A DNA stretch of 64,000 nt from Theocolax elegans (lineage: Eukaryota > Arthropoda > Insecta > Hymenoptera > Cerocephalidae). Below are positions 1 through 64,000 of the stretch, in pieces. The stretch is taken from positions 30,005,058 to 30,069,057 of the forward strand of contig CM047426.1 in assembly GCA_026168455.1 (NCBI GenBank), in the 5' to 3' direction. A program made the translations under genes and the position numbers. Each line of letters opens with the position of its first letter. Positions within the stretch are counted from its first letter, which is position 1. A model generated the notes under the pieces. The model saw only the letters and a program-made list of their open reading frames with translations. It was not told the origin of the DNA and made no database searches.

Positions 1-659
1 CAAAACAATATTTTCGAAGATAAACATAGAAAAACGGCCAAAATAATAAAAAAAGCACAAAAAAACACGTTATTTCGCAATAAAACGAAATGTATTGTTC
101 TTACTAAAAACCTTTAATGAACAAAATGTTCGTATTAATATAATAAACCTTTTTTCTATAATACACTTAACGTTCAAAACAATATTTTCGAAGATAAACA
201 TAGAAAAACGGCCAAAATAATAAAAAAAGCACAAAAAAACACGTTATTTCGCAATAAAACGAAATGTATTGTTCTTACTAAAAACCTTTAATGAACAAAA
301 TGTTCGTATTAATATAATAAACCTTTTTTCTATAATACACTTAACGTTCAAAACAATATTTTCGAAGATAAACATAGAAAAACGGCCAAAATAATAAAAA
401 AAGCACAAAAAAACACGTTATTTCGCAATAAAACGAAATGTATTGTTCTTACTAAAAACCTTTAATGAACAAAATGTTCGTATTAATATAATAAACCTTT
501 TTTCTATAATACACTTAACGTTCAAAACAATATTTTCAAAGATAAACATAGAAAAACGGCCAAAATAATAAAAAAAGCACAAAAAAACACGTTATTTCGC
601 AATAAAACGAAATGTATTGTTCTTACTAAAAACCTTTAATGAACAAAATGTTCGTATTA
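1..659. repeat. 174-bp satellite array, 3.8 units
   Basis: Units start at 1, 175, 349 and 523, an exact 174-bp period, each beginning CAAAACAATATTTTCGAAGA. The first three units look identical by eye. The fourth has a G-to-A change (TTTTCAAAGA) and breaks off near 659, where unique AT-rich DNA begins. The array starts inside the repeat at base 1, so it continues outside the window. Such a monomer length and homogeneity are typical of centromeric or heterochromatic satellites, but nothing here proves that location. Confidence 0.97.
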
Positions 660-1086
660 CTAGATAATACGGTAAATATCAAAAAATATGAAAAAACGTT
701 TTACAAAGTTGACTTCTATTGTATAATTATTGTTGATATAATATCATTTTCTTTTATCAGTATTTGTCTGTATGTAAGTCTTTAATATCTTTCTCCGGTT
801 CATCATTTTCGTCATCTGATAAATTGCTACCATTTGTAAATCTGGTCCAACTATTTCAGAAATATAGTCAAGTGAGCCTTAACCGCCAATTTTTTCAGTC
901 TTTCTTGAAGTGTCAAATTTTTTTACACCCCCTAGTAGAATTTTGAGGCATAATTGAAACGGTTTTTAAGCCAGAAAATGACGAATTAGCAAAAAATTCT
1001 TAAAATATGATCCTAATATGATCAAATTACCAAATTTTGTTCTAACCTTACAATGCTCAATTTCTCTAGGGCCATTCTAAAATTAA
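660..1086. other. AT-rich spacer, nothing recognised
   Basis: Unique AT-rich sequence between the satellite and the retrotransposon fragment. The short open frame at 764-946 has no recognisable motif and no coding-like composition. I see no RNA gene or repeat. Confidence 0.5.
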
Positions 1087-1089
1087 TTA

Positions 1090-1597
1090 ACTATGTCGGA
1101 TGTCCGCGATCTCGGCTGTCCACCAGTATGTCTCTCGTTTGTTGCGTGCGTAACGTTTCCGCGGCATAGAGGCTTCACACAATTGTTGAAGAAACTGGGT
1201 TGTTTCCCCGACAAGCGCTTCAGCCCTGCCGCGATTAGTCATTCCGCGAGGTTCCACCTGTGACAGTGGTTCCCCGCGCGTCATTTGTCTGTCGAGTTTG
1301 TCTAAGTCTATCCGTTTCACGTCCCAACGAGGGGGACGAGTTACCCGAGTACTGCTCGTACGCGATTCGTCTATAAGACCGAAGGAGATGTACTGGTGAT
1401 CGCTGGCTGTGTAGTCTTCGATCACTCTCCATGCTCTCAGTCTTTGTGTCATCCTGTCCGAAATAAGGGTCACATCGGGCACAGAGTCCCCGAAGCCGGG
1501 TCGTCTGTACGTCGGCGTGTTTCCCTCATTTGCCACTGTCAGTTCAAGCCTTGCGGCCATCTCCAACAGTAGTCGTCCACGTCTGTTTGCTGATAAT
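1090..1597 (-). pseudogene. R1-clade non-LTR retrotransposon endonuclease fragment
   Basis: The minus-strand frame encodes the C-terminal half of an apurinic-type endonuclease as found at the start of ORF2 in R1/Waldo-like elements. Visible motifs in order are an N-R-R-G-R-L-L-L lead-in, a GNTPTYRR block, the S-V-P-D-V-T-L strand, W-R-V, then the catalytic SDH motif (TASDHQYISF). The linker that normally precedes the reverse transcriptase follows, with the family's WW..EIA..R motif at its end. The frame is interrupted by AT-rich DNA just after that motif, at about 1090, and no reverse transcriptase follows. Upstream of about 1597 the catalytic N-terminal half is also missing. The fragment is GC-rich (about half G+C) against AT-rich flanks, marking it as inserted. 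In intact elements the enzyme nicks the target for reverse transcription; this piece cannot act. Confidence 0.85.
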
Positions 1598-1675
1598 TAA
1601 TATTGAAATTACATTTATAATAAAGTTAAAAACAACCGGAAAACTTCAGTGTATTATCCTTAATTATACCTATTC

Positions 1676-2360
1676 CAGCTGGTAACGCTGCGCAAGAATC
1701 CGAAGTGCGATACGCGTGGGCCGCTGGTCCTCGCTGTGTTACGGTGGTTCGTCGCTCAGGAGATCCGTCACTTTGGATAACGTCCTGAGCGAGTGTCGAC
1801 TTCGGGTTCCCCTCTTGGAACTTACCGAAAGGCCGGCCACAAGGAAACTAGTTCCGTAAACCTGGGTTAGCAGTTGTACAACTATCGCCGAACCCTGCCC
1901 AATTTGGGGTTAGCAGCTGCACAACTATCGCCTAACCCAATCACAACGTGAAGCTATTCGCGCTTCAAACCAACCTGGAACCACCTGCTCACAGACACAA
2001 GGACCAGAACAACGGCCCCACACGATATCGTTAACACTCGCGATGCAATCCGTACCACACACTCAGACGCCCGGCCAAAAACGTTCGTCGACTCCCGTAG
2101 GTAGCACCCGAAGCTTCCACCGACGCACGAACCGATCACCTCGAACGCACGAGCGTAATTGCCGAATGACGTTCAAGTCGCAACTCAATCGTCCTAACTG
2201 CACCAGAAAGAAGGGTGGGGGCGCAATGCCGATTTGGACCCCGTACGTACTAATATACGAAGTACATCGACGACCTTTCATACCTCGGAACTCATGATGC
2301 TACCTATGGTCAAGACCCGAGCGGGATTTCCCGGGTGACGCGTCACTGATGTTTATTGGC
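1676..2360. other. GC-rich island with internal short repeat, unknown origin
   Basis: A sharply bounded GC-rich block. A motif GGGTTAGCAG-(C/T)TG(C/T)ACAACTATCGCC occurs twice, at about 1864 and 1907 (43-bp spacing). Open frames on both strands are short and look like GC-content shadows. It may be an untranslated part of the same retroelement family as the 1090-1597 fragment, but I cannot show that. Confidence 0.4.
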
Positions 2361-4200
2361 GGTAATAAAATCATCCGTGCAAGAATACCGAAATATGAGA
2401 CATTAATTATTCACGAATTGGAAAATCCCGAAGCCCGCTTGTACCTGCCTGTTTAAGCATGTCCTAACTCGAATTGAGCGAAACCTTGCACATTTTAATG
2501 GAAATATTATTATTACTTTCAAAAATACGCGACGCGCCGAACTAGAGACGATATAGAAAATAAATATACTATTTCCCGCGATTCAAAGCGCATATTGGCG
2601 CGAATAATATTTATGTAAAAAATGAAAGAGAAATGAGTTAATGGATTGAAAATCTTAATGAAACACTTTAATTAATATTGCATAATTACATAATTTAACA
2701 ATTGTTATATATGTTAAATAAAAATTATACTGTGCTTAAATTATAAATTTTATAAGCTTATTTCAAAATTAATTTCTATGTAATTTATATATTTAGACTG
2801 AATATGTTCTCGGTCTTAATAATTATAAGTGCCATGCTTTTAAATTATTGTATTTATTATTACATAATAAGAACTTTAATAGTAAATAATAAATACAACA
2901 TTAAATGCAAATTTAATGTAATTTATAATAAATTAAAAAATGTAATAATAAAATGTTACAAACCATTAATGTATACCAGATCAACCTTGAGAAAGATTAA
3001 ACATCGCCAAAACTATCCCAATACAAAACAAGAGGCTCGTGGTTATTGTTGAATTGAACCTTGTTCCACTCACTACCATTGTTACTCTTGTATTAAAATT
3101 GACTAGTAGGTAAATTACTCCTATAATTCATAATTATCTTATATAAATTATCTTTAAATTTAATTATAATGTATTCTACAATTTAAAATATAAATAAAAT
3201 GTAAAAAAATAATTATTACTTAGTTATTGACAACTTACGGCAACTTAATATTTTCATAAATAATTAAAATATAAATCTTATACAATAAATAAATTAACTA
3301 GATAATAAATAAAAATTATTTACCATCCAAAAATAGTTATTATCTATTATTTGAAACACTGCCAACATTGGACAATACTGGACAAGAGCTTCTGCTATTT
3401 TGTAATGCTCACTTAACTTCATATTAGAATAACTAATATCATACAGTAAAACTTCATGAAAATCATATAAAAACTATGTGTATACGTAATATATATATAT
3501 ATATATATATATACATAATAATTTTATATACACAATAAAATAAATAAACTAACTATCCGTTATATTTATTGTCCGTTTAAATAGTGCCATCAGCGCCATC
3601 ATATACACATAAGTATAATGTATATCGCATTTAATGTAGCCCGCATCCCGTATCCCAATTTGAATTTCAAATTTTTTTTTATTTTTTTACAAAAATAGTT
3701 ATTTATAACAATTCTCTTTTTTTATTTATTTTTTAATACAAAAAATGGAATAATAAAAGAATTATAATAAAAAATTTTATTTATTAAAAAAAAACTAATA
3801 TTTTTATAACAAAATTTGATATAAAAAATATAAAACAGTAAAAAATATTTACCACACACAAAAATAAAATTTTTAAAATAATCTGAACGCCAAACTCTGT
3901 AAAGTATGTTTTCAATATGTCCAAATTATTCTAAAATTTTAAATTAAAATTTAATTAAAATTTTTAAATAAAATTAAACAAAAATTTTCTTCTTAAACTT
4001 GAAAAATTTGGAGTTGAACGTTAATTTAACATAACGAATTTATTGTGTCCGCGAATTCTAAGAATATATTGATTTTATATTACTTAAATATATTTGTCTT
4101 TTCAAATATTATAATTACTTTTTTCTTAATTTTTCTTAATTTATTTAATTAATAAAAATATGAAATCATTAACGTTTACATGTTATTAATAACATTGTAA
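2361..4200. other. AT-rich non-coding DNA with a (TA)n tract
   Basis: Very AT-rich sequence without convincing coding potential. A pure TA microsatellite lies at about 3488-3512. The 82-codon frame at 2804-3052 is AT-driven and has no recognised motif. Confidence 0.5.
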
Positions 4201-4221
4201 TTTAAAATAGAAGTTAATAAT

Positions 4222-4415
4222 TCACTCTTCATATACATATTTCAATTTATGACTTTGTTCACTGAGTTTTTCACTTGACAAATTCATCAATTTAAACATA
4301 AAGTACATATAGGTACCATACACTACTCTAAATATACTACCAAAGAAGGCACCCGATAACACATATTTGGGACCTAAATTAAATTTATATAATGCTCCAG
4401 TAACCATTCCACCAG
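4222..4415 (-). CDS. TIMMDC1: Orphan last exon resembling TIMMDC1
   Basis: TIMMDC1 is a multi-pass inner mitochondrial membrane protein of the Tim17/22/23 family that helps assemble respiratory complex I. Here a pyrimidine-rich tract and TTATGCAG acceptor precede a 194-bp exon ending in TGA. It encodes a glycine-rich membrane hairpin with the family's (A)GGMVTGALYKFNLGPK signature, then a second hydrophobic segment rich in G and F and a charged tail (SSEKLSEQ). Human TIMMDC1 has the equivalent VTGSLFR..VG block followed by a G-rich segment and a charged tail. The stretch before the acceptor that appears as coding (MKKFICMK...) is intron. A block at 4570-4635 ends in a consensus donor (AAG|GTAAGT), but its reading frame has a stop close upstream and does not clearly match the family. 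Earlier exons are not found, so this may be a duplicated gene fragment or a decayed gene. Confidence 0.6.
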
Positions 4416-4807
4416 CTGCATAATAAAAAAAACAAAGCTTCATACAAATGAATTTCTTCAAAAATTAACAAATTTAAACAATATACATGAATGCTGCTCT
4501 ATATCGAATAAATAAATTAATTATATTGTTTAATATAGACTAATTTAAATTGCACAATATTTTATCACATTTACTTACCTTTACGTCTTCTATCAAAAAT
4601 GTGTTTCCTGTTACTTCTTTCTTGCCAAACATTTTTTTAAAAATTTTTGAGATATTTGAGGAACAATACTTTTTTCTTCAATACATTGATATTCAGAATA
4701 TTAGAATAATATCTAAACTTTAATATCTATAAATACATTTTAAATTTATTATTAGAACATATATGTATATGCAAAATAATAATTCTGCATACTATAATGA
4801 CTATTCT

Positions 4808-4808
4808 A

Positions 4809-4850
<42 letters not shown>

Positions 4851-4851
4851 T
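4808..4851. repeat. (ATT)n microsatellite
   Basis: About fifteen uninterrupted TTA/ATT units. The apparent isoleucine-rich minus-strand frame across it is an artefact of the repeat. Confidence 0.95.
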
Positions 4852-5117
4852 TATATAATAATAAAAACCACCAACGATGCGAGGGCGAAGCGCGAGCTAT
4901 ATTCGGTCGTGCCTTATAAATTTCTGTTCTCAGGCGCAGCCTTGACATTCGGAAAGTCATCAGAAATCGTTGAACTTGTCGGAAGTATCATTGTTCTTAA
5001 TGTTTGAAGTTTCTAAAACATGTATTTACTCGTTATTGAAATCTGTGATATTTATACATAATCTTTATTTCACAAGTAACACAAGTTTATTAGAAGAATT
5101 TAATCTAAAAAATAGAT

Positions 5118-5890
5118 TTAGAATTTAAAAGTTAATTTGTATAGTAATACTTCTTCTATAAATCTTAAAGTTTCGTTGGCTTTCTTTAAATTATTCATGC
5201 AGGCTGTAGCTTGCTGTTGTAAATCATCTATTTGTTCAATAATCCAATTGAATTCATTATTGTTTTTTCAACCAGAAGAAGTACCAAATTTTGCATTTGC
5301 GACATCATTTATAGGTATTATTTTATTGCTCGAATCGACTTGAGATTGAAGATGTATACCTATCGTTTTAAAAATATCGTGATCCACCAGATCTTTAATA
5401 CGTATTTTTACACTTTTTCCATCTTTCTTCTGTACATTATAAAATCAAAAGGTTAAAAATTTTAAACTAAATTTAAATCTTGTATCAGTATTAAAAATAT
5501 GTAATTAACAAAATCTTACATCAGTAAATTTGTTGTTTTTAGATCTGTCGCTCACTTTTACTTTTTTCGTGTTCTTTTTTGCCTTATCCATCATTTTTTG
5601 CATTAAATTCATTAAAAATTTATCGTCGCCTTTAATATAATATTAAATTGTTCATATTTTTTATTTGTAATCATTAAAACTTACTATCTAATAATACTTG
5701 ATAACTTACTTGATATCTCAATGATAATCCCATGATATTGTTTAGCGTTCGAAGAATTTTCCGGCCACATAAATTTCACTTCAGCATTTGTTTTTAATTC
5801 TTTCTGTTTTTCGTTAAATACAATTGACCTCTCATAAACAATACACATTGATGTATCGTCGCACTTAATTAAATATTGCATATCATTCAT
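5118..5890 (-). CDS. Unrecognised three-exon gene with an in-frame TGA
   Basis: Three exons fit together in phase on the minus strand. Exon 1 (5890-5710) starts at an ATG, encodes about 60 residues beginning MNDMQYLIKCDD and ends at TCAA|GTAAGT. Exon 2 (5629-5520) follows an ATTAAAG acceptor; it is lysine- and methionine-rich (KKNTKKVKV) and ends at GAT|GTAAGA. Exon 3 (5429 onward) follows a TGTACAG acceptor. Phase is kept at both joins (181 + 110 + 159 nt, 150 codons) up to a TGA at 5268-5270. Beyond that TGA the same frame stays open for another 49 codons to a TAA at 5118-5120. That tail looks like a heptad-type helix (IIEQIDDLQQQ...NNLKKANETLRFIEE). The TGA could be a disabled Trp or Arg codon in a young pseudogene, a sequence error, or the true stop. 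I do not recognise the family. The short exon 1 domain with a W-P motif and the C-terminal helix resemble insect lineage-specific regulators, but that is only an impression. Confidence 0.5.
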
Positions 5891-6313
5891 GATAACGTTT
5901 AATACGGCTTGAACTGCTATACAGCTTTATAGGCTATGTTTAATAGTTTGATCCCTTGACAACTAAACGAATGCAATTTTTTTATTCAACACAACCACGT
6001 GAACTTTGCTACATGTTTGAAATTCACTTTGATATGGAAATTGTATGTTTGAATTTACTTAAAGTGACATAAAAAGACACGTTTGTTAAAAATTTGAATT
6101 TTAACCTTAAGGTACATGGCGTACTATCCAAATCGTATAGCAAGTTATGAAGTAATTTATATATACTTATATATACATCATTATGTTCAAATAATAATTT
6201 CTCGTTATAAAATTTTATTCTGAATTACATTTTTTTCATATAATTTTAATATCTAAATGATTCATTAGAGAGAAATAATTATTATTAAAAGATTTTTCAA
6301 TATTTTTATTAAG
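5891..6313. other. AT-rich spacer
   Basis: Sequence between the minus-strand gene start and the first visible exon of the plus-strand transposase. The two genes are arranged head to head, so promoters of both could lie here, but I cannot point to a defined TATA box or initiator. Confidence 0.35.
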
Positions 6314-7409
6314 AGATTGGAAATTCCTGTATCTACACTACGCAGATGGGAACGATTACGCAGACATCGCGAATTTGAGCGCAATGATGTCGTAGTTGAA
6401 CACAATAACCCTGTGGAGGGTGAAGCAAATGACATAGAGAGAATGGAAGAAGTACTTATTATTTATTATAGTTTATTATAGTATAGTATTTATTATAGTT
6501 TATTTTATTATTTATTATAATAATTTTTTTAAAGTAAAGTCAATTTTTTTCGTTATGAGTGTTAATACATATACTAACCTAAAAGTATATTTAAATCTAA
6601 CTCTTTCATACATTGGGCTTTTTGGTTTACCGTTTTTACTATATGTTTTAAGTGCTTAAGATATGTTAACATGAGTAAATACTTAAAATATGTTAACAAG
6701 CAAACGTAATATTAGATTGTTATGTACAAATTCTTGCGTTTGTTTCATTTCATCTTGTAATAATTTTATATATAGGATTTGGAAAGTGCATTAAGCAATG
6801 AAGATGACGAAAACGATCGAAATTTCGAAACATCTCAATCGGAGGATTCATTCTACGACAGCTTTTCAGAATTTGAAGATGAGAAGGACAATGTTGATGA
6901 AATATATGAAGTGGCTGAGGATGATTATAATTGGATGGATATGAAAATTTATGAAAACTCCGATAGTACGTTAGGCGAAGCAATACATGAAATATTAGAT
7001 TTTTTTTTAAAATTAAGTTAAAAAAAGAAGGTTTAGTTAAATTTTTAGAATTAGTTCAGAAATTTACTCCAAAGCCGAATAATATACCAAAAACTAAATA
7101 TTTTTTCATGAAATTGCTCGAAAAAATAACGCCTAATTGTGAGGTAATTAGAAAACATCGCATGTGTGAAAATTGTTGTTATTATATAGGTCTTTATAGT
7201 GCTCAAGATAAAATGATTAGTTGTAAAAATTGTAGTAGTAGCGATGTCAATGGTATTTTTGTTGAGTACAATTTAAAGTCTTTATTAATCGATGCTTTTG
7301 AAACTAGAAATCTAGGCAAATTGATAAAAAATTATAATGATTTAGTTTGTACTCAAAATCCTGAGTACGTATACGATATAACATCAGGTTCCAAATATCG
7401 AGAACTTAA
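6314..7409 (+). pseudogene. EnSpm/CACTA-type transposase, N-terminal part
   Basis: An exon at 6314-6451 (acceptor TTATTAAG, 46 codons, basic: STLRRWERLRRHREFERN) is followed by an intron and an exon opening at 6776 after TATATAG, in the same phase. The second exon encodes a long acidic segment (E/D/S-rich), then a helical region, then a cysteine cluster (C-E-N-C-C-Y-Y near 7161-7180 and C-K-N-C near 7222-7235) as in N-terminal zinc-binding regions of these proteins. A run of nine T at about 7001-7009 carries a frameshift: the frame stops with TAA at 7019-7021, while the next frame continues with IKLKKEGLVKFLELVQKF. Coding runs to ...YRELK at 7409, where the TTAA target of the nested element lies. 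The matching C-terminal part resumes at 17762. No initiating exon was recognised. Confidence 0.8.
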
Positions 7410-8740
7410 GGGGATGTCGGAGCCAGAGTTTCGAAAAATAGCCACCTGAGATGTAAGCGCTGCTGTCAGGAGCTACATCACGCGAAAAAAAAAATAAAAA
7501 TGCAAATATATTCTCTTACAGCTATTTATGGCTATTGGGAGGGACTTTCCCCCCAAGCCATTAATATAAATTATTTTTTTGCGTTGTCGCACGTAACGCC
7601 AAACCTGCATTTTTTGCGAAAAATGTGAAATACGGCCAACCTGTCACCGAATTTGAGCGGCTGCCTCGCCATGTTGGCCCGCTGACCACTACCGATGGGT
7701 ACAAAACGCCGTTCAGAGATGGCGCCAGGTGGACTTTTTTGAACGAATTATCCACAACTCTTTACCTCTCTCTTTTTCTCTAACACCGAACTGGATTGAG
7801 GAAACAGAGAGAAAAGATTGAAGCGGAATTATGCCGTTTTTCCATGACAATATAAATTTGCGTATATAGCAAACGAAATTATACCTTACGTAATAATACT
7901 TTATTAAACTATTTAGTAAAATTAAATTACTAAATAATAAACAATCGTAATTATTGTATATTATTATTATGCGTTACAATTATATAATGAGAAATAATAA
8001 GAAATTATAATTATTGAAATATTATAATTACCCTATGTAAACCAGTAATATTACTTATTATTTATGCTAACTTAAGATTAACTTAGTAGTAACTTAACTT
8101 ATGATCTATATATCTTGATTTTGTTTATAAAAATTATATATATAATAAACTTTTGATTCAACTTAAAGATATATAACACAACTGTAAATAATATTTACAC
8201 AATTCGTGTTAACTTATTGTAAATACTTATATTAAAGTGGCCTTAGTGAATCAGCCAGCTGAGTAATTTAGCTTAAAACTAAGATGTTGCATATTGTATA
8301 AGGACAATGCAATGTTTGACTTATGATTATGATCTATTATCATAGATCTAACTTATAATCTATTTATTAATTACAATCACCGTAGTATGTATATGCTACG
8401 CTGCAATTGCTGAATTTACTTATATTTATCTTATAATCTACTTATCTCTTATTTACTTTACTAATTAAGCTTATTACTTATAATCTACTTAACTTTAACT
8501 TATATTAATTTGACTGTAAAATATTTTCATCCAAATTCGATTAATTTAAATCTAAATGCGTCGTAAAATTATTTAGAAGTACACATTATATTAAATCCGA
8601 TACTAAATGCTTATTTTATATAAAAAATGTTTTGATAGGTGCTTTAATTAAAATTTGATTATTTACAATTTTGCTTTTTTAAAGAAATATTACAAAAATT
8701 TGTTTGCGCTTCACAAATAAATAACACTTTTTTTATTATC
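7410..8740 (+). repeat. Left terminal inverted repeat of the nested element
   Basis: Pairs with 16672-17761 on the opposite strand over almost its whole length. Landmarks in both arms include the GGGGATGTCGGAGCC end, a block around GTCCACCTGGCGCCATCTCTGAA, a TATAAGTAGATTATAAG-type block and an inner border near TTTGTGAAGC(G/A)CAAAC. The left arm is about 240 bp longer, mainly because of extra sequence around 8520-8680 absent from the right arm. A 64-codon frame (7561-7755 minus; 17416-17610 plus) is open in both arms, but has no ATG or known motif. Confidence 0.9.
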
Positions 8741-9189
8741 ATAGTGATACGGGAGTAAATTATTGAATTTAAATATTAATATGTGTATATCTTGTAAAAA
8801 GTATTCATATTATTTATAATATTTATATGTAAAACTTTGTTATAACTTTTTAGTTATTCTTTTTACAATAACATTAATATTGTTAAGAAATATTTTTTTA
8901 CATCAAGTTTATAAATACAACATTGTGTTAACACGTACACAGAATATTAAGTACACTGACTTTATGAATATTTTAAGTATAACAAAATGCTTTTTTTAAA
9001 ACAAGTGTTAAACTAAACTTTAGTTGTGTTACATATTTTGTACAGATTTATAAAATATTGAAATACTTATACTCAACTCCATAACATATTATTTTGTTTT
9101 ACTCATGAATAGATTCGATAAAAATCGAAAAAACCAGAATTATTTGAATTCAAAATTGTTAACTTTTTTTTTAATATAATGTAGGGAAT
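8741..9189. other. AT-rich filler inside the nested element
   Basis: No counterpart in the other half of the element and no coding signal. I see nothing functional in it. Confidence 0.5.
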
Positions 9190-9510
9190 AAATATAAAAT
9201 AAATGTATTTCTCCGCGAACGCATTCCAACGGCGCGAGCGGATACCGAGAAAGAATCCGCAGTTGAGTTTCGGCGTACCGAACGCGAGGGGATGGTTCCC
9301 CCCTCCCCCCTCCCTTCTCCAGCGTCATCAGCGGCGACCGTGCGGTTATAGGACCCGCTCAACGGTCCAGCCAAGCTGGGCCACCGCCGACTCCCTCTCC
9401 GCGAGGGTAGGTAAGCGACGTAAGCGCGCTGCGTGGGGAAAAATACCAGCATTGCTCCTCGGGCCGTCAGCGGAGCGACTACACTCTCTAGACTTCGATT
9501 CATTAGTTTT
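9190..9510. other. GC-rich CpG island inside the nested element
   Basis: An abrupt GC- and CpG-rich block in AT-rich surroundings, with C-runs near 9299-9318. Frames on both strands are open but overlap each other, as expected from composition. It resembles a captured promoter or 5' untranslated region more than coding DNA. The source gene is not identified. Confidence 0.4.
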
Positions 9511-9618
9511 AATAAACAACAAATTATATCTATGTGTTTTGTTTAATAACCCGCTCACCCTCCTACAATAATAAATTAGTCAACTGTAAATTATTTTATT
9601 ATTTTAACTATTATTATA

Positions 9619-11156
9619 ACTATTGTTGAAAACAAAGTGCAACAGCACGCTCAAAGTTTGAATGAAACAAATAAACTGCCTATAGGAGGAAATAACATAA
9701 TATTTAAACTTTTAAAACTTCTCAGTTGGGAGAAACTGTTAATTGAAATATGTTATTGTTTACATGCTTGGCCTGCTGCTAATATTTGTAAGTATTATTA
9801 TTTATAAAAATATGTTTATTATTATCTTCATTAACATAAATATGATTTGATTTTTATCAGGTTATATCCTAGGTCTGACACCACAATGTAAACAATGTTT
9901 TGCTGCTCTTCAATCGACAGACCAAGTATTTGCCTAGGCAAGAAATCATAGAATACTGTACAGCATTTCTTCTTAATGTATTGGAGTGGGACTATTTAAC
10001 GAGTTTAGAAAAGCAGTGGAGTTGTTTCGAATTTGCAGCTGCACTGAGCAATGTAGCAAAATACAAAGGTAAAAAATTTTTCAACGAAGCTTGGGACATG
10101 GTATTGGCAGCCTGTAAGTCAAATCGAGATTTACCGCAAAAACGTAGTAGCAGCAATAGTGGATCAGCAGGAAATAGTACAGCAAGAGATTCTTTAGCGA
10201 ACATATCATCAACGTTTAGCAGATTAAGAGAAGTTACAATTTTGAATATTGCTATTTCTTTGCTAGCTAGATTACATAATGTTTTAAGAGATGAATCTCT
10301 TCTAGAACTTTATACAACATACTTAAACATGTGTCCCGCTAGTATACCAAAGTAAGTAAATCAATAGTTATTTACAGTTAATTACCTAACTCATTATTTA
10401 AAATGTTTTAGTTCAAAATTATATAATACAAGCATTATTGGAGAATATCTGTTTCAATTGCTCTCACAAGCATTCAAATATTACCCAAATAATGTATCTT
10501 GGCTAAGACTGATGGGAAATCTCAATTTCGGTATGTACAAATAAAATTTAAAACATTATTACTAATAGATTCATTGTTTTCTACTTTACTTATTACTTTT
10601 ATAATTCTTTAGTACTAGGCTATTATGAAAGTGCCACAAAGTATTACTTGGAAGCAATTATAGTAGCTACAGATTTATTCACTATGCCAGTGCGTGGTCA
10701 AATCAACGATTAAGTTTACACAAAGATGATTAAATGTTGTTCTTATCTACAATGTAACACACAAGCAGTTGTGTTATGTCAATTTTTAGACACAGTCGAT
10801 TATGCTAAATTAAATTTAAATGGCTGGTAATGAACAAAAAAATGCAGCACCAAATGACGCCATGGATGCGTACTATCATTGCATTTGGGACACAACAATA
10901 CTTGAATATTTGATCAATTTACAGACCAAGAGAGGAGAACATCATCGCAAACAACTTGCAGTAATGATTATTTTTGCTTGCATTAAAAATTTGATCTAAT
11001 TTCTAATCTTCATTTAAAAATTATTTATTTTTTTAGATAAAAGTTATTGTACTTTTAGAACTGAATTCTAACAACAATGAGGAAATGCAGAGAGACGCTG
11101 CTAATACTTGAAAGGCAAGATTTCTACGTTCTCTTGCAAAACAATACGTGCATTAA
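9619..11156 (+). pseudogene. INTS8: INTS8 3' gene fragment, copy 1 (pseudogene with introns)
   Basis: Integrator subunit 8 is part of the nuclear Integrator complex, which ends and cleaves nascent RNAs such as snRNAs. Exons with good splice sites are at about 9619-9787, 9861-10351, 10412-10530, 10613-10960 and 11037-11156. The translation follows the C-terminal third of animal INTS8. It shows PRQEIIEYCTAFLLN, VTILNIAISLLARLHNV, the PNNVSWL repeat, GYYESATKYYLEA, MIKCCSYLQCNTQAVVLCQF, NDAMDAYYHCIWDTTILEYL, and a last exon matching ELN...EE...AA...FL...AK.Y. Lesions are a frameshift before the TAG at 9935, TAA at 10711 (a Gln codon in the family), a frameshift at about 10828 and TGA at 11109 (Arg in the family). 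Retained introns show DNA-level capture rather than retroposition. The 5' end breaks at about 9619. Confidence 0.88.
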
Positions 11157-11350
11157 GTAAAGAAAAAACAGCGTAAATTTGTATTTATGTATTTTTTATA
11201 TAAAAAGAACTATTCGACATTATGAATATATTGTAAATTTATAAATATAAGTACTACTTATTTTGTAAAGATAAGAATTTCTTCCTCTACGAAGCAATAG
11301 TATTAAAATAAAAAAAAATTAAAAAGCAGTTAGTAAAATTGACTACATAT
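9619..11350 (+). repeat. Inner inverted repeat, left arm (INTS8-bearing)
   Basis: About 1.73 kb, nearly identical to the reverse complement of 12687-14421. The arms contain the five INTS8 exons, their introns and about 190 bp of downstream sequence, ending at GTAGTCAATTTTACTAACTG or its complement. The spacer is about 1.34 kb. The arm centre (about 12,020) differs from the centre of the whole element (about 12,586), so the inner duplication is not simply part of the terminal repeats. Confidence 0.92.
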
Positions 11351-11468
11351 TGTTTCACTTATTGCTATTTACTTATTTACTTATTGTTACATAAATAATG
11401 CAAACATTTAATTCGCACGATTAAATTTTTTTTAACGTTTAAAACTATTTAAAAATATTTTTTTTTAC

Positions 11469-11798
11469 TTAATTAACTAATTTAGTAATCGTAATTAAAT
11501 ACAAGAAATAAGTATTAGTATAATAATTTGGATGAGGATGAGTATGAGGATTAGGATCTGTTGGCGGGCAAGCTGAATGCATTAGTGGCATCGCGGGTGC
11601 ACGTATTTCAGGGGGTACGTTTGATTGTGCCGGATATGATGAGGACGTAGGTTGCACTGCAGGAGCACGTGTGTCAGGCATCACGTGTGCCGGATACGAT
11701 GAAGACGGAGGCTGAACTGCAGGAGCACGTATTAACACTAAAGTACTATTTTTATAAACTGTATCGCATTCAATGAATAAGTTGATAATGTCTAACAA
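11469..11798 (-). other. Proline-rich open frame with internal repeats
   Basis: A minus-strand frame of 109 codons contains repeated (I/T)RAPAVQP(P/T)SSSYPA units of about 60 bp between about 11,600 and 11,735. It lies in the spacer between the INTS8 copies. There is no recognised domain, and it may be part of another captured exon or a simple expanded repeat. Upstream splice sites are not obvious. Confidence 0.35.
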
Positions 11799-11829
11799 CC
11801 TTATTTTATAAATTACTATTTATCAGAAG

Positions 11830-12410
11830 TGTTTGAATGTTACAAATAAATTTTTTTTGCTATATATTACAGAAATTTATAGTTACCTAGTTAATAATTA
11901 CTAAAAAATTTCAAATTATTAAGTAACATAATGAAAGTAAGAATTTTTGTCAGACAATAATGTTGGAAAATGTGATTGGTTAAAAAATGCAAATTTATGG
12001 GATGGTACAAAATGCTTGTCGATTATTCCGCTTTGATTTGAGTACTTTCTATTAGAGAAACTATTTAATTTTAATAACAATTCAATTTAATCAAAATAAA
12101 AATTTTAAAAATGTGATTGGAATACAATACTTGCGAACTTTGACACTTTCTCCGAAGGTGTTTTTTTTTATTTTGTGTTAGAGAAATTAAAAAAAATTAA
12201 CAATTTTAATAACTACTTAATTAAATACAAAATATAAATTTAAAAAATGTGATTAGATATATAATACTTACGAATTTTGACAACTTCTCAGAAGGTGTTT
12301 TTTTTACTATACATTAGAGAAATTTAACGTTACCTAGTTAATACTTTCTAAAAATTTCAAATTATTGTCTAAATAAAAAAAAATAAGTAAGAATTTTTAA
12401 CTGTCAGATA
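11830..12410. repeat. Diverged AT-rich tandem repeats in the inner spacer
   Basis: Motifs recur in order: AAATGTGATTGG, an ATAATACTTACGAA-type block, TTTGACA(C/A)(T/C)TTCTC(C/A)GAAGGTG, then a T-run and GTTACCTAGTTAAT. Partial copies are centred near 11,880-11,970, 12,110-12,170 and 12,245-12,370. They are non-coding. Confidence 0.6.
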
Positions 12411-12419
12411 CGTATAACA

Positions 12420-12690
12420 CACGAAGAATCACGGGTTTACGTCGTTCGGTTGCAGCTTTCTGATAGGCCGAGGCTCGCAGAGACTTCATCATATTTATCC
12501 CCACGCGCGCGCTTTACAATGTCCTGTTTGATATCATTTTCATTCTCTAACGCTATTGAGGCATGGCGCGGGTTTATATATATAGATACATTTTTGCGCT
12601 CACGATCCTATAAATCTATCGGTGCATAATCGTGCGGATTAAATGTTTGCTTTATTTATGTAACGCAGATGATATCTGGGCTGGGAACAA
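12420..12690. other. GC-rich block with TATATATA, promoter-like
   Basis: A CpG-containing island (GCGCGCGCTT near 12,506) next to GGGTTTATATATATAG at about 12,568. Its look suggests a captured promoter region, but there is no identifiable transcript. It abuts the right arm of the inner inverted repeat. Confidence 0.3.
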
Positions 12691-14421
12691 TTAGTAGTCA
12701 ATTTTACTAACTGCTTTTTAATTTTTTTTTATTTTAATACTATTGCTTTGTAGAGGAAGAAATTCTTATCTTTACAAAATAAGTAGTACTTATATTTATA
12801 AATTTACAATATATTCATAATGTCGAATAGTTCTTTTTATATAAAAAATACATAAATACAAATTTACGCTGTTTTTTCTTTTCTTAATGCACGTATTGTT
12901 TTGCAAGAGAACGTAGAAATCTTGCCTTTCAAGTATTAGCAGCGTCTCTCTGCATTTCCTCATTGTTGTTAGAATTCAGTTCTAAAAGTACAATAACTTT
13001 TATCTAAAAAAATAAATAATTTTTAAATGAAGATTAGAAATTAGATCAAATTTTTAATGCAAGCAAAAATAATCATTACTGCAAGTTGTTTGCGATGATG
13101 TTCTCCTCTCTTGGTCTGTAAATTGATCAAATATTCAAGTATTGTTGTGTCTCAAATGCAATGATAGTACGCATCCATGGCGTCATTTGGTGCTGCATTT
13201 TTTTGTTCATTACCAGCCATTTAAATTTAATTTAGCATAATCGACTGAGTCTAAAAATTGACATAACACAACTGCTTGTGTGTTACATTGTAGATAAGAA
13301 CAACATTTAATCATCTTTGTGTAAACTTAATCGTTGATTTGACCACGCACTGGCATAGTGAATAAATCTGTAGCTACTATAATTGCTTCCAAGTAATACT
13401 TTGTGGCACTTTCATAATAGCCTAGTACTAAAGAATTATAAAAGTAATAAGTAAAGTAGAAAACAATGAATCTATTAGTAATAATGTTTTAAATTTTATT
13501 TGTACATACCGAAATTGAGATTTCCCATCAGTCTTAGCCAAGGTACATTATTTGGGTAATATTTGAATGCTTGTGAGAGCAATTGAAACAGATATTCTCC
13601 AATAATGCTTGTATTATATAATTTTGAACTAAAACATTTTAAATAATGAGTTAGGTAATTAACTGTAAATAACTATTGATTTACTTACTTTGGTATACTA
13701 GCGGGACACATGTTTAAGTATGTTGTATAAAGTTCTAGAAGAGATTCATCTCTTAAAACATTATGTAATCTAGCTAGCAAAGAAATAGCAATATACAAAA
13801 TTGTAACTTCTCTTAATCTGCTAAACGTTAATGATATGTTCGCTAAAGAATCTCTTGCTGTACTATTTCCTGCTGATCCACTATTGCTGCTACTACATTT
13901 TTGCGGTAAATCTCGATTTGGCTTACAGGCTGCCAATACCATGTCCCAAGCTTCGTTGAAAAATTTTTTACCTTTGTATTTTGCTACATTGCTCAGTGCA
14001 GCTGCAAATTCGAAACAACTCCACTGCTTTTCTAAACTCGTTAAATAGTCCCACTCCAATACATTAAGAAGAAATGCTGTACAGTATTCTATGATTTCTT
14101 GCCTAGGCAAATACTTGGTCTGTCGATTGAAGAGCAGCAAAACATTGTTTACATTGTGGTGTCAGACCTAGGATATAACCTGATAAAAATCAAATCATAT
14201 TTATGTTAATGAAGATAATAATAAACATATTTTTATAAATAATAATACTTACAAATATTAGCAGCTGGCCAAGCATGTAAACAATAACATATTTCAATTA
14301 ACAGTTTCTCCCAACTGAGAAGTTTTAAAAGTTTAAATATTATGTTATTTCCTCCTATAGGCAGTTTATTTGTTTCATTCAAACTTTGAGCGTGCTGTTG
14401 CACTTTGTTTTCAACAATAGT
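12687..14421 (-). repeat. Inner inverted repeat, right arm (INTS8-bearing)
   Basis: Reverse-complement partner of 9619-11350, about 1.73 kb, with only scattered differences. On this side INTS8 sequence continues past the repeat border for another ~260 bp. The longer, more original capture is therefore on this side, and copy 1 is the derived, shorter one. Confidence 0.92.
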
Positions 14422-14685
14422 TAACAATGATTTTGCTCAAGAAAAATCTTTTGTTAATGTAAGTTCTTGGCTTTTAGCAAGTAAAATGTAAGAATAATCT
14501 TTTAAAAACTTTTCTGGTAATGAAGAAATTACGCTTTGCAAAGGAATTGGTATTTCCCAAGAATTATTTATTTGCCGCAAAGGTTTAGTTGAATTGCCAA
14601 TATGAACAATTTCCACAAGTATTTGTTGAATTTCATTAGGAAATTAGACGTTGTTCTAACTGAAATATCTCAATTCTTTGTTTTT
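12894..14685 (-). pseudogene. INTS8: INTS8 3' gene fragment, copy 2 (longer pseudogene)
   Basis: The same five exons as copy 1 in inverse orientation. The 5'-most exon extends back to an acceptor at 14685 (TTTATTTTAG). The extra part matches animal INTS8: IEIFQLEQRLI, EIQQILVEI, NSWEIPIPLQSVI and a LPEKFLKDYSYILLAKS block equivalent to the family's LTRDLVYILMAKG. It shares all lesions of copy 1. It also has a TGA at 13152-13154 (Trp in copy 1, IWD motif), a frameshift near 14655 and a TGA at 14437-14439 (KDFS*AK). The shared lesions mean the fragment was already dead before it was duplicated within the element, or that the arms have been homogenised since. Confidence 0.88.
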
Positions 14686-14758
14686 CTAAAATAAAACATA
14701 ATATTTTACCAGATAATTAATATTAGAAACAATAAATAAATATTCAAATTACACATAC

Positions 14759-15007
14759 GAATATAATCAACTGGTGCAATACCCCAATCATTATTTAATA
14801 ATAATTCTGGAATCTCCAATTCTTCATGAAATGCTTCTTTCTTTATTTCTTGTAATTCTTTATCGGTGAAGAAACTCTTATACTTCTTGTTGTTTAAAAT
14901 AGCTACGGCAGGTCTAGTAATTTTTCCTACTACAATAAGGTAAATCAAATACCGACCTATACTCTTCTTATCTGAAGGTAAAGCTATTGTAATACGTTAT
15001 TTAGCGT
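14759..15007 (-). pseudogene. Unidentified captured exon upstream of INTS8 copy 2
   Basis: An acceptor (TTTCTCTTGCAG) opens an exon that ends at ATTC|GTATGT. One frame reads through after an early TAA and encodes about 80 residues: LPSDKKSIGRYLIYLIVVG, TRPAVAILNNKKYKSFFTD, then a charged helix and EIPELLLNNDWG. This does not match the INTS8 region that should precede the next exon, so it seems to come from another gene. I do not recognise which. A candidate upstream exon on the same strand ends at ATTTACG|GTAAGT (15,232). Confidence 0.5.
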
Positions 15008-15225
15008 CTGCAAGAGAAATTAGTTTAAAAAAAGTATAATACTAACTATATTATTATTATATATACTATATAACTGATCCGAACATCGGGATATTTACAA
15101 CTATACCCATCTCTGCGTGAGTATATATCTGAATTAATAATATCCATAATATAAATAAATATAATAAATATAAATATAATATAAAATATAATAAATAATA
15201 AAAGAAACGTCCGAGAATCCTCGTT

Positions 15226-15802
15226 ACTTACCGTAAATCTCGAACTCGAAACCGAAACTCGATCTCGAATCGAAAACGAACGCACCCGTAGTGACTAGTG
15301 TACATATATTATACAGCTGCGACGACCATCGGACCATGCAAGCGCAAAATGACAGCTACGACATTTTAGTAACTGCTCGCGTGGTTTTTGTAATTGCAAC
15401 GAAAGTAGGGCACTGGGCTCAGTTGTTCCGGGAGTCGAAATTGAAGTCGAGTGCTGAGGAGTGACCATGATGACACAGCGTTTTGCAGCCTGCAGACCTC
15501 GCTAATACGTAGTGTTTACGAATCGTTGTGTGATATCTTATTACACAGATACGTCTCGTTAACTACAAGAAAAATTACGACTGAATTATAAACGAGTAAG
15601 TTTTTCTTTCTCTCTCTTTCTCTCTCTGTGAAGTGATGCTAATGTAATAATATAATTACAGTTGTTGTGTACAATATACTGTTATGATTGCTGTGACATA
15701 ACCTATCTCTATTTTTTTAACCCACTTTCTTCTGTTAAAATGAATGCTCGTTCTACTTTATTATTTAAATGTACTTATATTTAATTATAATTCATTTCAT
15801 AG
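15226..15802. promoter_or_regulatory. Divergent promoter-like region with splice donors pointing both ways
   Basis: A minus-strand consensus donor (GTAAGT, 15,226-15,231) and a plus-strand donor (GTAAGT, 15,596-15,601) flank a more GC-rich core (about 15,240-15,520). The plus donor is followed by an acceptor (TTCATAG at about 15,802) and an ATG at 15,806. This is what a captured bidirectional promoter with two first exons would look like. There is no defined TATA box, so the promoter call is inference. Confidence 0.35.
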
Positions 15803-16440
15803 ACAATGTCAAATCTTTCATGTATAACTGCAAAAGGTGCGATCATTGTGATGTGACTGATGAGATCTTGATATGATTAAATCTTCCCTGCTGGACTCTT
15901 GGAACACTCTGAAACTTCGATCTCTCCCATAAAGCCTGCGCTGACATGATTTGGAAACTGATCTGAGAATATTCTTTGAGATTACTGGGTCTTTCCTTAA
16001 GAAAAATAATCATTAGGTAGCTGTCTTTTTCACTTCCATAGCTCATAACTGGTCCAAAGGTCAACTTCTTTATGCCAAATTAGTTGCACCTTTCTTCTGC
16101 TGATAGATTATTTGATATCAGGTATTGCAACAACAGTGTTAATTATTTACACTAAGATTTTACGCTAATTAAAACGGTAAGTCGTATGCTAAGATTTTAG
16201 GTACGAGACTAGCAGACAAAGACCATCTGGAGGAACTGGTGGTGGTGTTGGACTTTTCCGATTGTGTCCAAATTAGCTTTGGGCAAGATGAAGCCTTGAA
16301 GGAAAATTCAAAGTTTTGTGGTGTTGTCATTACACAAAAAATCGTGATCATTGGCGTCAACAAAAAGTTACTATTAATTCACAAGCTACTGGTGGCAGTG
16401 TTTCAAGTAACTTTAATGAAATAAAAGATTTAACTGTATG
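15803..16440. other. Exon-like but unidentified sequence in the nested element
   Basis: After the acceptor at 15,802 a plus frame opens MSNLSCITAKGAIIVM and hits TGA. The opposite strand has a 73-codon frame (15,843-16,064) and the plus strand another at 16,239-16,424. Composition is less AT-biased than the flanks, suggesting captured, decayed coding DNA. I cannot say which strand or gene it came from. Confidence 0.3.
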
Positions 16441-16671
16441 GAGCCAAATTTACATAAATATTAATAATAACATTATATTTATTTAACTATATTGTTTTAA
16501 AAATTGTTTTAAAAAACTATAAAATGTTATAAGCAATCCGGCTGAAAATTTTGAAATTTTTGTTTTCACGTAAACACACTCTGAATTTTAATTATCTATA
16601 CATAACTTCAAATTTGCCCAGTATGAGATATTTTAAAGTTATAAAAATAAAAAGTTTAAATCAAGTTTAAA

Positions 16672-17761
16672 AATAATAAAAGAAAGTGTTATTTATTTGT
16701 GAAGCACAAACAAATTTTTGTAATACTTTTTTAAAAAAGCATTTGGCTGAAAATATATTACAGTCAAAGTAATATAAGTTAAAGTTAAGTAGATTATAAG
16801 TAATAAGCTTAATTAGTAAAGTAAATAAGAGATAAGTAGATTATAAGATAAATATAAGTAAATTCAGCAATTGCAGCGTAGCATATACATACTACGGTGA
16901 TTCTAATTAATAAATAGATTATAAGTTAGATCTATGATAATAGATCATAATCATAAGTCCAACATTGCATTGTCCTTGTACAATATGCAACATCTTAGTT
17001 TTAAGCTAAATTACTCAGCTGGCTGATTCACTAAGGCCACTTTAATATAAGTATTTACAATAAGTTAACACGAATTGTGTAAATATTATTTACAGTTGTG
17101 ATATATATCTTTAAGTTGAATTAAAAGTTTATTATATATATAATTTTTATAAACAAAATCAAGATATATAGATCATAAGCTAAGTTACTACTAAGTTAAT
17201 CTTAAGTTAGCATAAATAATAAGTAATATTCCTGGTTTACATAGGGTAATTATAATATTTCAATAATTATAAATTTTTATTATTTCTCATTATCGTTTGC
17301 TACGTATACGCAAATTTATATTGCCATGGAAAAACGGCATAATTCCGCTTCAATCTTTTCTCTCTGTTTCCTCAATCCAGTTCGGTGTTAGAGAGAAAGA
17401 GAGAGGTAAAGAGTTGTGGATAATTCGTTCAAAAAAGTCCACCTGGCGCCATCTCTGAATGGTGTTTTGTACGCATCGGTAGTGGTCAGCGGGCCAACAT
17501 GGCGAGGCAGAAGCTCAAAGTCGGTGACAGATCGGCCGAATTTCACATTTTTCGCAAAAAATGCAGCTTTGGCGTTACGTGCGCCAACGCAAAAAAATAA
17601 TTTATATTAATGGCTTGGGGGGAAAGTCCCTCCCAATAGCCATAAATAGCTGTAAGAGAATATATTTGCATTTTTATTTTTTTTTTCGCGTGATGTACCC
17701 CCTGACCGCAGCGCTTACATCTCAGGTGGCTATTTTCTGAAACTCTGGCTCCGACATCCCC
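16672..17761 (-). repeat. Right terminal inverted repeat of the nested element
   Basis: Partner of 7410-8740, ending GGCTCCGACATCCCC next to TTAA. It has diverged from the left arm by small indels and substitutions, more than the inner INTS8 arms have from each other. The terminal repeats therefore look older than the inner duplication, or less homogenised. Confidence 0.9.
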
Positions 17762-19438
17762 TTAAGCAAGTTGCTATTCCTAAGGACCATGATGCACTTT
17801 TACTATGGAATACTGATGGCGTACCCGTGGCGAATGGACAAGTTTGGTTAGTACAAACTGAAGTTGTAAACATAGCTCCTGAACATAGAAGAAATTTTCA
17901 ATTTATACAAGGAATTTACTATAGTAAAATTAAAAAACCGAACATGAAATCTTTTTTGAAACCTTTTGTGGATACAATAAAGGAAATGTATACAGGAATT
18001 AGTTGGATTGACGCGGAAAATAAAATTTTAAGACACAGTACCATTATAGCTTCTATATCTACGTTAGATTTACCAGCTAGAGCAGAGGTTCAGAATATAA
18101 TGCAGTACAATGGAGAGTATGGATGCACCTTTTGCGAAGACCCAGGCCAAACGTGTGAAACTGGTTTAGGCCATAATAGAGTTTTTCCTTTCAAATCAGA
18201 CGCTGTAACTCCTCGAACTCACGATCGGATGCTTCTACAGGCACAACAAGCAGTTCAGGAAAATTTGGAGCATGTTAAAGGAGTCAAGGGCCCTTCAATA
18301 TGTGTACTCATTCTAACATTTGATACCGCTCGTTCGTTTGTGCCCGACTATATGCACGCAATTCTACTGGGAATATTTAGAATGTTACTTGCGCTTTGGT
18401 TTGACCCTAAAAATAAAAATAGTCCATACTACGTAAAAAAGTCAGTCAGAGATGAGATTGATCGAGAACTTTTAAAAATTTTTCCTCCAGATATTGTAAC
18501 TCGAATCCCAAGAACTTTAAAATACATTCACCATTGGAAAGCAAGTGAACTTAGAGAAGCTCTTACACATTATTTGCCAATATTATTAAACGATAGATTA
18601 AAAAAAGAATATTATGAACATTTCCTTTGTTTGTCTTACGGAACAAGCATTTTATTGAAAAGTAGAATTCACCCACAAGAAATAGATTTGGCCGAAGAAC
18701 TGTTTGATTTATTTGCAATTGATGTAAAAAAACTATATGGATTAAATAAATGCTCATATAATGTTCACCAATTAAGGCACACTCCCCAGAGTGTACGTTT
18801 ATGGGGACCACTTTGGTTTTGGTCAGCGTTCCCTTTCGAAGATGGAAATGGGCAAATAAAAAGTCTGGTTCACGGTTCTAATAAAATCGATGTAGAAATT
18901 GCAAATACTATGTACTTATTGAATATGCTTAAAGTCTTGGGCCATAAACTTGAAATAAAAAGAAGTAAAGATGATCTTTTACTGATTAAGCCACTTGGAA
19001 AAGCTCTGTGAAGAGACTTCATAGGAAATGAGTTCACTGTTATTAATAATTTTTGTATAGCAAATAATTTTGATTTAAACTCTCTTGAAATATTTGCAAA
19101 AGCACAAATTGAAAAACTGTATTTACATCCGAATTGTACACGAGGCAAAAAAAAGGAAAAACTTTTTTATATTTTGGAATACAAATTCTTTTGGTACCAT
19201 ACTGTTTTTTATTTTTGTAAATAATGAAGTTTTTGCTGTAGTTAGAGAATTTATAGAATGTAAGACAACACGTAATATTGAAGTTAGAGAATTAGGAATT
19301 AATTTTTCATGTTTTATTATTCCAGTACGAGATACATACTCTATACACGTTGTACCTATAATATCAATTGGAGGTAAAGTAACCAAAATACTTGATTATT
19401 TATGCTATCCTCTAAATCCGTATGAAAAGAAATCGTAA
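17762..19438 (+). pseudogene. EnSpm/CACTA-type transposase, C-terminal part
   Basis: The frame resumes directly from the N-terminal part at the TTAA (CTT AAG CAA) and runs open to 19,011. Motifs in order are LLLWNTDGVPV, a zinc-knuckle-like YGCTFCED..G segment, PDYMHAILLGI (the D-x-M-H-x-x-L-L-G signature), SYNVHQLRHT, and LWGPLWFWSAFPFEDGNG followed by VHGSN. These match the tnp2 and DUF4218-type regions of EnSpm/CACTA transposases, enzymes that cut and paste their own element. A TGA at 19,009-19,011 interrupts the frame, and coding-like sequence continues (RDFIGNEFTVINNF...). A frameshift in T-runs near 19,190-19,225 moves it to the frame ending at 19,438 with a conserved-looking C-terminal domain (VVREFIECK...DYLCYPLNPY). 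With the nonsense codon, two frameshifts and the nested insertion, the gene is dead. Confidence 0.87.
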
Positions 19439-19689
19439 CTAATGTACATCATTAAAATAAATTTTGTAAAATTGATATTGTACCATGTTGCAAAAAATTA
19501 AATTAAAAAAAAAAGTACTTGTACTCTATTTTCTCGGCGAACCGTAATACTTACGATCTTGGTAAGTGATAATCTTAAGCATGCGTATTCAACCAAAAGA
19601 TGCGCTTTCCTCATGCTGGTGCGAGAACGATGCGATGTTTTCTTGCTACCTCTTATTTCTTTACAATTGAGAAAAATTATATTTTGTAT
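19439..19689. other. AT-rich 3' flank of the transposase
   Basis: No further coding motif. The terminal inverted repeat expected for a CACTA-type element was not found here by eye, nor upstream of 6314. Confidence 0.4.
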
Positions 19690-19905
19690 CAAGTTTATAT
19701 ATAACCAATTTTATGTATAGTCGGTTGTATATAGTTATTTACAATCTATATTCCACAAAATTTATATACAGTCGGTTGTATGTGTTCTATTTACAATCTA
19801 TATATAATTTTCTTCCTACCTCCAGTTTATATCAAGTTTATATATAACGAATTTTATATACAGTCGACTGTATATAGACTATTTACAATCTCTATACAAT
19901 TTTTC
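19690..19905. repeat. Short palindromic tandem repeats, possible subterminal repeats
   Basis: Three units of roughly 55-85 bp share TTTATATA(C/T)A, a palindromic core (TATACAGTCG-(G/A)-(T/C)TGTATA) and TATTTACAATCTATA. CACTA-type elements often carry subterminal transposase-binding repeats of this kind, and these lie just beyond the transposase 3' end. Confidence 0.5.
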
Positions 19906-20164
19906 TACGTGGGGATGGTATTCTTGTTTACATTACAAACATATTAGTTTTTCTGTTAATTAAATATATCCAACAGTAAGTGTTGTCATGATTAATGATT
20001 ATATTAGTAGGGATTTTTTGTGCATCCTCTGGTTATAAATAAGTTAGCGTCCGAAATTTTAGTACATGTAAATATTCTGAAACACTTAACGGGGTATCAT
20101 AGTCAATATTTATCCTCCCTACCTTATCGGCAATCGCGATTATTAGTAATAAATTTGTAAATAA

Positions 20165-20426
20165 AACAGTATATGAAAAAATAAGAGAAGAGGCGCCTTT
20201 GTTTATTGATAATCTAACTATGTGCTGAATTTCAGATTAAAATTATATCGCGTTTTTGAGAAAAGACTTACCAAAAATGTAATCTAACCTGAACGAGGTG
20301 AAATAATTTGATATTTTTGGTAAGACTTTTCTCGAAAACGCAATAATATTTTAATCTAAAATTCAGCACACAGTTAGATTGTCAATAAACGAAGGCGCCT
20401 CTTCTCTTATTTTTTCACATACTGTT
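20165..20426. mobile_element. Fold-back MITE, 262 bp
   Basis: The ends AACAGTAT(A/G)TGAAAAAATA pair across about 110 bp per arm, with a GGCGCC site in each arm and an unpaired centre of roughly 40 bp (around TAATCTAACCTGAACGAGG). No protein is encoded. The target-site duplication is unclear. Confidence 0.75.
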
Positions 20427-21299
20427 CTACTTTTTTATTAATTAATCATCAATAATTGAGTTTGGAACCCCCTTAACTATGCCTGCTTTGATGTACGTAA
20501 TATTAGACGATGGTGTAATCCCAATTTTACTAACTAGAAGAGGCCACGACAAATTATGGCTAACTAAAGCCCATTTAGTCACTCAATTACTTCTATTTTG
20601 ATCGCTTATAACTCAGAAACAAATAAAGATAGATACTTAATCCCAAATTTAGAAGAAAACTGAGATTAAATATATGTGATTTAAAAAAAGAAGCTGTAAT
20701 CGGTTAATTTGAAGCTAAGCTATAGAGAATATAAGATGTTGATGAAATTTTGGCCAAAAACGTTAATACTTTTTTATCACTAAATTTTAGTTAAAATTTC
20801 ATCAAGTTCTTGTTTTCTCTATAACTTTGCTTCAAATTTATTAATGTAAGCTCCTTGTTTTAATGCCATCTACTTAATCTCAGCTTTCTTTTAAATTTGG
20901 GATTGAGTACCTATCTTTATTTGTTTCCGATTTATAAGCGATCAAAGTGGCAGTAATTTTTTTACAAAATTGGCTGTAGATAGCCATAACTTAAGTAAAT
21001 TAATGCGTTATGGTCTAAAAATTTGCGTTTCCTCATACTTTTACATTACAAAACTTATCTTAGAGTTTCGTTAAAATCCGTGATCCATAGGCCGTGACCT
21101 CTCCTAGTAAGTTAAGCATTATATAATTAAACTATTTGATATAATCGAGCACACATTGGATAGAATTATATGTCAGCTTGTTTTAGAAATAAATATATGT
21201 GTCTATAAGATTCACCTATTTTAACATTTTTTACTGTTTCCGTGAGGTTATCTGCTATTTCTTTATTTTTAAATACATTCATATGAGGAAATATACAAA
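20407..21299 (+). repeat. 0.89-kb direct duplication, copy A
   Basis: Nearly identical (only a handful of differences seen) to 23035-23925. It starts inside the right arm of the 20165-20426 MITE and ends at GAGGAAATATACAAA. It contains one complete fold-back element (20533-21108). Copy B lacks the rest of the MITE and changes at its 3' end into another fold-back element. Confidence 0.93.
20533..21108. mobile_element. Fold-back MITE family 1, ACTAG...CTAGT ends
   Basis: The outer ends ACTAG(A/G)AGAGG(C/T)CACG pair, and the arms stay complementary for roughly 250 bp (for example AACTCAGAAACAAATAAAGATAG against CTATCTTTATTTGTTTCCGA). No open frame. It is repeated at 23161-23736 because it lies inside the direct duplication. 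The 25590-26219 element is a diverged relative. Confidence 0.8.
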
Positions 21300-22060
21300 A
21301 ATTCTTGCAAATCGAGTTCCCTAAAATTGAAAAAAAATTTTTTTGAGACACACCTTCCATACCTTACTTTTCTTAATCAATAGTAGACATAATATGTGAT
21401 TCACATTTTGAACATGAAAAAAAAGGCTTGTGACACTTTTTTTTGAGTTTGAAGATAAAAATCAAAGAATCGAATAATGCATGTTTAAAAAAAATAAGTA
21501 ATTAATTTTACATTATTATTCAAAATTATTTATAATAATAAAAAAACTGCTTATTTTTTATTATAGTATCACTTTAATTAAATGTTTTGTTCTACTTAAA
21601 TAATAATAAGTAGAAGTAAATAAAATTCTTAGTAACTTACCAAGCCATTTCATTCATGGAACAAAATAATTTAAATGTGTTGTTTAAACAAATAAAATAT
21701 ATAAAAAATACTTTTAAAAAAATATTTAATCACTATATATAATATAATTTTTTGATATGTTTTGTAGATAATTATAAGTTTTACTTATACTAAATATATT
21801 TTTTTTCATATCTTTGTACGGCGGATTAATTTTACATAATACTTGAGTGGGAAATATAAGTTGAATGTCGGGCTTTTTTGGCCAAGAAAAGTGTTTTCCT
21901 TTTCGATTTAAAAAATTAACTTTTAAACTATCGTTTGTAATTCCAAAATTTATTCCAGAATACCATTTATCATAGATAACAACAATCCAATCATCTATTT
22001 TAAAAATATCTATAGTTTTATATATTACGCCTTTATAATAGTTAGAAATTTGGGGTGTAT
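21166..22060 (-). pseudogene. Decayed transposon-type gene remnants
   Basis: The minus frame below the SINE (about 22,060 to 21,726) encodes YYKGVIYK..IFKIDDWIVVIYDKW, then FLNRKGKHFSWPKKPDIQLI and a QVLCKINPP end. This is the C-terminal W..V..D.W..G...F...G..F.WP..D....IL..I..P pattern common in insect transposon proteins. A cysteine-bearing stretch (CHKPFFSCSKCE) follows near 21,430. A 64-codon frame (21,360-21,166) crosses the edge of the direct duplication. Exon structure and family are unresolved. Another short frame on the same strand (22,722-22,480) could be an upstream piece. Confidence 0.4.
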
Positions 22061-22077
22061 TATAAATAGGGAAAGAG

Positions 22078-22285
22078 GCCTGCGACGGCTCGGTCGGTAG
22101 GGCGTCGGGCTCGTAATCTGGAGGTCCCAGGTTCGATTCCCGGCCCCGGCCGATTGATACAAGCACCACTAGGGAATGTATTTTCAACAAGTGCTTTCTT
22201 CACCAAGACAGTCGTATGACCTCCGTCGCTGATTAGCACCGGTTGAGAGCATAAAAAGAGCGACGTTAAAATAATATAAAAAAAG
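22078..22285 (+). mobile_element. tRNA-derived SINE with Thr(CGU)-like head
   Basis: Positions 22078-22150 fold as a tRNA cloverleaf. The acceptor stem GCCTGCG/CCCCGGC has five of seven pairs. The D stem is GCTC/GGGC. The anticodon stem is TCGGG/TCTGG around loop CTCGTAA (anticodon CGT), and the T stem is CCAGG/CCCGG around TTCGATT. RNA polymerase III box A (GGCTCGGTCGGTAG) and box B (GGTTCGATTCC) are present. A ~135-bp unrelated body follows, ending in an A-rich tail (TTAAAATAATATAAAAAAAG). The tail and acceptor mismatches favour a SINE over a working tRNA gene. It is inserted between pieces of a decayed minus-strand gene. Confidence 0.75.
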
Positions 22286-23034
22286 ATGGGCATAAAATCT
22301 AATATATGTAAAATTACCATTTGGTTGCTCTATTTAACGGAGAACTGCCCGTATATTATGACGTGCACGGTCTGCTTCATGTAAGAAGTGAAGATCATTA
22401 ATGCAAAATATATCATAAGTTGGTTTTTAATTAAATAAAAATGATAATTTGAATCTGATTTGGGACACCAGTATTATCTTTATTCTTGACTTTCTATTAG
22501 GAATGCAGTCTTACCACGGATTGTAGCCATTAGAGGGCTTGTTTTATGTATTGGTTTTGTTTTGTTGGTTGCAACGTATGTACCATCAGAATGATGTTTA
22601 GTAAATTTACTGAGCGAAAAAAGAATATTGTGATTCCCGGTAATAACAATAAATTTTATTTGCTCAAACGAAAATTTTGACGTCCGACTTGTGTTACCAG
22701 AGTTGCGTAGATTAAAAGTCATTTAATACATTTGGCGTCAAATCGAACAAGAATGTGTGGCTATAAGTTGAACAAGTACAAATATATTAATTTAAATCAA
22801 GTTTAGAATAGATTTGAATGAAATTAAATAATAGGAGTCACAGACATTTATCTAGTACTTTATAAAACAACTTTTCACCACCATTGCTTGTTTTTCATTC
22901 TGTGGTTAGGTAGGTAAGCGGTATCGACAGAGAATTTGTCCAAGACATTAATTTTCGAACACGGCAAGTATTACAGTACGATTTGACAAATTTTAAATAA
23001 AATATAACTTATTGCGTTAAAGTAAACGAGTTTT

Positions 23035-23925
23035 TTATTTTTTCACATACTGTTCTACTTTTTTATTAATTAATCATCAATAATTGAGTTTGGAACCCCC
23101 TTAACTATGCCTGCTTTGATGTACGTAATATTAGACGATGGTGTAATCCCAATTTTACTAACTAGAAGAGGCCACGACAAATTATGGCTAACTAAAGCCC
23201 ATTTAGTCACTCAATTACTTCTATTTTGATCGCTTATAACTCAGAAACAAATAAAGATAGATACTTAATCCCAAATTTAGAAGAAAACTGAGATTAAATA
23301 TATGTGATTTAAAAAAAGAAGCTGTAATCGGTTAATTTGAAGCTAAGCTATAGAGAATATAAGATGTTGATGAAATTTTGGCCAAAAACGTTAATACTTT
23401 TTTATCACTAAATTTTAGTTAAAATTTCATCAAGTTCTTGTTTTCTCTATAACTTTGCTTCAAATTAATTAATGTAAGCTCCTTGTTTTAATGCCATCTA
23501 CTTAATCTCAGCTTTCTTTTAAATTTGGGATTGAGTACCTATCTTTATTTGTTTCCGATTTATAAGCGATCAAAGTGGCAGTAATTTTTTTACAAAATTG
23601 GCTGTAGATAGCCATAACTTAAGTAAATTAATGCGTTATGGTCTAAAAATTTGGGTTTCCTCATACTTTTACATTACAAAACTTATCTTAGAGTTTCGTT
23701 AAAATCCGTGATCCATAGGCCGTGACCTCTCCTAGTAAGTTAAGCATTATATAATTAAACTATTTGATATAATCGAGCACACATTGGATAGAATTATATG
23801 TCAGCTTGTTTTAGAAATAAATATATGTTTATAAGATTCACCTATTTTAACATTTTTTACTGTTTCCGTGAGGTTATCTGCTATTTCTTTATTTTTAAAT
23901 ACATTCATATGAGGAAATATACAAA
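23035..23925 (+). repeat. 0.89-kb direct duplication, copy B
   Basis: Copy of 20407-21299, offset by 2628 bp at the start and 2626 at the end (a 2-bp deletion near 23,825). It contains the second copy of MITE family 1 (23161-23736). It is followed directly by the fold-back element at 23930. Confidence 0.93.
23161..23736. mobile_element. Fold-back MITE family 1, second copy
   Basis: Matches 20533-21108 almost exactly and was copied by the segmental duplication rather than by a separate insertion, since the flanks match too. Confidence 0.8.
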
Positions 23926-23929
23926 TGAA

Positions 23930-24674
23930 GATCCAAGATACCGTCCTCTATGTTTTTGAGTATGCTAAATCCGAAACCGGGCCAAAAATTAAAAAATTAT
24001 GTTTACAAAAATAAATATGGTGGATAGTTTATAAAAAATTAGTGAAATTAAAAAACAAATTTTTTTCACTTTAAAATCCATCAAAATCGAAATCTGTCTT
24101 CAAAATAGTTGAACTTTAACAAGAAAAATTTATATTTAAATATTTTTCTTCAAAATGACGGATAAAATGCACAAATCTGTTAAAAAATCCTTTTCTCGAT
24201 ATTATTTTTTTTTCTGTTAAAATATGAGGTTTAGAAAAAAGTTTTATAAAACAAAAATGTCTTATAATTTGCCAAGGAATACTCCCAAATTTTTTCAGAT
24301 TTTTTGGAGAAATTTTTTGATTTTTCAAAAAATCACAAATTATGAATTTCCAAAAAATTAAAAAAAAAATCAGAATAAATTTGAGCGTATTCTTTGACTA
24401 ATTCTAAAACTTTTTTGTTCTTATAAAAATTTTCCTAAAGTCCATAGTTTTCGAGAAATTATATTGTAAAATTCTAAAAGTTGAAACGAGTGAAAAGAAA
24501 TTGCACTATGTTTATTAATTTTTCTGAAATGTTTATGAAAAAAAATCTTTTTTTAATATCACTAATTTTTTATAAACTATCCGCCATATTTATTTTTGTA
24601 AACAAAATTTTTTAATTTTGGGCTCGGTTTCGGATTTAGCATACTCAAAAACATAAGGGACGGTATCTTGGATC
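23930..24674. mobile_element. Fold-back element, GATCCAAGATACC ends
   Basis: The ends GATCCAAGATACCGTCC pair, and arms of about 130-150 bp follow (GAGTATGCTAAATCCGAAACC against its complement, then GTTTACAAAAATAAATATGG). The centre is about 450 bp, AT-rich and without coding. A target-site duplication could not be fixed. Confidence 0.75.
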
Positions 24675-24756
24675 AATTCACTGTTCCGTTTTACAAATGA
24701 ATTTTGCGATCAAATATAGGTCCAGAAAATGACGTCTTTGGTCGATAATGGGTTAA

Positions 24757-25369
24757 GGAGGTGGCATACCCGGTAGGTTACCGACTGAGCAAAAGAAGAT
24801 AATTATTCCATTTATTTAAAAAAATGCGGAATTTTATGTAAAATTCGAATACAGAAGCACTAGATCATTCAATAAGAAGTCATTCTACAAAGTTTCAAGT
24901 CAATACAACAAAGACACTCTAAAAAAATTTTACACCGAAAATGTACGATTGTCCGTGATTCTTCGATGCAGAAAGGAGTCCGCCAATAAGTATAAAGACG
25001 TTCCAAGACGTATAAATCATGCCTTATCTTTTACTTTTACTAGCGATATTTCATTTGCAAAAAAAATTATTTTCGGGAAATGAAAGGAAAAGCCAAAATT
25101 AACCGACAAAATTTCATTTTTAACATTGCAAGTATACCTATATATACAAATTTTGAATGTATATAGATATACTTCAAATGCTTTCCGTTGGCGTTCTCCT
25201 TTTTTAGGATGTCTTTGTTATATTGACCTAGAACATTGTAGAATTACTTATTATTTAATTATCTAGTGTTTGGGTATTCGGGTTTTGCATAAAATTTCGT
25301 ATTTTTTTAAATAAATGTAATAATTACCTTTTTTGGCTCGGTCGGTAATCCATCGGGTAAGCCACCTCC
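24757..25369. mobile_element. TTAA-flanked MITE, 613 bp
   Basis: The ends GGAGGTGGC(A/T)TACCCG(G/A) pair, both flanked by TTAA (24753-24756 and 25370-25373). The arms remain recognisably complementary for roughly 200 bp (GCGGAATTTTATG, the CACTAGAT(C/A)ATT block and CAATA(C/T)AACAAAGACA). The ends differ from those of the 10.35-kb element, so this is a second TTAA-targeting family. Confidence 0.8.
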
Positions 25370-25589
25370 TTAAGTTGAGTAGAAAGAGTTCTTTTTCATT
25401 TTACTGTAAACTTATCATTTTCAAATGTTTGCATTCGCAAAAGTAAGACAAATAGTTGCAATGTTAAACTTGTTTCCTATTAAGGTAGAGTGTAAAATTG
25501 GATCAATTTCGCTGAAAACAAAATTTACTAAGAAAAATGTTTAACTTAGCCCCTTCCTCCACTATATAAGTTAATATTTAACATTAACC

Positions 25590-26219
25590 AGGAGAGTATC
25601 GCACCATCAAATAACGGATCTTAACCAAACTTCAGGATATGTTTTGTAATATAAAAATATGAAGAAATCCATAATTTTAGACTAACGCTCAAATGTATAA
25701 TAGTTGTGGGTAATTAAAGTAAATGTTGTAAAAAAAATTACTTCCACTTTAATAACTTATGACTCGGAAACAAGTAGAGATAGATAATCAAACCATAATA
25801 TGGAAGACAGATGAGAACAAGTAAATACGATTGGAAAATAAGTAAGTTCAAATTGATTAATTTGTCTAAAATTTATGGATAAAAAAAGAAATTAAAGCAA
25901 TTTCGTCCAAAAAAATCAATAAATTTTTACTAGAAAGTTTTGGTTATATTGCTTCAATTTCTTATGTTTACTATAACTTTGAGGCAAATTATATTTACTC
26001 AATTTATTCTTTCTTCCAGATTTTGGTCTGATTATCTATCTCTACTTGTTTCTGAGTTATAAGTTATTAAAGTGGAAGTATTTTTTTTTACATCATTTGT
26101 TTTAATTGCCCACAACTATGATACATTTGAGCGTTAGTCTAAAAATATGGATATCTTCATATTTTTGTAATACAAAACATATCCTGAAGTATAGTCAGCC
26201 GAAGGTGAGACACTCTCCT
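25590..26219. mobile_element. Fold-back MITE, relative of family 1
   Basis: The ends AGGAGAGT(A/G)TC pair, with arms of about 250 bp (CTTCAGGATATGTTTTGTA, GACTAACGCTCAAATG and ACAAGTAGAGATAGATAATC with their complements). The order of motifs is the same as in the 20533-21108 element, but many bases differ. Confidence 0.78.
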
Positions 26220-26863
26220 AGTACGAGTAAATTGAATAATTAGTCACGTATGAGACGATTAGGAGCAATATTCTGCTGGTTTTGTGTAATATGCCAAAAT
26301 ATTGCAATAATATTCTAATTGTTGATAATAATATTTGCAGATTTTTATATGAAAAATCTAAATATGAATGTTCCTATTTATACATAATCGCATAAATTAA
26401 ATGATTAACTTGTTATGATTAATACATTGAGTTTAAATTCAATTTATACTAGAATGATAAATGTTTTGAAAGAATAATAAAACGGTGTAATACTTATTTC
26501 ACTTGAAAAATAATACAATGTTTGAATTGAATATGCATCCAAAGTAAATAAGGTAATTACGTTTATAGCACGCACGAAATATAACTATACTTTTATATAG
26601 AATTGATAAACTCGATAAATATTTCGCTTGGTTTTAAAGAAATCCTCGTGAAAACAGATTCTACAACATCATTCAGTATATCAAGTCATATAAAGGAGGC
26701 ATGCCAGTGCAGAGAATGGGAATGGCTCGAGTCGGAAAAGGGAGAATGAGGAGAAATGAATTCCACTTATATATCGTATAAGCTGGTAAACTTGAAAACT
26801 GTTATCCGTACTATAAAAATAGGGGGGGAGAGAGAGAGAAAGAGAGAGATGGACAGGGTGAGA

Positions 26864-26906
<43 letters not shown>

Positions 26907-29900
26907 GGAGAAGGAGAGAAGGAGAGAGAGATAATAATTTCCATTGTGAAAATAATAATTTATAAGTACTGTCAATATCATTGAATTGAATCAACTTTCA
27001 ATATATCTGTATTAATAAGTTTACTTTTATATAGCGAACAACGCAAAAGAAAATACAAAATACAATCTATTGATTTTTATTATAGGGGAGATTTACTCAC
27101 TACCTTTTTTCAGTAAATGTATTTTAAAATACATATTTAATTATATTTAATTAAATTTTAACTAATTCCTGTCGCTATTTTAAATTTTACAAGAATCGAG
27201 CCATTGATATATTTTTGAATTATTAAGAGACTCTTCAAGTTATTTATGTAGGTGGAACATTCTATCTACAAGCATGATATTTTATTCTACTGTACAATAT
27301 ATTCTGAAATTGAATGAGTAAAGCATTTTTCATCAGAGTTTATTAAATTTGTATTAATTTTAATCCGATGTAAAATGTGGCACTTAAAAGATTCTACCTA
27401 GTTTAATTCAAATTATTGAGTATAAATCAATTGCTCATTTAATTTTAAAAACCTAAACATTTTAATAAACTTGTGAAAGCTTGCGAAAGTAAAACCGAGA
27501 TACGACGAGGAAGAGTATAATAATTTGTTTCACATTAGCAGTAATTAATCTTATTAAGATACAATTAAATGTTAATACTGTAGTTAAATATTTTTACTCT
27601 CCATGATTGTCTTCAAAAGTTGTAGGCCACAAGTCCTATAAATATATCGGTGTCCTTTTAATTAATTGGAAATAATCATAAAAGATAAAAAGATACTTTA
27701 ATCAAAATTTGTATGAGCTTTTGGATAAAGTAAATACGATTTATTCTATCTTACAGTACTCTTCATATATTTGCATAAGGAAGCATTTACCAAAGTTAAG
27801 AAATAAAGTTTCTTCTTGTTAATCACTCCCAATAATCAAGAATCAAGACTAATAATAATAATTCAAAAAATAGCAGTATACAGAATCATTTATAATATTC
27901 AGCTTTGACCTGCATTATAAAGTATTGACGCAAACTTCGCTTACCTTCCCTACCGTTCTTAACAGCCAAATAAATCCGCATTATACAAGAATACAAGCTT
28001 GCACGTCTGAAAAGTTTTCATTTCCCTTCTCACTTTAGCCTGTAAATTCGCGTTCAACGTATAACTAATTCTTTTACTTTCAGTGAGGGCGACCATACAT
28101 AGCTCTTGTGTGTATATGCGTGCCTATGTGTGTGTGTGTGCGCGCGGGAGTATGCGTATATATGTTTAAGTTCACGAATTGACCCTAACGCGATAACCTG
28201 TCCTTATGAAAATTCGCTAACTTTTTGGAGAACGATGCGCGCGGCACCGTTCATGTGCTGAGGCTCACTGAAAAAGCCGGGGGACCGTATTTTGAATCTC
28301 CCGAAGGTAAGAACGGAAATTCCATGTTCTTGCGCGAATAATGTACATTACCGAGGGTGGAATCTTTCGATAAAAGTTTTTGAAATAGCGAATCTCTAGC
28401 GCGCCAATGAAACTATTTTGTTGGTAAGATGTAATGTGTTATGTAAAGGATGAAAAATAAAATTGTATAATTTATTTCGTTTTAAAATTCGATTAGAGTA
28501 ATTAATAATTTATTAAAAAAAATATGCAGTAAGAATTCGAGATAAATGCCGAGAAAATTCGAACGTTACAATAGAACCGATGAAACTTGAATGTTTCGTA
28601 TAACAGTATATAAATATTTTTAAGTGCATATGTCTAATGTAATTACTTTTAAATCTTATAAGAATTATATATTGTTTTTGGATGATTCGTGCCATGCAAT
28701 TTTAATATTATAAAAAGTTTACGAAAAAATGTAATACCATGGTATGTTTAAAGTTTTGATCGTAAGTGATGTAAATAAATTTACTAATGCGACAGTTAGA
28801 AATAAAAATAGAACCTTTTAAATGGCATTAATCAATATTTTTAAAAAAGGAGTGTGAAACGTTTATAACTAAATGCATGGTTTTACGCGAATTCTAAGTT
28901 CACGCTATTTATATTTTGAATATTCCAATTTTTTGAAATTGTCTAAATATAGCTACATTCCATAAAAATCAGATTAACTATTTATTGTAACTGTTTTATT
29001 CTAGTTCTTATTTAGTTGTTAATATAACATTATTGCAAACTAATGTTAAATTAAAATCATTTTTAATTTTTTTTTATTTATTGCAAATTTTTTTTAATTG
29101 TATAATTTTTTTTAATTATTGCAAAAAATTGTTGCATTGTATTAAAACTAAAACGTATAATAATAATGAATATTAATAATGCCATTTTGTATATCTATAT
29201 AGTTTAGAATAAACAATAATCCAGTCGAGTCGAAAATATAGTGTAATTTAGTTCGTGTTGGTACAATCTACGCAAAGCTTTCGAGCTAGTTTACCCAGTC
29301 GGTAAGATTCCCGTTGACGGTGGTGCTTTGCTTTACCACCCTGGTAACGATTTCTAATACGCTCAAGCGGTGCATTATGTTAATGGTGACTTACCCTCGG
29401 ATCTTTAGGTAAGATCGATTCCAGACGGTAATATACCGCTTTATTGCCGATAAGAAAGTTTCAATGTGTTTTTTGAACATTGATGATTGCGAACAAAGTT
29501 TCCAGCTCGCTCAACAGAAAGTGCTTCATCACAGATTTTAAATTCCCATAAACTTTATTATTTTAATTTTAATATTACATATAGGGCAGTTAATCGATGT
29601 TTAACCAATTTTCACTATCATTTGTTGACTTATTCAAGCTGTGCTAAAAATACTATATGTTTCTATAAATTTAAATAAATTATCATTTTTGTAATAATAT
29701 TGTTATATAATACTATTGGGATATTTGATTTTTCATTGTTTAATCTATGCTTATGAAGAAAATACAATTATTAAGCAAATTGTCGTTCCATGACAATTAA
29801 GATATCAATTCTCTTTATACGTACAACAGATAAAATATGTAATGTTTGATAGTTTATAATATAACTAAACAATACACTTTTATTTTTTGTTGTAAAAAAC

Positions 29901-31600
29901 AAATAACTGTAGCTTTTTAAGTTTGCATGTTGTACATATATATGTACATGGAATAAACATTATCTGTTATGGATTTTATTTTGTTCTGTATTTAAAATTG
30001 TACACTTTTCAGTAATGAAATGTTCCCGAAAGATCTAGTGAAAAAATCTGTTTGTGGTCTGGCTAATCCGGTATTAGGCCGCGGAAAACGTGGCGTTAAA
30101 ATACCGGAAAGCCAGGACTCTAATCCGCTTAAGGAGATTTATTTAATACTTACGGTCGTCTGTTTACCTCAACCGCTCTCACCTCCATCTACGAAGTTTT
30201 GCGCTCTTCTACTTTTCTTATATATGAAATTGCAAGTGGCCATATCACTAATTCTCCAAACTTTACGTGTTTTTAATTATTTTCAATTGTCGTACTTCAG
30301 ACATAATTTTACAGAAATTAAACCTTAAACAACACACGCATTTTTACACAACAGTATCGAATACCTCTATGTACATCAATATTATTTATAGGAATATATT
30401 TACGCTTTATATAACGTATAATCATGTGGTACAAAGAAATAAGCATTTTATTTTATTATATTAAGATAGGCAATGTTCTTATTTTTTAAATGTAATACTT
30501 CTCAGTTGATAATTTAAAGCGCGGCAAATTTGAATTATTTTTTTGGTTTGACATCACCTGAAAAATGTAACATTGCGTAATATAAATTCTCAATATAAAT
30601 ATAATAATTTATTGGAAAATAATAAGTTTTATATAATATACTATGTTATATATATTTACTTATATTATGATATCTATACAAATACATTAGAAATGTTATA
30701 AATATTATTTCTACCGTGTAATATTTACAAAACTACTGATAACATCTGCAAACATTATAATTTTTACTAATTTATATACATATAGCTGCAAGTTTAGCAT
30801 AATGAAAGATTATTAACTGGGATTCGAGAAGCAAAAATTTATTCCACTAATAACTGTAACGATATAGTGAGAAAGTGGACTTTCGATGATCGTTTTGCGT
30901 GGACTGTGTCTTGAATCACTGAATGTTCTAATCTTGGTATTATATGCTCATGCGAGAAAGATCTAAATCGTGTTGAAGTGAAGAGACTGCTCGATCTAAA
31001 TAGACCAAGGGTCGAGTATTCTCGCGAGAGAGAACGAGAAAGAGGAAAAGGTTAGATGCTTCGGGAGGTGGGGTATCCTCGGTGAAGGTTAGCCCTTGGG
31101 GCATTGTAACGTCGTAAATACGTTTCGTCTCTCGGCCTTCACCGAACGCGGGCGCCTCCCTGAGCGAGCTGCCGCGCAACGTCATGACCATTTTCTCCGT
31201 TGGTCCGCTGTATACCCAAACCACTGCTGTACTCACTTATATACAGGCGAGAGTAGCCAGCGGCTAGGATGCAGCGCTTTCGGAAGGATAATTGCTGTCT
31301 ATAGAGCATAGGACTGGTACGTATAGTGGTTCTATACTTTGCCTGCAAGAGAAGCTCGGACTTGCGGAAAAGCTGACCACGCTCTCTATCTCGCTCTTTC
31401 TCTCTGTGTTTTAGTCTCTCTCGAGTCGTTCACCTTAGTGGTTTCTGATCGGATAAGAAAAAAATGTGTGTAATTATCCAATAATAACTGATAATTTATT
31501 ATTTGTTATTTATTAGTTAGTCAATGGTATAATGAAGGAGTACCCGAAGATTTAATTAAAAATTTAACTTCATTTAAAATTATAATTAATAAATTCACTT
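26220..31600. other. AT-rich non-coding DNA with GA repeat and GC islands
   Basis: A GA microsatellite lies at about 26,827-26,935, and TG-rich sequence near 28,110-28,145. GC-richer islands at 28,180-28,400, 29,270-29,470, 30,020-30,190 and 30,950-31,430 have no consistent frame or splice signals and could be regulatory. The open frames across the GA tract are repeat artefacts. Confidence 0.5.
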
Positions 31601-31621
31601 TTATAATTTAAAGAATTAATT

Positions 31622-31960
31622 TTACAGGCAGTCACAGTCGTGTTTTCAGATCAAACAAACTTAAATTTAGAAAGGCACTATCTGCTCTTTGTTCACTACA
31701 TTTAGTGGAATTTCCCAGAACAAGCCCTCGTTAAATAAAAACTATAAGCGTTTCATCCTCGATCCCCAGTTTGGACTCCTCAGTAAGAAACTGGAGATCT
31801 TGCCTTAGACGCCTGTCGTAAGATGAACCGCGACGCCAGCAAAATATTATCCGGCTCTATATATAAATGAAGATGACAATCTCTCTAGCGATTGTAGAGA
31901 ACTAGCCATCTCCCTCTAGTGGTAGAAAAAACCACCAGCCAGAGTGCGACGTAAAAGACC
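31622..31960 (-). mobile_element. Ribozyme-bearing dispersed repeat, copy 1
   Basis: Shares with 32904-33185 (same strand) and 60466-60690 (opposite strand) an ordered set of blocks. In sense order these are a GCACTCTGGCTGGT-type start, a TATATATAGAGCCGG box, the hammerhead domain, then (G/C)GGAA(A/G)TTCCA(C/A)(C/T)-type and GAACAAAGAG-type blocks and a CTGTAA end. No protein is encoded. The left boundary is set by similarity to copy 2, so it is approximate. Confidence 0.7.
31747..31813 (-). ncRNA. Type III hammerhead ribozyme motif, copy 1
   Basis: On the minus strand stem III is GGCGT (31813-31809) with ACGCT (31751-31747). The cleavage-site C is at 31808, giving a GUC triplet. Stem I is TAAG with CTTA, followed by core CTGAGGA (31783-31777, fitting CUGANGA). 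Stem II is GTCC with GGAT, then GAA. The A opening ACGCT is core A15.1, paired to the U of GUC. The loop of hairpin I (GATCTCCAGTTT) is complementary to the loop of hairpin II (AAACTGGGGATC) at 11 of 12 positions. The closing pair of stem II is a G-U wobble. The known reaction is site-specific self-cleavage after the GUC; activity here is inferred. Confidence 0.75.
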
Positions 31961-31972
31961 CAAGTCGCGAAT

Positions 31973-32188
31973 TTCTTTTCAAACAGTGTATTTAACATTC
32001 GGAAATGAGTCTTATTTTACAGTAATTTACGATCATGTTTCCGAAATAAACAAACTTAAATTAAAAACCACTAAATATAGTGGACAAATGACAGTTTGTT
32101 TGTTTGATTCGAAAACACGACAATAAATGCCTGTAAAGTAAGACTCATCACCGAATGCTAAATACATTGTTTGAAAAGAAATAATTAT
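31973..32188. repeat. Palindromic repeat next to the ribozyme repeat
   Basis: Ends TTCTTTTCAAACA(G/A)TGTATTTA pair over about 100 bp per arm, meeting near the CACTAAATATAGTG centre. Each arm also resembles 31,610-31,712, the 3' flank of ribozyme repeat copy 1 (TTTTACAG, then an AAACAAACTTAAATT block and CACTA.ATTTAGTGG). The palindrome therefore belongs to the same composite repeat. Confidence 0.7.
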
Positions 32189-32189
32189 A

Positions 32190-32903
32190 TATGATTATTA
32201 ATTTTATTTTGTTAAAAAATCAATATATACAATGCACGAACCAAAACATATACAAGATTGTACGTTCTGTTACAACCTCGTGCGGTACGCAATTGCGTGA
32301 GCAAATCTAAATTACTAGCTCAAGTACTCACACGCGTATTCTTCGCGCGACGCGAGACACTTCCACCCTGTGTTGCACGAGAACCTCCTTACCTCGATTT
32401 TATTACACCGGATAACTCTGAGTAAACGGGCTCTCTCACAAAATCGAGTGTTTGTTGCTTCGTGAAGCATTGAGCTACCGCCCAACTAAAAGAGTGTTCC
32501 GTGCGGGTCCGCGACGAACCGGAGAATACGCACAGAAGAGCTTAATTAGTAATTTAGAGACCGTATGCCTATTGTGTCGTGCCATCTCTTATGCGATTTT
32601 CAAGATAAAAATTGCGTCTATGAAAATTCAACTTTTGTGACCATTATTTTTTTAATAATAGACACAGTAATCAACATTATCTTGAAAAGAGCATTAATTG
32701 GCTTGGTTATAAATATGCCACTACGAATTAATGGATATACATTAATTACAACAGAAAAAATATGAAAAGAATTAGTGAAATATACATAGTAATTCAAATA
32801 AAATAAATATTAAATGAATTATTACTACTATTAAAATTTCGTTCGATATCTATAAAAAGTATTTATTCATAATTATTATTATCGATACAAAAATTTACAT
32901 GTT
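32190..32903. other. Unassigned sequence between ribozyme repeats
   Basis: A GC-richer block (32,270-32,560) with short open frames but no recognised motif. If repeats 1 and 2 were the ends of one element, this would be its interior. I found no primer-binding site or coding signal to support that. Confidence 0.35.
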
Positions 32904-33185
32904 ACAGATTCTTTCGAACGAAATCTAATTTTACATTAGGAAGGCTCATGTACTCTTCGTTCAGTATAGTTGGAATTTCCCAGAGCAAGGCCGTTTTAAA
33001 AAATTTTAGGCGTCTCATTGTCGATCTCGAGTTTGGACTCCGTAAGGAACTAGAGATCTCTTACCCCTATATATAGTCAAAAGGGGTGACTATCTTTCTG
33101 GCTAGTAAATAGGTGGCCTTCTTCCCCTAGCCATGGAAGAAATTATCAACCAGAATACGCGAGTGTGCGCCCTCTTACAGTTTTC
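32904..33185 (-). mobile_element. Ribozyme-bearing dispersed repeat, decayed copy 2
   Basis: Same block order as copy 1 on the same strand, about 1.26 kb away. It keeps the TATATATAG box and the mutually complementary hairpin loops (GATCTCTAGTT and AACTCGAGATC, 10 of 11). The ribozyme core is damaged: CTGAGGA is reduced to CGGA, GAAAC reads GAGAC, and the 5' strand of stem III with about 50 bp before it is missing. This copy should not cleave. Confidence 0.65.
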
Positions 33186-36100
33186 ACTTATTTGATTATT
33201 GAAACTGAAAAGTTCACTACTGATTAGTGAACCATTAGATATCACTATAACAATTAGTGAAATTAATTATATTGAACAACACAATATTATAGTAAAATTT
33301 GACACAGTTAAAATTAAAAATAGTTTATTAATACAATTAGCGAAATTTTTACTATTTTAACTTTATAAACCACTAATTAATATGAAAATTTTATTAATTT
33401 CATAATTCATAGTGAAAAAATGTTTTACGTAAAGTTTGTTATTAATCATTTCCTAGCGATTTTTATAAAAACGGATAATTTATCCTTAAAATATTATTAT
33501 ATTCCATTTCTGTTATATTTATCTATTTTATGTAGAAAAAACGTTTCGAAGTAGGTATTGATGTGTAAGATATCTTTTCGAAATTATATCTGAATTATAT
33601 TATTAGTTAGGATTCAGAAAAAAATGCTGGCTTTTTTTGGCTTTTCGCCTTGAAATCACATAAAATACGTACGACAACACAGCGGCGTTTTATGGGTTTA
33701 AAAGGAGAGTGAAAAGAACACTTTTATAAAATAAGTGATTTGGTTTGTACCTTGTTTACCAATATTATTATTTCACAATAAAATAAAATATGAACTGATA
33801 ATAAAATAAAAGCAGATAAATAATTGTAATGAATTATTAATCAAATTAAATTGTAGGATAACCCAGACAGAGTTTTTGGCTGATGGGAATTTTAGAGGAA
33901 GATGGAAAGTTAAGATAGAGTTTATATAGTATTGGCGATTACAATATTTTTTCGAAATGAAACATTTTTTATTATTTTAATAAAATTCTAAGATTTCTAA
34001 TATTTTTAATATAACCTCATCTCCTAGCTCACTAAGTTATTTCGATGTGATCGAGTAAATAATTAATTATAATTATAAACTTTAAAACCTCGTTTTAGCA
34101 AAATAAAAAATTTATTCTTATTAATTTTATTTTTAAAAGTTGAAAGAAACAGAAACGTAAACTAAATTTAATTGCGTTAACAGTGATAAATTAGTCTAAC
34201 AAGCATTAGAAATCTCATACTATTTCGTTAATCTTCGAAAGAAGTTGGGATTTTGACATATACGTTCACCAGTCGGAGGTTTTTCTTGGTGCAAAAGCAT
34301 ATCTTGGTTTGCCTGTCCTTTCGAGATAATTTCTTCCCCTTTCCTTAGAAAGTCCCTTTCGCCCCCTTCGGATATCGCCTTTCCGAGGCTCAACCCCTTC
34401 CCTCCCCGATTCTCTCAATATCTAGTCGCGTTCGTTCGCGCTTATAGCCGAAATGGAAAGGGTTTTCGGGGTTCAGAAGGGCTGCGGGGTTATAATGAAA
34501 TATAGCCTCCGTTCCGCTTCGTATAAGACTGCATTAAGATTATACCTAACACTCTCTGGGCCGAGCGAAGGGCTGCCATTCGCGGGGTTATGCGGTGCGT
34601 GTGCTTAGAGTAAAATAAGCGGAAGGGAGAGAAGAGCTGTTGCGAATTAAGACACACCTCGCACTGTTCGAGCTTGATGTAATGGAGCTTGCAAAACTAG
34701 TTGCTACTTATGCTATTTTAACCATAGTTTTTGCTTTTGAAAAAGTGACAAATAATTTCCAATTAGTAAATTTTTGTTCCTTGAATGTTATGCAAATTCA
34801 TTCGGAAATACTTACATGCAAAGTCGTGGCTTATGAATAGAACCGACGTTTTTGTCACAAGAAAATACATCGTACTTAATTCAATTATTCTCTAAATAAT
34901 TCAATTTTTTTGTTAAATTTTAAATATTTTTATAGCATCAATCTCAAAATGTGTCTTCTATTAATTACATATTATTTTATCAAGATTTTGCAAGTAAATA
35001 TTTCCCAACCATCCTCAAACATGAAATTTCTTTTATGCTAAAAGTTACTCATGTTAAAGATTAAATAATATTTAGATACAACAGTGATATTAAAATATTA
35101 ATAAATAATTAACAATAACTCGAACACTATTAGTGAAGTTTTAATAATAATTATTAAATGATATTTCGATTTGTAGTTACGAGCGGTAATGTAGAATGAC
35201 TTGCCCTAATGTATTTATTTCAAAAAGTAAAATAAATAATGAAAATTGTCGAGAATCTACATTTATTATTTTCTTTGTAAATATTATAAATAAAATTAAA
35301 ATGCACATTGGTAGTAACAATCATAATATACAAACTATATTTAAAATTCAGTAATTATAAATATACTTACTGTTCATTTACCAGTGTGAAGGGCGCTTGA
35401 AGATGTAGATGGGTATATGTCCGTGGTAAAGGAAAAAGAGTGAGAGAGAGAGAGAAATAGAGAGAGAGAGAGGAGAGGGGGGGGGCAGAAAGTAAGAGAG
35501 TGGGAGAAAATGGAAGGGATAGATATAGAGTGAGGCTAAAGGGGTATACGGGATTCCTCCTACAGTGTTTTAATCAAGCCGGATTTGCTGCGGCAAGTCC
35601 CGCGCGCTTCCAACTTTCATTTTAACCTTAGCCCTCTCTCTTTCTCTGCTTCTCTCGGTTTCCGGTGAGTCTTTCCCCGATACAGGGAACCAGCATCGCT
35701 TTTCCTCCTTGCTCTCTATCCCATAAGACGAGATTTCGATATTCCGCGAGAGCTTGCATTAAAACGTTCTTCTCAAGTTCGCCCTGGTGGAAAGCGACGA
35801 AAACGGTGTCGAACGCTATTTAGATTGTGCTTACCACTTCCATCTAGTATTCCGCCCTGGTATTAGTTTCTCTTTTACTATCAAGATTCTCTGCAATTTT
35901 TTTAGCGAACGGAAAATAACGATATTTCTTATTAGTTCATACAATCACCAATGTTTGCAAATTATTTATGTAAAGTCGACATATATAAAAAATACTTTAG
36001 ATTTTTTGTTTGATATAAGTAACGAGTTGAATATTTTTCTGTAGCATTTAATTGGTTACGCAAATATTTCTACGCTCTCTTGTGCTATAGAAGAAAAATA

Positions 36101-37681
36101 AGCGTCATTTGCAATTTGCGTAAAGAGAATTTTGTAACGTAAGGGTTAGATCTGATGATCGTGTTAACTCGTCACATATATAACGAAAGAATAAGAGGTA
36201 AAAAAAGGTTTCACCGAGTTATTTGAATCTCGTCTCACGGCTGCTGGTCGGTCGACTCGCGACAATGGCGAGTTTATTTCCGGGCCGGCTGGAGCTACAA
36301 TCTAGGCACTATACAGTAATTAAATTCCCAAACCAGCGAGCGGCTGGATTCTGGAGGAGTGGGAGCGTGCCCTGGAAACTTTGGCATATTGCATATATAC
36401 TGACCACCGCTCCTTACAGCCTGGCGTCCGCCTCCCCCTGCTAACCCCTCTCTTCGTAAACCATCTTCTCTCAAGCTCGGGAACCGCATCGAGGGAGCCG
36501 TAAACGCCATATTATTTGCCATATGCCTCCTTTCGGTCCAAGCTTTTCCTCCTGTGCACCGCAAGCCACCCTTACCTACGAGGCTTCTGGAATAAATGAT
36601 TTTCGCCTGTACAAGCCAGAATAATGGATTGGCTTTTCGACCAGGAAGCCTTCTCTTACGTTGCTCTTGCGTGTCTTCTTTACTCTGATACGGTATGTAA
36701 AATTAAATTGACAATTATTTATAATGTATTTATCAATACCATCAAATAGCACACGTTTTAGTCAAAATACGAATCACTCTTTTTTTCAATCATTTACGAT
36801 TCATACTATATCTTGTTATTGTTTATAAATATTATAATATGGTGACATAAACGCTTTTATTTTTTAATAAAACACACACACGCACTCACACGTGTACGAT
36901 GATTTATATTATTTTTATATTTACATACGTACAAAGCAATTTTGAAGTTGTATAAAATAATCATGTGATTACTTTAATGTTATCAAATATATACATAAGA
37001 GAGTAAAATAAAACTTTAAATTTGAAACGAGAAATAAGAGCTACTTTAGGAATATTACAGCATTATTAATTATTGTTGCACAGTAATGAAGTAAAAGTAA
37101 GTCGCTATCGATTAATTAAGTGTACTATATAATTTAATTTATCGTAAACTGTATTAGTAATATTTTGTAATGATGAGACGTAAGAGTTAAGATGATCAAA
37201 AGAAAACCTTTAACGAGTAAAACCTTTTACTGAAACTCGATGACTAGGAAAGGGTCAAAGGGGTAAGTGAAATTAATAAAATCGAATTTTCGTGAGATCC
37301 CATGGGTCTCGTATGTTCAGAATATTATGCGCTGAATTTCATGCTTGTGAATACGTGACTTTTAGAAGATGTGTGAAATTCATAGGAAGAAATGCATTTC
37401 ATCATCATCATATACCTATATTACTGACGGAGAAAAATGAATGATTAAAAATTAACGTGAAATCACACACTGCTTTCATTAAATTTTAAATATTTTCAAA
37501 AATGTTTTAAAAATTCACTAATTTTAAATATTATTAGAAAATGTAATAAAGTTTGCTATAAAATTTATAATTTGTATTATAGTTCATTACATGTTTACCA
37601 TAAACTGAAGTAAATTTAGAATGTGCCGGTCTGTGATATATCATTATTAAAGAATAAATTGTTAATACAATATGTTTCTCC

Positions 37682-37731
<50 letters not shown>

Positions 37732-40700
37732 ATTTGGTTATGCAGACGATCAAATAATAATGCTATCGTTGAGAGATGTGCGCAGTCATTGAAAAAAAAT
37801 AACTGCCCTCTAATTGCAGTGTAATAACCGCAAATTTTGAAATCGATCCAAGAAATGCTTGCTCGAACGAGCCTCGCACATTCCGTTTACGAAACGCTTT
37901 GAAGAGCGAAACCCATTCACGAAGCATTAACGATCTTTCGCGCGTTCTTCGACGGGTGTTATTGCCTCGTGACACGCGTCTTCCCACTCGTGGCTATCAA
38001 ATGCTCTCTACGACGAAATAGTTTTGTCCAGTTAGTCGAGGGTTGGTTTGGTTTACGAATCCTACGATCAAGTTCATGAATTTTTCGTCGATATCGTCTA
38101 TTTGATGTACCGGTGGTAGCTCGCGCGGTATACGATCGTCCGAGGCATACGCGGAGGTTTCAGTAGTTTCGGTCGATTTTACGTCGGCCCTACGACAAAT
38201 AATTCCGCGGGACGTCGAATCGCCGTCATTGTCGGCTCATAAATATAACTGCGCGCGTGTTTCCCCGGGCTGGCTAAAGCTCCCTAGGTTTAGACCGTAA
38301 ACCCTCGGTAATTATTCACCCATCGTTAAATCGCTCGCCTACACGGCAGTAACAACTTCCGCGGAGCGACGCGTCGCTAATTGTTTAGCTTCGGGCTTTT
38401 TTGTTCCGCTTTCCCAGGTGTTTCAGAAATTGAAGGAATTTTCGAGAGACTTGTCGATGAGATGTGAATGCTGCTCGTTCAATTCGACCGAATAATTTAG
38501 CGATAGATATCCACTTTTCCGAATATTTTGTAGTAAAAGCGGTTTCATCGTTCTTTAGTTGATGCACTATTCCGTCATTAAAATTCATTTGGATATTCTG
38601 AAATACAACTAAATATTACATCCACATAACAGCAGTTACTTCGCTTTCCGCTTGGCTTTGTACAGACATTTTATTTTCTATTAACTATTATTAACTATGA
38701 AATTTTTTAAAACTATTAAGTGGTACTACCACTATATTAAATCTCAAAAACATTTATAATATTAGAAACGTACACGATAAGTAAAATAAACGTTTGTTAA
38801 ACCATACGTTTAAAGTTAAATAATAAATAGTTAATTATAATTTTAATTGTTTTACCCATTTGTGAAGTGTATTAATTAAATGGAATCTTCAGTTTAGTAT
38901 TCGTTAATTTTTGTGCGACTTTTAATGAAAAGATACGCATGACTCGTTAAATGACATTCTTCAGAAAGTTCGTCTCATTCTCGGTAATTACAAGGGGAAA
39001 TGAGGCTCTTATACTGATGTGACGAATGCTATTTACTGTTTACAAGCGCAACGACGCACTGGTATGCGGAAGCTTTATTGTGATTAGCCTAATTTTATTA
39101 AAAAAACCAATCGCTTGAAATATTTTCAAGTTCTGCGATCATCCAATGCTTAGTTTGTTGTATTACAATCGTGACTAGTATTTATGTTGACTAAGACTAA
39201 TTATATTCGGATAATTTTGGCATAGATATCGTGTCTTTTAAGTATATCTGATTTAAATATACGTAAGCAATATAGCTAGAAGCGCGAGTTAAAAAAATAT
39301 ACACGTTAATTTAACATTTGACTAACATGAATTTTGTCGCACTATATCTGCCTATAACTTACACCGCGTTTAATCTAGCAGTTTAATTTCTACATAAATA
39401 TGTAAATTGTTCAACATGAAATGCGATCCATTTTATCTCGGACTGTCGTCCACATTTTGACGAAAGTAACATTTATCTCATTGGTACTATATATAAGGTA
39501 TAATCCGAAAATTCGTACCCAAAAAGTAACTAAGTAAGTTTTACCTCTAAAGTCAGAAGTTTCGAAGCGGTCGCCTTTATCCTTATCCGAGATCTTAGGT
39601 TTGTCTCCGCTCCGCAAGGATTCCCTCCACCCCCGCCCCCCTCGGTATAGTCTATGTTTTAGCATATACGTACAGGACGGGACGGAGGTTCGAACTTTCG
39701 ATTTATGGGTCCTTGGGGTGCGGGTGTTCGCTCTACCCACCGCCTGTGGTCAGAGTGACAGGGTGGGTGATTAGGTGTGCACAATATTCCGCGTCCAAAG
39801 CAGCACCTGCGCCGCACGTTCATTGATCATGAGATGTACCGGCCGTAAGAATATATTCTGGGTTTGAGATCAATGGGGATGGATTGTTGTTGCTAAGAAA
39901 AATTGAATGATTGAATTCTCCAACACCTGAAACATTGAAATAATAGACCGCAGTAAAAGAAAGTTTTTAAGTTTATGTCATTTTTTACTAGACGAAAAGT
40001 ATACGAGTATATTTAGATCTCTCATTTCTGACTCTCTTTTCAGACTATACTATAATTTAATTTAATCAATCTCTTAATTGATACATTTTAATGAAATAAA
40101 ACATTTTGATTATCTTATTTCTAAAACTTTTTTTACTGGCAGGTAATAATTATTTTAAAGCATAATTCAATAAGAACATTGTAATAAAATTACAATATAT
40201 GTATAGGTAGAAATAAAAGTAGAAATCAGTATACATCTTTCGCTATATAAAAATTGATTAGTATGAGTCCTTTGTATGCTAATGGTGGTTGCGATTTGAT
40301 TCTTTGCAGTTTAAATAATATTCGCATTCTATTATTACCGAGAAGAAAGTTGAAAAACGTAGAAATAATGTGACGCGTAATAAAATCTCGCTCGGTGTTA
40401 TGAAAGTCTAAGAAAACTTTGGTAGCGCAAACTTACTTCGCCAAAGCTGTGAGACGTTACTATTTAGAGGTCAAGTTTAAGGAGCCGTGCTGCGTCCTTG
40501 GATTCTCTCTCTCTCCCTCTTTCACACACTCTGGGAAACTTTATGGTCAGATCAAATGGGTGCGAGCTTCCACAAGATGCCAAAAGCTCCTCGAAAGCAT
40601 GACTTAGTGCTAGACTACGTAAGATCTTACCGTCGTTAATACAAAGTGGAACGAGCAAATACGATCCAAGAGTTGGTTGTGTCATAGAGACGTAGTCGAT

Positions 40701-41140
40701 TGTCAACACTTTCAATAAGCCTGCAGTAGTTTCTGTATGTACTAGTTGCGGATGAGGACGCCAAATTTAAATGGACGATCTTTAATTATATGTCCTAACT
40801 AATTTAAATTTCATTCGCATTTAAAAATATTATAAATGTTCTTTATGTCTCTCAAATTGTGAAACTTTAAATATCTTTTTGTAGATTATAAATATCTATT
40901 TATAAGCTAATTGTTTATGTATTATATATGTAAAATAAATTTTTACATGAATAATATACTTACTTTAAATTATTAGATTTAGATTTATACATACATTTCA
41001 TACTTGTATCCTCTTAAATCGTATTTGTACATGGTATATGAAAATTATTCAATACCATAAATAGAAAATAAAACAAGAGAGAAATCAAAGTATTACCTAC
41101 AGTAGGATTCAGAAATAATTTAAGATGGATTACTTATAAA
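33186..41140. other. Non-coding AT-rich DNA with GC islands and microsatellites
   Basis: GA repeats at about 35,437-35,480 and a pure TA tract at about 37,684-37,730. GC-rich islands lie at 34,300-34,620, 35,560-35,830, 36,220-36,560, 37,850-38,400, 39,600-39,860 and 40,380-40,740. The islands have several overlapping open frames but no splice-supported exon or known domain, and could be conserved regulatory DNA of a large gene. Confidence 0.45.
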
Positions 41141-41362
41141 TAGCGTGTTTATTGTTACATTCACTCTACTCAATTTCGCTCGAACATGGTAAAAAATTAA
41201 CAATAAATCGTGATGAAATAAAAAATAAGAATAAGGTGGTCGATATATAAATACATGCAAGACGCGTCAAGATGTCTTATAGAACGCAATATCTCCGATG
41301 ATGTACTTATAATTACTTATCTCCAATATGCCTTATGAGCAGTACGACTCGATTTTGTTGCC

Positions 41363-41480
41363 TCATCGCTCGGGGATGTGGTTTTTCATCTTGCTCTTCG
41401 AGTCCTGGTATACGATGATGATGTCGTGGCGGATTATACGATCTCCTTCTATTAGGTATCTCTGAACGTCATGTGTCTCC
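41363..41480 (-). CDS. Candidate last exon of an unidentified gene
   Basis: A CCCATTCTTAG acceptor precedes a 118-bp exon ending in TGA (41,363-41,365). It encodes HDVQRYLIEGDRIIRHDIII, then VYQDSKSKMKNHIPER. Codons are strongly C/G-ending (CGC CAC GAC ATC ATC ATC, TAC CAG GAC TCG AAG AGC AAG) in very AT-rich surroundings, as in a constrained, highly expressed gene. An AATAAA lies about 210 bp downstream (complement of TTTATT near 41,148). No upstream exon is visible, which suggests long introns. The family was not recognised. The longer plus-strand frame at 41,471-41,704 is a shadow. Confidence 0.45.
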
Positions 41481-41489
41481 CTAAGAATG

Positions 41490-44400
41490 GGTCAGGTAGG
41501 TTGTTGGTGCGTCCGTCTCCTTTGAAGGTTCCCGAACAAGAGAGCGAGCATCTTCCTCGCGAATTCACACAAGAATTGACGCGCCCCCAGTCTTATCGAA
41601 ACTCTGGATCCTTACATTATCGAATCAAAATATCGTTCATACCACTATATATTTATATACATACAGATATGACGTGTATCGTTACATACTTTAAAACTAA
41701 TTGAATTTCAATGTATTTTAATGATTTATGAAGAATTAAAATTCGTATTGTTCGAGTAAGGCATTTATTTTAATTTGTATATTTACATACAGACAGTATT
41801 TTTGAAAGTCTATTCTATAGCTGCTTGATAATGAATTAAATTTAAGATAATGATAAATAGTTATATTAAAATTTAGCAAAGTTGGGCAAATCTTTAAGAA
41901 TAATCATATTTCACTTAACATTGAATACATAATGTTACAATAATTATACACGTTTCATTTAAACATATATTTTTAGAGTAAATTATTAACTATTTATAAT
42001 AATGTGATTCTTTTAAATCGATGAATTTAACAAGTAGTAAAACTCATAAAACCTCGTATAACAAACCGTTGTATGTGGTATTCTAAATTTATATCAAATT
42101 TACTTGTTCATTATTTTAATATTTTTAAAAACTATTATAAGCTAACTACAAATTAATTTTGAATCTGTAATTTTGCTATAGCTTGCAGTAACATAAATTC
42201 AGAAATGTTTCTGTAACTAATCAGTACATAAATAATAATAGTGAGCTAAAGAGAAATGTATAGTAGTTATTATTTATGAAGCATTCAATATGAAATAAGT
42301 CAGTGAAAATTTTTAAATTATTGATATACAGGGAAATGATACTTTTCTTTATCTAGGATTAATCAAAAATGTTTAGATTTGTAACATAAATATATATATA
42401 GAGAATTACTAAAAACACATAAATTTTGTCATTTTACATTAATATGACTAATTTTCATGACCATATAATTCAAAATATGTGGATCCTTCAGAGGAATCGA
42501 TATATATCTGCTGATAAAATATTTTTACCTATCGAACTATAACTACAAATTGTCTAATAACATGTAGTACCAAACCTTGTTGCGTAATTGAATAATCTTA
42601 ACGCATACAAAAAAGTAGAGACGAAAAAGTATTCTCGATATTTATTTAAAGGATATATTTTGAATTGGCATAAAGTTAAAGAAAAGGCATTGTCTTAGCA
42701 AATATTGGAGTGTCCAAATAAAAGGTTGAAATCGGCACGTGTATGTGATCGGAAATAAAAATGGGATTGGTAATGCGGTCAATTAGGAACCCCTATGCTC
42801 GACGCTCGACCTTTCTTATTTTCCCTCTGCTACCCATATCGAGATAGTAGCGTAACAACCCACATGTCGTGGGTGCATTCGCACGTGAATATTTGCCTAA
42901 GTGATTGCCTCTCGGCTTTAAGATGCTCCTCGCGTGAGGACCATTCGAACGACCCGTCGCGGCTCGAGACCGCCTCCAGCTTCCGCTCACGGGTGCAACT
43001 TTGTACTTCAATTCGCGAAAGTCCTGAATGCGTGTGTACCTTTCGTACAACTTGCCTCTCGCCTCGTATAATATCGCACTATCCGTCTATCCGTCTTTCT
43101 CTCTTCTCGTTCTCTTACGTGCGGTCCGTCGGTCGAGCGAAATAAAGAGGGTAGAAAGGTTTCTGGCGCGTAAAAAGGGGGTTCGTGTTAAACTAACATT
43201 TAATTTGTAGCGTTGAATTACTGAAACTTGTAGGAGAGGAATTTGGCTTTTAGGATTTGAAACATTGGCTCGGGAGATGATTTATTTGTTATACGTTATT
43301 ACATATACTAAATAATGGGGTGTAGGAAAGTTTGAACATTCGGGTTTCAAATTTTACCTCACAAATTTTATTAATCTTTTTCTATTACATAAATCATTTC
43401 AACGTATAATGTAGATTTTGTAAAAAATTTACAGAATTATTTAATAGCAATGCTTAATGTCATTTAGAAAGTCTATATAATTATATGCAATACAATTATA
43501 TTAAAATTAGTCAAACGTTGTATTAACTTATGTGTGTCAGAGTACCAGTCCATGCGATTAGTGTAACAATATAATACTTTCTGAATTTAAAATTTTTAAA
43601 TGTAAAAAATAAACGTGAAAATTTTTATGTAAATTAGCGATTTACATCAAATTTTTGAATGGGACGATCGAGATTGAAAACTTGCGACCCGCCCACAACT
43701 GGTTCTTGACGTGTAAGAAATGTTACAAAGTTATAAATAAAATAACAATCGAAAACCACATTAATCCAACTAGTATTTATTATTTTTTGAACTTTGCGTT
43801 AATGAATTTGTTTTTTAGCTATAAAATAAATATACAGAATATAGAAATGTAAATAAAATAGCGCGCATATGGAATGTGATAAAACAATCAATTCTTAGCA
43901 TTATAAATCTTGAAATATAAATTAATTTAAATGCTCATTTGTCCGTACTTAAGGGTGTATTATCGTTATAAATTTCACGATGATGAATGAAAATAAAATC
44001 GCAAGAAAAAAAAGAATGCAAGAGAATTCAAGATACAGAAAATCCGTAAATTTTCGAGCGGTGCGGTCACGTGATTCCGAGGGATATCTTATTTCTCTGC
44101 TGTGGCATACATCATGGATGTTTCAACGTTCAGTGCGTGGTCCCCATTGCTCGAATGAATGTAGCGAGGATAATTCTGAACTGGCTGTGCCGCGCGAAAA
44201 ACCGAGGGTGCGGAGCCGCACTGGATCTTGCACTCGCATCATTGGGGGAAAGAAAGTTGCTTTGCTTGGCAAACGTTTAAGAGACAGAAGACAGCTAGAT
44301 AACGAACGAGAAAAAAAAGAAGAAAAAAGAATATGCTAGAAAAGAATGGGCGTGAGAGCGAGATAAAGGAAATACAGATTAAGGGACTTTAATCGGTATT

Positions 44401-47400
44401 AGAGTTCCATACTCGAGGTATACATTTTTTTTAATTTTACTATTTTAAATACAAGTGCAGGTTTAAAGTAAATTTATTTTTTTCGTGTAGTTTGATGAGC
44501 AAAATATTAAAAGGGTTGCATTTTTAGTTGCTGGGTAAAAAAATTGAAAAAACTGGGTAGTGTTATTGGTAATAAAAGGTTGTTCTATAAAACTGCAAAT
44601 ATTAATGTAATATTATAGTTTTATTATATCAATACGGGATGCTTTTATCAGAATCTACAATTTGTGTAATATTTTTTCGTTGTCATAAGGAATACATAGA
44701 CTTTAAAACTTCTAGATTATATTAGAATTTTTAGAATAGAACATCAATTTTATTATATAATTAAATTCACAGCCTAAAAATTGGGTGGAAAACACAATTT
44801 AAATAACGAACGTATTCGTCTAAAATTCTTTGAAACAATAATTGCATGCCCAATAATTATGCTAAAATTCACTATTCTTATATATATATATATAGAAACG
44901 AGGAAAAAAGGGAAGTATGCGCGTGAGATTGCAATAGTGTATAAAAACATAGGGATAAAAAATGTATAGTAATCAAGAGACAAGAGGTAAATAAGTAGAA
45001 TGATAATCCAAGAAAAAAAATAGATAAAGATAAGGGATACCGTGTCAGAAAAACGAAAGGGAGTAGGAATAAAAAAAGTAAAGGAAAAAGAATAAGCAGT
45101 GGATCCCATCGTGCCGCACCGCCGCCGCCGACGAAGGCAAGATCAGTACATTACAGATAAAGTGGGAGAGACCCTCCCTGGACTTTTTTAAGTCATAAAT
45201 CCTTACGGCCGAGAAGTGTTTGCTGAACTGGTTCCTTCCTTCCTAACTCAATTGCTCCGCGCGCCGCTGCGTGATCTACGGCACAGGGCCCCGACCTTCT
45301 ATCCCCGAAATCACGGATTCGTTCGTTCGCTCGCTTGCACGCTCAAGTCCTCCTGCCCCGGATTTTACCTCCGAGCTGCTCTCCCATTCCTTCTTTCTTT
45401 TCTTATATTCCAAAGTTCGCTTTGGCTTTCGAAAAGGTGTTCCATAAAACTGATACGCTTTATTTGAAATTACCTTTTATTGAACGTTTTCTTGGCTCAC
45501 GTTCACTCGGGATTTTGGTTATAAAATTGTCTGATCTATAAGAACATCTAATGCAAATTATTGGATTATTTCATAAGCTGATTATAACTTCGGATGTTTA
45601 CGCAAATTCTAAAAATCTGTTACGTTATTTATTTCCAAATGTAATGAGTATAAATATACATATTATACCAAGTGGAAAATAAATTGATATGCAAACATTT
45701 ATAATCAGCTTTTGTTTGTATCAATATCTGATGTAGGCAATAAAAATTTTAAGAAATCGCAATACGAAGTAGTGGAAAATTGAAAAGCAATAATTCACCG
45801 TATAGCTCAAACCACTTTTTACGTAAGTATCGATGTGTAATGAAAGCATACATAAAAACGTTATTATTGTCTTGATATTAACTCCATTGAATAGTTTTCT
45901 TTTGTGATGTTTACTTTAAAATACAATAAAAATAATAAAAGTAGTTTAACACTTTTGTATTATCTTTTCGTAGAAACTGTAATAGTGTATAGAAAATAAA
46001 ACAACGGTATCATGCATAACGAGACTTTGCGCACTCGCGCATTCGAAAAACAATGGCAAAAGCTTGGACTCTGTTGCGTGCGGAGAGCCTCCGAAGGGGG
46101 CAATATTCCGCGGAGTTCCCAAGTTAAATACATTACTGTGCACTGTCGCGGGGAATATTGTGTCCTTTTATCTCAAACCACCGTGGCGTGGTGGGCAAGG
46201 CTCTTCGCGAACACTGTATAGCTTAAAAAGCAGAGGAAAAAAAATAGAATACAAACAGGGAGAAGTAGACATGGCAAACCGAATGAGAAAGCTCAGCGAG
46301 AGCGAGAGAGAGAGAGAGAGTGAGAGAGAGAGAGAGAGTGAGAGAGGCGATTGTGACCAAAGAAATGGTGGAGGTAGAGGAGAAGAGAGAGGGAATCATC
46401 CCCAATCTCCTGAGAGACAAACGGCGTTCCACAGAAACGGAGGAGGAGACTTTCTATCTTTTCAGCATTGTCAGGAGGTGGAAGGTAGGGTCACGCTTCT
46501 TGCAAAACCATAAAGAGGATTCCCCGTCATTAAATCGTTTTCCTGGGTACGGGTACGCGCTCAGAGAACCGATTTGTGTTTTTCTCTTCGTCCGACCGAC
46601 GTTACTGGTGGCTCGAATTAGTTACAGAAGCGTAAACACCTTCTCTCCCATACCCTAGATGGAATATAGAATAACACCTTTTCTTCCATACACACTCTTC
46701 GAGCCTACATATACATATACTTATGTTTGTGTAGCTGAGTGAACTTTCATTTTCCTTGAGTACCCGGACATAGTAATAATTAGATTATCTATTTATTTAT
46801 ATTACATACACATGTCATCTAACGTAAATATAATAATAATTCAGACAAAGTAATCAGTATATTATTATTAGTAAACAACAACTGTTCTGTTTTCAGTTAT
46901 TTCACTCATAAAAAGATTGCTTTTGATAAAGAAACTTTTTTAACAATTTATTTACATAGTTTTTGAGATACTGGTCAGATTTTCAATATTTCAGTACGGA
47001 CATTTAACAGAATTAATGGATTATTAAGTTTTTTTATTGAATTTATTAGCGAATTTAAAAATTAGACAAAATGCGTAATCTTCCTGATGGAATAAAATAC
47101 ATAAAATACCGAAACCAATACTTATAGTCTACTACATTGTTTTTACAAATAACAATTGCTATTTACTAGTTCACGTAAAAATAGTGAATGATAATTTTGG
47201 TTATTTTCAAGTACAATTAAGAGAAAATACATAAACATATGTTAATAGAATATACGAACTTTATTGATTATAAAATAAAAGTAAATAAAGTACTATATGA
47301 ATGATAATAAAAAGTAAGTGAAAAATAACAAAATAGAATAGTAAAAACGTCAAGTTACGGTAGAAAATGTAGATACAAAGTGCAAGCAATATTATCATAT

Positions 47401-47550
47401 GCCTGTGATAGTTGAAAGTCTAGCATCCTCACTTCATTATCCGTAAAATTTGCGATTCGAGGATCTGGGAAACGGTGCCGAAGGCGAAGGGGCACCCGAT
47501 GTCCAAGCTATAACAGCCTTTTCCGAGCCTCTCAAGTCGAAAACGAAGGA
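41490..47550. other. Non-coding DNA with CpG-rich islands and a GA repeat
   Basis: GC-rich islands at 42,780-43,170, 44,050-44,330, 45,100-45,460 and 46,010-46,650, the last with a GA repeat at about 46,297-46,345. The open frames in the islands overlap on both strands and lack splice context. The rest is AT-rich. If the 41,363 exon is real, this is probably its upstream intron. Confidence 0.4.
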
Positions 47551-47552
47551 AA

Positions 47553-48567
47553 AGAAGAAAAAGTGAGCAGCAAAAAGGTAATATAAAAAGCAACAAAAAC
47601 TCTCGCATCCACACTTGCCTCCTACTATTGAGGGATCGAGCTTTGGGTTTCTCCTCAAGCGCAATACCGAGCGTGCATTGCGCGCACGTAGGTGTACACC
47701 CTCCGCCCTCCTTCTCCTCCGGTGTAGCGTGAGAGGAGAACTAGAGGAGCGAAGAGCAGCAGCAGCCACTGCTACTCCAAAGAAGAGGTGAACGGAGATG
47801 GAGAGAGAGAGAGATGGTGAGAGAGGAAGGGAGACGGAGAGGGAGAGGGAGAGGGAGAGAGTGAGAAAGGAGAAGAGCCGAGAAGAGAAGAGAGAGAATA
47901 TTGAGGTCAGCGCGTTTTTCCCCTGCGCGCTAAGGGCTTGCGCAGGAGTGGGCGGAGGTGGCGCACACACCGGGTCGAACCTCTCCGCTCTCACCGGGAA
48001 ACGAGACGATTGGGCTCGGCCGCGGAACGCCCCGGCGTGCGTGGGCGTCCGACGCCGCCTCCGACATTTTTTCACCCGTTTCCTCTGCCTTCGTTGCTCC
48101 TTTTTTTACTTCTCCTTTCGTTTTGCGCTCCTCACGGTTTTTTCGTTCTCGAGGCTTTTGCCACCGCCGTCGCCTCTTCTTATTTTCCCCTTTTTCCCGG
48201 AGCGGAGCTCTGCTCCTCTAGGATTCGCGCGACCCGAGCGTTGCTTCAAACTCCCTCGTACCTCTCTCCTCTCTCCTCTCTCCTCTCTCCTCTCTCCTCT
48301 CCTCTCTGCTCTCCTCTTTCCGCTCTTCGCTCTCCGCTTTCTCTGTCGCTCTCTTTTACTCTCTTGCTCGTTAGTTCGCTTTCTCTCCTATGCAACGTGA
48401 AGCTAGAGTGCGTCCCTCGCTTCTTTTTCCCTGGAAGCGCATGCACAGGGAGACGGTAATACGTTCTACCTTGATTTCGCTGCAAAAGAAGCACGGAATG
48501 ATCCTTTCGACGTGCGCTCGCTTTTCTCTTTTATCTCTCTCTCTCTCTCTCTTCACCCCCGCCCTCC

Positions 48568-48621
<54 letters not shown>

Positions 48622-49619
48622 GCCCGCTGTTACTTTTCCCTTTTATGGCGGTAGTCTTTGGTTTTACTTTTTTCAAAGCTAACCCCGCGATCATTTATTA
48701 TTTAGAGTGCTTTTATGCACCTCTAGTCGTAATTGATCTGGAAATTTTTTATAAATTTCAGTTGACGTAATTTAAGGAATTCCGAAAGTCACTTTTTGAA
48801 ATCACAATAATATTTATATATAGAATAGCAGAAATAAGTTTTACACGACAAATGTTAATAGATTAATTAGACTTTTATAAAAATGTAAATGCAAAATTTA
48901 TGGATGGAAAAAATGAAATAAATGGCAACATAATTGCTATACAGAGCGAAGAAACTGTGTTGTTGTATTTAAAAACTTATATTTATTCTAAATAATTTGG
49001 AATTTTCAATTCTTTAACATTCGTGTTACCGTACTGTTGTATATTTTGTATGTGCGTGCGTGCATGTTTACCTGCGAGCATGTGTGTCTGCGTGTATGTG
49101 TGTGTCTACGTTATACATATTCTGCATCACCTATTTACAATAAACAACAAAAATTGATATAAACAAGTCCATAAAACGTACAACATATTTTTCAACCAAG
49201 CTGAACGTATATATAACCAATTAGTAAAATTACATCAGCCATTTATTGTTAATCGTGCATAGAACAAATTGAGGGACTTGCCAAGAACACGCCTTTGTTT
49301 CGCACAGCTTTAATTAGCATCGAAAATATACTTTTTCTTACATTGGACATCTTAGACTACCGAATACTAAAACCAGTCTTATTTCAGTTTAAGTAAAGTT
49401 GTCTCTTTAATAATTTTCAATATAAACATATTGTCATACACATAAACTAATTATAATTATTTATTATTAAGCTATCGCTAGTAAACGCAATATATCTGTA
49501 ACGATTGTTTATTTACAACGTTCACTTATTCATTTTCAATGTTTCTTAAGTATATGAATATAAAAATAAAATACCAAAATATATGAAAGATTCAAGTAAT
49601 CAAAAGTCAAGTATAAGTA
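47553..49619 (+). repeat. 2-kb direct duplication, copy A (CpG-rich block)
   Basis: Nearly identical to 50391-52437. It contains a GA-rich tract (47,797-47,885), a CpG-rich core (47,905-48,260), CT-rich pentamer repeats (48,260-48,305), a CT microsatellite (48,534-48,618) and 800 bp of AT-rich sequence. Differences are concentrated in microsatellite lengths. Frames of up to 212 codons are open here but are low-complexity S/L/R-rich translations of CT/GA repeats, so I do not call them genes. Confidence 0.95.
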
Positions 49620-50390
49620 GGGGAGAGGCGGCTATGCGTGGCATGGCGGGTCAACTTGACACCTCAAATATTTATTTGAATTTTACATGTTTCAGTGCAG
49701 ACACTTAAGGAATTTTAAAATATTACATTATTCTATTTTCCTCTTGAAAAAAAATGTTAAAAACATTATTCTAAATAAATTAATACGCATTTAAAATTAT
49801 TGATTGAAAAGTGATGCAAGTTTCATTTTATATACAAATAATATATATAAAAAAACTTAATAATTTTTAAAAAAGAACATAATTATCTTGTAGTTTTTAA
49901 TAGAGACTATCTTGCCTGACTGTGTTTTTTGTTTAAAACATTAATTTAAACGAATATTAATTGCTTAAGAAGTAATAATTGGGGGGGCATGCGTGGCACC
50001 CCTGCGGGGCATGCGTAGCACACGGCACTATAATTTCACAAACTAATATATCGATCAGCTGATGAGTTTATAACCTTTCAGATCATAAAAATGTAGTATA
50101 GTAATAGGTAGATATCCTGCAGTATTTAAGTAATTTAATTGTTTAAATATATAGTTCTTAAGATACGTATTCAATGGTGCGGAATTATAAAAAGAAAAAC
50201 CACGTTCTTCGTTGGAATGATGGGCAATTACATTTAAAAATAATAACTTGATCAAAATCATTTAATAAGTGAATAATGAAATTAAAATTCCAATTTCATA
50301 TATTGAACAGGCTAAGCCTCTGTTGAATTTATTGGTAACTAATATAAATTATTATTTGTAAATTAAAAGTTTTATTTGTACGCTATTGTT
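49620..50390. other. Spacer between the 2-kb duplicates with GCATGCGTGGCA motifs
   Basis: Starts GGGAGAGGCGGC, then ATGCGTGGCATGGCGGG. Related motifs recur at about 49,987-50,025 (GGCATGCGTGGCACCCC and GGCATGCGTAGCAC). The remainder is AT-rich with no coding signal. It may be an inserted element, but no inverted ends were found. Confidence 0.4.
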
Positions 50391-52437
50391 AGAAGAAAAA
50401 GTGAGCAGCAAAAAGGTAATATAAAAAGCAACAAAAACTCTCGCATCCACACTTGCCTCCTACTATTGAGGGATCGAGCTTTGGGTTTCTCCTCAAGCGC
50501 AATACCGAGCGTGCATTGCGCGCACGTAGGTGTACACCCTCCGCCCTCCTTCTCCTCCGGTTGTAGCGTGAGAGGAGAACTAGAGGAGCGAAGAGCAGCA
50601 GCAGCCACTGCTACTCCAAAGAAGAGGTGAACGGAGATGGAGAGAGAGAGAGAGAGATGGTGAGAGAGGAAGGGAGAGGGAGAGGGAGAGGGAGAGGGAG
50701 AGAGTGAGAAAGGAGAAGAGTCGAGAAGAGAAGAGAGAGAATATTGAGGTCAGCGCGTTTTTCCCCTGCGCGCTAAGGGCTTGCGCAGGAGTGGGCGGAG
50801 GTGGCGCACACACCGGGTCGAACCTCTCCGCTCTCACCGGGAAACGAGACGATTGGGCTCGGCCGCGGAACGCCCCGGCGTGCGTGGGCGTCCGACGCCG
50901 CCTCCGACATTTTTTCACCCGTTTCCTCTGCCTTCGTTGCTCCTTTTTTTACTTCTCCTTTCGTTTTGCGCTCCTCACGGTTTTTTCGTTCTCGAGGCTT
51001 TTGCCACCGCCGTCGCCTCTTCTTATTTTCCCCTTTTTCCCGGAGCGGAGCTCTGCTCCTCTAGGATTCGCGCGACCCGAGCGTTGCTTCAAACTCCCTC
51101 GTACCTCTCTCCTCTCTCCTCTCTCCTCTCTCCTCTCTCCTCTCTCCACTCTCCTCTCTCTGCTCTCCTCTTTCCGCTCTTCGCTCTCCGCTTTTCTCTG
51201 TCGCTCTCTTTTACTCTCTTGCTCGTTAGTTCGCTTTCTCTCCTATGCAACGTGAAGCTAGAGTGCGTCCCTCGCTTCTTTTTCCCTGGAAGCGCATGCA
51301 CAGGGAGACGGTAATACGTTCTACCTTGATTTCGCTGCAAAAGAAGCACGGAATGATCCTTTCGACGTGCGCTCGCTTTTCTCTTTTATCTCTCTCTGTC
51401 TCTTCACCCCCGCCCCTCCTCTCTATGTCTCTCTCTCTATCTCGCCCGCTGTTACTTTTCCCTTTTATGGCGGTAGTCTTTGGTTTTACTTTTTTCAAAG
51501 CTAACCCCGCGATCATTTATTATTTAGAGTGCTTTTATGCACCTCTAGTCGTAATTGATCTGGAAATTTTTTATAAATTTCAGTTGACGTAATTTAAGGA
51601 ATTCCGAAAGTCACTTTTTGAAATTACAATAATATTTATATATAGAATAGCAGATTTAAGTTTTACACGACAAATGTTAATAGATTAATTAGACTTTTAT
51701 AAAAATGAAAATGCAAAATTTATCGATGGAAAAAATATGAAATAAATGGCAACATAATTGCTATACAGAGCGAAGAAACTGTGTTGTATTTAAAAACTTA
51801 TATTTATTCTAAATAATTTGGAAATTTCAATTCTTTAACATTCGTGTTACCGCACTGTTGTGTATTTTGTATGTGTGTGCGTGAATGTTTACCTGCGAGC
51901 ATGTGTGTGTGCGTGTATATGTGTCCACGTTATACATATTCTGCATCACCTATTTACAATAAACAAAAAAATTGATTTAAACAAGTCCATAAAACGTACA
52001 ACATATTTTTCAACCAAGCTGAACGTATATATAACCAATTAGTAAAATTACATCAGCCATTTATTGTTAATCGTGCATAGAACAAATTGAGGGACTTGAC
52101 AAGAACACGCCTTTGTTTCGCACAACTTTAATTAGCATCGAAAATATACTTTTTCTTACATTGGACATCTTAGACTACCGAATACTAAAACCAGTCTTAT
52201 TTCAGTGTAAGTAAAGTTGTCTCTTTAATCATTTTCAATATAAACATATTGTCATACACATACACTAATTATAATTATTTATTATTAAGCTATCGCTAGT
52301 AAACACAATATATCTGTAACGATTGTTTATTTACAACGTTCACTTATTCATTTTCAATGTTTCTTAAGTATATGAATATAAAAATAAAATACCAAAATAT
52401 ATGAAAGATTCAAGTAATCAAAAGTCAAGTATGAGTA
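50391..52437 (+). repeat. 2-kb direct duplication, copy B
   Basis: Second copy of 47553-49619. The CpG-rich core is conserved without differences that I can see. The CT microsatellite of copy A is almost absent (near 51,420). The duplication begins abruptly at AGAAGAAAAAGTGAGCAGC in AT-rich DNA, so copy B's 5' edge is a clear breakpoint. Confidence 0.95.
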
Positions 52438-55198
52438 TATTGATATTAATATTATTAAATTGTAATCTATTAAAATTTTGAAAAATTCGATATATATGAA
52501 CGTGTTTAATCAGTATGATACTCATTTAGCGAAGTGAAAGTTATTACGTTAATTTGAATATTAAATTAAATATATTTAATTATAAGCAATTATAAAAAAA
52601 TACCACCTGCAAATTCATTTTAAATTAATACTTCAAAAATGTTAATAAATATAGGTTAATATGAAATATTTACGCCGTAAAAACGTACATTTATGTATCT
52701 TTAGACAGAAGTGAATACAACGAGTGAAAAATTAAGGGTCACTTCGAGCGATAAATTTGCGGCTGTCCACTCAAATATTTTTCGTGCTTTAGACACTCAG
52801 GAGACCGAGGTTTTTTTGCCCTTACTCGGTTCCTCGGTTCCGGCAGATACGTTCCCCTAATACTTGCATATTCACAAATCATTTGCGGCCGTTACCAAAG
52901 AATTTCGATTCTACTCTATAGGTACATTATTTTCTTAACCTAGTTGTTGTTAATGTTATTAAATAATAATAACTATCTTACCAAATTAATATTTTTAATT
53001 GTGTGTATGATAAACTTTATGTTCTGATAAAGTTTGACGCAAGCAGTTTATAAGGTTTATACGATAGTCCTTTAAGATGCATTTAAATCTATGACTTTAG
53101 CAATTTTACCTGTTGAAGTCGACGAACTTAGTCGAAAAATTGTTGCAATTTTGAATGGTTGCTATTAGTTGAAAAATTGACAATCAAATATCCTAACGGA
53201 TATGAATATTAAACAACATTATTGTATAAGTATAAAATTCAAGCTGTAAGTTTTATATTGATATGATTTTATATTGATATGATAATTTTAATATTTCTTC
53301 TAAAGTGTGTAATATAACATTTGTAAATTTTTGATACTTTCATGTTTGAAAAAAAGTTTTGTTAGAGAGGCGGGACCCTTATTGCTAGCATCGCCGCGTC
53401 GCTTGCTTGCGATAGACCGAATCGACCTCTTGAAGTAAATAAATGAATAAGCGAGTTCAACGTGGAAATTAAAAAGTTTCTTCCGATAAAATTTCATAAA
53501 TTTCATAAACAGCATAGTGAAATTTATTTGTTTCGAAAAATTGCAAGAAGTTCTCATAAAATTTCACATGCAGTCTAGTAATTTTTACTTAATTTTGTGT
53601 TAATTTTGCAGCAAATCTGGTTCTATTTGGACAAATTTATACAGTTGAAAAGACAATATATTTATTTTCTTATTTACCTTGGTAATTATTAAGTAAAAAT
53701 TTATTTGCATTTGATTATTTGTAGGGATGTGCGAGTAATCGAAAAATTCGACTCAAGGTGAGTATTCGAGTTATCATAACAATAAAATTGAACGAGTTAT
53801 TTGCTCGTTTTGTATAAACTGTCGTACATACACATCAAGCCATTTGAACATTTTGATTGTTCATGACTTGTTTACTTTTATTGAAGAAAAATCTGTACGT
53901 AGGAATAAGATTGATTGAGCAATTTGATCAATTCGGTTATCAACCCGAATAACTCAGATTATTTGAATAACTCTGATTATTTGAGTGACTCGGTACTTTT
54001 CGAGCAGCTCAGACTATTCGAGTCATTAGATTATTATGAGTAATATGATTTAGGTCAATTATTCGAGTCGACTCGTTTTTCAGTTTGATATCATCAAGTC
54101 GATTTTTTTAAACTATTGAAGACTCTAAATAATCAACATTTATATTATAGATATAGATATATATATAATTCTGAGATAAAATCTATGATATCACACTATA
54201 CTGTATGCGTATATAACATAGTCTTAATCCTTAAACGAACATCGCTTTTAAAAGCCTTGAAACTTAAATAAGAAAGTACATTAGATAGAATTAATTTTTA
54301 ATAGGATAAACTAAAATTGATTTGTATTAATAATGATACATGGGCGTACTCAAAGAAATAATCTATATCGAAAATATGATGGATTTTTGACATGCGACAC
54401 GGAAAGCGTCCACCTCTCGAGTTAAGAATGACAATTCGGTTGGAGAAAGAAAAATTTCTCACTCGTCTTATTCCATCCCTTAGGTTTAAGAGAGCGAAGT
54501 TGCTTTCCAGGCAAACAGGACTCTAACTTCATGCATATCGATGCATTAGAGAAATCTATATTTTATGTAACGTGACGGGATACATCCGAGAAGTTGGATG
54601 ACCCAAAGTATCCGTCCTATCCCATGGGAAATGGACCTTCGATAAAGACCGGAGGCGATCCACAAATTTTTCCCTGGCTTCTCAATGTATCACGTATGCT
54701 TTTAATACATATTTTCTTTTCCAATTTTACGTGTTGTATTGTGTGAAGGCTATTCTAATACAAATCTATTTTAAATCGAATTTTTAAAAACGTGTAGTGA
54801 TTATACTAAGATTACATATGATTATAGTAAGATCACAGTCTTGGTTAATATACATAAAGTAACAGAAGCAAACCACGTTTAAAGTAATATTTATCTTTGT
54901 TCTAAAAAAATATTTATTATTATTAACAACATATACTAATAAAACTTTTTGGTCATTACAACGGTAAATAAGTGTAACGTTAACCTTTTTAATATTGAAG
55001 ATGTCTTGAATTACTTATGCATATACCACATCTAATATATTAGTTGACATAATTGTTAATGTAATGCGGATAAAATGTTAAGAACTTAATTAACGAAGGT
55101 TTGATTGCAAAATTATTTTGATTGAACGATGTTGGGAACATAGCAATTGTTTCTTTGCATAAATAGCTGCAATAGAATTAGTCTGTCTTTTTACCAGC
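52438..55198. other. AT-rich DNA with a degenerate CGAGT repeat and a GC island
   Basis: From about 53,724 (GGGATGTGCGAGTAATCG) to 54,090 the motif ATTCGAGT/ACTCGAAT and variants recur many times, many as short palindromes. The start resembles insect hAT-type element ends, but the opposite end is not found. A GC-richer stretch (54,380-54,690) has no convincing frame. Confidence 0.4.
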
Positions 55199-55437
55199 GA
55201 GAATTTGAATTAAAAAGAAGGAAAACAATTCTTACATTAGAGTCCGGAGAATTCGTTGAAATGACAGTCTGGAAGAAAAAGAGTGCGATGGGTTCATTAG
55301 GTATTGTAATCGACGCTGGTCCCGTCGCTAATGAAGATAATGATATTAAGGTTTATGGTGGGGTTGCAGTTAAAGGGACAAAGAGAAAGAGACTTACTGA
55401 AAAGCTTTTCCAAGTTTATTTGAAAAATCCCCGATAA
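55199..55437 (+). CDS. Candidate last exon of an unidentified gene
   Basis: A strong acceptor (TCTGTCTTTTTACCAG) opens a frame of 78 codons ending in TAA at 55,435-55,437. It encodes REFELKRRKTILTLESGEFV, then EMTVWKKKSAMGSLGIVIDA and a basic tail (KGTKRKRLTEKLFQVYLKNPR end). The TILTL-(8)-VEMTVW pattern loosely recalls OB-fold strands of replication protein A-like proteins, but this is too weak to name. An AATAAA is present at 55,808. Upstream exons are not seen. The residues before the acceptor in the longer open frame are probably intronic. Confidence 0.4.
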
Positions 55438-57154
55438 TCGTATTAGTATATTTTTGTAAGTAAATGTTAAATCTTAAAATATATATATATAAAAACCAGT
55501 TACTTTCTTAAATATTTTATAATTCTTTTGTAATTTATGTACAACTGCTGTTTAAATTATGTAACAAAGCTATTGATAAATTACATTTTTTATTCTTGTA
55601 ATATTTTATAAACTACTAATATACTATACGAATTATACGTGATTATTCTAAAGTTCCACTTGTTTCTCATATTTGGCTTACTTAAATTAAAGGATTTGAA
55701 ATATTTTTAGTTACTGGATTATTTACATAACTTCAACGGATTTAGTTTCTACCGTATTTGTTTAATAAGAAAATCGGTCATTTTATTATTTGAAAAGAGC
55801 TTGCTGTAATAAACGAGTAAGTTAGCGTATATTTATTTTCTTTTGAAAACTGTTAAATCCCTTAATATGAAGTTGTGTGTGTCTTAAAGCGTTGAGTCCG
55901 GCAACATTTTCAACTGTATTCTATTAAACGGCGTAGCGTTAATTGAAACCTCGATATTACAGAACACTAACCCAAAGCCTGACTACGTCCTCTTGTGTAT
56001 CTTGAAAAGTAAACAAGTCGCTGGTCACACAGCAAATAAGGCGTAAATAAAATATATGGAATACTCTATAGTTTCTCAACTTTCCATATACCCTTCTCTT
56101 GCCTTTTATTGGCTTATTTTTCTTCCGGAGAAAGTAGCCTTTTCAAATTCTTCGAAAAGTTTCAGTCATTATATGGTAATAGAGTATTACTTGTCTTGTA
56201 ATATAGTTATTAAATATTTCGATATATTTCGTATAAAATTCAGTTTGTCCTCTACTTTATACCTCACAATAAAAGGAATTAAACATAAAATATGTAGTAT
56301 TCAAGTAATAAAGCAAAAAATAATTTTAATGAAATAATGATTTACTTTTAAAATAAAAATATTAATAAATATAATGAGAAAAATTAAAATACTGTATTAT
56401 ATTGTAGGTGGAATTTTGAGTTTGATATATTTGCATAGGATACATATTTAAAACTAATTCATACATAGGGAAGCCACGTCATTAGGCTTTATCTTTTAGT
56501 ACTATTATAGTACTTTTCGATAGCAGTGTTAAAATGTTGAAAATCATCTTTCATACGTGTATCGAATAATATTTTTTGATACAAGGGGTGTAAATGCGAT
56601 TTTTAGAAAATGAAATGTATAAAAAAATAATTTTTTGCCCAAGAGCTTAGAATTGAATTATTTGATCGTAAGTATAGCAAGCGAATAACGGTCTTTCACT
56701 TGCATAGGTAGAATAGTATACATAGAATTGTTCCATACGGTAGACTCACGTCGGCCGTATCGGTCACGTACGAGTGGTATCTCAGGAAGAAGGCAGCGAA
56801 GAGAAAGAGGTGGAAAGTGAGAGAGAAAGAGAGAAGCAAATCCCTAGGACCAGTGGCGCGTGTTTGCCCATACATCACCGACGGACGTATAATGCGATAC
56901 ACCAGCCTTCCACCCGCCACTCCCCATTCCCTCCCTCCTCTTAGATTTTCTTTCTCTCGCTACGAGCATGTTTTCGAGTCCGAAATATATATTCCGACCG
57001 GCCGCGTCTGACTGTAAATGCATGTGACTACTGCTGTCCAGTGGAGCTGACGCGCGAGGCTCTCTCGCTCAGAAAGGAGGCGAAGGAGGCAAGAGAGAGC
57101 AGTATAGCTGTGGAGTATGGACCAGAAGGAGATACGGCGATGTAGAGAATAAGG

Positions 57155-57193
<39 letters not shown>

Positions 57194-57598
57194 GGGTGAG
57201 AGAGGGAGGGAGAGACGGGAGAGAGCCGCAGCGCGGAGAAGTGTCGCTAACTATTTTACGTAACTTCGCCGACAGTTTGGCCCGCGTTGACCACGTACGT
57301 CCGGCCCTGACTCTCCCATGGGAGAAAAGGAACGCCAGCAAGGCTGCTAGTAGTTTCGTCGGTGCGCGCGCACGCTTGTCCCAAGATATGCATACGTGAC
57401 GGACGGAACCTGAACCCCTTTTCGCTTTCTCTCTCTCTCTTATAGTACCACGTTGAGCTTAGAATACATTTTAGGAGAGAGATGTCAAGTTTCCATTTCA
57501 TTCGTTTATATGCGCCTGGGTTATATCGTATTTTCACGCCAATCTAACGCCGCCTGATGTTCTTATGCAAAGGAGAAGTGAACTCACTCTCTTACTCC

Positions 57599-57629
<31 letters not shown>

Positions 57630-60465
57630 ACTCTCTCTTTCTCTTTCTCTTTACTGCTCTTTCCATCTTTCTGTTTTCCAATAATACCGGTGCACGATGA
57701 GAATGCGAATCGAAAATTGAACCCATGATCTCTAAGGATTGTTCTAATTCGTGTTTTTCATGCTAAGTCGATATAAAAACAGTTCATTTTTTATGATAAG
57801 TTTCCCTTCGATAGTACGTTTAGACAAGAAAGGCTAATGAACAGGGAAAAATCTTAAAATTATATGTACCCGTTAAAATCTAAATATATTTAATTTATGC
57901 GGTTAAAGATAATATGATTAACTTTATTTTAATTATATTTGATAATTAAATAAAAACAAAATATAATCTAATCAAATACAGTATTCTAACAAAATAATAT
58001 AGCAGTCACTTAATAACTTATTTCCACACTACAACACCCAAGTGTGCTAGAGAAATTGAAAATGTGTTGCAAAACTAAGTTTTTGATAATAATATCAAAA
58101 TTTTACTATTTACAAAATTCGTGAATAAAAATATTGCTTGTATATTTTTGGATATACCATTAATATTGCACACTTTTTTTGAAATAAAGATAATGATAAG
58201 AGATTTCAAATTCATTCAAATGTTATACGTCGCAGGCTCGAATGAAGTTAATAAATATATAAACTAATACAGTCCAATTTCTTATAAAGGTTTATAAATA
58301 CAGCAGCTACTTAGGCTTCTATCAATCCCCAGCCCTATGTTTTTTTTCTCACGAAAAGTCTCGTAGGCTTAATAGGAGAAATGTTAATACGCAATATCAC
58401 GGAGACGTAGAAGAACGCAATCACATTATCCGCAAAAGTGGGTGAACAAATCCGAGAAGACATGGAGTTGGATGCGTGAATCGCTCATCGTCGCGCCCTC
58501 GAGTAGAGCGTTCACGCGCGGGCTCATCGGACGCGTCCCTCGGCCGGCCAGATTTACTGCGCTCTCCTGTAATTATCATCATAAAGTCGAGTTTACGAGC
58601 AGTAAGGGCCCCTCGTAAAGGAATGCTTCATTTCGTTCACCGGCGCGAGAGTCCGTCGTTGTAGACTTCTTCCCTCTTCCCTCCCCCACGTGGAAAAGGA
58701 CGCCCAGCTTCATTTCTCGAGCGCGACCAGAGCTGAGCATTTTCACCACTCCAATAACGAGTATAGAGATTCCAATTCTTACGGTGTGCATTACGCTACC
58801 GAAGGAGGAACTGTTTTATAACGCGAACTTTGTGGTCGAACGTATCTTCTTTAGAATATACATTATACTTTCATTACTCTTCAAAAGAACCAGCAGTTTA
58901 GAGTTCACGAGTGATATTATTGACGTGCATCATTGCAGACTAGCTGTATTAGATTTTTTATGCGAAATTATGGGTCATTTTTTAAGTTTTCTAATAAAGG
59001 TTAACATAAATTACTATAATTACTTCAAAATTTACCTATAATTACTCAAGTTTTTACGTATATATTTTAACGAAAAAGTAAATATCTGCAATATATGTTT
59101 GTAGTAGTATTGTATAACACAATTCTTAAAGGAGTTTGTGACATTTAACATTGCTCGTTTTTGTCCTTTCAATTTGGTGCTAATTATATTATATAATTAT
59201 AATTACACTTGATCAAAATATATTCCCCTGCAGTGGCGCTTGTCTCAGTTCGTGACCATTTTTTTGTTTAATAAAGAGAAATAAAAAATAAATCATAGCT
59301 TATTTAATTGTTTTCAATATTACGTTAAATATTATACAAAATATTGTACATTATCTTGTGACTACTTTTTATTTTAATTAACATAATAAATTAAGTAAAA
59401 TTTGAGAGTTACTATATTTTCGAAATAATTGAAAATCTAATACTAAACGACATTAATCCGTCGCTAAATCTTTGTTTTTGTCGTTCTTAGCTGTTGTCGT
59501 TGAAGCTTTATATTTCTCACGTTCTCCAAACTGCTATATACAGGTATAGAAAGCTCGGAAGAAATCAATTATGGAACTTTTCAAATTTGTCGGTAATATT
59601 GAAATTTCTTTTATTCCCAGTAGAGCTCGCACAATTCAAGTCCATCGTCAGTCGATGAAAATCCGTAAAGTATGTATCCAAAGGAGTAGATTGCCGCGTA
59701 AGAAATGAAGGAGTAGAGATGGGAGCGAGGAAAACTTTTTGTTTTTCGTTCATCTATTGTCTCTCTATTGCCGGTTTGCGTCGCCCGCTCTGTCCCTCTT
59801 CTCATTTCTGCGGGTGTGCACTAAAATGAGTCGACAGACACCGGACGGTCTTATCATAGAGAAGGGCTTTTGTTCGTTTTCGCGCGCTTATGCATACCCG
59901 ATAGATATTACGACGAGATTGAAAAAAAAATGGATTGGGAAGTGTTTCTCTGTCTTATAAGAGTTTTTTCGGTGTACTTTGTGGCAAGTAGTTCGTAAAA
60001 TCTTATTGCGCGATTGAACGAGCAAGTGCTTTCAATTGAATTCTTCCTCCATGCTTAAATGTGCGAATATTCTACCATTTGCATTGGTATTAGTTCAATT
60101 CCTTAGTTAGTCCTTTAATAAATTCTAGAACTGTTTTGCCTAATGGGATTACTTTTGAAAGAAAGTCTGACAAATAGATACTTTTTTTTCCTTTGAACAA
60201 ACTGTATCGTACTTATTATTATGTAATATTATACGCAATTCACTATAATTTTTAGTAACGACAATAATTTTTATATTATACGTAATAATTTATATAGTAC
60301 CGTAAAATAATTTAATACAATATATGTAATGTAATATTTAGTTGAGTTAAACAACACAAAATAAATGGTAACATTTAAAGTGTATAATTTATATTCGTAA
60401 CATATTTTTTGTTTTGCATGAAAAACCTGAAAATCTTGACTATAATATATATACATATTTTAAGG
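55438..60465. other. Non-coding DNA with GA/CT repeats and GC islands
   Basis: GA repeats at about 57,154-57,190 and CT repeats at about 57,425-57,440 and 57,597-57,650. GC-rich islands lie at 56,740-57,060, 57,200-57,420, 58,440-58,750 and 59,660-59,950. The open frames within them overlap on both strands and none has a recognised domain. The rest is AT-rich. Confidence 0.4.
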
Positions 60466-60690
60466 CATATATATAGCCGCACTTCTTTCATTTGTCGTCG
60501 CTTTCCATCTGCAACGGGCGTCTAAGGAAGGCCTCTAGCTCCTTACTGAGGAGACCAAAGCTAGAGTGCTGTGGTCGAAACGCCAATTTTTAAATTATAA
60601 AGGTTTACTCTTGGACTTCCACCAACCATAGTGGACGAAGAGTAAAAACCCTGCTTAATAAAGCATATTGGTTCGCAGAACCCGATAATA
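60466..60690 (+). mobile_element. Ribozyme-bearing dispersed repeat, copy 3
   Basis: Opposite in strand to copies 1 and 2. It has the TATATATAGCCG box (60,468-60,479), a GTCGTCGCTTTCCATCTG block, the hammerhead domain, then ACTTCCACCAACCATAGTGG-type and GACGAAGAG blocks matching the downstream part of copy 1. Boundaries are approximate. Confidence 0.7.
60517..60584 (+). ncRNA. Type III hammerhead ribozyme motif, copy 3 (best copy)
   Basis: Stem III is GGCGT (60517-60521) with ACGCC (60580-60584). The cleavage site follows C60522 in a GUC triplet. Stem I is TAAGG (60523-60527) with CCTTA (60541-60545). The core is CTGAGGA (60546-60552), fitting CUGANGA. Stem II is GACCA (60553-60557) with TGGTC (60572-60576). 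GAA follows at 60577-60579. All stem pairs are Watson-Crick. Loop I ends CTCTAGCT (60533-60540) and loop II contains AGCTAGAG (60559-60566), eight complementary bases, suggesting a loop-loop pseudoknot. Stem III is the open end, which defines type III. Every invariant core position is present; cleavage itself is inferred. Confidence 0.82.
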
Positions 60691-63600
60691 TTTATATTGT
60701 AATACATATTTTAAGTTAAGACTAGCTTAGAATATGTGGCTCTTCTTCATTATTTGCCCTCTTCTCCTCCCCCCCCCTCCACGATGTTTTTTTTCAGTGA
60801 ATAATCGATGAAAAAATTACATAAACATGAGTATTAATATTTCTTTGGTGTAATTGCAACTACATATATATCTTGAATTGTTGAGTACGAGCCTCGGGAC
60901 GAGCAATAAACAAACATACATGTGCATACACACACACCCACTCATAAATACACGTGCTATTGGGTTATTGGATTTATTTAAAAGTGTATTAAAATAAATT
61001 TACATTATATTTTCCGGTGATAAATAAAAGAAGTGAATGATTAGTTCCAGTTGTAAGTAATATTAGTATTAATTGTTTGTTTAAAGGTTCGGTACTTTCT
61101 GCATTATTTTGATATTATCTATAGAAAAATAGTAAGTAAATAATAATATTACTAATAAAAACCATATTTATCATTTTTTAAGTCACCTTGATCACCAATA
61201 ATACAATTTATACATTTATTTTAACTTAATAAAGTTCCTAGGATAGTGAACTTTGTATATTGTTTTGCGTATTTTTTTAAACATAAGTTTTTATTAATAA
61301 CTTTGTAAATTAAATGTATATATTTAATTAATTTTTATTATTTTCACATATTTATTTGTAATGTAGATAGTACAATTTATCAATCAATAGGGTACGATGC
61401 AGTAGTTTAGGATCAAATAGCATGTGATATCCTTTGTCGTTTCTCTAATTGTTGGTTTGTAACTGTAACTGTACACGACACTCTGTAACTGTCATATAAA
61501 AAGTAACGCAACTTCTATTATTATTTCTAATGGGATATTTTCAATCCTGAATTCTATAGATACCATCAATAATGATAAACAATATTTTTTTCAAAATTTT
61601 ATATAATTTGCAGATAAAAATGTATTTAGGTGTTTTTACATATAAAACGTTAAAAATAGACATAAAATCAAAAAATGTTAAGATTTCCATTTTTAATTTT
61701 GAAAATCCCCAAAATTATGTTAAATTTACTCTATAAAAATGTACATTAATATCTAAAATGTGTAAGAAAAAATTTAAAGGGAAAAAATTGTAGTTGTTCG
61801 ACAAAAACTGACCCTTTATATACGGGAGGTTATATATTTATATTATATATTTATATAATTTAAGATATAAATTGTTAAAAAATAATTTTTTCAATAAAAA
61901 TGTATATATCTAAATATGTATAATAAACTTATACACTTATATGGTTTTACTAAGAAGTAATAGATCCAGATCATAAACTATTTTTCCGAAGTTTACAATG
62001 ACATATAATGCAAGTGATAATACCAAAAGTTAATTAACATAAGATAGAGTTTATGTATTTTACAACGTGCCCTCCTGTCGTAGTACTATTGCAATACCGG
62101 CGAGTACACCGTTGAATAACTTGGCGACGACTATTCGCTACGTAACTGGTACGACGACGACGACGACGACAGAAACAACAAAAATTGAAAACATAGTAGA
62201 AAAGAGGAAGAAACATAGGATCTGCGTGAGATACAAAAGGAAAAACGGTAGCAACGATGCGTAAGGGTAGGAGAGACGGATGGGAGAGCTACGGCAAAGG
62301 TATGTGTATTGCGGTAAAGTTTAAAGGGAGCATGAGTCGAGTGTGGTTGAATTGTTCAAGGAAACAATAATAAAAGTTGCATTAATTAAGAGGGCAGCGG
62401 GCGAGGCTCGCGCGTACAGGATTGCTCGTTAGAACGGGAATTTCTCGCACCGTTGCTTTCCTACTGAGGCCTTATCGAGTTCGCTTTGTTTCTTTCTTTC
62501 GTTTTCCACTCGTTTCCTTTTTTGCCCCTTATTATTTTTGTTTTGTCGCAGATGCATGGAAAAATACATAAATTAAAAGAAACTTGAACCTTTGTTCGTT
62601 GGTCGCTTTAGGTATCGGATTTTAATGAAATAAATAATTCTACTCAGATTTTGCTGATTATGGATTCTCTTGTCTAACAATTAAAATTCAATAAATAAAT
62701 GAATAGAACTTTATTTAATTCTATTGTAATTAAAATAAAAATGTCGTGTGTAATATACTTTTAAAATGCAATGTTTATTATTTGTATGTAATTTAATTAA
62801 AAAGTAATCGATTATTTGTTGCATATGCATATAATTTATCATCCGTCGTTGCATACTTTACGAGTCTTGGTACTTTGAACTTTGTGACTTAGGAAAGTAA
62901 CTCAAAAGTACAATAATAGTGGACGAAAATACGTTTCATTTTGCTAACTTTCAAAAATCTTGTTTTACTTCAGAGTTATTAAACAGTAGTTCTTAAACAA
63001 CTTACTTTTAGTTCATAATTTACACAGCTAGTAATTAAAAGTAAAGTATTTTTAGTAGATAAATTTTAAAGTAAACTGTAAGTAATATTTTTATAAATGA
63101 TGTAATAAGTATGCACAACTATGCTTGGTATTTATTTTTGTTATATTTACAAGTATCTTTTTTTAAACAATTAAAGCGAGCATTTATATTATAAATTAGA
63201 TCATTAGACTTGAAAGTATATACTGATTTGTTTTAGAAAGTAATGTTTTTAAGACAAGTCGATTTACTTGAAATTAGATGTACGTTTGATCGCGTAAACG
63301 GCGTAAACTCATGAGAATCGCCGAATTCGCGGTCGTCCTTTAGGAAGGGTCCCGTAGATATGCGCAACCCATAGAATTACGCTTAAAGGTCGAACGACAC
63401 ACGTAATGCCTCTTTCTGTAGGCTCGGGGAGACAAGACCGCAAAAGCGATACAGAGTACGTCGTCTCCTCTCTGGAAACGTGCCAGGCAGATAGAGGGAG
63501 AGGAGTACAGAGATTGCATTCGTCGACGTTGGTCATTAATTGGCGAGAGATCTTTGTCCGGGCGCGTGAATCGGGTCGCACCATTGTCGTAGGGACCGCG

Positions 63601-64000
63601 CGTCACCGTAAGCAGAAAGAGCGAGAGAGCACATCTCGCGTTACAGTTCGGTGGGCTCATTCACTGGATTAGTCGGATCCGCTCTTGCCGAACGCAACTG
63701 CGCCGCGTAATTGCGCCGCGAATTTCAATGGATCTTCTGGGCTCCATGGCGAGGCTGTTAAGGTCACGTCGAAATTGCACGAATGTTACCAACGTGCCCC
63801 AACCTCGCTTCTTGCCCTTTCGTTTCAAGAAAGCCAAGTGAGCCGTTCACGCGTTCCAGAGAAATCCGAGGCTTTTGGGTTAATAAGCGGGTTTGCTGGT
63901 TTGCGGTGTGAGATAATGAGGTTTTCTTTTGTACGCGGGTGCTTTTCAACCGTACCACGTGCTTTTCGGCTCGGGGTCAGGCAAATCGGTCTAGACATCG
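60691..64000. other. AT-rich non-coding DNA, GC-richer at the right end
   Basis: Short (ACG)n tract near 62,151-62,171. GC-richer blocks at 62,060-62,560 and 63,290-64,000 have overlapping short frames on both strands and no recognised domain or splice-supported exon. No RNA gene was recognised. Confidence 0.4.

Follow-up and report, generated by a model that had tools for sequence, protein, structure and literature searches.

A type III hammerhead ribozyme motif with a long loop-loop helix in a dispersed, retrozyme-like repeat of the wasp Theocolax elegans

The analyzed window, that is, the whole 64-kb stretch of Theocolax elegans DNA, includes a 68-nt plus-strand segment that a first-pass annotation, made from the letters alone, described as a complete hammerhead ribozyme in a dispersed insect repeat. 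Does this segment belong to a self-cleaving RNA, and what kind of element carries it through the genome? The assigned features are collected in Table 1. Direct reading of the sequence and a descriptor scan of both strands for hammerheads of types I and III (stems of at least 4 bp; for stem III of type I, at least 2 bp) agree on an exact type III core in this segment, hereafter copy A, which comprises CUGANGA, GAAA, and an NUH triplet with the U16.1-A15.1 pair. The parts follow each other from 5' to 3' as GGCGU C^ UAAGGA - AGGCCUCUAGC - UCCUUA CUGAGGA GACCA - AAGCUAGAGUGCUG - UGGUC GAA ACGCC, and the motif is assigned to type III because stem III is the open one. The predicted cut (^) falls after C17 of GUC. 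The three stems had been given 5 bp each, which holds for stems II and III, whereas stem I has 6 bp. The only other hammerhead place in the 64 kb lies on the minus strand, with its cut after 31808 (copy B). The motif had also been judged unlikely to arise by chance, and the simulations agree: 150 first-order Markov sequences yielded 0.0067 type III matches per window with stems of at least 4 bp and none with stems of at least 5 bp.

Table 1. Features assigned in the window and the evidence on which each assignment rests.
Feature	Position	Strand	Evidence
Hammerhead ribozyme, type III, complete (copy A)	60517..60584	+	sequence, scan, loop shuffles, comparative rows
Stem III, 5 bp, GGCGU / ACGCC	60517-60521 / 60580-60584	+	sequence
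Predicted cleavage site, after C17 of GUC (C17 = 60522)	60522..60523	+	sequence, established hammerhead chemistry
Stem I 5' strand UAAGGA, partner 60540-60545	60523..60528	+	sequence, scan
Loop I strand CUCUAGC of loop-loop helix	60533..60539	+	loop shuffles, comparative rows
Stem I 3' strand UCCUUA (6 bp)	60540..60545	+	sequence, scan
CUGANGA core, letters CUGAGGA	60546..60552	+	sequence, scan
Stem II 5' strand GACCA, partner UGGUC 60572-60576 (5 bp)	60553..60557	+	sequence, scan
Loop II strand GCUAGAG of loop-loop helix	60560..60566	+	loop shuffles, comparative rows
GAAA core	60577..60580	+	sequence, scan
TATA-box-like TATATATAG, kept in copies A, B, and C	60468..60476	+	sequence, copy alignment
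Hairpin 3' of ribozyme, in copies A, B, and C	60604..60646	+	folding, copy comparison
Element copy A, 237 bp, 5'-truncated, ~unit positions 145-385 of the 388-nt unit	60465..60701	+	
Direct repeat, left copy, exact 14 bp ATACATATTTTAAG, flanks copy A, putative target-site duplication	60451..60464		
Direct repeat, right 14-bp copy, flanks copy A	60702..60715		
Copy B hammerhead, second type III, cut after 31808	31746..31813	-	
B-type composite insertion (our reading of the matches)	31609..32182	-	
Copy C, degraded B-type unit	32912..33160	-	

A point absent from the earlier description is that loops I and II of copy A are complementary over exactly 7 bp (CUCUAGC / GCUAGAG), a pairing equaled in 5 of 5000 shuffles that kept the composition of both loops and, for the corresponding pairing of copy B, in 0 of 5000. 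Copy B is 78.8% identical to copy A over 66 nt by blastn and has an identical core, a stem II of GUCC/GGAU vs. GACC/GGUC in copy A, and a loop-loop helix of 10 bp composed of different letters. Outside the ribozyme of copy A, the TATA-like box lies ~50 nt upstream of the predicted cut, and changes in the outer stem of the downstream hairpin look compensatory in a by-eye comparison.

The description of the repeat as dispersed was borne out in the 658-Mb assembly, where the copy A query has at least 55 matches at E<=1e-3, mostly 94-96% identical (40 of 959 candidates scored), and the copy B query at least 62 matches, mostly 79-88% identical (40 of 1825 candidates scored). The A unit and the B consensus agree at 255 of 334 aligned positions and have the same core letters. 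An exact 61-nt hammerhead of the B consensus, representing the older subfamily, occurs in 146 genome copies (64 forward and 82 reverse); the reversed-pattern control gave 0 and 0. Among the places listed, 16 minus-strand exact copies occupy C1:40576649-40582665 and are followed by two plus-strand copies; 14 of the 15 spacings in this array are 385-389 and the remaining one is 589. The layout is retrozyme-like, with tandem units of ~388 nt that carry one hammerhead each.

To compare the copies, 115 loci matches were reduced to 109 that cover most of the ribozyme and then to 55 distinct rows, every one of which entered the counts; L001 and L033, which duplicate the window, were excluded, and the A-type rows were shifted by one column in loop II by hand before pair counting. 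Pairs are formed in 262 of 273 cells of stem I, 208 of 218 of stem II, and 259 of 274 of stem III, i.e., in 95-96% of stem cells vs. 14-59% when the partners are slid by one or two columns. The loop-loop helix is paired in 476 of 545 cells (361 of 382 for its inner seven pairs). In the second pair of stem II, 22 rows have A-U and 28 have U-A, a compensatory exchange, and two loop-loop pairs switch between the subfamilies (U-A/C-G and C-G/U-A). Changes on both sides were observed for none of five pairs in stem I, two of four in stem II (up to two in the slid controls), and three of ten in the loop-loop helix (up to four in the slid controls); stem III has such a change in one row only. Since the number of pairs with both-side changes does not exceed that of the slid controls and most of these changes separate two lineages, the covariation is supportive but thin, and the comparative strength, as judged on these aligned copies, is the consistency with which the named pairs form.

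A further type III hammerhead, named family X, was found at locus L009. It has CUGAUGA and a 12-bp loop-loop complement and shares the core and topology of the A/B hammerhead; the X and A/B units have no similarity by nhmmer at E<=10. Family X has at least 63 matches in the genome (40 of 1152 candidates scored), the best 40 of which are 99-100% identical, and outward-facing inverted pairs recur among them. We identify the copy A segment as a hammerhead on the grounds of its exact core, the stems paired over 55 copies, the A-U/U-A exchange in stem II, and the existence of the unrelated family X, and we infer that the repeat makes self-cleaving RNA.

The distribution of unit ends suggests how the repeat moves. 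We assembled 33 chains of units from 18 of the 30 A-query loci; the other 12 loci overlap these or share the local repeat of L019. The 3' ends of the chains fall at unit positions 385-388 (17 chains), 28-42 (14), or elsewhere (2), and therefore 31 of 33 chains end in one of two zones ~40 nt apart, where L010 served to set position 388 and its own ends are thus included by construction; a few of the ends counted are internal junctions. The 5' ends are scattered from unit position 17 to 358. None of the 33 chains starts within 3 nt of the cleavage site, which is spanned by 27 of them, and 22 cross a unit-unit junction. The templates visible in these chains are not cleaved linear monomers, because no chain starts at the cut and most run through it; what was copied extended across the cut and was therefore uncleaved tandem RNA or religated circles. 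In the 22 of 29 B-type loci that could be oriented, most 3' ends lie 182-190 nt past the cut and a minority extend to about 200-265 nt, a similar though less sharp pattern. As regards the preference of Penelope-like elements for AT-rich targets, two insertions abut (AT)n; the window background itself has 32% GC.

In their tandems, outward inverted pairs, and two 3' ends, the units appear to insert much like Penelope-like retroelements. In Penelope-like elements, two internal start sites of reverse transcription (RT) explain an optional tail of 30-40 bp, and both DNA strands are cut; insertion in vitro does not require cleavage of the RNA, according to the same study of the anole (PMC11167929). 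ORFs for Penelope-like RT and GIY-YIG endonuclease are common in the wasp genome, themselves in tandem and inverted layout. At G000:C2:18967516-18979747, for example, matches to Penelope-like RT/endonuclease lie in open frames of up to 911 aa at ~3.7 kb spacing, two on the minus strand and then two on the plus strand, a tandem and outward inverted arrangement like that of the ribozyme units.

It is very probable, in our judgment, that copy A is a true type III hammerhead with an unusually long loop I-loop II helix, residing in a ~388-nt non-autonomous retrozyme-like element mobilized in trans by Penelope-like enzymes. The unit itself has no room for an RT/GIY-YIG ORF, as the ~388-nt units repeat directly. 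Mobilization in trans is what we infer rather than observe, because the one autonomous Penelope-like terminal repeat compared with the unit shares no sequence with it (nhmmer, best E 1.2). The same comparison bears on a different reading that overlaps this one, so that the two are not exclusive, namely that the unit is the terminal repeat of an unseen autonomous Penelope-like element. We regard it as rather unlikely: it accords with the insertion signature and with the Penelope-like ORFs found ~0.7 kb or nearer at two of the 30 A-query loci, but, besides that missing similarity, the array units stand too close for an ORF between them. The autonomous terminal repeat compared, at L073 (C2:18969900-18971350), contains no CUGANGA, and inspection by eye suggested a degenerate hammerhead-like motif of the minimal type I (GGGACG...CGUCCGAAACGUC).

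Less probable still is that the motif was once a true ribozyme and is now a dead fossil, functionless in this species. Decay is visible in the truncation of copy A, in the wrecked copy C, whose hammerhead remnant at ~33059-32936 (-) has lost the 5' strand of stem III and the UGA of the core, and in the failure of 17 of 33 distinct B rows on the core check. However, 20 of 22 distinct A rows retain an intact core (two fail), and so do the remaining 16 B rows, as expected for a young (A) and an older (B) subfamily; moreover, most A-type matches are 94-96% identical, the best 40 X-type matches are at least 99% identical, and the 146 exact B-consensus ribozymes persist.

A search with the Rfam covariance models, which the first-pass annotation named as a check that would refute the motif if no hit passed the threshold, counts against it at face value: none of the families attains its gathering score anywhere in the window. 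With relaxed scoring, the copy A locus obtained 14.5 bits for RF00163 (Hammerhead_1; cut-off 34); RF00008 (Hammerhead_3) was not listed at this locus in that scan, which keeps only the best of overlapping clan members. RF00008 scores family X up to 42.9 bits (E 1.3e-5; cut-off 48.5). It marks 14 places in the genome, none over the cut-off (68 of 79098 candidates scored), and the nine that were fetched are all X variants, the longest ungapped loop-loop pairing spanning 10-13 bp in eight of them and 6 bp in the ninth. Given that RF00008 finds family X, we read the Rfam miss as a limit of the models, with 11- and 14-nt loops joined by pairing. Type I hammerheads, as represented by RF00163, have a single place in the genome, under the cut-off (73 of 80241 candidates scored).

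The nested minimum free energy (MFE) fold of the 68-mer places the loop-loop helix in a hairpin and differs from the hammerhead; its energy is only modestly better than that of shuffled sequences (z -1.76; 10 of 200 as good). For A, B, and X, the stems of the hammerhead and the loop duplex together amount to -28.3, -27.8, and -39.5 kcal/mol, respectively, without a pseudoknot penalty, and the MFE values are -24.1, -24.8, and -36.3 kcal/mol; with that penalty left out, the hammerhead and the long hairpin are similar in energy. A loop-loop helix of 10-12 bp with linkers of 0-3 nt would be geometrically tight, and on geometric grounds it is doubtful that all 10-13 loop-loop base pairs form simultaneously in the active fold. 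One could take the segment for an imperfect long hairpin only, with the loop strands paired round a small inner hairpin and the hammerhead likeness incidental, since A, B, and X all have this hairpin as their MFE fold and it draws on the same long complementarity conserved between the subfamilies. We find this very improbable: it leaves unexplained the exact core common to A, B, and X, the 95-96% pairing of stems I, II, and III, and the exchange in stem II; the full motif has the low chance expectation given above; and an unrelated family has the same core and topology.

The insertions in the window itself bear on the class of the element. None of 400 Markov versions of the two 151-nt flanks of copy A contained a 14-bp match; copies B and C have no flanking direct repeat of 8 bp or more. 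The B-type composite insertion comprises a unit at 31977-31609 (-), a partial unit with tail at 32065-31980 (-), and an outward-facing plus-strand 3' piece that ends near 32173, with a palindromic center at 31971-32182. That this palindrome is an unrelated MITE was also considered and was rejected, since its two strands both match the 3' end and tail of the B type. That the whole family is a MITE-like DNA transposon with terminal inverted repeats and the ribozyme as passenger is suggested by such palindromes and by the many outward inverted pairs, but it is highly unlikely in view of the head-to-tail arrays (among the places listed, as many as 16 copies of the exact ribozyme), the variable 5' truncation, the two favored 3' ends, the unequal arm lengths, and the direct repeat round copy A, all of which misfit cut-and-paste transposition.

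For the retrozyme-like element that we favor, we propose the following scheme. Transcripts started at the TATA-like box would carry the ribozyme close to the 5' end, and in tandems each unit would contribute one; cutting at each GUC would release monomers of 388 nt that bear 5'-OH and 2',3'-cyclic phosphate termini, and some of these monomers would be ligated into circles. A Penelope-like reverse transcriptase/GIY-YIG endonuclease acting in trans would then cut both DNA strands and begin copying internally at one of two sites; copying along a circular or multimeric template would generate tandem arrays and inverted pairs. The long loop-loop helix may hold stems I and II side by side and favor ligation, and its competition with the long hairpin of similar energy may serve as an on/off switch.

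Known hammerhead-bearing elements resemble the wasp family only in part. The retrozymes of metazoans have hammerheads of type I, and those of plants have hammerheads of type III (PMC7229834; PMC7761336). The metazoan (non-LTR) retrozymes likewise form tandem few-hundred-nt units with one hammerhead each, have target-site duplications of more than 4 bp when these are present, and coexist with Penelope-like elements; their hammerheads are of type I, in contrast to the type III and long Watson-Crick loop helix of the wasp unit (PMC7229834). The wasp unit of ~388 nt fits their unit length of ~170-400 nt. Plant LTR retrozymes also combine a type III hammerhead with a non-autonomous retroelement, but are LTR-type elements of ~700 bp with 4-bp target duplications, as opposed to the ~388 nt of the wasp unit and the 14-bp repeat at copy A (PMC7229834). 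Penelope-like elements with hammerheads share the tandem copies and the two favored 3' ends (PMC11167929; PMC7761336), and the inverted pairs would follow from a Penelope-like enzyme that cuts and extends both strands, as we interpret PMC11167929; these elements have minimal type I hammerheads and encode RT and GIY-YIG, whereas the wasp unit is non-coding and of type III (PMC11167929; PMC7761336).

Pseudoknotted type III hammerheads have been described from HDV-like RNAs of termite and toad and from the genomes of termites and flies; the authors report none for the hymenopterans that they searched (PMC7936874). They resemble the wasp motif as insect type III ribozymes stabilized by pairing of loop 1 with loop 2, but their helix I is long and contains an internal loop, their GCCR/YGGC pairing is short, and the termite genomic ones are isolated motifs (PMC7936874). 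The wasp hammerheads lack the GCCR/YGGC layout; their terminal loops pair, mostly over 7-13 bp, within a high-copy mobile element. The pseudoknotted construct dissected in PMC3088659 has 6 bp, vs. the longer wasp helices. According to the same source, the vast majority of hammerheads in eukaryotic repeats are of type I (PMC3088659). A review names insects, with bacteria, among the hosts of elements with type III hammerheads, and the occurrence of type III in insects as such is thus not new (PMC7761336). Among the papers listed by full-text searches of a library that leaves out most subscription journals, no title or abstract opening describes the wasp family; two pattern scans of IMG/VR viral contigs gave no match.

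The wasp family matters in that animal mobile elements are mostly known for type I hammerheads without such long loop-loop pairing, and hammerheads of its kind escape the Rfam hammerhead models when the thresholds of these are applied. The length that a hammerhead loop-loop helix can reach could also be studied on these natural ribozymes. The combination of a high-copy intact type III ribozyme with a Penelope-style signature poses a testable question, namely whether Penelope-like enzymes mobilize retrozymes via circular RNA. More tentatively, and a little on the doubtful side of even, we propose that these units are the animals' own type III retrozymes, i.e., small non-coding RNAs with a loop-loop helix of 7-13 bp as a folding/ligation switch, which had two or more independent origins (A/B and X) within a single wasp genome and are spread by Penelope-like enzymes copying round circular RNA. 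If true, type III animal retrozymes would link Penelope-like elements, retrozymes, and the HDV-like circular RNAs of insects.

Other features of the window were recorded along the way. Its INTS8 exons best match those of the chalcidoids Nasonia vitripennis (77%), Copidosoma floridanum (71%), and Eretmocerus hayati (69%), as would be expected of a chalcid wasp as host. A large inverted duplication at 8077-17200 has arms 9617-11423 / 12627-14423 and 8077-8536 / 16741-17200 (98%), includes an INTS8 exon frame in both arms (9900-10355 on the plus and 13685-14140 on the minus strand), and represents either a palindrome or an assembly artefact. There is also a direct duplication of ~2.1 kb (47553-49619 and 50391-52437, 96%), and a 174-bp unit is repeated in tandem at 1-659 (3.8 copies, 99% matches). 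The 394-aa open frame at 17827-19008 has weak similarity to Transposase_21, under the cut-off, and named relatives in wasps, ants, and other animals. Elsewhere in the genome, L014 (frame 2-472, ~0.6 kb from a ribozyme insertion) and L027 contain open frames composed of short repeats such as GTNIGPTL.
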